Assembly (NCBI GenBank): GCA_029289095.1 | Contig: JARFUG010000032.1 | Span: 1 to 35,697 of the forward strand | Direction of reading: 5' to 3' | DNA from: Desulfuromonadales bacterium | GTDB lineage: Bacteria; Desulfobacterota; Desulfuromonadia; Desulfuromonadales; JACZKF01 | DNA: 35,697 nucleotides | Shown here: in pieces, positions 1 through 35,697 of the stretch | Numbering within the stretch: the first letter of the stretch is position 1 | Layout of the letters: each line of letters begins with the position of its first letter | Translations under genes and position numbers: made by a program | Notes under the pieces: generated by a model | Database searches by the model: none | The model's input: only the letters and a program-made list of their open reading frames with translations | Told to the model about the DNA's origin: nothing

Positions 1-596
1 ATCATTCCCGCCGTTACCACAAAACCCATCGCCCGGTGCATGGAGATGTCGACGGGTTGCACCGCCGAGCGCGGAACGATGACCGTGTAGCCTCCAATCT
101 GGTAGCTCAAGGGAAGATAGACGGCAATTTCTCCCTCTTTGCCGATCCCCGGCGGCATCTCCTGAAAATCGGTGCGAGTGACGAAGCCGATCATCCGTAT
201 CGGTACGCCTCCGAAGTTCAGCTCCACAGTGACGACCTGGTTGAACTGCTGCTCGCGCTTCTGGGCGAAGAAGCCGATGAAGTCTTTGACCGAACCGTAG
301 AGAGTCTTGACCAGAGGGATGCGGTTCATCAGCGACTCGCTCCAGTCGAAGGCCCGGCGCACCAGGAAGGCGTTGAGGAAAAAGCCGATAAGGAAGATCC
401 CCAAAAGACCGGTCAGAAGTCCCATCCCCGGGATATACCATCCCTCCGGGAGGATGACCCGGTAGAAGGCTCCGAGGACATTCTCGGCGCTCCAGATGAG
501 CCAGTAGAGGATATAGAGAGTTACAAATGCGGGGAGGGCGGCCATTAGCCCCTGGAACATGATTCTGCCGATACGGGGCATGTCGATGCGAGGCAT
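1..596 (-). CDS. DUF502 family membrane protein, C-terminus cut by window edge
   Basis: The minus strand is open from an ATG at 596 to the window edge, giving 198 codons with no stop. The start is supported by an AGGAG Shine-Dalgarno at 604-608. The translation begins MPRIDMPRIGRIMFQG and has a hydrophobic stretch near residues 17-33 (ALPAFVTLYILYWLIW). A second follows near residues 60-77 (GMGLLTGLFGIFLIGFFL). Next come a VKTLYGSVKDFIGFF segment, a conserved VVTVEL region and a PSSVQ-like VIVPRSAVQPVDIS segment. This layout (two membrane segments plus a conserved cytosolic or periplasmic domain of about 130 residues) matches the DUF502 family, usually about 200-220 residues, so only the tail is missing. 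The family has no established biochemical role. It lies downstream of the glycogen cluster on the same strand but behind a 295-bp gap, so it may have its own promoter. Confidence 0.85.
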   Translation of the reverse strand, partial: MPRIDMPRIGRIMFQGLMAALPAFVTLYILYWLIWSAENVLGAFYRVILPEGWYIPGMGLLTGLLGIFLIGFFLNAFLVRRAFDWSESLMNRIPLVKTLYGSVKDFIGFFAQKREQQFNQVVTVELNFGGVPIRMIGFVTRTDFQEMPPGIGKEGEIAVYLPLSYQIGGYTVIVPRSAVQPVDISMHRAMGFVVTAGM

Positions 597-891
597 GGAT
601 AAACTCCTGGAAACAATAAAACGTAAGGCTTACCGCTGTGTTCTGGTTCAGGTCTCGCAAATCAATCCATCACCTTCCGACAAGACGCGAACACACAAAG
701 TAAAGTTAGCGATTTCTGGTGGTATTTTCTTGGCGCACTCGGCGCCTTGGGTGGAACAAGGCTTTTGCGAATGCATCGATTAACAATTGGGGGACATTAT
801 GGCACGAAAGGAGAGAGGGGAAAAGATGCTGTGAAATTGGAGTGATGCGGCAATCCCGATCCTGCGCGGGGGCCGCGGCATGCCGTGGCCC
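597..891. other. Intergenic spacer, 295 bp, no gene seen
   Basis: This gap separates the DUF502 gene from the small acidic gene upstream of it on the minus strand. Short ORFs here have no recognisable product. It holds a GGCGC-type inverted repeat near 734-746 (ggcgcactcggcgcc) and the palindrome at 869-892 described separately. I did not find a convincing promoter. Confidence 0.6.
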
Positions 892-892
892 C
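869..892 (-). terminator. 12-bp palindrome at the end of the glgA-linked small gene
   Basis: GGGGCCGCGGCA (869-880) faces TGCCGTGGCCCC (881-892). It is an inverted repeat with a single G.T pairing and no spacer, and its last base is the first plus-strand base of the small gene's stop codon. On the minus strand it lies right after the glgA/acidic gene pair, where a transcription terminator is expected. No T-run follows, so it may be only a weak or factor-assisted terminator, or a palindrome with another role. Confidence 0.4.
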
Positions 893-1092
893 TAGAGTTC
901 CTCGAAATTCACCTCGTCCTCTTCGGCGTCTTCGTCCTCGAAATCTTCATCGAGAAAGCGCTCCAGAAAATTCTTGTTGTCCCGGAGGCGCTTTTCCACC
1001 TCGCGCTGGATCTCCTCGAGTTCGGGGAAAGAGGGGGCGCTCCCTCCCTCGACCGGTCCCTGTGGAGGGGTTTTATCCTTTTCTTCAGCCAT
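892..1092 (-). CDS. Small acidic protein (66 aa) overlapping the 3' end of glgA
   Basis: The gene starts at ATG 1092 (MAEEKDKTPPQGP) and ends at TAG 892-894, giving 66 residues. The start overlaps the last 8 bases of glgA, and GGAG lies just upstream inside glgA, so translation is probably coupled to glgA. An upstream in-frame extension exists but lies entirely within glgA. The protein is Pro/Gly-rich at the N-terminus, then amphipathic and probably helical (FPELEEIQREVEKRLRDNKNFLERF). It ends in a strongly acidic tail (DEDFEDEDAEEDEVNFEEL). I do not recognise a family. The tight overlap suggests a function tied to glycogen synthase, such as a partner or regulator, but that is inference from position only. 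The codon pattern and charge organisation make a chance ORF unlikely. Confidence 0.7.
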   Translation of the reverse strand: MAEEKDKTPPQGPVEGGSAPSFPELEEIQREVEKRLRDNKNFLERFLDEDFEDEDAEEDEVNFEEL

Positions 1093-2542
1093 CTCTTCTT
1101 TTCTCCTGCGCACGTACGTAGAGTTCCAGATATCTTTGTGCCGAATTTTTCCAGGAGATGTCCTGAGACATCCCCCGGCGCACCATCTTGAGCCAGTTGC
1201 GTCGATCCGCATACCGAACCAGTGCCCGGTCGGCCGTGGAAAGTAGGGTCTTCACCGAGGCGTCGGCGAAGGCGAAGCCGTTGGCGCGCGCAGCGTCCTG
1301 CAGTGGATCGACGATGGTGTCGGCAAGCCCTCCCGTGGCGCGAACCAAAGGGAGAGCGCCATAGCGAAGGGCGATGAGCTGACCCAGGCCGCACGGCTCG
1401 TAATGGCTCGGCATCAGGAAGAGGTCGCTGCCGGAGTAGATGCGGCGGGCGAGGGCGTCGTCGAACCCAAGGTTGATCGAAACCTTGCCGGGATGGCGGT
1501 TGCGAACCGTGGCGAAAAAGCGGGTGTGCTTCTCCTCCCCTGATCCGAGAAGAACGAACTGGAGGTTGCGCTGCATCAGCGCCTCCCAGGCCTCCTGCAC
1601 AAGGTCGAGCCCTTTCTGGGTGTCGAGGCGCGTGACCATGGAGACGATCGGGACGCTCGACGAGGGAGTCAGTGCGAGTTCCTTCTGCAGCGCTCTTTTG
1701 TTCCTCCCCTTTCCACGCAGGTCGGCGGGACTGTAGGCGGAGACGATGGCGGCGTCGAGTGCGGGATTCCACTGCTCGGTGTCGATGCCGTTGAGAACGC
1801 CGAAAAGATCGGCAGTGCGAGCGCGCAGCACGCCGTCGAGACCGAACCCCATCTGCGGTGTCTGTATTTCGCTGCAGTAGGTCGGAGAGACCGTGGTGAG
1901 CAGATCCGAGAAGACGAGCCCCCCCTTCAGAAAGGAAACCTTTCCGTAGAACTCGACGCCGTCGATGCTGAAAAGCGAGCGGTCCACTCCGATGGCGGGG
2001 AGGATTTCCGGAGGAAAGAGCCCCTGGTAGCCGAGATTGTGGATCGTCAGCACCGTCGCCAGACCGGAGAAAAAAGGATCGTTTCTGAGACCGGAGCGCA
2101 AAAGGACTGGAACGAGTCCGGTCTGCCAGTCGTGCAGGTGAACCACGTCGGGGCGCCAGTCGAGCTTGGGGAGAAAAGCGAGAGCGGCGCGGCAGAACAG
2201 GGCGAAACGCTGCGCGTTGTCGGGGTAGTCTCCGGCGGGGCTTCCGTAGAGCCCTTCGCGATAGAAGTAGGGGCGGTGATCGATGAAATAGACGGGAATT
2301 TCGTCCATCTCGAGGCGTCGAAGGAGGGTCCTGCGGCTTTCTCCCCCGATGGAAACTTCTGCACTCAAGGGGATTTTTTCGGTCTGGAAGCCGCGCTCTT
2401 CAACGCACTGGTAGTACGGGAGCAGGATGCGGACATCGTGACCCAGGCGTTTCAGTGCCCGGGGGAGAGCCCCTGCCACATCGGCGAGCCCGCCGGTTTT
2501 GGCAAAAGGCGTCACTTCGGAAGAGATGAAAAGAATGCGCAT
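1085..2542 (-). CDS. glgA: Glycogen synthase GlgA (GT5)
   Basis: The 485-residue product is full length for bacterial glycogen/starch synthase, which transfers glucose from ADP-glucose to the non-reducing end of an alpha-1,4-glucan in the cytoplasm. It starts MRILFISSEVTPFAKTGGLADV. The KTGGL motif (K15-L19) is the nucleotide-sugar phosphate-binding loop that defines GT5. Other family landmarks are VVHLHDWQTGL (acceptor side, Rossmann domain 1), GVLNGIDTEQWNP, a C-terminal GT-B domain beginning near VPIVSMVTRLDTQKGLD, and PSHYEPCGLGQLIALRYG, which carries the conserved E-P-C-G-L-x-Q. It is the fourth of the metabolic genes on the minus strand, 114 bp downstream of the GH13 gene, with an 8-bp overlap into the small acidic gene. 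No glgC or glgB lies in the window, so ADP-glucose supply and branching must be encoded elsewhere or replaced. A clear Shine-Dalgarno is lacking; GGAGG lies rather far upstream (about 14 nt). Confidence 0.97.
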   Translation of the reverse strand: MRILFISSEVTPFAKTGGLADVAGALPRALKRLGHDVRILLPYYQCVEERGFQTEKIPLSAEVSIGGESRRTLLRRLEMDEIPVYFIDHRPYFYREGLYGSPAGDYPDNAQRFALFCRAALAFLPKLDWRPDVVHLHDWQTGLVPVLLRSGLRNDPFFSGLATVLTIHNLGYQGLFPPEILPAIGVDRSLFSIDGVEFYGKVSFLKGGLVFSDLLTTVSPTYCSEIQTPQMGFGLDGVLRARTADLFGVLNGIDTEQWNPALDAAIVSAYSPADLRGKGRNKRALQKELALTPSSSVPIVSMVTRLDTQKGLDLVQEAWEALMQRNLQFVLLGSGEEKHTRFFATVRNRHPGKVSINLGFDDALARRIYSGSDLFLMPSHYEPCGLGQLIALRYGALPLVRATGGLADTIVDPLQDAARANGFAFADASVKTLLSTADRALVRYADRRNWLKMVRRGMSQDISWKNSAQRYLELYVRAQEKRRDG

Positions 2543-2585
2543 GGAAGAAGGAGCCCCTCCGCAAATGAAATAAGATCAGGAAACA

Positions 2586-2639
2586 GGTCAGGAGCCGGGC
2601 GCCGGGTCCGAAAACGCCCCCTCCCGGATCAGGAGGGGG
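2586..2639. repeat. Heptad remnant plus G-rich palindrome (copy 1)
   Basis: Three in-register heptads (ggtcagg, agccggg, cgccggg) span 2586-2606. A palindrome follows: CCCCCTCC at 2617-2624 pairs with GGAGGGGG at 2632-2639 around a 7-nt loop. It sits between the GH13 gene and glgA. The stem core is shared with copies at 13573-13595 and 19234-19256, so it is a dispersed repeat. It could also act as a transcription-attenuating hairpin within the glycogen operon. Confidence 0.7.
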
Positions 2640-2656
2640 TTTGGGAAGTGAGAGGG

Positions 2657-5600
2657 TCAGGAGGGAAGACGGTCGTCTCCTGATCCCGGCGCCCTCGATA
2701 CCGTCTTTCGAAACACCTGGTATCGGAAACCGCTCTCGTCGGCACGGCGGGCCGTTTCCGTAAAGAAGGCGTGTAGTTCTGAAAGGGGACCGCCCAATGC
2801 TTCTTTTTGTTTTTCAGCCGCTGCGATCGCCGCGCCTCGGTAGAGGGCGTTCAGAAGGGTCTGCAATCGCTCCATGTTGAACCATTCGATGCCGCCAAAG
2901 ACGTTGCAGCCGAGATAAGTGCAGGCGTCAGGGTCCTCGAGAAGCGCCCTGAAGCGCTCGGCGAGCTCTTCGGTCCGCCCCTCATGGCGCAGCAGGAGCT
3001 GAACGAGCTGCACTTCCCCAGCCGCTTCCCAGTGGGGAAGGTCGAAGGGGGCGTCGCCGATGGAGAGGACCTCCTGCAGTGTATGCAGAAGGAGGTAGTC
3101 CTCGGACCACTGTGCTGCCGTTGCCGGTGTCGCTTCGGGGTGCAGAGCGCAGGCCCGGCGCAGGATAATCGATGGAAGGACGATGCGCAAGAGTCCTGCA
3201 TCGGCGTCCGCACCCTTTGTCGCGAATCCCAACGCCTCGATGGCCTTCTTCTGCCGAGCGTCCTCTCCCTTCAGCCGGACCATGGAGGCCAGAGTCTCGA
3301 GGTCGACGGCGGCGAGGCGGGCGGCCTCCGCCGGATCTCCCGGCAGGGACGCCATTTGTTTCAGCACCGCGTAGAAGTCCGCTGCGTTCTGCTGGAACGT
3401 TCGCGGAAGGGGGGATGCGCTCCAGGTCTTCTCGTCTGCGGCCACAAGAGTTCCAACCCCCTTGAGCAGGCCGGGGAAGACCGCGTGGCGGAACGCCTCG
3501 AGCAGGGGCGCGTAGCGGATCTTTTTCCATTCGATGTCGAGACTCGCGACGGGGCGTCCCTGCAGCATATGGCATAGCCATCCCCAGGAGCCGTCCTCGT
3601 CGACGATCTCGCGAAAATCGAGAAGGGCGTAATACTGGTAGGGGCCGAAATCGAGGTGCAGCCCCCGTTCGCACAACTCCCGCCCCCGATGCAGGTATTC
3701 AAGGCCGGTGCGGAAGTCGCGGAAGCGGTAGTAGTGCTTCTCTTCTGCGCTCAGCCCCAGGGCCTGACCGAGTTCGGGGCTCGCCATCTCGGCTCCCTGG
3801 CCGTCTTTCACTTTCTTGGGCACGGAAGTGCGCAGCCACCCCGAGGTATGCGCGTGCCGGTTGTGATAGGCGATGAGCGCCCTCTCCGATCCGCGGCGGT
3901 TGCTGTAGGCGATGACGTCTTCGTTGACGTGGTCTCCGGCGAAAAAATCATAGAGGACGAAATCTTCCGATCCGCTGAAAAGCCACCGTCGGCGCATCAG
4001 GGGGAAGATCTGGTCCTCGTGGTGGCGTCGCATCCCTTCGTCGACCTTCTCGTCCCAGTACGCCTTGCGGTACTCCATCCCGTATTTTTCCCGCAGCCCC
4101 TCGATCTGCCCATGGCCGAACATCGGCAGACCCGGCATCGTCACCAGCATGACGGCGACGCCGAAGTACTTCTCGCCGTGTCCGAACTGCTCCACCGCCG
4201 TCGCTTCGTCGGGATTGTTCATGAAGTTGACGAAGCGTTTGAGAATCTCGGGGTTGAAGTCGAGGATGTTCTTGATGACGGAGCGGTACTTGGCGTTGTC
4301 CTCCGTCTTGAACATATTCATGAAGGCGCTGTTGTAAACCCGGTGCATTCCGAGGGTGCGCACGAAGTACCCCTCCATGAGCCAGAACGCTTCGGCCAGC
4401 AGCAGCGTGTCGGGGACTTCCGCCGCCACCCGGTCGACGACCTCGCGCCAGAACTCGGCGGGGAAGGCGCGCTCGAAGTCTTCGCGGCTCATGGCGTGCT
4501 CGGCGCGGCTCGGCACACCGGCGCCGCCGCCGGGCTGAGGGAACCACAGGCGCTGATAATGTTTTTTCGCCAGTGTCATGGCGGCGTCGAAGCGGATGAT
4601 CTTGTAGCGTCGCGCAACGTGGAGAATCGTCTGGATCATCGCTTCGCGCACCTCGGGGAGCAGGAAGTTGAGCTGCGCGGTGTCGTTCCAGGGCAGGTGC
4701 GTGCCGTCGTTGCCGTGATAGATGTAGCGCACCCGTCCGCTGTGGCGATCGACGTGCTGGAAGACGACGGCCGCATCGGAGTGGTTCCAGTAGCCGTCCT
4801 CGACGCGCAGGCTCACATCGTCGCTGAAAGAAAGATCAGGGCCGGTGAAGCGGTACGAGGGGTAGGGGGGGTGATCGAGCTGGACGAACCAGTCGGGGTG
4901 CTCGCGCGTCCATTTGGAGTAGATGCCGGTGTGATTGGGAACGACATCACACCCAAGACGAATCCCGCGGGATTCGCAGCGCCTCTGCAGATTGGCGATC
5001 GCCTCTTCTCCCCCCAGATCGTGAGAGACGACATAGTCGTACAGAGAGTAGGCCGAGGAGACCGCCTCGGGGTTCCCCATGATCTGCTTGATCTTCTGTG
5101 AGGCGGGGGAGCGCTCCCAGACCCCGATGAGCCACAGGGCGTTGAACCCCCAGCGGGCGAGCTGATCGAGTTCCTCGTCGGGGATGTGGTCGAGGCGGGT
5201 GATGGCGCGGCCGTACTTTTTCGAGAGCTGGTCGAGCCAGACATAGATCGTCTTGGCGATAAGGACGACGTTGCTCATCCAGTCGGCGTCGGGGCTGAAT
5301 CGTTCGGGCTCGTCGTAGTGGAAGTCGGTGCGCGCAAAGCGCGGCACTTCGATGGGACCGCGTCCAAACCCGCGCATCTGCGTCTCTTCGCGCACCACGT
5401 CGAAGGCGGTAAGGATTCCGCTCAGAAGTTCCGGCGGCAGAAACTCGGCCCAATATCTCTGGATGTATTCGAGCTGGCCGCTCAGCGAATGGGGTGCGGC
5501 GCGCAGCGGAGCATGCAGCAGGTCGAGCAGAGATCCGCCCAGCGCGCCGTGCGACGCTTCCATTCCGAGACGCGTATCGAGGGCCGTGAGGGTTCGGCGA

Positions 5601-6133
5601 TACCGGCTTCGCCGGTTCAGTTCGCCGTCATCGAAAAGGACGCTCATCGTCGAGGCGGCCGGGTTGTCGGCCTGCACGGACAGGATGAAGAGCTCCATCA
5701 TCGCCAGGCGGCGGTGTTTCGCGCCGTCCTCGCTGCCGAGGAAATTGTCCGGAGACTCCCCGAGATGGACGTCCGCAGGGGGAAAGAGCTCGATGAAGCT
5801 CTCCAGGGTGGGACGAAGCTCCGGAAGAGGGATCTTTTCTCCGGAGATCTCGGCTTCGTCGAAGCCGAAGGAGCACCCCCGCAGGGTGAAATAGCGGTCG
5901 ATCATGAAACGGAATGTCCTGTTGAGCAGCGCCAGCAGGTTGAGCTGTCCGGCACTCACAAGGCGCTCGGGGTGCTTCAACCCAAGACCGAGCGAAAGGA
6001 GGCGCAAGCCGTACAGGTGCGAGATGGACGGATCGCGAAGGAGTTCCGCCGTAAGGCCGTACTCTCCCCACGCACGGGCGGAAATCTGTACATGAAGAGG
6101 GAAGTACCTGTCGTTTGAGTGTCGGTTCGTCAT
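2657..6133 (-). CDS. Giant GH13 (alpha-amylase superfamily) protein, 1158 aa
   Basis: A family GH13 TIM-barrel occupies the middle of this 1158-residue protein. Conserved region I is DVVPNH (residues 396-401). Region II is IIRFDAAMT with the presumed nucleophile D516. Region III is LLLAEAFW with the presumed acid/base E581. Region IV is FMNNPD with the transition-state Asp D642. The usual His of region IV (N-H-D) is Pro here. The N-terminal 330 residues and C-terminal 400 residues do not match a domain I recognise; they are mostly alpha-helical by eye and have no signal peptide, so the enzyme is cytoplasmic. Start at 6133 is supported by AAGGA. Likely substrate is an alpha-glucan such as glycogen, inferred from glgA 114 bp downstream and the GalT-like gene 124 bp upstream. 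Whether it hydrolyses, debranches or transfers cannot be told from sequence. Large proteins of this type beside glgA are familiar from Geobacter relatives. Confidence 0.88.
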   Translation of the reverse strand: MTNRHSNDRYFPLHVQISARAWGEYGLTAELLRDPSISHLYGLRLLSLGLGLKHPERLVSAGQLNLLALLNRTFRFMIDRYFTLRGCSFGFDEAEISGEKIPLPELRPTLESFIELFPPADVHLGESPDNFLGSEDGAKHRRLAMMELFILSVQADNPAASTMSVLFDDGELNRRSRYRRTLTALDTRLGMEASHGALGGSLLDLLHAPLRAAPHSLSGQLEYIQRYWAEFLPPELLSGILTAFDVVREETQMRGFGRGPIEVPRFARTDFHYDEPERFSPDADWMSNVVLIAKTIYVWLDQLSKKYGRAITRLDHIPDEELDQLARWGFNALWLIGVWERSPASQKIKQIMGNPEAVSSAYSLYDYVVSHDLGGEEAIANLQRRCESRGIRLGCDVVPNHTGIYSKWTREHPDWFVQLDHPPYPSYRFTGPDLSFSDDVSLRVEDGYWNHSDAAVVFQHVDRHSGRVRYIYHGNDGTHLPWNDTAQLNFLLPEVREAMIQTILHVARRYKIIRFDAAMTLAKKHYQRLWFPQPGGGAGVPSRAEHAMSREDFERAFPAEFWREVVDRVAAEVPDTLLLAEAFWLMEGYFVRTLGMHRVYNSAFMNMFKTEDNAKYRSVIKNILDFNPEILKRFVNFMNNPDEATAVEQFGHGEKYFGVAVMLVTMPGLPMFGHGQIEGLREKYGMEYRKAYWDEKVDEGMRRHHEDQIFPLMRRRWLFSGSEDFVLYDFFAGDHVNEDVIAYSNRRGSERALIAYHNRHAHTSGWLRTSVPKKVKDGQGAEMASPELGQALGLSAEEKHYYRFRDFRTGLEYLHRGRELCERGLHLDFGPYQYYALLDFREIVDEDGSWGWLCHMLQGRPVASLDIEWKKIRYAPLLEAFRHAVFPGLLKGVGTLVAADEKTWSASPLPRTFQQNAADFYAVLKQMASLPGDPAEAARLAAVDLETLASMVRLKGEDARQKKAIEALGFATKGADADAGLLRIVLPSIILRRACALHPEATPATAAQWSEDYLLLHTLQEVLSIGDAPFDLPHWEAAGEVQLVQLLLRHEGRTEELAERFRALLEDPDACTYLGCNVFGGIEWFNMERLQTLLNALYRGAAIAAAEKQKEALGGPLSELHAFFTETARRADESGFRYQVFRKTVSRAPGSGDDRLPS

Positions 6134-6257
6134 CTTTATTCCTTGAAATTCAGGCGCAAGGCGAAAAGTATTAGTAAAAGCCTAAAGGCATAGCGCTCAA
6201 GGTCAAGGGGTGAAACGCCCCTGCCACGAATCACGCCTCCCCAAAATCCTCCCCGTA
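6134..6257. other. Short spacer between GalT-like and GH13 genes
   Basis: This 124-bp gap contains a small hairpin (AGGGG/CCCCT around 6207-6222) and a GCCT-AAA-GGC element. Unlike the other gaps of this cluster, it shows no heptad periodicity that I can see. Confidence 0.4.
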
Positions 6258-7301
6258 TCACCGGAAAACCCCCGATGTGTCCGCCTCCCGCAAAAAGCGT
6301 GCGGCATCTTCCGGAGGCGTCGGATTCATGTAGAACCCGGTCCCCCACTCGAACCCTGCGATCTTGGTGAGCCGGGGTATCAGCTCGATATGCCAGTGGT
6401 AGTCGTAAGGAATCGACCCCCAGTAGCCCGGCTTGCCAAGGCGCAGGTGCATGGGGGGAGCGTTGTGGAGGACGAAGTTGAACGGAGGATCGCGCAGGAC
6501 GCTGCGCAGGCGCACCAGCGTGTCCTTGAGGGCGTCGGCCAAAGCCGCCAGATCCCGGTCGCCGAGCAGGGCGAAGTCGTGGCCGTGCCTGCGCGTCAGC
6601 AGACGCAGTTCGAAGGGAAAGGCCGATGCGTAGGGAGCGAAGACGACGAAATCGCCGTCGTCGCGCACGATGCGCACCCCGTCCGCAAGTTCCTGGTGGA
6701 GAATGTCGCAAAGAAGGCAGCGCTCCTTGCGCTCGTAGTATTCCCTGCACGCGGTCAGTTCCGTGGCGACATGAGGTGGAGTGACCGGAAGAGCGATGAG
6801 CTGCGAGTGGGAATGGGCGATGGTGGAGCCCGCTTCTGCGCCGTGATTCTTGAAGATGAAGACATAGCGGAAGCGGGGGTCGCGCCGAAGGTCGAGAAGG
6901 CGGGCGCGATAGGCACGCAGCACATCGGTGATCTGTGCGGCCGAGAGCTCGGACATGGAACGGTCGTGATCGGGGGTCTCGACGATAATCTCGTGGGCGC
7001 CGATCCCGTTCATGGTGTCGTATAGCCCCTTCCCGCGCTTCTCCAGGTTCCCCTCGATGCGCAGGGCGGGATATTTGTTGGGGATGACCCTCACCTTCCA
7101 GTCGGGACCGTCGGGAATGCTCCCTTGTGGACGGATGGCGAAGACTTCGGGGGGCGTCTTTTCCTCTCTGCCCCGGCAAAAGGGGCAGGCCTCCATCGTA
7201 ATCCGCTCGCGCGGCTGGATGAAATCCCGCGGTCGTCGCCCCTGTTCGGAGGTGATGATGACCCAGCTTTTCTTCAGCGGATCCCAGCGTAGTTCGGACA
7301 T
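6258..7301 (-). CDS. galT: GalT-family nucleotidyltransferase, possibly an ADP-glucose phosphorylase
   Basis: This 347-residue HIT-superfamily protein has the GalT fold: MSELRWDPLKKSWVIITSEQ, a zinc-type pair C39/C42 (CPFC), a second CxxC at 194-197, NKYPAL (75-80), and the active-site H-x-H-x-Q at 163-167 as HSHSQ with H165 the expected nucleotidylated His. Classical galactose-1-phosphate uridylyltransferase has HPHGQ. The HSHSQ form, the following ALPVTPP and the C-terminal GTGFYMNPTPPEDAA resemble, from memory, the plant protein shown to be ADP-glucose:phosphate adenylyltransferase (ADP-glucose phosphorylase). It lies between a sugar nucleotidyltransferase and glgA with no galK, galE or galM nearby, so ADP-glucose turnover is at least as plausible as the Leloir pathway. 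GAGG a few bases upstream supports the start. The fold assignment is secure; the substrate is not. Confidence 0.9.
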   Translation of the reverse strand: MSELRWDPLKKSWVIITSEQGRRPRDFIQPRERITMEACPFCRGREEKTPPEVFAIRPQGSIPDGPDWKVRVIPNKYPALRIEGNLEKRGKGLYDTMNGIGAHEIIVETPDHDRSMSELSAAQITDVLRAYRARLLDLRRDPRFRYVFIFKNHGAEAGSTIAHSHSQLIALPVTPPHVATELTACREYYERKERCLLCDILHQELADGVRIVRDDGDFVVFAPYASAFPFELRLLTRRHGHDFALLGDRDLAALADALKDTLVRLRSVLRDPPFNFVLHNAPPMHLRLGKPGYWGSIPYDYHWHIELIPRLTKIAGFEWGTGFYMNPTPPEDAARFLREADTSGVFR

Positions 7302-7314
7302 GAAAACCTCAAGT

Positions 7315-7390
7315 GCGTAATGTGTGATGAGTAATAAGTGATTTGGAAAGTCCTGACCTCATTACCTTATTACTCATTACTAATCACGCC
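7315..7390. repeat. Inverted heptad-periodic element between two sugar genes (A)
   Basis: ATGAGTAATAAG (7327-7338) is perfectly inverted as CTTATTACTCAT (7366-7377). The pairing continues imperfectly to about 7315 and 7390. Read on the minus strand, the right arm falls into 7-base words (gtgatta, gtaatga, gtaataa, ggtaatg). It belongs to the same class as the heptad elements near 10.0, 10.6, 12.5 and 14.0 kb. Confidence 0.7.
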
Positions 7391-7411
7391 TTTTGCCTTT
7401 AAGGGTTTTCA

Positions 7412-7463
7412 GGTATCAGGCGCCAGGTCTTTCCTGAGACCCGCAAACCTGGTAGCCGATACC
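7412..7463. repeat. Second inverted element in the same gap (B)
   Basis: The left arm ggtatcaggcgccaggt (7412-7428) is matched by acctggtagccgatacc (7447-7463) with a few mismatches, across a loop of about 18 nt. It ends five bases before the stop codon of the upstream nucleotidyltransferase gene and could form a hairpin in that transcript. The arms again resemble 7-base words. Confidence 0.6.
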
Positions 7464-7467
7464 TTGT

Positions 7468-9978
7468 TTAAGCCCCTTGCAATTCCCCTTTCCACCTCTC
7501 GACTTTTTCGCGATAGGCCTCGATCAGCTTGTCGGCCCGTTTTTCATCGGCCGCCTCGGCGTAGATGTGGACCATCGGCAGGAGTTGGTCGGGAAGGACA
7601 AGAGCCCAGTCCCCGCTGATCTGCACCTTGACGCCGTCGATGAAGGAGGCTTCGCGGTCGACCGAGTCCTCGCTCATCTTACGCATGATTCCCCCCTTGT
7701 AGTCCCAGGGACAGGGGAGCTGGATGTGACGGAAGGCGCGATGCGGGATGCTCCGGCGGATCTGGCTCAGGGTGCGATCCGTTCGCCCCAGCAGCTCCAG
7801 CGTCTTGGCGACGGTGAACAGAGCGTCGAAATTCGCCTGAAAGGGGGGAAAGGCGAAGCGTCCATCCATCGAGGCGGCGAACTGCACGTTGCGTCCCCGG
7901 GCCGCCTCCACAATGGAACGTCCGTCCGCCTTGGTGCGCACCACCGTCAGCCCCGATTCCCGGGCGAACTCCTCCACCGCCAGGGGAGCGGGGACAGGCA
8001 GCACGAGCGAGCCCTGCCGTTCTGCCCGACAGCACAGTGCTGCCAGCGTCACCAGGGCGTCGTCTTCCGAGAGGACCGCTCCGGTTTCGTCGACGAGGCG
8101 GACCCGCTCGCCCGAAGGTCCCATCCAGAAGCCGGCCGTCGCCCCGAGGGTCACCACAATGCGCGAAAGCTGATCCATCGTCCGCACCGCCTGCTCAGGG
8201 GTGCTTCCGGGGCGATCTTCGCTGACGTGGGAGTTGAGTTCGATGACCTCACAACCCAGCTCTGCCAGGATCCCCGGAAGAACGTTCCCGGCAGGGGAGT
8301 GATTGAGGTCGACCACCACCTTGGGCGCCGTTTTGCGCAGCACGTCGGCATCGATGGCGCGCAGGAACCCCTCCCGATAGAAATCGTAGATGCGCGGGAT
8401 CTCGGAAATCCCTCCCGGCTCGGAAAAGTGCACCCTGCGGAAATTCTCCTTGTAGAAGATGCGCTCAATCCCTTTCGTGGCGGTGGAAGAGACTTCATTC
8501 CCTTCGCCGTCGAAAAAGACGATTTCCGTGGCCGCCGGGTCTTCGGGAGACTGGCGGAACTGGACCCCCCCCACCTCGCCGAAGGTCGTGAGCTTGTAGC
8601 GCAGCACCGGCAGGGAGACCATTTTGGTGTCGCGCACGTTGACGCCGGCCGAGAGGAGCCCTCCGACGAAGGAGCGCTTGAGCATTCGCGAAGAGCGGAT
8701 GGCGTCGCGGCCGCACAGAACAAAGGCGTCCTTGGGGAGGGTCGAGCCGTAGGCCGCCCCCAGTTTCGCCGAGAACTCGGGAGTCAGTTCGATGTTGGTG
8801 AGCCCACGGACCTGTGCCCCTTCGAAGAGGCTGCGCCGCCACTTCTCTCCCCAGATCAGGTTGGTGGTGACGATGGAGCCGCTCTCGATGACTTTTCGCG
8901 GCCAGACCTTCACGTCCTGCTTGATGTGCGCGCCGTTGCCGATGGTCGTCTCGTCGGCGATAACGGCCCCCTCCTCAACGATCACCTTCTGTCCCAGGCG
9001 CACGTTGTTGCACAGAACGGCCCCCTTGATGCTCGAGCCCTTCTTGACGTAGACGTTGTCCCACAGTACGGCGTTTTCGAGCTCAGTTCCGTCTTCGATG
9101 ACGCAGTTGCGCCCGACAACGCAGTTCTTCATCCGCACCTTTCCAAGCACGTGCGAGTTGTCCCCCAGAACGACCATGCCTTTAAGGAGTGAAAGATCGC
9201 GCTCCTCCACCAGGGCCTCTTCTCCCAGGTAGATGTCGTCACGGACGGCTCTCTCCTTCATCTTGACTTCGATCCGGTGCGAGGCGATGTCGCGGCACGC
9301 TTCCAGGTAGGAGTCGGTGTTGCCGACGTCGGCCCAGTATCCCTGCATGCCGCAGCCGTAAAGAGGGCGCCCCTCCTCCAGCATGCGCGGGAAGATGTCC
9401 TTGGACCAGTCACGGTTCTCTCCTGCAGGGATCAGGTCGAGGACTTCGGGTTCGAGAACGTAGATGCCGGTATTGATGGTGTCGGAGAAAACCTCTCCCC
9501 ATCCCGGCTTTTCCAGAAATTTGGTGATGCGATCCTCCCTGTCGGTGATCACCACCCCGAACTGCAGGGGATCTTTCACGGAGGTCAGGGTGATCGTCGC
9601 CTGCGCCTTCTTCTTTTCGTGAAAGGCGATGACCTGCGAGAGGTCGAAATCGGTGAGAAGATCGCCGCTGATGATCATGAAGCGCTCATCCAGATACTTG
9701 GCCGCCGCCTTTACTGCCCCGGCCGTGCCGAAGTCTTCCAGGGGGGTGACGTAGGTGATGCGCATTCCGAATTCGCTTCCATCGCCGAAAAAGTTCTTGA
9801 TGATTTCGGGCTGATGGTAGAGCAGCAGGATGACATCGCTGATGCCGTGCTTCTGCAGCAGTTCCATGATGTGCAGCATGATCGGCCGGTTCACCAGCGG
9901 AATCATCGGCTTGGGCATGTTGATCGTCAGAGGGTGAATCCGGGTTCCGAAGCCTCCGGCCATGATGACGGCTTTCAT
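7468..9978 (-). CDS. Mannose-1-phosphate guanylyltransferase-like protein with degenerate phosphomannomutase domain
   Basis: The 836-residue protein has three parts. Residues 1-240 are a nucleotidyltransferase domain starting MKAVIMAGGFGTRIHPLT, with the GGxGTR...PKPM signature. Residues about 250-370 are a left-handed beta-helix of hexapeptide repeats. Residues about 380-836 have the phosphohexomutase (PMM/PGM) fold. The mutase motifs are eroded. The phosphoserine loop normally TASHNP reads RQSPEDP (Ser477 kept). The metal loop normally DGDxDR reads MGPSGER (619-625), with no metal-binding Asp. The sugar loop GExSGH reads ASMDGR, and the C-terminal phosphate loop RxSGTEP is not recognisable. 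So the mutase half is probably not catalytic. The likely reaction is NTP + hexose-1-phosphate to NDP-hexose; GDP-mannose is the usual annotation, but in this glycogen cluster another sugar nucleotide is possible. AAAGGAG precedes the ATG. Confidence 0.9.
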   Translation of the reverse strand: MKAVIMAGGFGTRIHPLTINMPKPMIPLVNRPIMLHIMELLQKHGISDVILLLYHQPEIIKNFFGDGSEFGMRITYVTPLEDFGTAGAVKAAAKYLDERFMIISGDLLTDFDLSQVIAFHEKKKAQATITLTSVKDPLQFGVVITDREDRITKFLEKPGWGEVFSDTINTGIYVLEPEVLDLIPAGENRDWSKDIFPRMLEEGRPLYGCGMQGYWADVGNTDSYLEACRDIASHRIEVKMKERAVRDDIYLGEEALVEERDLSLLKGMVVLGDNSHVLGKVRMKNCVVGRNCVIEDGTELENAVLWDNVYVKKGSSIKGAVLCNNVRLGQKVIVEEGAVIADETTIGNGAHIKQDVKVWPRKVIESGSIVTTNLIWGEKWRRSLFEGAQVRGLTNIELTPEFSAKLGAAYGSTLPKDAFVLCGRDAIRSSRMLKRSFVGGLLSAGVNVRDTKMVSLPVLRYKLTTFGEVGGVQFRQSPEDPAATEIVFFDGEGNEVSSTATKGIERIFYKENFRRVHFSEPGGISEIPRIYDFYREGFLRAIDADVLRKTAPKVVVDLNHSPAGNVLPGILAELGCEVIELNSHVSEDRPGSTPEQAVRTMDQLSRIVVTLGATAGFWMGPSGERVRLVDETGAVLSEDDALVTLAALCCRAERQGSLVLPVPAPLAVEEFARESGLTVVRTKADGRSIVEAARGRNVQFAASMDGRFAFPPFQANFDALFTVAKTLELLGRTDRTLSQIRRSIPHRAFRHIQLPCPWDYKGGIMRKMSEDSVDREASFIDGVKVQISGDWALVLPDQLLPMVHIYAEAADEKRADKLIEAYREKVERWKGELQGA

Positions 9979-10001
9979 TGTATGGAATCTCCTTTAAATT
10001 A

Positions 10002-10102
10002 GTAGCCAGGAGCCAGAATCCAGGAGCCAGTGGAAAATCAAAGCCAAAAGGATGATCATCTGGCTCCTGGCTCCTGGCTCCTGGCTACTGGCTACTGGAT
10101 TC
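10002..10102. repeat. Inverted heptad element between response regulator and nucleotidyltransferase (C)
   Basis: Six in-register copies of a heptad (tggctcc three times, tggctac twice, tggattc) fill 10061-10102. Inverted words (gtagcca, ggagcca, gaatcca, ggagcca) fill 10002-10029. The two arms can pair into a long hairpin with a spacer of about 31 nt. The element fills the gap between the response regulator stop (10106) and the nucleotidyltransferase ribosome binding site. Confidence 0.85.
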
Positions 10103-10105
10103 TGA

Positions 10106-10468
10106 TTATCGCTTCTTCTTCTCCAGCAGCCTGCGCACCTCGCTCTTGAGCTCGCCGAGGTCCGAGCTCTTCACCACGTAGGCGTCGGCGAGCCAGGACG
10201 AGAAGTCCTCCTTGTAGCAACTGAAGGCGGTGCATAGGATGACGGGAAGATCGGTTCTCTCGCGAACGATCTTCTGCAGGACCTGAAGACCGCTTTCCCC
10301 CTTCATCTGGATATCGAGAACGACCAGGTCGAATTCGCGCTCCTGGAGGAGCGCGGCCGCCTCGGCGCCGTTCCCGGCAGTCTCCACCTGGTAACCCTCG
10401 TCCTCCAGTTCTGCAGCGTAAAGGTGCCGGATATCCCTTTCGTCATCGACTACAAGCAAGCGGGCCAT
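10106..10468 (-). CDS. Single-domain response regulator (CheY-like receiver)
   Basis: The 120-residue protein is a lone receiver domain. The acidic pocket is D8-D9 (VVDDE), the phosphoacceptor is D52 (LVVLDIQMKGESG), the switch residue is T80 (LCTAF), and the conserved Lys is K100 (YVVKSSDLGEL). It ends at K/R residues with no output domain, so it must act through protein contact or a phosphorelay, not by binding DNA itself. GGAGAG about 9 nt upstream supports the start. The histidine kinase gene lies 249 bp upstream on the same strand, which makes it the natural partner. Downstream come the sugar-nucleotide and glycogen genes, so a role in controlling them is possible but unproven. Confidence 0.95.
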   Translation of the reverse strand: MARLLVVDDERDIRHLYAAELEDEGYQVETAGNGAEAAALLQEREFDLVVLDIQMKGESGLQVLQKIVRERTDLPVILCTAFSCYKEDFSSWLADAYVVKSSDLGELKSEVRRLLEKKKR

Positions 10469-10556
10469 ACGTTCTCTCCATCTTAGATGATTTCTCTTTT
10501 GTTCCTGAATACGCGAGTTCTACTGCCATCGCCTGGTTTTCTGTCGTTTGGTGAGG

Positions 10557-10629
10557 TGTGAGGAGTAGGGTGTAATTTCTCAAGAGAGCGAACTTTTACG
10601 CTTTATCGCCTCACTCCCAACTCCTCACA
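10557..10629. repeat. Inverted heptad element between histidine kinase and response regulator (D)
   Basis: TGTGAGGAGTAGGG (10557-10570) is inverted, with one mismatch, as cccaactcctcaca (10616-10629). The flanks (gtgagg at 10551; cctcact at 10609) extend the arms as 7-base words. The loop is about 45 nt. Confidence 0.65.
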
Positions 10630-10717
10630 GATGTTTGCTGGATTTGGGGCCGCGACTGATTGGTTCGATAGGTCGGATCAGGCAGATCAGTCTGATCTGA
10701 CGCGGCCCTGAGGGTTC

Positions 10718-12379
10718 TCACCCTTCCTGCGGCGCCTTCAGGCGGATGGTGAAAGTCGTTCCCTTGCCGACGACGCTCTCGATGTCGAGTGCGGCGCCGT
10801 GTCCCTCGAGAATGCGGGCAGCCAGTGAGAGCCCAAGGCCGCTCCCCCTTTCCTTGCTGGAGAAAAAAGGGGAAGTGATCTCCTGGAGAGTCTCCTCGGG
10901 TATTCCGGGTCCGTTGTCGGACAAAACGATGTGGATCTCGCCGTCCTTGCGCACCGTGTGAATCTCTATGGCGTCCCCCGCATTCATGACCTCGAGAGAA
11001 TTGGTGAGAATGCTTCGCAGGCAGTACGCCATCTTCTTGTAATCCAGGCGGACATTGGGCAGTGCCGGCTGGAGCTGGAGCCGGCACTGTACGCCGCTCA
11101 TTTCGAAATCGTCCCGCAGGCCGGCATAGACCCCAGTGATCAGGTTGTTGACGTCCCACAGATCGAGCGTCGGATGAAGGGACTCCGAGTAGTTGAGGAC
11201 TTCCTGAAGAATGTCTTCGAGTCGGCGCACCTCCCTGACGATCGATTCTATGTACCGGCGCTTTGCGTCATCGGGGGGGATGCTCTTGATCAGGGTCCGC
11301 GCGAATCCGCCGATGATGGTCAGGGGGTTGCGAATCGAGTGGGCGATATTGGAGGTGATCTTCCCCACCAACGCCATTTTCTCCATGCGGACGATCAGAT
11401 CCTGCTGCTCTTTGAGCCGGCGGTTGGCCTCTGTGAGCTTGTGGAGTTCTTCCTGCAGCCTTTCATACAGCGCGGCCCGCTCAATGGCGAAAGAGACAGG
11501 CAGTGCGAAGGTCTTGAGCGAATGCAGGTCCTCTGTGGCGATGGGGCGGCGATTAATGACATTATCGGCCAGCAGCACCCCGATGCGGCGGTTTTTACTG
11601 ATCAGGGGGACGAGAACGAGTTCGCGCACCCCGAGGGCGTCGATCTGCGCTCTGTCGATCCCCGGCTCGCGCGTCAGATCGGTGACATGCAGTGATTCCT
11701 GCTCGTTGAGCGCCCGCACAAAAAGGTGATCCGAGCGCGTCAGCGGCGTCGAGAGCTGCGACAGCAGATCCTTGAACTTCTCGCGCTCCGATGGCATCTT
11801 GTGCTCAAAGAAGAGCTGCGCCAGCTCGCGCAGGGTGTAATCGCGCTCCTCGATCTCTCTCCAGATCGTTTCCGCTTCCTCAGGACGTCTCGGCCCGACG
11901 GCGAAATATCCCCTGAGGTGCTGACGCTCCTTGTCGACCAGCAATAGAAATGCCCGGTTCAGACCGAATCCCTTCCCCGACGTGACCGCCGTCAGGGCCA
12001 TGGCGATGACCTCGTCCATGTCGACCGAGGTCTGCAAAACGAGGCTGACTTCGTGCAGGAACTTGATTTCTCGGTTGCGGGATTCAATCTGCCCCACGAG
12101 TGAGTGAGACTGAACGCGCAACCCGAGGAGCTCTTCGATGACGTAGGGGAAGAGTTCGGCCAACCCGTCCATCTCCTCACGACGGGTTCGCAGATCATCG
12201 AGAAAACGGGGACATTCGAGACAGCGGTAGAGAAACCTCTTCTTGCGGTTGAAGAGGAGTTCCTGATCGCCTTCTCCGATATAAGGGCACTCGTCCTGGG
12301 TGATGTGCTCTTTGGGCCAGCAGCAGGCAAAATTCACGTAAAACACCGGAGGCAAAGCAGATAAAGAGAGGCTCATCAT
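10718..12379 (-). CDS. Cytoplasmic GAF-domain histidine kinase with Cys-rich N-terminus
   Basis: From ATG 12379 the product is 553 residues. The N-terminus carries C19, C20, C31, C53 and C56 (ACCWPKEH, ECPYIG, CLECPRF), which looks like a degenerate metal- or redox-binding Cys cluster. A GAF domain follows (about 110-310, ending in VLLADNVINRRPIATEDLHSLKTFA). Then come a coiled coil (about 315-345), a HisKA domain with H-box His347 (NIAHSIRNPLT), and a HATPase domain with N-box ILTNSLEVMN, G1 DNGPGIP, F-box FFSSKERG and G2 GSGLGL. There is no convincing transmembrane segment. The start is uncertain: ATGs at 12379 and 12376 lie almost on the predicted transcription start, while GTG at 12337 (giving MNFACCWP) has GGTG 6 nt upstream. 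The adjacent lone receiver is its likely partner. The signal is unknown; the Cys cluster hints at metal or redox. Confidence 0.9.
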   Translation of the reverse strand: MMSLSLSALPPVFYVNFACCWPKEHITQDECPYIGEGDQELLFNRKKRFLYRCLECPRFLDDLRTRREEMDGLAELFPYVIEELLGLRVQSHSLVGQIESRNREIKFLHEVSLVLQTSVDMDEVIAMALTAVTSGKGFGLNRAFLLLVDKERQHLRGYFAVGPRRPEEAETIWREIEERDYTLRELAQLFFEHKMPSEREKFKDLLSQLSTPLTRSDHLFVRALNEQESLHVTDLTREPGIDRAQIDALGVRELVLVPLISKNRRIGVLLADNVINRRPIATEDLHSLKTFALPVSFAIERAALYERLQEELHKLTEANRRLKEQQDLIVRMEKMALVGKITSNIAHSIRNPLTIIGGFARTLIKSIPPDDAKRRYIESIVREVRRLEDILQEVLNYSESLHPTLDLWDVNNLITGVYAGLRDDFEMSGVQCRLQLQPALPNVRLDYKKMAYCLRSILTNSLEVMNAGDAIEIHTVRKDGEIHIVLSDNGPGIPEETLQEITSPFFSSKERGSGLGLSLAARILEGHGAALDIESVVGKGTTFTIRLKAPQEG

Positions 12380-12390
12380 CAAGAAATAGA

Positions 12391-12418
12391 AGTATAGCAA
12401 GTGCGCAAAGCAATGCAA
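12391..12418 (-). promoter_or_regulatory. Candidate sigma-70 promoter for the histidine kinase
   Basis: On the minus strand, TATACT (12396-12391) matches the -10 consensus at 5 of 6 positions. TTGCAT (12418-12413), with a 16-bp spacer, is a weak -35. The predicted start of transcription falls close to the kinase ATG pair. The call rests on the -10 box and position only. Confidence 0.35.
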
Positions 12419-12522
12419 TGAAAAAATAGAAATTTCTAATTGATATTGTTTGAGGTGCTTCGGGTCCAGAAAGGAGCGGTGGATCTTTTCGCTTGAGGAG
12501 GGGGCTTCCTGACTGATAGTTT

Positions 12523-12634
12523 AGCCAGGAGCCAGGAGCCAGGAGCCAGGAGCCAGGAGCCAGGAGCCAGGAGCCCGGCGGAAGACGGAAGACAGAGGAC
12601 AGGAGCCCTTTTCTCCCAACTCCTGACTCCCAAC
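12523..12634. repeat. 112-bp tract of 16 in-phase heptanucleotides (E)
   Basis: Seven perfect agccagg units (12523-12571) are followed by agcccgg. The 7-base phase then continues through different words: cggaaga twice, cagagga, caggagc, an unrelated heptad, then tcccaac, tcctgac, tcccaac, ending at 12634. The phase is unbroken although the words change. It ends 8 bp before the radical SAM start codon, in the divergent gap with the histidine kinase. On the sense strand the last words are C/T-rich, so the gene has no visible Shine-Dalgarno. Confidence 0.9.
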
Positions 12635-12642
12635 CGATTCAT

Positions 12643-13560
12643 ATGAAACGTTATCGACTTTTCTCAGATCATCTGAAGCAACATTTCGGCGTCCGGGTTC
12701 ACAAGATCTCGGTCGATGGCGGTTTCTCATGTCCGAACCGCGGGGGGACTCGGGAGCTTGCCGGGTGCCTCTTTTGCGATCCGGGCGGGTCGGGGGCGGT
12801 GGGGATCGAGCGGCGCCTGGCGGTGAGGCAGCAGATCGAGCACGGCAAAGAGATCATGACGCGCAAGTACAAGGCGAAGAAATTTCTCGCCTACTTCCAG
12901 CCCTTCTCCAACACCTGGGCGGAGCCCGAGATTCTGCGCGCCCTTTACGACGAGGCCCTCGCAGTGCCCGATGTGGTTGGGCTTTCGGTCGGCACGCGCC
13001 CCGACTGCCTGCCGCCGCCCGTTCTCGATCTCGTCGCCGAATATCACCAGCGCACCTATTTCTGGCTCGAGCTCGGGCTTCAGAGCGTACACGACCGGAC
13101 GCTGGACTTTCTGCGCCGTGGGCACGACTACGCTGCATTTCTCCAGGCCTTCCACGGCGTCAGGCCGCGGGGAGTGCGCGTCTGCGTTCACGTCATCATT
13201 GGGCTTCCGGGGGAGAGCCGCGAGGAGATTCTCGTCACGGCCGATGAGATGGCGCGGCTCCGGGTCGACGGCATCAAGATCCACCTGCTGCACGTCCTTA
13301 AGGGAACCCCCCTCGGACAGATGTACGAAAAGGGAGATATTTCCGTTCTTGAGCAGGACGAGTACGTTTCCCTCGCCGCCGACTTCATCGAGCGCCTCCA
13401 CCCCGACACCCTGATCCATCGCCTCACAGGAGACGGGCCCCGCGACCTTCTCCTGGCGCCGCAATGGTCTCTCAACAAGTGGGAAGTCCTCAACGCCATC
13501 GACGCGGAATTAGAGAAGCGCGGAAGCGGGCAGGGGCGGACATTCAAGGATGAAGGATGA
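12643..13560 (+). CDS. Radical SAM protein, YhcC/TIGR01212 family
   Basis: The 305-residue product starts MKRYRLFSDHLKQHFG. It has the family's unusual iron-sulfur ligand spacing: C30 in FSCPNRGGT, then C42 and C45 in AGCLFC, in place of the standard CxxxCxxC. Downstream features typical of TIGR01212/YhcC are AYFQPFSNTW, GLSVGTRPDCLP, WLELGLQSVHDRTL, HVIIGLPGE (the GxIxGxPGE-like SAM region) and IKIHLLHVLKGTPL. The length fits the family at about 300. The reaction is not established for this family. It is predicted to use a 4Fe-4S cluster and SAM in the cytoplasm. The gene is alone on the plus strand and divergent from the histidine kinase. The start has no Shine-Dalgarno because the heptad tract runs up to it. 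Confidence 0.93.
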   Translation: MKRYRLFSDHLKQHFGVRVHKISVDGGFSCPNRGGTRELAGCLFCDPGGSGAVGIERRLAVRQQIEHGKEIMTRKYKAKKFLAYFQPFSNTWAEPEILRALYDEALAVPDVVGLSVGTRPDCLPPPVLDLVAEYHQRTYFWLELGLQSVHDRTLDFLRRGHDYAAFLQAFHGVRPRGVRVCVHVIIGLPGESREEILVTADEMARLRVDGIKIHLLHVLKGTPLGQMYEKGDISVLEQDEYVSLAADFIERLHPDTLIHRLTGDGPRDLLLAPQWSLNKWEVLNAIDAELEKRGSGQGRTFKDEG

Positions 13561-13572
13561 AGGATTAAAACT

Positions 13573-13595
13573 CCCCCTCCTGGATCAGGAGGGGG
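13573..13595. repeat. Dispersed G-rich palindrome (copy 2)
   Basis: CCCCCTCCTG (13573-13582) and CAGGAGGGGG (13586-13595) form a perfect 10-bp stem with a 3-nt loop. The flank ctggggtggtagag follows at 13596. It is the same element as the one at 19234-19256, in opposite orientation, and shares its core with the one at 2617-2639. It lies 12 bp after the radical SAM stop and may double as its terminator hairpin, though no T-run follows. Confidence 0.8.
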
Positions 13596-13744
13596 CTGGG
13601 GTGGTAGAGGCTGAGGTGATCTTCTAAGTATTCGATTTATATGTGAAATATAAATGGTGGCATGCTGGAGACAGCAGGAGTGTCCGCCTCGTATTTCTCA
13701 GGTGAGGCGACAAGGGGCGGAAAGGGGGAGAGGGTCTGACCGGG

Positions 13745-13873
13745 TCAGGAGTCGCCCTCGAGCGACGCTTCGACCTGAATAGACGACTCAGGCACATCGA
13801 CGGCGCCTCCCCAGGAGATGAGGAGGAGAGATGCCCAGATAATTCCGGTTATGAGTACAAGCAGCTTCGACAT
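13745..13873 (-). CDS. Tiny membrane protein (42 aa), hypothetical
   Basis: From ATG 13873 (MSKLLVLITGIIWASLLLISWGG) the product is 42 residues. It has one hydrophobic helix at about residues 4-22 and a short acidic tail (VPESSIQVEASLEGDS). An AGG five bases upstream is a weak ribosome binding site. The longer in-frame extension upstream is basic and low-quality, so I prefer the short form. The gene sits between two convergent or divergent neighbours with no operon partner. I do not recognise a family. The composition (Lys then hydrophobic helix then acidic tail) is typical of real small membrane proteins, but a chance ORF cannot be excluded. Confidence 0.45.
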   Translation of the reverse strand: MSKLLVLITGIIWASLLLISWGGAVDVPESSIQVEASLEGDS

Positions 13874-13979
13874 GGCGCCTAAGGTACAGATTCGGCGTCT
13901 GAAAATCAACAAGTCATTTTTCTTGTCCGCTTGACATTTTTTGTCCCTTGATCCCTTTTCGTGCACATGTTACATCAAC

Positions 13980-14014
13980 GCTCCTTGCTCCTTGCTCCCG
14001 ACTCCCAACTCCCA
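13980..14014. repeat. Five heptads ending on the helicase start codon (F)
   Basis: The words gctcctt (twice), gctcccg and actccca (twice) run in register from 13980 to 14014. The last base is the A of the helicase ATG. The tract is pyrimidine-rich and resembles the anti-Shine-Dalgarno sequence itself, so it cannot serve as a ribosome binding site on this strand. Confidence 0.8.
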
Positions 14015-16050
14015 TGAATCTTTCTACTCTCAATCCCGAACAGCGAGCCGCCGTGCAGCATACCGAAGGGCCGCTCCTTCTTCTGGCCGGAGCCGGAAGC
14101 GGCAAGACGCGGGTCATCACCTGCCGCATCGCCTACCTGCTGCGCCGCTGCGAGACGCCCCCCCAGGCCATTGTGGCGGTAACCTTCACCAACAAGGCTG
14201 CCCGCGAGATGAAGGAGCGCGTCGACGACCTCGTCGGACGCCGTCAGACCAAAGGGATGATCGTCTCCACTTTCCATTCTCTCGGGATGCGCATCCTGCG
14301 CGAAGACATCGCCAAGCTCGGCTACAAGAAGAACTTCTCCATCTACGGTGCGGCCGACCAGGCGCGCCTGGTGCGCGATCTGCTGCAGGGGATAGGCGGG
14401 GAGCGCAAGATCGATGCCGACCGGGTGCTGTGGAAGATCTCTGACGCCAAGAGCCGTCTTCTTTCTCCCGAGCAGTTCGTCCCCCGGAGCCAGGACGAAG
14501 CCGAGCTCGCCGCCGCCCAGCTCTATCCCCGCTACCAGCGAGCCCTCAAGGCGTTCAACGCCGTCGACTTCGACGACATCCTCCTGCTGAGCGTGCGGCT
14601 CCTCGATGAGCACCCCGACGTTCTCGAGCGCTACCGCGACCGGTTCCGCTACCTCATGGTCGACGAGTACCAGGACACCAACCCCGCCCAGTACCGTCTG
14701 CTGCGCCTTCTGTGCGACGGTCACCGCAACCTGTGCGTCGTGGGGGACGACGACCAGTCGATCTATGCCTGGCGCGGCGCCGACGTGCGCAACATCCTCG
14801 ATTTCGAAAAGGATTTTCCCGACGCCCGCGTTATCAAGCTCGAGCAGAACTACCGCTCCACCGGCACCATCCTTTCGGCGGCCAACGCCGTCATCCGCAA
14901 CAATACCAAGCGCAAGGAAAAGGCGCTCTGGACATCGGGAGAATCCGGCGACCTCATCGACGCCATCCTTTGCGACGACGGAGAAGACGAGGCCCGCGTC
15001 GTCGTCGAGCACATCCACGCCCTGCGCGCCCGGCACGAACTCGCCTATCGCGATTTCGCCATCCTCTACCGCACCAACGTGCAGTCGCGCGCCTTCGAGG
15101 AGCAACTGCGCTACGAGAACATCCCCTACGTCCTCATCGGCGGGCAGCAGTTCTTCGACCGCAAGGAGGTCAAGGACGTTCTGGCCTATCTTCAGGTTCT
15201 CGTCAATCCCCGCGACGAGGTCAACCTGCTTCGAATTCTCAACTATCCCAGGCGGGGGATCGGCGACACGAGCGCCGACCGCTTGATCCGCATCTCCGCC
15301 GAGCAGGAAAAGCCGCTGTGGGAGATCCTGAAAGGGGCTGGTGAAATGCCGGAGCTCGGCGAGAAGGCCCAGGATGCCATCGCCTCTTTCGTCGCCCTCA
15401 TGGAGCGCTTTCGCGAGCGCTTCCGTCGCGGCGGGCGCCTGGCCGAGAAGTGCCGGGAGCTTCTGGCCGAGCTCAAGATGGAGGACGAGATCTACCGCAA
15501 CGCCGACGACCCCGCCAAGGGGAAGCGCCGCGTCGAGAACATGGAAGAGGTCGTCAATGCCATGGCCTCCTACGAAGAGCGCGAAGAGAGCCCCACCCTG
15601 TCGGGATTTCTCGAAAAAGTCTCCCTCCTCGACCGCGATACTCCGGGGAGGGGAACCAAAGAGGAGAAGCTCGCCCAGGACGCGGTGATCCTCATGAGCC
15701 TCCACTCGAGCAAGGGGCTCGAATTCCCCTGTGTTTTCCTGGTCGGGATGGAGGAAGAATATCTCCCCCACAAGAAGTCCCTCCATGAAACTTTCGACAT
15801 CGACGAGGAGAGACGCCTGTGCTACGTGGGGATTACCCGCGCCCAGCGGATCCTCCTCCTGCTCGGCGCCGCGCGCCGCAAGAAATTCGGACGCCGGATC
15901 GAGAGGGTCCCCAGCCGATTCCTCGCAGAGATCCCGGCCGAACTTCTGCGTCACAGGAAGAGCGAAGCGCGCCCGGAACTCAGCGAAGCCGAGCAGGATA
16001 AGCTGGCCGCAGGCTTCTTCGCCGGGATGAAGGGGCTGCTTGGAGAGTGA
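14014..16050 (+). CDS. UvrD/Rep/PcrA-type ATP-dependent DNA helicase (SF1A)
   Basis: The 678-residue product starts MNLSTLNPEQRAAV, the standard Q-motif beginning of this family. An in-frame TTG extension at 13948 encodes low-complexity sequence over the heptad tract, so I take ATG 14014. Walker A is AGAGSGKT (25-32), motif Ia is TFTNKAAREMKER, Walker B is DEYQDTNPAQY (from D217), motif III is VVGDDDQSIYAWRGA, motif IV is LEQNYRST, motif V is SLHSSKGLEF, and motif VI is EERRLCYVGITRAQ. It translocates 3'-5' on single-stranded DNA and unwinds duplexes in repair or replication restart. At about 680 residues it is closer to Rep than to UvrD (about 720). Which of the three paralogues it is cannot be settled here. 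No Shine-Dalgarno is visible. Confidence 0.95.
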   Translation: MNLSTLNPEQRAAVQHTEGPLLLLAGAGSGKTRVITCRIAYLLRRCETPPQAIVAVTFTNKAAREMKERVDDLVGRRQTKGMIVSTFHSLGMRILREDIAKLGYKKNFSIYGAADQARLVRDLLQGIGGERKIDADRVLWKISDAKSRLLSPEQFVPRSQDEAELAAAQLYPRYQRALKAFNAVDFDDILLLSVRLLDEHPDVLERYRDRFRYLMVDEYQDTNPAQYRLLRLLCDGHRNLCVVGDDDQSIYAWRGADVRNILDFEKDFPDARVIKLEQNYRSTGTILSAANAVIRNNTKRKEKALWTSGESGDLIDAILCDDGEDEARVVVEHIHALRARHELAYRDFAILYRTNVQSRAFEEQLRYENIPYVLIGGQQFFDRKEVKDVLAYLQVLVNPRDEVNLLRILNYPRRGIGDTSADRLIRISAEQEKPLWEILKGAGEMPELGEKAQDAIASFVALMERFRERFRRGGRLAEKCRELLAELKMEDEIYRNADDPAKGKRRVENMEEVVNAMASYEEREESPTLSGFLEKVSLLDRDTPGRGTKEEKLAQDAVILMSLHSSKGLEFPCVFLVGMEEEYLPHKKSLHETFDIDEERRLCYVGITRAQRILLLLGAARRKKFGRRIERVPSRFLAEIPAELLRHRKSEARPELSEAEQDKLAAGFFAGMKGLLGE

Positions 16051-16135
16051 GGTGAACTCGACTTCACGCCACAGTCTCGCCGCTCCTCTGTGTGGGGCGA
16101 CTGTGCATCAGCGCAGTGAGGGTGAGCGGCATTGC

Positions 16136-16179
16136 GCTAAAATCAACGCCTTTTGGCGTACCGGATTACGTCTTTTAGC
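16136..16179 (+). terminator. Nested stem after the helicase gene
   Basis: GCTAAAA (16136-16142) pairs with TTTTAGC (16173-16179). Inside it, ACGCC (16146-16150) pairs with GGCGT (16155-16159) over a TTTT loop. It is about 86 bp past the helicase stop. It might be a terminator, although no clean T-run follows. The inner palindrome resembles CGCCATTTGGCG at 35548-35559. Confidence 0.35.
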
Positions 16180-16233
16180 TTGATTTCCCCTTCCGACTAT
16201 TCCCTTCAAGTAGCCGCCATCTTTCCTACCTGC

Positions 16234-16277
16234 GTGAATTTCTGAATAAAACTTCGAGGTTGAGAAGTTTAATTCAC
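16234..16277. promoter_or_regulatory. Inverted repeat, candidate operator or attenuator
   Basis: GAATAAAACTTC (16244-16255) and GAAGTTTAATTC (16264-16275) are inverted with one mismatch around an 8-nt spacer. GTGAATT/AATTCAC (16234-16240, 16271-16277) offers a competing outer pairing. CTTCGAGG (16252-16259) can also pair with CCTCGAA at 16303-16309. The arrangement suits either a dimeric regulator's operator or an RNA with alternative folds. Confidence 0.4.
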
Positions 16278-16436
16278 CCTGTTCATTTTTTCAGGATTTT
16301 GGGCCTCGAACTTGCTAGTGGTTGGTGAATCTTCTCCGCAAATCCCAGTGTCGATTCGTGCAGCGTCCATTTCGACTTTTACCGAATTGCACCGAATCCT
16401 GCGCAAAAAACGGGAAGAACAGATTGGTTTTTGGTA

Positions 16437-16500
16437 GGGGCGTCCGCGGCGAATAGGTCGCCGTCCAGCCCCCCCCTCTCTCACGGTGACGGGTCGTCAC
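16437..16500 (+). promoter_or_regulatory. GC-rich structured 5' leader of the decaheme gene
   Basis: GGGGC (16437-16441) pairs with GCCCC (16468-16472), enclosing CGGCGA (16447-16452) and TCGCCG (16458-16463) with a 5-nt loop. A second hairpin GTGACG-ggt-CGTCAC follows (16486-16491, 16495-16500; 3-nt loop, 6-bp stem). Both lie within 120 nt of the start codon, so they would be in the mRNA leader. It does not match the c-di-GMP-I riboswitch consensus that I know. Confidence 0.4.
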
Positions 16501-16540
16501 GGCTTTCATGTCGAGGCCCCGGAGGATCAACACCCTTTCA

Positions 16541-16546
16541 AGGAGG
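16541..16546 (+). promoter_or_regulatory. Shine-Dalgarno of the decaheme cytochrome
   Basis: AGGAGG, 10 nt ahead of ATG 16557. It decides this start over other in-frame codons. Confidence 0.8.
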
Positions 16547-16556
16547 CAAGTAAGTA

Positions 16557-18947
16557 ATGAGAGGAAGAAGTTTGCCGTACAAGTTGTTCATGGTCGGCCT
16601 GCTGGCCGGCGCGCTCGCTCTGAGCGGTTGTTCGGGCGACGATGGCTCCGCCGGTGCTCCCGGTCTGGAAGGGGCTCCTGGTGAGCCTGGTGAGCCCGGC
16701 GCACCCGGCGCACCCGGCGCTCCCGGTGCACCCGGCGCTCCCGGCGGGAGCACATCCATCGACGTTTTCGGCGCCCATGAGCGTACCCAGGTTGCCTGGA
16801 ACGTGACCGGCGTCCAGGCGACCGACACCGGTGCGGTCATCAACGTCAACATCAAGATCAACGGCGAGAACCGCAACGACTTCGACACCATCGCCCAGGT
16901 CGCCAGCTACATCCGCGGCACCAACCACGACGGCTATGGCTATGAGACTGCCAACGCCAGCGCGGCCACCCTCACAAGAGCGTCGGGCAACGGCAACTAC
17001 ACTATCACCGTCGTTCCTCCTGCGGGCTGGGGATGGACCCCCGGTACCGAGACGACCTGGCGCGTCAGGCTGAACAATCCTACCGGCTCCAGCGCTCTTA
17101 TTGTCGCCAACGCCACGGAAGATGGCGAATTCGTTCGCAATCTGGTCAGCGACCAGGCCTGCATCAACTGCCATGGCGACAACATCTTCACCGACGCCAT
17201 GGGCCTGCCCAGCAAGAACAAGAGCAACAACAACCGCCAGACCCGTTTCGAGCACATTCGCTCCTACGGCGTCGGCGCCTGCATCACCTGCCATTCGCAC
17301 CAGACCAGAGACAACCTGACCCGCTACGTTCACGGGATCCACAACAGCAGCTCCGGCCATCTGACCGGCAACTACGCCGGCAACATCACCATCAAGAACA
17401 ACTGGAACTACTCCGTCCGCTATCCCGCCTACATGGGCGACTGCTCGGCCTGCCATGACAGCCAGGAGAGACTTGACGCCGTTCTGTCCGCTCCGGTCAG
17501 CTACGAGACCTGCATGTCCTGCCACGGCGGCGCTTTTGCCAGCGCCAACAACACTCCCTGGGCCGGGTTCTCCAGCAACCTTCCCGGGAACCACCTGAGC
17601 TTCACTGCGGCAACCAACTGCGCCAACTGCCACAACGGCGAAACTGCAGGAGCAACCGTTGGCGACTACCACAGCGGCTACACCAACCGCGGTCTTGCGC
17701 AGAAGATCGCCGACGACTACTTCAAGATCGATGTCAAGGGCGTCGCCCCGACGGGAACCGCCAATCAGTTCGCCATGACCTGGGATGCCGTAAATCCCGC
17801 TACCAATGCTGTTTACAATGTGTGCGGTCCCAATACCGTGAACATCATGGGCACCGATCGCACCGTCACTTTCGCACCGATCGTTCGCCGCGCTTATTTT
17901 GAGCCGGGCGGTGACGACATCACCAACCGTGGCCTTGCCCACTCCAATGGCAACACTGGACAGGCTGGCGGAACTGGCGTCGTCAGCAATGTCTGTGATG
18001 CGACCACTGGCATCGTCACCACAACCTTCAATCTGGATGCCGGTATCGATGCCAACATTACTCGTGTGCTTGCCCTTCTCAAGCCTCAGGCCACCGTTTC
18101 AGGTCTGACCCTGCAGCAAGCTGGTCGGGTTCGCATCCCCGCCGTCTCCTACGCTTTCGATCGCGCCGACGGCAAGCACTCCCCCCGTCGCCAGCTTGTG
18201 GACAGCAACAAGTGTCTCTCCTGCCACGGCGCCGCTCTGTACAATCACGGCGCAGCGGGCGGTCGTTTCGACAACATCGATTCCTGCATCGCCTGCCACA
18301 ACCCCTCGGCGACGGATATCGGCCGTCGTCACCTCCTCTTCGACGGTATCAACGCATCCAACTCCTACGACGGCAAGGACGCAGAGTCCTTCAGCTTCGC
18401 CTACAACATGCACGCCATCCACAGTGCCGGGGCCACGAATGCCTTCTACGTGATCTATCGCAGCAACGGCATCTACGGCTACGGGGGCAAGGAAACCTCT
18501 CCGCGCAACTGGCCCAAGTACGAGGACGGCAAGATCAAGACCTATGTTGCCGCCGGAACCCAACCCTTCGGCGCAGGTCCCAACTCGACCGCCAGCCCGC
18601 CTGCTCACTACCTCAAGCAGGTCGATTATCCCCGTCCTCTGAAGGACTGCACCGCCTGCCACTTTGAAGGTGCATTCGATCTGCCGGACCAGACCAAGGC
18701 GACCGCCATCAGCATCAACGCGCCCGCCCCGGCGACTGCAAGCGCCGCTCAGAACCAGAATCTGGCCACCCTCATGGGTCCGGCTACCGCATCCTGCATG
18801 AGCTGCCATCAGTCGAATGACCGCTTCGTCCAGGCTGTCCTGCGCGACCATGCGTTCCGCAACGGATTCGCTCCTGAGGTTCTCCCCAGCGGCAAATCCG
18901 GAATTCTCGATCTTCAGAGGATCGAAACCTGCATCATCTGCCACTAA
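16557..18947 (+). CDS. OmcA/MtrC-type decaheme c-type cytochrome lipoprotein with collagen-like stalk
   Basis: The 796-residue protein has a lipoprotein signal peptide with lipobox LSGC (acylated Cys25). A collagen-like G-x-y stretch (residues 30-62, 11 triplets, mostly GAP) follows, then a beta-rich domain (about 65-200). Ten CxxCH heme sites start at residues 202, 242, 296, 319, 355, 553, 577, 698, 747 and 792. They form two pentaheme groups separated by about 200 residues without heme, as in the four-domain MtrC/OmcA fold. The last heme motif is the very C-terminus. It is predicted to be an outer-membrane, cell-surface electron carrier reducing extracellular acceptors. In such systems a porin and a periplasmic cytochrome feed electrons through the outer membrane; neither is in this window. 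The gene is monocistronic: leader of about 500 bp, strong Shine-Dalgarno, terminator 40 bp downstream. Confidence 0.93.
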   Translation: MRGRSLPYKLFMVGLLAGALALSGCSGDDGSAGAPGLEGAPGEPGEPGAPGAPGAPGAPGAPGGSTSIDVFGAHERTQVAWNVTGVQATDTGAVINVNIKINGENRNDFDTIAQVASYIRGTNHDGYGYETANASAATLTRASGNGNYTITVVPPAGWGWTPGTETTWRVRLNNPTGSSALIVANATEDGEFVRNLVSDQACINCHGDNIFTDAMGLPSKNKSNNNRQTRFEHIRSYGVGACITCHSHQTRDNLTRYVHGIHNSSSGHLTGNYAGNITIKNNWNYSVRYPAYMGDCSACHDSQERLDAVLSAPVSYETCMSCHGGAFASANNTPWAGFSSNLPGNHLSFTAATNCANCHNGETAGATVGDYHSGYTNRGLAQKIADDYFKIDVKGVAPTGTANQFAMTWDAVNPATNAVYNVCGPNTVNIMGTDRTVTFAPIVRRAYFEPGGDDITNRGLAHSNGNTGQAGGTGVVSNVCDATTGIVTTTFNLDAGIDANITRVLALLKPQATVSGLTLQQAGRVRIPAVSYAFDRADGKHSPRRQLVDSNKCLSCHGAALYNHGAAGGRFDNIDSCIACHNPSATDIGRRHLLFDGINASNSYDGKDAESFSFAYNMHAIHSAGATNAFYVIYRSNGIYGYGGKETSPRNWPKYEDGKIKTYVAAGTQPFGAGPNSTASPPAHYLKQVDYPRPLKDCTACHFEGAFDLPDQTKATAISINAPAPATASAAQNQNLATLMGPATASCMSCHQSNDRFVQAVLRDHAFRNGFAPEVLPSGKSGILDLQRIETCIICH
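16644..16742 (+). repeat. Collagen-like G-x-y coding repeat
   Basis: Eleven consecutive Gly-x-y triplets (residues 30-62 of the decaheme protein), with the last five all GAP. The underlying 9-bp DNA unit (ggcgcaccc and variants) is nearly identical from copy to copy, so the tract could vary in length by slippage. It sits immediately after the lipid anchor and would form a stalk or trimerise. Confidence 0.9.
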
Positions 18948-18986
18948 AGAGGCAGGAAAAGCCTAGATTGCAATGACCTAAAATAT

Positions 18987-19015
18987 GGCGGGCCCTTGTG
19001 GCCCGCCTTTTTTTT
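18987..19015 (+). terminator. Intrinsic terminator of the decaheme cytochrome
   Basis: GGCGGGCC (18987-18994), a 5-nt loop and GGCCCGCC (19000-19007) are followed by eight T (19008-19015). This is a textbook rho-independent terminator 40 bp after the stop. Confidence 0.95.
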
Positions 19016-19133
19016 CATCATTCTGCTTATCTGGTTTGATTCAGCTTGGGCGACCATTCGGGAATAAGGACTGGCAGGCTTGAAGCATTCTTTTTCCTGA
19101 ATAGAACGAATCTTCCGCAGATTCCAAAAATAT

Positions 19134-19256
19134 CCCCTTCCCGAGAAGGGGTAAGGTGAGGCGTATTTTCTCCCCTCCTATTTTAGGAGGGGCTGGGGGT
19201 GGTAAGGTCTTCTTGATCTCTACCACCCCCCGCCCCCCTCCTGATCCAGGAGGGGG
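19134..19256. repeat. Cluster of three G-rich palindromes, including copy 3
   Basis: Three stems occur in a row. CCCCTTC/GAAGGGG is at 19134-19151. CCCCTCCTA/TAGGAGGGG is at 19172-19192. CCCCCTCCTG/CAGGAGGGGG is at 19234-19256. The second and third are in opposite orientation: ggctgggggtggta follows the second and taccaccccccg precedes the third. So the whole 19172-19256 block can fold into one large cruciform. The third stem matches the 13573 copy. Confidence 0.85.
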
Positions 19257-19302
19257 AGAAGACCCATGCGGAAGATCAGTACTAATCGGGTTCTTTTTTC
19301 AT

Positions 19303-19395
19303 CACCAGGTCACCAAGAGCACCAAAGAAAAGATCAAAGACTCAATCTGGGTTTCTTGTGTCTTTGTGCTTTGATGCTCGATGTCTTGGTGGTGG
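19303..19395. repeat. Inverted 'caccaag' repeat
   Basis: The left arm (19303-19331; words caccaggt, caccaag, caccaaag) is complemented by the right arm (19351-19395; tttcttgtgtctttgtgctt, cttggtggtg). Intergenic repeats built from these words are common in many unrelated bacterial genomes, and their role is unknown to me. Confidence 0.65.
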
Positions 19396-19494
19396 CGTTT
19401 TGGTCACCATCAGGCTTGTCTGCGCGAAGGCGGGATTCGATGGAAAAAAAGGGGTGTGGAGGAAGGATCCGATCAGGCGTGGTCCGCTTCTGCG

Positions 19495-21378
19495 TCAGTC
19501 GATTTCAGCGGCCCTGTTGATCTGATTGAGGAGGTTGGGCGCGAGATGGGGGGCCTGGATCTGGAGGACCGACAGTTCACGTCTTGCGGATGCCAAATCG
19601 CCGCTGCGGGCATAGGCGATACCGAGATTGAGTCGCACTTCAGGATTTTCTTGCAGTCTGCTCGTCTCCCGCTCTAGAATGAGAACCGCCTCATCGGGTC
19701 GGCCGGCGCGAATCAGGGCGACACCGAGGTTGACGGCGGCATTGCTCATGCCTGATCTAAGGTTTAAAGCTCTTTGCAGCGCATCGATGGCCTCTTCGTT
19801 CATCCCCGCGAGCATGTAGGTGCGCCCCAGGTTGTGCCAGGCGTCGGCCGAGGCCGGATCGATGTTGAGAGCCCGGGCGAGGGCATTGCCGGATTCCTGG
19901 AGCATCCCCTGGTCGCTGTAGTACGTTCCCAGGTTGTACCACGGCCTGGCTTTGCCGGGCGATTTGAGCGCCGTATCTTCCCACAGGCGGATGTTGCTCC
20001 CCCAGACCTGATTGCGCTGCCAGGTGGCCGTACTGAGAGCTGCGATGAGGACGGCGCCCAGGACGATCGGTGCGCGACTTCCCGCAAGAGCAGAAACCCG
20101 CCGGGAAAGCAGAAGGAGCATCAGGGCGAAGATCGCCGAAATGCCCGCCAGAGGAAGATAGAGGCGGTGTTCGAAAATGACGTCCTCGATGGGGATGAAA
20201 CTCGATTCGACCGAGAGCGTCAGAAAAAACCACAGAATACCGAAAGAGACGAGCCGATATGCCGGGTCGAACGAACTGCGAAGGGGGGCCGGCAGAAGGA
20301 ATGAGGTGCGTGCGGAGCCGGACAGGGCAGCCGCCAGAACCGTCAGCGCCAGCAGAAGCAGGGAGGATAGGAATACCGGCGGCTCCAGAAAGCTTGTGTA
20401 AACCGGGTAGTCATAGTCGAGGTTCTGATTGACCGGAAGAACGATCAGTCGCAGATAAGTGACCAGGACCCGGAGCTGGGTGAAAAAGTAAACGAGGCGC
20501 GACATGTCGGTGCCGGCACGGAAGGGGTCATCCGTTGCTGCAGTTTCGGGCGCTGTCTCACTCGCTCCGGTCAGGATGACCGAGAGGGGGATGAGCGGAA
20601 GGGTGAGAAGGAGCGGCAGGAGGTAAAGAATCCGGCGTTTCCATGCTCCCTGAAAGAAGAAGATCTCATAGAGGAGCACGGCAAGCGGGAGGGTGAAGGC
20701 GATCTCCTTGGTCTTCATTGCCAGAAATGCGGCAAGCACCGCCCCGGCAAGGAGGGGAGCGGCTTTCCGCCACTCGCCGCCAGCGGGTTTGGCCTTGCGC
20801 TGCGCCGAGTTTCGTTTTTCGCCATGAAGTCGCGCCAGGATATAGCAGACGAAAGCGAGCAGATAGAGTAGCGTGGAAAGAGAGGTCAGTCTCTGGACGA
20901 TGTAGGTTACGGCCTGGGTCTGTACGGGGTGGGCGACGAAGAACAGAGCGGAAAGGAGCGCCGCCGCGGGCGCTTGCGACCCCAAGCGGCTTTGTTCCAG
21001 TACGGGGGTGCGGAAGGTAAGGAGCACCAGAAGGTAAACCAGCAGGGCTGCTGCGAGATGGATAATCAGATTGAGCAGGTGGTAACCGGTGACGCTGAAA
21101 CCCCCGAAATGATAGTTTAAGGCAAAGGTGAAATAGCCGAACCAGCGGCGTGGGTGGGATTCGAACCCTTCTCCGCCGGGCGCATAGCTGGCGAGGTCCT
21201 GGATCGCCGGGTTGCGGACGATGGACGTGTAGTCATCAAGAACGAAAGGGGCCTGAAAAGTGTTGGAGTAAATCAGGGCGCCGAGGATGAGAATGAGCAA
21301 TCCATGCCAGAGCGGCGTTAGTATTCTGGAGTCCGTCATCTGTTTTTCGTTGGGGAAAGGTTTACGTTCGGCCGCCAT
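19495..21378 (-). CDS. TMTC-like GT-C membrane protein with C-terminal TPRs
   Basis: I choose ATG 21378 because GGAGG lies 5 nt upstream; a longer frame to 21435 has no ribosome binding site. The product is 627 residues. After a first membrane helix (about 25-38) comes the acidic pair D48-D49 in APFVLDDYTSIVRNP. Next are the GYFTFALNYHFGG...YHLLNLIIHL loop and about ten membrane helices. At least four tetratricopeptide repeats occupy the last 150 residues (ending ...LLNQINRAAEID). This layout matches bacterial relatives of the TMTC proteins, GT-C-fold enzymes that transfer sugar, often mannose, from a polyprenyl-phosphate donor to protein outside the membrane. It is divergent from the polysaccharide operon and shares its 74-bp promoter region. 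Protein glycosylation using polyprenyl-phosphate sugar (compare the DUF2304-GT2 gene) is a reasonable guess. Confidence 0.85.
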   Translation of the reverse strand: MAAERKPFPNEKQMTDSRILTPLWHGLLILILGALIYSNTFQAPFVLDDYTSIVRNPAIQDLASYAPGGEGFESHPRRWFGYFTFALNYHFGGFSVTGYHLLNLIIHLAAALLVYLLVLLTFRTPVLEQSRLGSQAPAAALLSALFFVAHPVQTQAVTYIVQRLTSLSTLLYLLAFVCYILARLHGEKRNSAQRKAKPAGGEWRKAAPLLAGAVLAAFLAMKTKEIAFTLPLAVLLYEIFFFQGAWKRRILYLLPLLLTLPLIPLSVILTGASETAPETAATDDPFRAGTDMSRLVYFFTQLRVLVTYLRLIVLPVNQNLDYDYPVYTSFLEPPVFLSSLLLLALTVLAAALSGSARTSFLLPAPLRSSFDPAYRLVSFGILWFFLTLSVESSFIPIEDVIFEHRLYLPLAGISAIFALMLLLLSRRVSALAGSRAPIVLGAVLIAALSTATWQRNQVWGSNIRLWEDTALKSPGKARPWYNLGTYYSDQGMLQESGNALARALNIDPASADAWHNLGRTYMLAGMNEEAIDALQRALNLRSGMSNAAVNLGVALIRAGRPDEAVLILERETSRLQENPEVRLNLGIAYARSGDLASARRELSVLQIQAPHLAPNLLNQINRAAEID

Positions 21379-21452
21379 CATAGCCTCCGGCGGGCCGCAG
21401 GGTAAAGGGATTTGAGCCTGTTTTGTTTTTTCCATGCAATGAAGCGTGAACT

Positions 21453-22784
21453 ATGAATCCGTTCTGGACCAGGCTCCTGCCCGCATTTCTGCGCGCCAGG
21501 CTGGAGGGCCGGCACTATCTCCAGAATGTCGTCACCAACACCGGGTGGCAGTTCGCCGATCATATCGTTCGGATGGGAGTCGGCCTGCTGATCGGCATCT
21601 GGCTCGCCCGCTACCTGGGACCGGAGGAGTTCGGCCTTTTCAGCTACGCCCTGGCCTTTGTGGCCCTTTTTTCCGCGTTGGCATCACTGGGGCTCGATGA
21701 TATCATCGTGCGCGACATCGTCGGGGAGCCCGGGCGTAAAGACGAAATCCTCGGCTCTGCCCTCGCGCTGAAGCTACTCGGCGGAGCAATGTGCCTTGCG
21801 GCGGCGACCCTCACGATTTTCTTGCTGCGCGAGGACGCCATAAGCCGGTGGCTGGTCGTCATTTTCGCGGCGGGGTCCGTTTTCCAGGCTCTGAATGTTC
21901 TGGAGTTCTGGTTCCATTCGCAGGTTCAGGCGAAATACGCGATATTTGCCAGGAACACGGCTTTTCTCGCCTGCGCACTGATCAAAATTGCCTTGATTCT
22001 CGCCGGGGCGCCCCTGATCGCCTTCGCCTGGATCGCCCTGGTCGAGGTCGCCGCGGGGGGCGCGGGACTTATCATCGCCTATCGGCTCAGGGGACATCGC
22101 TTCTCGAAGCTACGGATCCGGCTCGACAAGGCGGGCGCCCTGCTCAAGGACAGTTGGCCCCTGATGCTCTCGGGGGTGATGGTCGCCATCTATCTGCGCA
22201 TCGACCAGGTCATGCTGGGACAATTGGTGGGCGATGAAGAGGTCGGGATCTATTCGGTCGCGGTGCGCCTGGCGGAAGCCTGGCTCTTCATCCCGGCTGC
22301 AGTCTACTGGTCGGTTTTCCCGGCGATCGTCGAAGCCAGAGCGGCAAGTGAAGAGCTGTTTCTCGAGCGGCTCCAAGGCTTTTACAATCTCATGACCTTC
22401 TCGGCGTACGCCATCGCCGTGCCGACAACGCTTCTGGCGCAATGGCTGGTCCCCTTCCTCTTCGGAGAGGCTTACGCCCGGGGGGGGATCATGTTGGCGC
22501 TTCTGATCTGGGCGAATGTCTTCGCCAGTCTCGAGATTGCCAGGAGCTCTTTTCTGACGGCCATGAACTGGACGCGCCTCTACCTGGTGACCGTTTCCCT
22601 GGGATGCGTTCTGAATATTGCCCTCAATCTCGTGCTCATCCCCCTTTACGGCGGCATGGGGGCGGTCATCGCCTCCCTTGTCGCTTACTGGTTTGCAGCC
22701 CACGGCTCGTGTTTTCTCTTCAAGCCGCTTTTTCAGACCGGTGCGATGATGACAAGAGCGATCGTTTACCCGAAGATCTGGTGA
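21453..22784 (+). CDS. Wzx-type oligosaccharide flippase
   Basis: The 443-residue protein has around twelve hydrophobic helices and the polysaccharide-transport (RfbX/Wzx, MVF superfamily) N-terminus: NVVTNTGWQFADHIVRMGVGLLIGIWLARYLGP, then EEFGLFSYALAFVALFSALASLGLDDIIVRDIV. It should move lipid-linked oligosaccharide units across the inner membrane for assembly on the periplasmic face. It is the first gene of a ten-gene plus-strand run and ends 49 bp before the C-methyltransferase gene. No strong Shine-Dalgarno precedes the ATG. No Wzy polymerase is seen in the window. Confidence 0.92.
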   Translation: MNPFWTRLLPAFLRARLEGRHYLQNVVTNTGWQFADHIVRMGVGLLIGIWLARYLGPEEFGLFSYALAFVALFSALASLGLDDIIVRDIVGEPGRKDEILGSALALKLLGGAMCLAAATLTIFLLREDAISRWLVVIFAAGSVFQALNVLEFWFHSQVQAKYAIFARNTAFLACALIKIALILAGAPLIAFAWIALVEVAAGGAGLIIAYRLRGHRFSKLRIRLDKAGALLKDSWPLMLSGVMVAIYLRIDQVMLGQLVGDEEVGIYSVAVRLAEAWLFIPAAVYWSVFPAIVEARAASEELFLERLQGFYNLMTFSAYAIAVPTTLLAQWLVPFLFGEAYARGGIMLALLIWANVFASLEIARSSFLTAMNWTRLYLVTVSLGCVLNIALNLVLIPLYGGMGAVIASLVAYWFAAHGSCFLFKPLFQTGAMMTRAIVYPKIW

Positions 22785-22833
22785 AGTCTTCTCGAATGAT
22801 TGATCCCGCATCGAAGACTCAGGAGACCTGAGC

Positions 22834-24057
22834 ATGAAGACGTGCAGACTCTGTACGAGCCTGGATTTGAGGAAGTTTCTCGACCTCGGGTTCACCCCTC
22901 CGGCCGACGGCTTTCTGCGAAGAGAGCAGTTGCAGGAGCCGGAGACATGGTACCCGCTCGAGGTGATGGTCTGTCTTGCCTGCGGCTTTGTGCAACTCAG
23001 CCATGTCGTCTCGCCGGAAGTCCTCTATCGGCACGACTACCCCTACGAATCGTCCACGACCCGCTCCGGCCGGCGCCATTGGGGGGAGTTCGCCGAGACG
23101 GTGAGCCGCCGTCTCTCCCTCGGAAGCGAAGACCTGGTCGTCGATATCGGCAGCAATGTCGGAGTGCTGCTGAGCGCCTTCAGAGATAACGGCGCCCGGA
23201 TTCTCGGGGTCGACCCGGCCAGCAACATCGTGCGGATCGCCGAGAAGCGCGGGGTCGAAACTCTCAACGATTTCTTCGGCATCGAAGTGGCGAAGCAGAT
23301 CGTCGCCGATCGGGGAAAGGCGTCGGTCGTCACCGCGACCAACGTCTTCGCCCATGTGAACGATCTGCATGCCTTCGTGAGGGCGATCGACATCCTGCTC
23401 AAGGACAACGGCGTCTTCATCTTCGAGGCGCCGTATTTCGTGAACCTCCTCAGGCTCCTGGAATACGACACGATCTACCACGAGCACCTCTCCTATCTCT
23501 CCGTCAAGCCGCTGGCGCCGTTCTTCGAAAAGTTCGGCATGGAAATCTTCGACGTCGAGGAAAGGGATATCCACGGCGGCTCGTTTCGGGTCTATGTCGG
23601 CCGCAAGGGACGACTGGAAGTGTCCGAGGCGCCCGCGAAGATGATCCGGGCCGAAGAGGAACTGGGGATCTACACTCCGGAGGTGCTCGACCGCTTCGCC
23701 GCAGCCGTGGAGGAAAACCGCCGGGCCCTGACGTGGATGCTCAGGAGTCTGAAACACGAGGGAAAGAAGCTCGCCGGGGTCAGCGCGCCGGCCAAGGGGA
23801 TGACGCTGTTGAACTACTGCCGGATCGGCACGGAGACCCTCGATTTCATCACCGAGAAATCTTCCCTCAAGATCGGCAGGTTCACCCCGGGGATGCACAT
23901 CCCCGTCTATTCGGACGATGCCCTGCTGGAGAGGATGCCCGACTTCGCCCTGCTGCTGGCATGGAATTTCGCGGAAGAGATCATGGAAAATCTGTCGGAA
24001 TACCGCAAGCGGGGAGGGAAGTTCATCATTCCCGTCCCCATGCCGAGAATCGTATAA
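22834..24057 (+). CDS. Sugar C-methyltransferase (TylCIII/NovU type)
   Basis: The 407-residue protein has the three-part architecture of NDP-sugar C-methyltransferases. An N-terminal zinc-binding domain has Cys pairs CRLC and CLAC (MKTCRLCTSL ... MVCLACGFVQL) and the FTPPADGFL segment. A SAM-binding domain follows with VVDIGSNVGVLL (D104 region), EAPYFVNLL and the YHEHLSYLS motif. A C-terminal domain contains GVSAPAKGMTLLNYC. Known members add a methyl to C3 of a 4-keto-hexose in dTDP-sugar pathways. Here it starts the sugar-tailoring block and is 15 bp ahead of the cupin. I infer that the exported glycan carries a branched, C-methylated sugar. The precise substrate is not deducible. Confidence 0.9.
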   Translation: MKTCRLCTSLDLRKFLDLGFTPPADGFLRREQLQEPETWYPLEVMVCLACGFVQLSHVVSPEVLYRHDYPYESSTTRSGRRHWGEFAETVSRRLSLGSEDLVVDIGSNVGVLLSAFRDNGARILGVDPASNIVRIAEKRGVETLNDFFGIEVAKQIVADRGKASVVTATNVFAHVNDLHAFVRAIDILLKDNGVFIFEAPYFVNLLRLLEYDTIYHEHLSYLSVKPLAPFFEKFGMEIFDVEERDIHGGSFRVYVGRKGRLEVSEAPAKMIRAEEELGIYTPEVLDRFAAAVEENRRALTWMLRSLKHEGKKLAGVSAPAKGMTLLNYCRIGTETLDFITEKSSLKIGRFTPGMHIPVYSDDALLERMPDFALLLAWNFAEEIMENLSEYRKRGGKFIIPVPMPRIV

Positions 24058-24072
24058 AAGAAAGGCGCTGAA

Positions 24073-24468
24073 ATGATCCTGAAAGCCATAAAGCCCGTCT
24101 TCGCGGATGAGCGCGGGGAAATCACCGATATCGTCGAAAACGAGCTCTTCGATTCGCTGACCGTCCTCACCACCCGAAAAGGAGCGGTGCGCGGCAACCA
24201 TTATCACAAGGAAACGACCCAGTACACCTATGTTCTGGAAGGAAGATGCCGGTATTTCTATCGCAAGCCGGGAGAGGGCGTTTCGAGTGAAGTGGTCGGG
24301 AAGGGGGATCTCATCGTTTCACCCCCTCTTGAAAGCCACGCCTTCCAAGCCATGGAAGACGCGGTCCTGCTGGCGTTCTGCAAGGGACCTCGGGCCGGAA
24401 CCCAATACGAAACCGACACCTTCCGCCTCGAAGAACCCCTCGTCGTCGCGGAGGGAGAAGGCGAATGA
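24073..24468 (+). CDS. Cupin protein, possible sugar ketoisomerase or epimerase
   Basis: This 131-residue single-domain cupin has its first metal/catalytic motif at RGNHYHKETTQYTYVLEG (H43, H45) and a second at PPLESHAFQAM. The RG-H-H-K pattern is shared with FdtA/QdtA-type 3,4-ketoisomerases (RGFHAHK). RGNHYH also resembles the C-terminal cupin of CapF/WbjC dehydrogenases. In either case it works on nucleotide sugars. It lies between the C-methyltransferase and the aminotransferase (4-bp ATGA overlap with the latter). A keto-isomerisation before transamination fits the context. Confidence 0.75.
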   Translation: MILKAIKPVFADERGEITDIVENELFDSLTVLTTRKGAVRGNHYHKETTQYTYVLEGRCRYFYRKPGEGVSSEVVGKGDLIVSPPLESHAFQAMEDAVLLAFCKGPRAGTQYETDTFRLEEPLVVAEGEGE

Positions 24469-25592
24469 GGCGGATCCCGGTCGCCCAACCTCTGCTCGGC
24501 GCCAACGAACGTGAAAAAGTGCTGTCGGCTCTCGATGCGGGGGCGATCTCCGGGGCTTTCGGGGAGTGGATCGGCCGCTTTGAGCGGGAATTCGCTGCCT
24601 ATTGCGACTGCGCCCACGGCGTGGCGGTCTCCAGCGGCACCGCGGCCCTCCACGTCGCTCTGGCCGCCCTGGAGATCGGGCCGGGGGACGAGGTGCTCGT
24701 CTCGACCCTGACGAACATGGCGACCTTTTTCGCCGTGCACTACACGGGGGCGACCCCGCTCCCTATCGACATTGAGCCCGACACTCTGAACCTTGATCCC
24801 CGCCTGCTTGAAGGGAAGGTGACCGAACGGACGAAGGCGATTGTGGTTGTTCACCTGTTCGGGCATCCGGTGGACATGGACCCCGTCCTCTCCGTCGCCC
24901 GAAAACACGGACTTTTCGTCGTGGAGGACTGCGCCGAGGCGCACGGCGCGCAGTACCGCGGGAAGCGCGTTGGAGGACTCGGCCACATCGGCTGCTTCAG
25001 CTTCTACGCCAATAAGGTCATCACCACCGGGGAGGGGGGGATGTGCACCACCGACGACCCTGTGCTGGCCGAACGGATGCGTTCCCTGAAATCACTGGCT
25101 TTCGGCGGCGAAAACAAATTCATGCACGCCGGAATCGGTTTCAATTACCGGATGACCAATCTCCAGGCCGCCATCGGCTGTGCGCAGCTCGAAAAGATTT
25201 CCGCTATTCTGGAGATGAAGCGCGAGATCGCCGGCGAGTACAATCGTCTCCTGGGCGGATGCCCGGATCTGCTGCTGCCGGTGGAGAAGGACTACGCCCG
25301 CAATATCTACTGGATGTACCACATCGTATTGCGGGGAAGAGCCTCGGGGGGGCGCACCGACCTTATGGCGAGGCTCGCCGAGGATGGGATCGAAACACGG
25401 GAAACCTTTATCCCCTACACCCTCCAGCAACACCTGCCGCTCCCCGAGGGGGTTGGTCCGGCAGACTGCCCCGAGGCCGGGAAGGTCGCCTTTTCTGGCT
25501 TCTATCTCCCTTCGGGTCCCGAGATCGACCGTGGCGACATCGCCTTTGTCGCCGATCGCCTGCTTCACGCCATTGATTCCGTATCGTTGTAA
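24465..25592 (+). CDS. DegT/DnrJ/EryC1-family PLP sugar aminotransferase
   Basis: The 375-residue protein has the family signature: start IPVAQPLLGANEREKVLSAL, VSSGTAALHVALAALEIGPGDEV, VVEDCAEAHGAQYRGKRVGGLG, CFSFYANKVITTGEGGM with the presumed PLP lysine K184, and GFNYRMTNLQAAIGCAQLEK. It should convert a keto-nucleotide sugar to an amino sugar with glutamate. It is most like perosamine-synthase-type members by eye, but the position of amination (C3 or C4) is not determinable. It overlaps the cupin by 4 bp and is 17 bp ahead of the methyltransferase gene. Confidence 0.93.
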   Translation: MRRIPVAQPLLGANEREKVLSALDAGAISGAFGEWIGRFEREFAAYCDCAHGVAVSSGTAALHVALAALEIGPGDEVLVSTLTNMATFFAVHYTGATPLPIDIEPDTLNLDPRLLEGKVTERTKAIVVVHLFGHPVDMDPVLSVARKHGLFVVEDCAEAHGAQYRGKRVGGLGHIGCFSFYANKVITTGEGGMCTTDDPVLAERMRSLKSLAFGGENKFMHAGIGFNYRMTNLQAAIGCAQLEKISAILEMKREIAGEYNRLLGGCPDLLLPVEKDYARNIYWMYHIVLRGRASGGRTDLMARLAEDGIETRETFIPYTLQQHLPLPEGVGPADCPEAGKVAFSGFYLPSGPEIDRGDIAFVADRLLHAIDSVSL

Positions 25593-25609
25593 AACAAGGC
25601 TGATCGCCG

Positions 25610-26380
25610 ATGAGCAAGATCTTTTCCGACTATTCCGAAATCTACGATCTGCTGTACGAAGACAAGCCCTACGGCGAAGAGGCCCGGTTCGTCTCCGATC
25701 TCATCGCCAGGTTCTCTCCGGCTGACGGCGGAAGGCGCATCCTGGATCTGGCGTGCGGAACCGGGCGGCACTGCTTCGAACTCGAAAAGATGGGGTATGT
25801 CGTAGAGGGGAGCGATATTTCCTCCGAGATGGTCCGCATGGCGGAGCAGGCCGCCAGACAGAGGGGGAGTCGGGCGGTATTCCACAATTTTTCCTTCCAG
25901 AACGCCCCCCGCCTCGGAAAAACCTTCGATGTGGTCATCTCGATGTTTTCCGCCATCGACTATCTTGTTGAAAATTCAGAGGTCGTCCTGGCTCTAAAGA
26001 ATATAGCTTCACTTCTCCCTCCCGGCGGACTGTTCATCTTCGATTACTGGAACGGCAATGCGGTGGTCAGGGACTTCTCGCCGGTCAGGGTTATGAAAAA
26101 GGAGAAGGATAACCGGGAGGTCATTCGAATTTCCCGAACCACCCTCGACAAGGTGCGCCAGGTCGCCCATGTCAATTTCCAGTTCCTCTACCTGGAAGGG
26201 GGGGTGAAAAAAGGGGAGTTCAGCGAGGACCACCATGTACGCTACTTCTTCTTTCGGGAGATCGAGGCCTTGTTGGAGCAGTGCGGCTTCGAGCTGCTCT
26301 ACCGAAGCGGCTTCATGGCGCAGGCGCTCTGCGAGGACGACTGGAACATCGCCGTTGTCGCCAGAAAGAAGGGGGGATGA
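25610..26380 (+). CDS. SAM methyltransferase, TylM1/DesVI-like (candidate amino-sugar N-methyltransferase)
   Basis: The 256-residue class I methyltransferase has FSDYSEIYDLLYEDKPYGEEA, motif I ILDLACGTGRH (44-54), GSDISSEMVRMA, FDVVISMFSAIDYL and PPGGLFIFDYWNGNAVV. The order and spacing follow DesVI/TylM1, the dimethyltransferases that make desosamine and mycaminose from 3-amino sugars. Next to an aminotransferase it most likely methylates an amino sugar. The 4-bp ATGA overlap with the first GT4 gene couples tailoring to transfer. The family is large, so another small-molecule substrate remains possible. Confidence 0.8.
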   Translation: MSKIFSDYSEIYDLLYEDKPYGEEARFVSDLIARFSPADGGRRILDLACGTGRHCFELEKMGYVVEGSDISSEMVRMAEQAARQRGSRAVFHNFSFQNAPRLGKTFDVVISMFSAIDYLVENSEVVLALKNIASLLPPGGLFIFDYWNGNAVVRDFSPVRVMKKEKDNREVIRISRTTLDKVRQVAHVNFQFLYLEGGVKKGEFSEDHHVRYFFFREIEALLEQCGFELLYRSGFMAQALCEDDWNIAVVARKKGG

Positions 26381-27576
26381 AGAAGATCGGTCTCTTTCTG
26401 GAAGCCCAGCCGCATATCGGCGGCACTTTCCAGTACAACCAGACGATTCTCGATGCCGTCGCCGCCCTGCCGAAGGAGCGCTTCTCCGTCGTTGTCGGCT
26501 ACACGTCCAACGTCTGGCGCGAGCACCTCAAGGGATATGAAGGGGTGAGCGCTGTCCAGATTCCGCGCGGATTCTGGGGACGGGCGATCGGGCTCGCCTG
26601 GCTCCTCCTTCGGCTGCCCATGGGGCCGTGGAGGGCTCTCGTTCCTTACTTCCATCCGATGGCCAAGGCAATGCTCAGGGAAAAATGCGACCTGTGGATT
26701 TTCCCCTCGCAGGATGCGCGCAGCTTCCAGATCCCCGTTCCCGCCCTGGTGACGGTCCTCGACGTCGTCCATCGCTATGACGGGCGCCGCTTTCCCGAGG
26801 CGGCCTCGAGGTGGGAGCTTCTCTACCGCATCCCCACCTACAAGAACATCTGCCGCTGGGCCAGATCCCTGATCGTCCTCTCCGAGATCGACAAACGGCA
26901 GGTTATCGACTCCTATCACACCCGCGAGGACCGCCTTCACGTGATGCCCATGGTGGCGCCGTCCTATATCTGCTCGGCCCGGACGTCGGAAGGCTTCGAT
27001 GAAAGATACCGTCTTCCGGAGAAGTTTTTCTTTTATCCGGCGCAGTTCTGGGAGCACAAGAACCACAAGAATATCCTTCGGGCCATGGCGTCGCTGAAAC
27101 CGGAGATCCCCGATCTGAAGTTCGTTTTCGTCGGGGGAAAGAAGAACGCCTGGGATTCGGTTGACAGGCTTATCGACGAACTCGGCCTCCGGGATGATGT
27201 CGTTCTCCCCGGCTACGTCCCGGACGCAGACATCCCCGAGTTCTACCGCCGCGCCAGGGCGCTGATCTACGCCAGTTGCTACGGCCCGACCAACCTCCCG
27301 CCGCTGGAAGCCCTGCATCTCGGTTGCCCCATGGCCCTGGCGGAGGTCACGAGCATGCCGGAGCGCATCGGCGATGCGGCGCTCGTCTTCCACCAGGACT
27401 CCGTTGCGCAGATGGCCGAGTGCATGCGGGCGCTTTGGACCGATGACGATCTGTGCGCTCGGCTCTCGGAGAACGGTAAAAGGAGGGCGGCGCAGTGGGG
27501 ACAGGAGGCGTTCAACGGGCGACTCCGGGAGATCGTGGAGCGCCTCGTTAACGAGGAGCCTGCACCGCAGTCATGA
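26377..27576 (+). CDS. GT4 glycosyltransferase 1
   Basis: I take ATG 26377 (MKKIGLFLEAQPHIGG), which overlaps the previous stop as ATGA and has a G-run Shine-Dalgarno; an upstream in-frame start lies inside the methyltransferase gene. The protein is 399 residues with GT-B fold: TYKNICRWARSLIVLSEIDKRQVI, FFFYPAQFWEHKNHKNILRA, LPGYVPDADIPEFYRRARALIYAS, then GPTNLPPLEALHLGCP. The last segment holds the family E of the E-x7-E motif region. It is an alpha-type retaining transferase building the repeat unit; donor and linkage are unknown. Confidence 0.9.
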   Translation: MKKIGLFLEAQPHIGGTFQYNQTILDAVAALPKERFSVVVGYTSNVWREHLKGYEGVSAVQIPRGFWGRAIGLAWLLLRLPMGPWRALVPYFHPMAKAMLREKCDLWIFPSQDARSFQIPVPALVTVLDVVHRYDGRRFPEAASRWELLYRIPTYKNICRWARSLIVLSEIDKRQVIDSYHTREDRLHVMPMVAPSYICSARTSEGFDERYRLPEKFFFYPAQFWEHKNHKNILRAMASLKPEIPDLKFVFVGGKKNAWDSVDRLIDELGLRDDVVLPGYVPDADIPEFYRRARALIYASCYGPTNLPPLEALHLGCPMALAEVTSMPERIGDAALVFHQDSVAQMAECMRALWTDDDLCARLSENGKRRAAQWGQEAFNGRLREIVERLVNEEPAPQS

Positions 27577-28712
27577 AAGTAGGCGTCTTCACATACGGAA
27601 TCCACGGCGTCCGCATGACGGGGATCGCCCGTTACGCGGTGGAGTTGACGCGGGCGATGGCCAGGCTCGACCCGTCGCTGGAGATCGTCCTGCTCAACCC
27701 CTATCCCGAATCGCAGCACCCCTGGTACCGGGAGTTCCCCACACATCCGCTGCCGCATCTGAACCTTCTCCCCCTGGCCGCGACGGTGGGGAACCTGGAA
27801 CTTCACCGGACCGCGACCCGCCTCAAGCTCGACATCCTGCACGATCCCTGCGGCATCGCCCCCTTCCTGGCTCCCCGGGGCAGATATCGGAAAGTGACGA
27901 CCATTCACGACACTCTCCCGGCGGTTTATCCGAAGACACAGCCCCTTCTCACCCGCATCGTCTTTTCGACTCTCGTCGCCCGCGCCGGGGCGACGAGCGA
28001 CGCCATCCTCACGGTCAGCCGGACATCGGCGGATGACCTGTGCCGCTATTACGGCTTCGCGCCTGCCAAGGTTCACGTCACTCCGAACGGCGTTCACCGG
28101 GCAGTCCGACTCTCGCCTGCGCTGCTGCGCGCCACCTTCGAGCGCCTCGGCGTGCAGCAGCCATATTTTCTCTACGTGGGGGCCTTGCACCCGCGCAAGA
28201 ATATCCGGCGCGTCCTCGAGGCCTTTCGAAAACTGCGGGAATTTCATCGCGAAGCGTCCCTTGTGATTGCCGGTCCCCCCTCGTGGGGCGCCCATGGCGA
28301 ACTCAAGGCCGTTCTCGGTTCTGCGGGGGGGCAGAGCGGCATCGTCTTCACCGACTTTCTCTCCGACGACGACCTGAATTCCCTTTACCAGGGCGCCCAT
28401 GCCCTGGTCTTCCCTTCTCTTTACGAAGGGTTCGGACTTCCTGTTCTCGAGGCGATGAGTCACGGCGCCCCGGTCATCACCTCGAACGTGAGCGCCCTTC
28501 CGGAGGTGGCCGGGGCTGCCGCTCTGCTGGTCGATCCGACATCGGTCGAGGCCATCTTCACGGCCATGGCCCGGTTGATCGAAGACCTTCCCCTGCATGC
28601 CGAACTGAGGCGCAAGGGGTTTGAGCGGAGCACGGAATTCACCTGGGAAAAAACCGCTGCCGGGACCCTCGAAATATACGAGACACTCGTCGGGAAGGGC
28701 TCGGGGAGTTGA
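27573..28712 (+). CDS. GT4 glycosyltransferase 2
   Basis: The 379-residue GT-B protein starts MKVGVFTYGIHGVRMTGIARYAVEL. Landmarks are VTTIHDTLPAVYP, AILTVSRTSADDLCRYYG, FLYVGALHPRKNIRRVLEAF and VFPSLYEGFGLPVLEAMSHGAPVI, with the E-G-F-G-L-P-x-x-E donor motif intact. It has a 4-bp ATGA overlap with GT4-1 and a 1-base TGATG overlap with GT4-3. The substrate is not known. Confidence 0.93.
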   Translation: MKVGVFTYGIHGVRMTGIARYAVELTRAMARLDPSLEIVLLNPYPESQHPWYREFPTHPLPHLNLLPLAATVGNLELHRTATRLKLDILHDPCGIAPFLAPRGRYRKVTTIHDTLPAVYPKTQPLLTRIVFSTLVARAGATSDAILTVSRTSADDLCRYYGFAPAKVHVTPNGVHRAVRLSPALLRATFERLGVQQPYFLYVGALHPRKNIRRVLEAFRKLREFHREASLVIAGPPSWGAHGELKAVLGSAGGQSGIVFTDFLSDDDLNSLYQGAHALVFPSLYEGFGLPVLEAMSHGAPVITSNVSALPEVAGAAALLVDPTSVEAIFTAMARLIEDLPLHAELRRKGFERSTEFTWEKTAAGTLEIYETLVGKGSGS

Positions 28713-29920
28713 TGGACGGAGAGCGGAGCAACAATAAGCGATTGAACGTTCTGATCGTGATCCCCTATTTCATGCCTGCCGTCGGATACGGGGGGCCTGT
28801 CCGGGTTTCTTTCGATATCGCCAGAGGTCTTGTTTCCAGGGGGCATAAAGTGACCGTCGCGACGACCGACGTCCTGGACGAGGGACGCAGGGTCTCTTCA
28901 ACCGAGGAGTGGATCGAGGGAATCAGGGTCGTGCGGTTCCGCAATTTCAGTAATGCGTTAGCCAAGAAGATGAACGGCTATCTTCCGCTTCTGTTCATCC
29001 CCTGGATGATGAAAAACGCCCGGAGATTCGACGTCGTCCATTGTCACGACGTCTTTTCCGTTCAGACGGCCGTCTCCGGCATCGCGACCGCGGCCTTCAA
29101 GGTCCCTCTCCTAATTCAGCCGCATGGCTCGCTTTCGCCCGTTCGGCGCTCTGCGCGCTTCTCCGGGATCAAAAAGCTCTTCATCGGCACTTTTCTCGGG
29201 GTCCTCAGGCGGGCCAGCTACTTCATCGCCTTGACGCGGGAAGAGAAAAAGGCGATACAAACGATCGTGAACGGGGATTCCGGCAAGATCGCCATCGTCC
29301 CCAACGGGCTTGACCCTGAGCGCTTTCTTGGCATCGATGAGACCGATCTGCATTCCAGGTACGGCATCCCGAGGGGAAACCGGATCATCGGCTTCGTCGG
29401 AAGGGTCGCCTATATCAAGGGGCTCGACATCTCCCTGGACGTGCTGGCCAGGCTGAAAGAGCGCCATGCTTTCACCTTTCTCGTCATCGGACCGGATGAA
29501 GGGGAGACGGCGCGCCTCAGAAGACGGGCCGAGGCTCTGGGACTCGCAGGAAGGGTTGTTTTTGCGGGGATTCTCGACGGAGAAGAGAAGCTGCGCGTCA
29601 TGAGGTCCTGCGATCTGTTTCTTTTCACCTCGCGGGACGAAGGGTTGCCGATGACCGTTCTTGAGGTCGCCGCCCTTGGAAGACCTCAAGTCCTCTCCAG
29701 GGAGTGCAACGTTCCGGAGGTGGAAGAATACGGGGCCGGATACATTCATGCGCTCGAGGACGTCTGCGCGCTGGAGCAAAGTGTCTCATCGATTCTGGTT
29801 GACGACGCTCTCCGGGCAAGACTTGGTGACAATGCCCGAAGAATGGTGCGGGAGAGATTCGATGCTCGCAAGGTGCTCGACTGCATGGAAAAACTGCTGA
29901 CCGAAAGCGCCGCGTCATGA
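28712..29920 (+). CDS. GT4 glycosyltransferase 3
   Basis: ATG 28712 forms a TGATG stop-start junction with the previous gene and has GGGGAG just upstream. A TTG at 28709 would add one residue. The 402-residue GT-B protein shows YFMPAVGYGGPVRVSFDIARGL, DVVHCHDVFSVQTAV, LLIQPHGSLSP, IGFVGRVAYIKGLDISLDVL and LFLFTSRDEGLPMTVLEVAALGRP. In the last, E-G-L-P-x-x-x-x-E is the donor site. It is coupled to the GT2 gene by ATGA. Confidence 0.93.
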   Translation: MDGERSNNKRLNVLIVIPYFMPAVGYGGPVRVSFDIARGLVSRGHKVTVATTDVLDEGRRVSSTEEWIEGIRVVRFRNFSNALAKKMNGYLPLLFIPWMMKNARRFDVVHCHDVFSVQTAVSGIATAAFKVPLLIQPHGSLSPVRRSARFSGIKKLFIGTFLGVLRRASYFIALTREEKKAIQTIVNGDSGKIAIVPNGLDPERFLGIDETDLHSRYGIPRGNRIIGFVGRVAYIKGLDISLDVLARLKERHAFTFLVIGPDEGETARLRRRAEALGLAGRVVFAGILDGEEKLRVMRSCDLFLFTSRDEGLPMTVLEVAALGRPQVLSRECNVPEVEEYGAGYIHALEDVCALEQSVSSILVDDALRARLGDNARRMVRERFDARKVLDCMEKLLTESAAS

Positions 29921-30714
29921 GAAGAGCGCCTTCCATATCGATCGTCATGCCGAGTTACCAGCAGGCGTCCTTTCTGGAGGAGGCTGTGCGCTCGGTCCTC
30001 GATCAGCAGGGGGTCGATGTCGAGCTCCTCGTCATGGATCCCGGTTCAACGGACGGTTCGCGGGAACTGCTGCTGGCGCTGAAGGAGGACTACGGCGACA
30101 GACTGCAGCTTCACTTCGCCCCCGACGACGGCCAGGCGGACGCCGTCAACCGGGGGATGGCCCTGGCGAAGGGGGAGATTCTGGGCTGGCTCAACTCCGA
30201 CGACCGGCTGCGCCCCGGCGCCCTGTGCACCATCGCCTCCTGTTTTTCCTGCGCCGATCCCCGTTGGGTGTACGGTCGCTGCGGCATTATCGATGAGGAG
30301 GGGCGCCAGATCTCGCGGCCCATCGTCTGGTACAAGAACATCCGGGGGCGGCGATTTTCCTTTTACAAGCTGCTGACCGAAGATTTCATCCCGCAGATGG
30401 CCACATTCTGGACCCGCTCCCTGTGGGAGGCCTCCTGCGGTCTCGACAAAAATCGGCATCTGGCAATGGATTACGATCTGTTCCTGCGATTCGCGCGAAT
30501 TGCAAGGCCTCTGGAGCTCGACTCCTACCTTGCGGATTTCAGGGTGCATCGCGATGCCAAAAGCAGTCGCAGGGTCGCTGCACACATGGACGAAGCCTTC
30601 CGTGTCGTCTGCGAGCATGCCGCCGGTCTCGGCTGGCGTGGAAAGCTTTGCCTTGTCCTTCACCGCGTCTACGCGGCAAGGACGAAACTGATCTACCGAC
30701 TGGTCAAGCCGTGA
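29917..30714 (+). CDS. GT2 glycosyltransferase
   Basis: The 265-residue GT-A protein has SIVMPSYQQASFLEEAVRSVL at the N-terminus, MDPGSTDGS, and the DxD-type metal site WLNSDDRLRPGAL. A catalytic-base region MDYDLFLRFAR follows. No membrane segments are seen. It probably acts as an inverting transferase in the same repeat-unit pathway. It overlaps GT4-3 by 4 bp and is followed by a 45-bp gap. Confidence 0.92.
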   Translation: MRRAPSISIVMPSYQQASFLEEAVRSVLDQQGVDVELLVMDPGSTDGSRELLLALKEDYGDRLQLHFAPDDGQADAVNRGMALAKGEILGWLNSDDRLRPGALCTIASCFSCADPRWVYGRCGIIDEEGRQISRPIVWYKNIRGRRFSFYKLLTEDFIPQMATFWTRSLWEASCGLDKNRHLAMDYDLFLRFARIARPLELDSYLADFRVHRDAKSSRRVAAHMDEAFRVVCEHAAGLGWRGKLCLVLHRVYAARTKLIYRLVKP

Positions 30715-30759
30715 ATCCGATCCCGTCTGTCGCCATTCTGCACTCTGGAGATTGAGTCG

Positions 30760-31845
30760 ATGCCGCATCCTTTCATGTTCGACCGCATCCAGATATTTTC
30801 CCTTCTTTTCAGTCTTTTCATCTTCCTTTTCATCTTCAGCCTCGTGAAGAACAAGCGCATGCGGGAGGAGTACTCCATCCTCTGGTTTGCCATGAGTCTT
30901 TTTCTCCTTTATCTCTCTGTCGATCGCTTCGCCATCGACAGGCTGGGCGCTCTTTTCGGCATCGCCTATCCACCGAGCGTTCTGACGCTGATGACCACCG
31001 GATTCACCTTCCTGCTGCTCATCCATCTGACAGTGGTCGTCACCCGACTCTCCGAACAGAACAAGGAGTTGATCCAGGAGATGGGGCTCGGCCGAACCGA
31101 AGGCACAAAAAGAGGGGATGGCATTCTTGTGATCGTCCCTGCCTACAATGAGGAGAAGAGCATCGGAAAAGTAATGGAGGATCTGCGCAGTCTTCAGATT
31201 CCCATCGATATCCTCGTCGTCAACGACGGATCCGTGGACGGAACTTCACAAGTTTCACGATCGACGGGGCGGGCGATTGTCGTCGACTTGCCGAAAAACC
31301 TCGGCATCGGTGGAGCCGTTCAGACGGGATTCAAGTATGCAGCCAGAAACGGCTACGCAACCGCCGTGCAGTTCGACGGAGACGGCCAACATCTGGCGGC
31401 GCAGATTCCCAGGCTGTTGAATGCGCTGGAAGAGCATGATGCGAATGTCGTCATCGGCTCGCGATTTCTCGATGAACGCAGCGGCTATCGCTCGACATTC
31501 ACCCGAAGAATCGGAATCCGGATCTTTCAGTTCCTCAATTCTCTGCTGATTCGGCAAAGGGTGACGGACAACACCTCCGGTTTCAGGGCGTACGATCGCA
31601 ATGCCATCGAGTTTCTGGCGCTCCATTACCCGGTTGATTATCCCGAGCCCGAGGCCGTGATTCTGCTTGGGCGAAACGGCTTCAAAATCGCCGAAGTCGC
31701 CACGCAGATGCGTGAGCGACAGGGGGGAGGTTCCTCCATCGCCGGGGTCAAAGGACTCTATTACATGATCAAAGTAATATTGGCGGTTCTTATGACCGCT
31801 TTGCGAAAACCGATCCTCCCCCCTCCGAGACGGAGCGATTCTTAG
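30760..31845 (+). CDS. DUF2304 - GT2 (polyprenyl-phosphate sugar synthase-like) fusion
   Basis: Residues 1-110 form a DUF2304-like unit of three membrane helices (about 7-28, 37-53, 72-95) ending in a coiled segment (LSEQNKELIQEMG). Residues 120-361 are a DPM1-like GT2 domain: VIVPAYNEEKSI, LVVNDGSVDGT, NLGIGGAVQTGFKYA, D205/D207 in FDGDGQH, VIGSRF and DNTSGFRAYDR. In most genomes I know, DUF2304 and this GT2 are adjacent separate genes, with the GT2 first. Here they are one reading frame with DUF2304 first. The likely product is a polyprenyl-phosphate-linked hexose made at the inner face of the membrane, a donor for GT-C enzymes such as the one encoded at 19495-21378. It is the last gene of the run. 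Confidence 0.85.
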   Translation: MPHPFMFDRIQIFSLLFSLFIFLFIFSLVKNKRMREEYSILWFAMSLFLLYLSVDRFAIDRLGALFGIAYPPSVLTLMTTGFTFLLLIHLTVVVTRLSEQNKELIQEMGLGRTEGTKRGDGILVIVPAYNEEKSIGKVMEDLRSLQIPIDILVVNDGSVDGTSQVSRSTGRAIVVDLPKNLGIGGAVQTGFKYAARNGYATAVQFDGDGQHLAAQIPRLLNALEEHDANVVIGSRFLDERSGYRSTFTRRIGIRIFQFLNSLLIRQRVTDNTSGFRAYDRNAIEFLALHYPVDYPEPEAVILLGRNGFKIAEVATQMRERQGGGSSIAGVKGLYYMIKVILAVLMTALRKPILPPPRRSDS

Positions 31846-32335
31846 TCACTTGCGTTCGCCGCCAGCCGGTCACGGCCTTGGCAGATCCTCCCGGTTGTTT
31901 CCTGTTTCTTCATTCGCGCGCATCCGGTTTTTTGAAAATTCACCATCAGTCCGGTTCCTTTAAAAGAAATAGTAATTCCCTATTGTTACGATGACATTGT
32001 CTTTGGCTCGAATTCTGCTAGAGCGATGCTGCCGTGCTTCTGAATTTTTGTTCCTGTGAAGAATAGTTATCACCGCTTCGGGAAAAATCTCGGCAATTTC
32101 CCGGGGTCCGGAACCAAGCGTGCTTATGCACATGCCTTGGTGCACGTTAAAGCGCGTACCCCCTACGCTCATTGACGGCATCGGCCTGCAGACCGCTCTG
32201 ACAAATTGGCGGCCGAGGCGAAAAACGAGCGGTCGCGCCGGGCGTCTCAACGACGTAAACAGCGACAAGACCAGCAGAATGTGCCACTAAACCAAAAAAA
32301 GTTGTATCCGACCCCCACACAGAAGGAGAAAACAC
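31846..32335 (+). other. 490-bp leader upstream of the 16-heme cytochrome
   Basis: No gene is visible. Notable content: a hairpin with outer stem CCAAG/CTTGG and inner GTGC-ttat-GCAC at 32114-32140, the interleaved stems at 32181-32234, and a Shine-Dalgarno AAGGAG at 32323-32328, 7 nt before ATG. It must also contain the end of the polysaccharide operon transcript; I found no clear terminator for it. Confidence 0.6.
32181..32234 (+). promoter_or_regulatory. Candidate H-type pseudoknot in the cytochrome leader
   Basis: TCGGCC (32181-32186) is complementary to GGCCGA (32211-32216). GACCGCTC (32191-32198) is complementary to GAGCGGTC (32227-32234). The two perfect stems (6 and 8 bp) interleave in the order A-B-A'-B', which is pseudoknot topology or two mutually exclusive folds. 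It ends 101 nt before the start codon. Confidence 0.45.
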
Positions 32336-35182
32336 ATGCCAGGGAAGAAACTCTTACGATTAACCGCAGCGCTGCTCTCTGCAGCAATGCTCTGGGGCTG
32401 CGGCGGCGACTCCAGTTTCGATGTGGGGGGCGGGTCAAGCGCAGAGCCCCAACGTCTGGGAAGCAGATCCTGCATGATCTGCCACTCATCGGTTGTGACA
32501 ATGGACCTGTGGAACGGTTCGGCCCACGATTTCCATAATTCACTTACGGCCGGGTGTGAAGGGTGCCATGGAGGAGGTGAATTCCATCGCGGTCTTGGCC
32601 CGATTCCAGTGCCGTCACCGAGTCTCGTCCATTGCAGTCAGTGTCATGACCTGGCTACGCATGCCGGTGACGATCCGACCACAGCGGCTGCGATCGAAGG
32701 ATATGTGCTGGACAATCCCCAAGGAGAGGGCTGCCTTTCATGCCATTCCGCCAAGGATCCGCAAGTCAGGAACTGGAACCATAATCCGGCTCCGACCACC
32801 ATTCACCAGGAATGGGCCAAGTCGGCCCATGGCGGGTTCATCAAGATCGTCAAGGCCGATAACCCCGATGCTGCAGTCACCAGTGATATCGCACCTGGCT
32901 GGGTGAGATACAATTGGGATGCGGCAAACCGCGCTGACTGCCAGCGTTGCCATACGGCCACCGGCGCGATGAACTACCTCAATAACCCTGCAGTTTATGA
33001 ACCGGCAAACAACAATTTCAGCCATCTTTCCGGCTGGACGTCATCTGCCGGTTCGCCGCAGAACGAAATGCTTTACTGCTGGGGATGCCACAGCGATGTG
33101 GGCTCCGGCGAGCTGCGGAATCCGGGGGCATTGAACATCAGCCTCAGCAACAATGCCCAACTCATCTTCAATGACCTTGCGCACTCCAACGTCTGCGTTT
33201 CCTGCCACAGCGGTCGTGCAAGCGGCGAAAGCATCAAGAATCGCGCGGAGGATGATTTCGGCGATCTGAGTTTCATCAATTCCCATTATCTTCCCGCTGC
33301 CGGCACGGTATACAACAACATCGGTTATCACTATGACGGCCAGAGCTATGCTCAGGGGTTTCATAAAAACGTCGGTGCTGAGAACGGTTTCGCTACAGGC
33401 GCCGCGGGTTCCTGCGTTGCCTGTCACATGAGCGGCCCCGAACCTCACACCTTCCAGGCTTCGGTGGCCAGCACCTCCTGCGTCAATTGCCATGGCGGGC
33501 TGACTGAGCAGGTTCTCGTTGCTGTCAAAGACGAATTCCGCGTCGCCCTGGACGAGTTGAAGATCGCCCTGGAAGCGAGGGGGATCTACTACTATCCGGC
33601 ACATCCCTATTTCTTCAATGTCAGGGTCACGCCAGAAAACGCCGGGACGACGGCGGTGGCCGCCAATGCGTTCAGGAACTGGAACGGCGTGAACGTCGGC
33701 GCCGGACTGGAGCCCGTTACCGGAAAAGGCAAGGATGTGATGGGCGCAGCCTTCAACTACAACCTGCTCAAGCACGAGCCCGGCGCCTACGTTCACAACA
33801 AGCAGTACGCCCTGAAGCTGATCGCCGACTCCATCGACTTTCTTGCTGATGGCGCCGTCGACGGTCTTGGAATACCCGATGCCGTTACGGAGGTTATCAA
33901 CAGCACCCTCTTTGCCGACATGACCAGCCACGGCCCCGCTACGCTCGTCAACCCCAATGCCACCAACTGCAGCGTCTGCCACACTGCCGTGCCCCATTAC
34001 AACGGGACCAACGCCCAGTATTACCAGTTCCCAAATACCACCGCTTTCCTCAATGCCGAGGTCTCCTGCGGCCAGTGTCACGCCGGCGGAGATTTCGATG
34101 TGAATCGCGACATCCTTTCAGAATATGCTGAATCTCGACATGGCGCTGCCGTCAATATCCCAGGTCAGACCGCCGCCAATACAATCTGGCGCGGGGGCAA
34201 CACCACAAACGCCGGATGCGCCGTCTCCTGCCATGACAGCGGACAACTCATCCTCTTCCTGAGCAATGGAACCGCTCCGACTTCTAATATCGTCGGTACG
34301 ACCACAACCGGGAACACGCAACGAAAGACCTTGTCCTGCAACGCCTGCCATACCAGCCTGCTCACCGGGGCCGTCCGCACGCAGGCCAACGGGAGTGAGA
34401 CCGTAACGATCACGGTTCCAGGTTCCAACCCGCTTCTTTCCGCCACGTTCGCCAATTTCGGTTCGTCCCACGTGTGCGTCACCTGCCATAGTGCCGGCAG
34501 GGGTCAATGGGGCGCCTCCATCACCAGCGCCACGGTCAGCATCCCTGCGCCCCACGCGCTGCCCCAGGGTCTGACGTTGACCGGAAAGCTCGGCTACCAA
34601 TTCCCCGGACAGACATATCCTGTCGGTGCACATCAGGGGATCGGCGGCGCCGGCGGCCCATGCGTAACGTGCCACATGAGCGGCGATGCCGGTCATACCT
34701 TGAAGGCGGTTGACAAGAATACGATCGGCACGATCACTGCCGTCAACTTCGACACCACTGCGTGCCTCTCCTGCCATTCAGACATGGGTGTCGATAGGCT
34801 GAACGACGGCAAAGAGGCCTTCCAGGATGCCCTTGACGCTCTCATTGCGGCTCTGGCTGAGAAGGGGGTGACGGCCAATGCAGCTTTCAGCACCTTCACT
34901 TACAGGTCCAATGCCGGAACGAACCTGAATCTCACAAGTGCGGCTAACTGGAATACCTTCATTTCTGAACGTTATTCCACCGCTGATCCTCCGGTGGCCA
35001 GGCAGGACCTGGTCGGTGCGATGTTCAACCTGCGGATGTTCATGAATTCGCGCTACGATCGAGCCGCCTACGTACATAACTGGGAGCATGCGCTTACTCT
35101 GATTGCACATTCCATCGATCTTGTCGGGGATGGAGCCATCAACGGAACTCCGAACGTCGCCTACGACCTGCTGTCGCGTTAG
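32336..35182 (+). CDS. Multiheme c-type cytochrome lipoprotein, 15 CxxCH + 1 CxxxCH, internally duplicated
   Basis: The 948-residue protein has a signal peptide and lipobox LWGC (MPGKKLLRLTAALLSAAMLWGC). CxxCH sites begin at residues 46, 74, 100, 133, 202, 248, 287, 360, 382, 545, 578, 668, 714, 776 and 810. A CAVSCH (CxxxCH) site lies at 628. Residues about 247-512 and 667-935 are diverged copies of one module: four heme motifs spaced alike, a CVxCHMSG motif with HTF/HTL, and a heme-free tail. The tail reads DALxxLIxALExxG ... GAxFNxxxxxxxxxAYVHNxxxALxLIADSIDxxxDGAxxG. It is predicted to be an outer-membrane or periplasm-facing electron carrier. It is distinct from the OmcA/MtrC family. No porin partner is seen. 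AAGGAG supports the start, and it is transcribed alone between a long leader and a strong terminator. Confidence 0.92.
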   Translation: MPGKKLLRLTAALLSAAMLWGCGGDSSFDVGGGSSAEPQRLGSRSCMICHSSVVTMDLWNGSAHDFHNSLTAGCEGCHGGGEFHRGLGPIPVPSPSLVHCSQCHDLATHAGDDPTTAAAIEGYVLDNPQGEGCLSCHSAKDPQVRNWNHNPAPTTIHQEWAKSAHGGFIKIVKADNPDAAVTSDIAPGWVRYNWDAANRADCQRCHTATGAMNYLNNPAVYEPANNNFSHLSGWTSSAGSPQNEMLYCWGCHSDVGSGELRNPGALNISLSNNAQLIFNDLAHSNVCVSCHSGRASGESIKNRAEDDFGDLSFINSHYLPAAGTVYNNIGYHYDGQSYAQGFHKNVGAENGFATGAAGSCVACHMSGPEPHTFQASVASTSCVNCHGGLTEQVLVAVKDEFRVALDELKIALEARGIYYYPAHPYFFNVRVTPENAGTTAVAANAFRNWNGVNVGAGLEPVTGKGKDVMGAAFNYNLLKHEPGAYVHNKQYALKLIADSIDFLADGAVDGLGIPDAVTEVINSTLFADMTSHGPATLVNPNATNCSVCHTAVPHYNGTNAQYYQFPNTTAFLNAEVSCGQCHAGGDFDVNRDILSEYAESRHGAAVNIPGQTAANTIWRGGNTTNAGCAVSCHDSGQLILFLSNGTAPTSNIVGTTTTGNTQRKTLSCNACHTSLLTGAVRTQANGSETVTITVPGSNPLLSATFANFGSSHVCVTCHSAGRGQWGASITSATVSIPAPHALPQGLTLTGKLGYQFPGQTYPVGAHQGIGGAGGPCVTCHMSGDAGHTLKAVDKNTIGTITAVNFDTTACLSCHSDMGVDRLNDGKEAFQDALDALIAALAEKGVTANAAFSTFTYRSNAGTNLNLTSAANWNTFISERYSTADPPVARQDLVGAMFNLRMFMNSRYDRAAYVHNWEHALTLIAHSIDLVGDGAINGTPNVAYDLLSR

Positions 35183-35198
35183 AAGCGGGCAGACTGCA

Positions 35199-35236
35199 AA
35201 AATTACGGGCGAGGCATTCGCCTCGCCCGTAATTTT
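35199..35236 (+). terminator. Strong terminator of the 16-heme cytochrome
   Basis: AAAATTACGGGCGAGGC (35199-35215) is perfectly inverted at 35220-35236 around a 4-nt loop. The descending arm ends in TTTT. It starts 17 bp after the stop, and its A/T flanks make it potentially bidirectional. Confidence 0.92.
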
Positions 35237-35674
35237 CGCGCAGAGCGCGACGCCTGGTTCAACCAGAATCCTCCGAAAGGCAGTGGTGTTTTCACGGCAA
35301 TTTCAGTTTCCTGTTTTTTGAATGGGCTCCTCTTCTCAGACATTCACTCTTCCGGAAATGATGGAAGAGGTTTTCCAGGATTGGCCTGATAACTGCAAAA
35401 ACGATTCTGCTGTGCGCACTTATCCCCTCTTTCGTGAAGAAAAATTATGTAGCATCTCTCCCCGAAGAGCGATGAATGCTGCGTGAACGCATTGTGCTGA
35501 TGTGGTTATGCACAGTGGCGACCGCCCGTCAAAACACGTATGCCATACGCCATTTGGCGAAAATTGAGTGATCTTTTCCGGCTTATTGGAGGGAACGCCT
35601 TTGTTTTTTTCAATGCCGACAGGCTCATCTGATGGCCTAACAGGCTTATCCACGAACGTGAAGAAGGAGGCAAC
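35237..35674 (+). other. Leader of about 440 bp before the next gene; no gene seen
   Basis: The stretch is AT-richer than the genes. It contains an imperfect hairpin CATTGTGC/GCACAGTG near 35490-35518 and a CGCC-ATTT-GGCG palindrome at 35548-35559. The ribosome binding site AAGGAGG lies at 35664-35670. Short ORFs here have no supporting features. Confidence 0.5.
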
Positions 35675-35697
35675 ATGAAGATTTGGCAGGGGATGAT
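35675..35697 (+). CDS. Start of a gene cut by the window edge
   Basis: ATG 35675 follows AAGGAGG by four bases and encodes MKIWQGM before the window ends. The Lys-containing start could open a signal peptide, and the position after a long leader mimics the two cytochrome genes. Another exported cytochrome is a guess only. Confidence 0.6.

Follow-up and report, generated by a model that had tools for sequence, protein, structure and literature searches.

The window, by which we mean the whole 35,697-nt stretch of Desulfuromonadales DNA analysed here, carries a gene for an OmcA/MtrC-like decaheme lipoprotein of 796 aa, in which a collagen-like tract lies between the lipobox and a ten-heme head. 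Its features are as follows.

16540-16546, plus strand: ribosome-binding site AAGGAGG, with the ATG 10 bases downstream (sequence)
16557-18947, plus strand: OmcA/MtrC-like decaheme lipoprotein gene, 796 aa (open reading frame, ATG start, profile matches)
16557-16628, plus strand: signal peptide to lipobox, LSG/C (sequence)
16629-16631, plus strand: codon of Cys25, the predicted lipidated cysteine (sequence)
16635-16751, plus strand: collagen-like tract, 13 Gly-x-y triplets, residues 27-65 (sequence, shuffles, Pfam Collagen)
16695-16746, plus strand: tandem 9-bp repeat in the central tract, 5.8 copies, 88% matches (repeat scan)
16782-17126, plus strand: predicted beta domain I, about residues 76-190 (AlphaFold2 model; alignment with MtrC/MtrF/UndA from residues 75-82)
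17151-17720, plus strand: predicted heme domain II, hemes 1-5, CxxCH at 17160, 17280, 17442, 17511 and 17619 (AlphaFold2 model, sequence motifs)
17724-18161, plus strand: predicted beta domain III, about residues 390-535 (AlphaFold2 model, alignment)
18189-18944, plus strand: heme domain IV, hemes 6-10, CxxCH at 18213, 18285, 18648, 18795 and 18930 (Pfam match, AlphaFold2 model, sequence motifs)
18987-19007, plus strand: intrinsic terminator, 8 G-C pairs then T8 (terminator scan)

The gene is preceded by a good ribosome-binding site and followed by a strong terminator; a sigma-70 scan of positions 16051-19494 returned no promoter match. Because its neighbours are a UvrD-type helicase upstream and a TPR membrane protein on the opposite strand downstream, the gene appears to form a single-gene unit. 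At the N-terminus of the protein is a signal peptide that ends in the lipobox LSGC (residues 22-25). Elsewhere in the window, a 15-heme cytochrome (32336-35182, plus strand) has a lipobox (LWGC) and no Gly-x-y tract; it matches MtrC/MtrF domain II/IV with 61 bits, and elsewhere in the genome it matches only a cytochrome on contig C82, over short stretches. The window also holds a perfect 7-bp tandem array of AGCCAGG (7.6 copies, 12523-12575) ahead of a radical-SAM gene at 12643, and similar arrays lie upstream on either strand at 10004-10030 and 10060-10098.

The ten CxxCH motifs are arranged as five plus five (residues 202-355 and 553-792) around a strand-rich region at residues 390-535. Pfam PF22113 (MtrC/MtrF domains II/IV) matches with 124.3 bits against a cut-off of 30. 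The NCBIfam model for OmcA/MtrC decaheme cytochromes (TIGR03507) scores 171.3 bits (E = 3.1e-50), below its curated cut-off of 209.3, and we therefore leave the protein outside that curated subfamily, regarding it as a relative within the same structural family. An AlphaFold2 model computed from 34 sequences (mean pLDDT 73, pTM 0.75) matched MtrC in Foldseek with E = 6.9e-18, as well as OmcA, MtrF and UndA. VIA-align superposed residues 75-796 on these four structures with Z scores of 14-17 (rmsd 6.8-8.2, 508-558 residues aligned), namely 16.9 for MtrF (rmsd 7.1, 508 aligned), about 15.7 for MtrC (rmsd 6.8, about 535 aligned) and 14.1 for OmcA (rmsd 7.8, 553 aligned). The model and the profile matches thus support a decaheme lipoprotein with a predicted MtrC/MtrF/OmcA fold, and the decaheme head described in an earlier, sequence-only reading of this DNA holds up.

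That reading had also correctly placed the last heme motif in the final five residues (792-796) and taken the terminal heme to be exposed. Of 65 relatives whose genes are complete at the 3' end, 7, counting the 796-aa protein, stop within two residues of the last CxxCH. Residues 794-796 have pLDDT values below 50 in the model, and only by analogy may heme 10 be called exposed. Two cysteines outside the CxxCH motifs in beta domain III, Cys423 (codon at 17823) and Cys480 (17994), are invariant in an eight-sequence alignment. In MtrC, flavin reduction is reportedly under the control of a cysteine pair (PMC9973256, available part), to which Cys423 and Cys480 might correspond.

Behind Cys25 and Ser26, two residues past the cysteine, the tract reads GDD GSA GAP GLE GAP GEP GEP GAP GAP GAP GAP GAP GGS, an uninterrupted run of 13 Gly-x-y triplets of the kind by which collagen-like triple-helical proteins are recognised. 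The sequence-only reading had counted 11 triplets directly after the cysteine; the tract itself stands, the count rises to 13, and Ser26 lies between. The in-register Gly run is 14 long when the lipobox Gly is included as the 14th; no run longer than 6 arose in 20,000 shuffles of the whole protein, and none longer than 11 when the Gly-rich stretch alone was shuffled 200,000 times. Pfam Collagen scored 27.0 bits against the protein (E = 3.9e-6, cut-off 27.2) and 35.2 bits, above the cut-off, for the same tract in a whole-genome scan; the NCBIfam Lcl model matched it weakly (11.5 bits, far under the family cut-off). When the protein was the sole query, a PDB search returned collagen-like fibres only, on the tract, and cytochromes surfaced with alignment profiles. 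In the AlphaFold2 model, residues 22-73 have 10-residue pLDDT means of 36-65, with no regular structure until residue 69. Together, these observations support a Gly-x-y stalk that links a lipid anchor to the decaheme head. An antisense frame over the tract (16538-16891, minus strand) likewise encodes Gly-Ala-Pro repeats and gives a false Collagen match, because units such as GGTGCACC are palindromic.

To place the tract in its family, we assembled 86 proteins; 53 duplicates had been removed, along with 6 proteins that have fewer than five CxxCH motifs. A lipobox was recognised by pattern in 73 of them. The 13 others were left out, although at least L073 and L078 show lipobox and tract by eye; some of the rest are clipped at a contig end or have a frame extended upstream. 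With a tract defined as at least 4 consecutive triplets starting no more than 12 residues from the lipobox Cys, 64 of the 73 relatives have one, and 53 have at least 6 triplets (median 8, maximum 39). The Gly-x-y stretch whose absence from orthologues was named beforehand as a refutation is therefore widespread. Nine relatives carry fewer than 4 triplets, so a long tract is not essential to the fold. Gly occurs at Cys+2, +5, +8, +11, +14 and +17 with frequencies of 0.75, 0.78, 0.73, 0.67, 0.68 and 0.64 (73 relatives, unconditional), and at the off-register positions between them with 0.03-0.24 in two family samples.

The tract was found in 30 of 33 proteins retrieved with the NCBI model, which show the same Gly period behind the Cys, and in 25 of 30 from the scan of named genomes. 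The profile that defined the family was made from an alignment with the tract included (A1), and the NCBI-model sample was also filtered with A1, which makes it a partial guard against bias. Non-heme lipoproteins of the same DNA showed no such Gly period; 28 were compared, two of the original 30 having been removed as family fragments. Among all 40 control lipoproteins, five carry at least 4 triplets (3 of 10 other multiheme and 2 of 30 non-heme proteins), and by eye these five (L053, L063, L022, L087 and L055) are family copies, fragments or multiheme cytochromes. Relatives with longer tracts also match the NCBIfam Scl1/Scl2 models, weakly and far below the cut-offs.

Across 136 genomes of the order, the Pfam Collagen model (PF01391) matched in 28, and the listed places amount by eye to 30 sites. 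At nine of these the tract directly follows the lipobox of a cytochrome lipoprotein; one of the nine (L137) is a fragment covering the N-terminus, with one CxxCH motif. The lipobox-tract arrangement was not seen in the contexts examined, which covered all of the other 21 sites but L140; several of these sites resemble phage-fibre proteins or short repeat ORFs without gene evidence. Within the window's own genome, only the 796-aa protein and a 75%-identical paralogue score above the Collagen cut-off; a match on contig C6 (20.0 bits, under the cut-off) falls in a 93-residue ORF with no lipobox in its context. A third OmcA/MtrC relative in this genome (L151, 4141-6975, minus strand, contig C82) scores above the TIGR03507 cut-off and has no N-terminal tract. 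Its linker lies towards the opposite end of the protein, where a proline-rich TEPPP repeat (partly masked) precedes an additional heme domain at the C-terminus. Directly upstream of the 75%-identical paralogue on contig C144 lie genes for a sigma-54 response regulator and for a dCache sensor kinase (L150, 8034-11822, minus strand); the decaheme gene in the window is without such neighbours. Eight relatives (L010, L011, L012, L014, L015, L026, L109 and L112) have 4-6 triplets followed by a conserved module like AYELAVENGFTGTEQEWLDSL. The module is also found in phages, with 125 matching records that include phiKZ, mostly at places annotated as tail proteins, and is possibly a stalk element shared by cytochromes and phage tails.

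The number of triplets varies between close relatives. The 75%-identical paralogue has 12, exactly one fewer than the 796-aa protein, and triplet number differs in 17 of 19 pairs whose heads are at least 60% identical, pairs that share members and are thus not independent. The variable stalk length suggested earlier is supported in this way between paralogues and between species, the comparison covering one genome per species and 58 genomes in which the window's own is the only one from its genus. The accompanying claim of nearly identical 9-bp units applies to about six central units; over the whole tract 11 of 13 units are distinct, with a mean identity of 0.66 between adjacent ones. The Ala codons GCC and GCG account for 1 of 8 in the tract versus 63 of 90 in the rest of the gene (Fisher P = 0.002), a skew that fits local duplication of 9-bp units; the corresponding skew in Pro codons between tract and rest of the gene was not significant (P = 0.15). 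Identical tandem units are found in some relatives (GGTGCAACC five times, GGCGTTGAC four times) and none in others. In the 30 longest tracts, adjacent units share 0.47-0.83 identity, and in many of them nearly every unit is distinct. The x/y repertoires across tracts include GAP, GAT, GVD, GPT and GPQ. Slippage is a plausible source of the changes in tract length.

We also looked for the partners that would mark an MtrCAB complex. The window's genome gave no match to MtrB/PioB (PF11854) and none above the cut-off to the DmsE/MtrA type (TIGR03508; best 37.0 versus 192.2 bits), and neither an MtrB/PioB nor an MtrA/DmsE gene was found beside the decaheme gene. Therefore, we do not regard the protein as part of an MtrCAB complex of a known kind. 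Around MtrB/PioB matches, 8 of 16 stretches (L166, L167, L168, L169, L170, L171, L174 and L175) hold a decaheme gene with 8-11 triplets adjoining both the MtrB match and a ten-heme gene of MtrA size, these MtrA-like neighbours being identified by size and heme count alone. Among the other eight, the N-terminus is cut in L172, L173 and L177, no such decaheme gene lies near the match in L176, L178, L179 and L180, and L181 has one with 17 triplets that is not adjacent to the match.

Taken together, we propose that the tract is probably a length-variable tether, most likely acting as a single chain, on a surface decaheme cytochrome of the OmcA/MtrC type. The gene would encode an outer-membrane-anchored decaheme c-type cytochrome with the MtrC/MtrF/OmcA fold, expressed from an isolated single-gene unit like that of OmcA. 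Acylation of Cys25 would retain the cytochrome on the cell, and the tract would form the lipid-proximal tether, a polyproline-II-prone, low-complexity chain of about 39 residues that would reach roughly 11-13 nm if extended, going by the generally known rise per residue. Such a tether could keep the head with its ten hemes at a distance from the membrane, level with or past the polysaccharide layer, where the protein may take part in extracellular electron transfer. Throughout the family Gly recurs at every third position while the x and y residues drift, and the length shifts by whole triplets, which local duplication of 9-bp units would in part explain. What a single-chain tether does not readily account for is the exact threefold spacing of Gly, since a simple flexible linker requires no period of three.

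That spacing is what a triple helix needs, and the sequence-only reading had suggested a trimer of decaheme heads. In this rival interpretation, three chains would wind their 13 triplets into a collagen-like triple helix with three decaheme heads, and thus 30 hemes, on each stalk. The strict period over 13 triplets and through the family speaks for it, as do Pfam Collagen scores at or near the cut-off (in alignment A2, 15 of 34 proteins, among them the 796-aa protein, match with E values of 0.001 or lower), the 17-39 triplets of some relatives, and the several short tracts that run into the module shared with phage tail proteins. However, no trimerisation domain was recognised adjoining the tract, and the y position is Asp in 133 of 519 triplets of the relatives, a residue that is weakly stabilising there without hydroxyproline. 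The tracts of 8-11 triplets beside MtrA-like and MtrB genes also argue against it, as the MtrCAB entry in the PDB contains a single MtrC chain. Soluble MtrC is described as monomeric in the available part of PMC7198977, where residues 1-26 were replaced, so that the tract may remain in the construct; the soluble chain as deposited seems to begin further on than this replacement implies, and we do not rest the argument on this construct. We consider a trimer, the main rival, unlikely for this protein, and trimerisation looks unlikely as the general role of the tract. A bolder version, in which true collagen triple helices form lipid-anchored masts with three ten-heme heads each across Desulfuromonadales, Woeseiaceae and others, the height of each paralogue's mast depending on how many 9-bp units it has (from about 5 to 39 triplets), strikes us as quite unlikely; if it held, one cell would show terminal reductases at several heights over its outer membrane.

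The tract could instead be an export or sorting signal, its C-[SE]-GDDG start and Gly-rich stretch being read by lipoprotein sorting or type II secretion and its length incidental. The start is strongly conserved, 33 of 73 relatives opening with the six residues CEGDDG or CSGDDG, and the run begins with Gly at Cys+2 in 48 of the 64 tract-bearing relatives. Such a signal would leave the 17-39 triplets of some relatives unexplained, and soluble Shewanella MtrF without residues 22-182, which span the tract by PDB-sequence numbering, was still secreted according to the available part of PMC6929479, which gives particular weight to the C-terminus for MtrF secretion. We judge a sorting signal improbable. 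A neutral expansion, in which 9-bp slippage lengthens a tolerated linker with no selection on length or register, would account for the tandem units, the skewed Ala codons and the differing lengths of close relatives. Most tracts have, however, diverged at the DNA level and differ in their x/y repertoires with Gly still in register, which suggests purifying selection on Gly and renders neutral expansion highly improbable. The single-chain tether therefore remains our preferred interpretation.

The protein is of a known kind, and the expanded collagen-like tether is a variant common to many uncharacterised relatives. We found no description of a collagen-like tract in OmcA/MtrC-type cytochromes in the open-licence literature, a scope with most subscription papers and all of bioRxiv outside it. 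In the available parts of these sources, the PgcA paper uses collagen only as an analogy for a proline-rich backbone (PMC5732950), PMC12304082 treats the lipid anchor and not the tract, and PMC5244752 and PMC6302416 contain nothing relevant to the tract. The lipid anchor is missing from soluble constructs, and the aligned parts of the solved structures do not include the tract, which may explain the absence of comment in the literature searched. The distance of a terminal reductase from the outer membrane, and whether it stands alone or bundled, bears on how it reaches minerals or electrodes through the polysaccharide coat. The tract is present in most OmcA/MtrC members sampled, with a lineage-specific length, and 4-5 triplets are already there in the well-studied Shewanella proteins; triplet number thus offers a simple handle on reach, docking and oligomeric state.

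Among known systems, Shewanella oneidensis OmcA (PDB 4lmh) shares with the 796-aa protein a decaheme head of the same fold and a short N-terminal Gly-x-y tract in its PDB sequence (GGSDGKDGEDGKPG, as for UndA). It differs in having about 4 triplets instead of 13, in an identity of only about 16% in the structural alignment, and in its lineage, a close relative of the window's protein (L038) coming from a Desulfuromonadales MAG. OmcA also lies outside mtrAB operons (PMC7096707, available part), and since no MtrCAB partners were found here, we read the protein as an OmcA-like tethered terminal reductase. MtrC, by contrast, is docked to the MtrAB porin-cytochrome, and the same has been proposed for MtrF (available parts of PMC7198977 and PMC7096707), while the window's genome is without an MtrB/PioB match. 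MtrC and MtrF (PDB 4lm8, 6r2q and 3pmq) are otherwise alike in fold (Z 15.7-16.9), in their five-plus-five hemes and in a lipobox followed by CGGSDGxDGxPGEPG, the PDB sequences reading ACGGSDGDDGSPGEPG behind the signal peptide of MtrF and GCGGSDGNDGNPGEPG in S. baltica MtrC. The aligned parts of the solved Shewanella structures begin at residues 45-51, past the tract, which is therefore probably not ordered in them. The collagen-like surface proteins Scl1/Scl2 and Lcl carry a Gly-x-y tract near their anchoring end, as the 796-aa protein does; unlike in these, the head behind its tract is a multiheme cytochrome, and a trimeric state is hypothetical.

Follow-up and report, generated by a model that had tools for sequence, protein, structure and literature searches.

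OcwA from Thermincola, a terminal reductase with nine hemes on the cell surface (PDB 6i5b; PMC6703420), and OmhA, the S-layer undecaheme cytochrome of Carboxydothermus ferrireducens (PMC7829351), have made it evident that Gram-positive bacteria respire solids with NrfA-type cytochromes that are unrelated to MtrC. OcwA has been assigned to a subclade whose nonahemes come from Gram-negative bacteria (PMC7829351), and in Geobacter the porin-cytochrome conduits (OmcB, ExtABCD; PMC6148476) bring together an outer-membrane barrel, a periplasmic multiheme cytochrome and a surface lipoprotein cytochrome in one cluster. Here we describe a 16-heme protein encoded near the end of a contig of 35,697 nucleotides from a Desulfuromonadales bacterium (hereafter 'the window', that is, the whole stretch of DNA analysed), and compare it with each of these systems.

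The protein resembles OcwA in that (i) 6i5b is the best PDB chain for the whole sequence (phmmer, E 1.9e-4), (ii) an NrfA-type core ends in a helix bundle, with a role in extracellular electron transfer that is here predicted, and (iii) its first half likewise carries nine hemes. However, OcwA has a single core and belongs to a Gram-positive organism, whereas the protein described here has a lipobox, a second seven-heme core and a CX3CH site. OmhA, also linked to extracellular electron transfer, differs similarly, having 11 hemes, one core and a Gram-positive host; 6qvm, which from its organism and heme number would be OmhA, turns up in the structure comparison with Z 5.0 over 123 residues. 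With NrfA and the octaheme nitrite reductases (TvNiR) the protein shares a collinear four-heme block and C-terminal helix, but it differs from them by its 16 hemes, its lipobox and its apparent conduit operon. The same clustering as in the Geobacter conduits is seen among its homologues, although the barrel and most of the 10-heme proteins found here match no NCBIfam model of that conduit kind. The single-unit relatives with 12–13 hemes from Desulfobacterota (L010, L006, L008) have the LWGC lipobox, the CExCHGGG motif, the same four-heme block and the HN tail, but only one four-heme-plus-tail module and no CX3CH. What is new is thus that the heptaheme core is doubled and carries a conserved CX3CH site, and not the kind of protein, since Gram-negative nonahemes near OcwA have already been noted (PMC7829351). 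We found no experimental work on the 16-heme protein or a close relative, and no description of it in the literature on CX3CH/CXXXCH maturation and on NrfA-like surface lipoproteins in Gram-negative bacteria.

Heme sites and internal duplication

The open reading frame at 32336-35182 on the plus strand is a real gene for a protein of 948 residues. A motif scan confirms the 16 heme sites claimed in the preliminary description: 15 are CxxCH (residues 46, 74, 100, 133, 202, 248, 287, 360, 382, 545, 578, 668, 714, 776 and 810), and the sole CxxxCH site is CAVSCH at residue 628. The only cysteine outside these sites is Cys22 of the lipobox. The features of the locus are as follows.

32240..32290, plus strand: what is left of a 10-heme cytochrome gene at its 3' end (GRLNDVNSDKTSRMCH, then stop), its last CxxCH now SRMCH; 85% identity to the junction on contig C82
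32336..35182, plus strand: 16-heme lipoprotein cytochrome, 948 residues, 2+7+7 hemes; open reading frame with 15 CxxCH and 1 CxxxCH, and an orthologue (G071) with the same 16 sites
32336..32401, plus strand: signal peptide and lipobox LWGC with Cys22, from the sequence; the same LWGC recurs in many relatives
32471..32569, plus strand: the N-terminal hemes CMICH (46) and CEGCH (74), neither of them part of the repeat, from the motifs; CEGCHGGG aligns with CEQCHGPG of OcwA
32633..33892, plus strand: repeat A, hemes 100, 133, 202, 248, 287, 360 and 382 with helical tail; self-alignment and profile-profile alignment
32939..32953, plus strand: CQRCH heme 202, positional counterpart of the NrfA catalytic heme 1 (CxxCK); the four-heme block that follows it aligns with NrfA hemes 2-5
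33494..33892, plus strand: helical tail A, AYVHN...LIADSID; profile match to the NrfA C-terminal helix
33968..35167, plus strand: repeat B, hemes 545, 578, 628 (CX3CH), 668, 714, 776 and 810 with helical tail; self-alignment and profile-profile alignment
34217..34234, plus strand: CAVSCH (CX3CH) heme site, paralogue of CQRCH 202; conserved in the G071 orthologue, CxxCH in G057 and G134
34778..35167, plus strand: helical tail B, AYVHN...LIAHSID; self-alignment and profile match
35675..35697, plus strand: first bases of an outer-membrane barrel gene (MKIWQGM...), which runs off the contig; Shine-Dalgarno sequence and MKIWQG start common to the barrel genes of relatives

Self-alignment pairs residues 241-519 with 661-944 (32% identity, 115 bits, E 2e-34), and its local score of 337 compares with a maximum of 103 in 500 shuffles in which the heme Cys and His were held fixed. 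The heme-free tails alone score 142 against each other (maximum of 50 in 1000 shuffles). A duplication had been proposed before and is thereby borne out, but its unit is larger than the four-heme module then envisaged: when profiles of the two halves, built from four homologous 16-heme proteins, are aligned with each other, collinearity extends from heme pair 100/545 through to the C-terminus (score 471, E 6.6e-65). For the upstream part of the repeat the single sequence gives weak support, with 40 of 1000 heme-fixed shuffles scoring as well. The paralogous heme pairs are 100/545, 133/578, 202/628, 248/668, 287/714, 360/776 and 382/810, so that, as judged from these alignments, the repeat unit is seven hemes plus a helical tail, the overall layout is 2+7+7, and site 628 lies inside the duplication as the paralogue of CQRCH 202. 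Likewise, the heme-free tail of some 120 residues that had been pointed out does exist, but as two tails of about 130 residues, one in each copy.

The duplication is not a recent internal event: repeats A and B do not pair as sisters in any of 200 bootstrap replicates of the module tree (0%), and repeat A is about 55% identical to modules in other genomes as opposed to 35% to repeat B. Hence, the two units either diverged long ago or were joined. The nearest named relatives carrying the module, within the partial collections searched, belong to Desulfuromonadia and other Desulfobacterota. Much larger relatives also occur, with 25, 24 and 22 heme sites and one or two module copies (L030 4048-8892, L031 3341-8800 and L032 11950-16362, respectively). 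The series of 13, 16, 22 and more hemes suggests that the module number grew by duplication or fusion.

Relationship to nitrite reductases and OcwA

A profile of 37 modules from related genomes retrieves from the PDB, at ranks 1-19 (distinct sequences), penta- or octaheme nitrite reductases exclusively (E 7e-8 to 6e-3), and MtrC/MtrF chains are absent up to E 1. Heme-to-heme alignment matches the last three hemes of the block with hemes of the CAQCH, CADCHMP and CLNCH types in TvNiR, and in the same alignment AYVHN...DSI falls on the C-terminal helix of the nitrite reductases. Profile-profile comparison scores 71 for NrfA, as against 46 for a decaheme control and 17 for reversed NrfA, and the heme-free tail matches that of NrfA at the collinear place with a score of 23, where the best of 60 column shuffles reaches 13.7. 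The NrfA family model PF02335 is absent from the whole-protein scan at E 0.1 and reaches E 1e-4 at best against single modules. No CxxCK is present, all 16 sites being CxxCH or CxxxCH; the NrfAs of related genomes do carry CxxCK, and NrfA clades with CxxCH have been reported (PMC8840924).

Two AlphaFold models, built from sequences of the window and of relatives, are weak (mean pLDDT 47 and 50). In a structural second look with these models, all listed rows are NrfA, octaheme nitrite reductases, OcwA or the S-layer undecaheme 6qvm, at Z-scores of 4.4-7.0 that are each below 8 and thus below the level that would convince by Z alone. Foldseek with the model of repeat B, which is weak and derives from nine aligned sequences, gave no match at E 0.001 and is uninformative on the fold. 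The homologous four-heme block and the C-terminal helices nevertheless place the protein in the NrfA/octaheme nitrite reductase/OcwA superfamily. Taken together, the profile, tail-shuffle and structure matches identify the tail, for which no name had been available and which was thought to be perhaps a new domain, as a known one, namely the C-terminal helical part of this superfamily. By comparison with NrfA, the conserved tail His would presumably be an axial heme ligand, and the tail is thus heme-free in sequence only.

The CX3CH site and its counterpart

Starting from the counterpart of NrfA heme 1, the successive heme sites are spaced 46/39/73/22 in repeat A, 40/46/62/34 in repeat B and 38/43/84/31 in NrfA. 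Matched in this way by position, hemes 202 (CQRCH) and 628 (CAVSCH) occupy the place of the catalytic heme of NrfA, and the same argument would equate their position with that of the open heme 5 in OcwA. Each unit may therefore keep one special heme (202 and 628, respectively). Six invariant His outside the motifs are paired between the seven-heme repeats (109/554, 165/602, 317/740, 343/766, 371/787 and 487/914), and counting them suggests that one heme per repeat might possibly be devoid of a distal His, that is, open as in OcwA. OcwA itself has His-His at each of its two open-site hemes, whereas the 16-heme protein has a single His at the place that aligns, albeit tentatively.

Our search for orthologues, which took in 136 genomes of the order, yielded one protein from a different family of the order (in genome G071) that is 55% identical, has the same 16 sites and keeps CAVSCH intact, and two further 16-heme homologues (in G057 and G134) with CxxCH at the position of site 628. 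Across residues 600-660 pN is 0.11, compared with 0.26 for the whole protein; since dS is near saturation, we use this contrast alone. The CX3CH site thus looks selected rather than decaying. We suggest that it arose by insertion of one residue in the second copy, and that heme 628 is most likely attached by the ordinary c-type maturation system.

The preliminary description had raised two other prospects, namely that the CAVSCH site is unoccupied or that a dedicated heme lyase serves it. A degenerate motif, leaving a mature protein with 15 hemes, would be in line with the non-standard spacing and with CxxCH at this place in two 16-heme homologues, but we regard it as quite unlikely given that both Cys, the His and even the intervening AVS are unchanged at 55% overall identity and that the surroundings are strongly constrained; moreover, CX3CH is known in the inner-membrane cytochrome ImcH and its homologues from Geobacter and relatives (PMC6295460), and c-type maturation has been described as tolerating longer spacings (PMC7096707). 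Maturation by a lyase of its own is a most improbable explanation. It draws on the non-standard heme motifs of superfamily relatives, such as CX15CH of MccA and CxxCK of NrfA, for which dedicated systems exist (PMC7096707), but no heme lyase gene is present in the window or in the 13 kb around the G071 orthologue, and PF01578 has three matches each in the organism's own genome, G071, G057 and G134, although the 16-heme proteins of the latter two are without CX3CH. One may also speculate, and we do so with considerable doubt, that each heptaheme unit is a reductase core with a tuning of its own: the additional residue at 628 would change heme geometry or ligation functionally and give repeat B a distinct reactivity or potential. 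In any case, the pair of CQRCH 202 and CAVSCH 628 represents a natural test of how CX3CH spacing acts at a catalytic heme position.

Extended spacings were also encountered elsewhere. A protein of 451 residues (L032 2100-3455, minus strand) has 15 sites including one CX4CH (CLTDTCH) and one CX3CH (CAPGCH), and an otherwise 10-heme protein (L043 14395-16995, minus strand) contains a CX3CH-type site (CTTSCH).

Genomic setting and proposed function

The order barrel, 10-heme cytochrome, 16-heme cytochrome is seen directly in G071, G057 and G134, while many single-unit relatives have barrel, 10 hemes and 13 hemes. The window itself shows only the start of the barrel gene and a remnant of the decaheme gene. 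Positions 32236-32407 share 85% identity with the place on contig C82, from the same genome, where a 10-heme gene ends and a 13-heme gene begins. Of the 10-heme gene upstream of the 16-heme gene only the last codons remain, and in them SRMCH has replaced CRMCH; intact 10-heme genes of relatives end in TCRKCH. A DmsE-like identity of the neighbouring 10-heme protein was considered and dropped, as NCBIfam lends it no support. On the other side, the barrel gene begins about 490 bp downstream of the 16-heme gene and 23 bases before the contig ends. In relatives it encodes a protein of about 410 residues with a C-terminal Phe (alignment), which we call a barrel on account of its sequence pattern and weak porin matches. 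This protein is matched in 27 of 37 relatives and has no match in the organism's own assembly, which fits a gap between the window contig (C145) and C82; a search of the same genome with a relative's decaheme gave no better than E 0.145. We infer that the gap holds the barrel and decaheme genes. The 13-heme relative at the end of C82 (L044, 9280-11683) probably marks the far side of the gap that starts at base 35697 of the window. Fragments of barrel genes lie at contig ends also in genome G001 of the same family (L034, L070-L072), suggesting that several near-identical barrel copies break assemblies.

The lipobox, combined with the neighbouring genes for a barrel and a periplasmic multiheme cytochrome in the three genomes above, marks the surface lipoprotein of a porin-cytochrome conduit; in the window, where the contig end cuts the barrel gene and no intact decaheme gene adjoins, the same link would follow by comparison. 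Together with the precedents of OcwA and OmhA for this fold in extracellular respiration (PMC6703420, PMC7829351), this leads us to propose that the protein is probably the surface electron-transfer lipoprotein of such a conduit, built of tandem heptaheme units of the NrfA/octaheme nitrite reductase/OcwA type behind a two-heme N-terminus. Anchored in the outer membrane by its lipid, it would most likely be exposed at the cell surface and would receive electrons from the periplasmic decaheme cytochrome via the barrel. The electrons would then pass from heme to heme through both units, given the predicted heme occupancy and ligand state, and leave to extracellular acceptors, which may be Fe(III)/Mn(IV) minerals, electrodes, shuttles and, possibly, small molecules.

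Two other identities deserve consideration. An extracellular reductase of nitrite, hydroxylamine or other small molecules, being an enzyme with two active-site hemes in the first place and not a conduit, would be consistent with the homology to NrfA, octaheme nitrite reductases and OcwA and with the His count, by which one heme in each repeat could be short of a distal ligand. However, the lack of CxxCK, the replacement of the NrfA Tyr after heme 3 (CHVEYY) by Arg in the modules (CHxGR; profile alignment), the barrel-cytochrome setting and the presence of canonical NrfA-family genes elsewhere in the genome render this unlikely. That the protein belongs to the OmcA/MtrC family of outer-membrane cytochromes, as a version enlarged to 16 hemes, we hold to be very improbable: although an OmcA/MtrC-type gene is present in the window (16557-18947) and PF22113 (MtrC/MtrF domains II/IV) is the best Pfam match, at 61 bits against a cut-off of 30, module A alone stays below that cut-off with 16.6 bits, TIGR03507 (OmcA/MtrC) does not match the 16-heme protein at E 0.1, the module profile finds many nitrite reductases in place of MtrC/MtrF, and 16 hemes with two helical tails are unlike the decaheme layout.

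The conduit lipoprotein reading suggests that barrel-cytochrome conduits in Desulfuromonadia also use the NrfA-type fold for their surface lipoprotein. This is of practical relevance, too, because automatic annotation gives such proteins MtrC- or DmsE-like names, which would mislead.

Some further observations concern the surroundings of the gene. Just past its stop codon, at 35200-35240, lies an inverted repeat (aaaattacgggcgagg...cctcgcccgtaatttt), reported by a scan on the minus strand only, which is possibly a terminator separating the 16-heme gene from the barrel gene. The OmcA/MtrC-type lipoprotein encoded at 16557-18947 (plus strand) has 10 CxxCH motifs and, after its lipobox, a collagen-like GAPGEPG... 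stretch (PF01391, E 4e-6) that would be an unusual stalk for a surface cytochrome. Finally, a cluster of ten polysaccharide/glycosyltransferase genes at 21453-31845 lies directly upstream of the cytochrome on the same strand.
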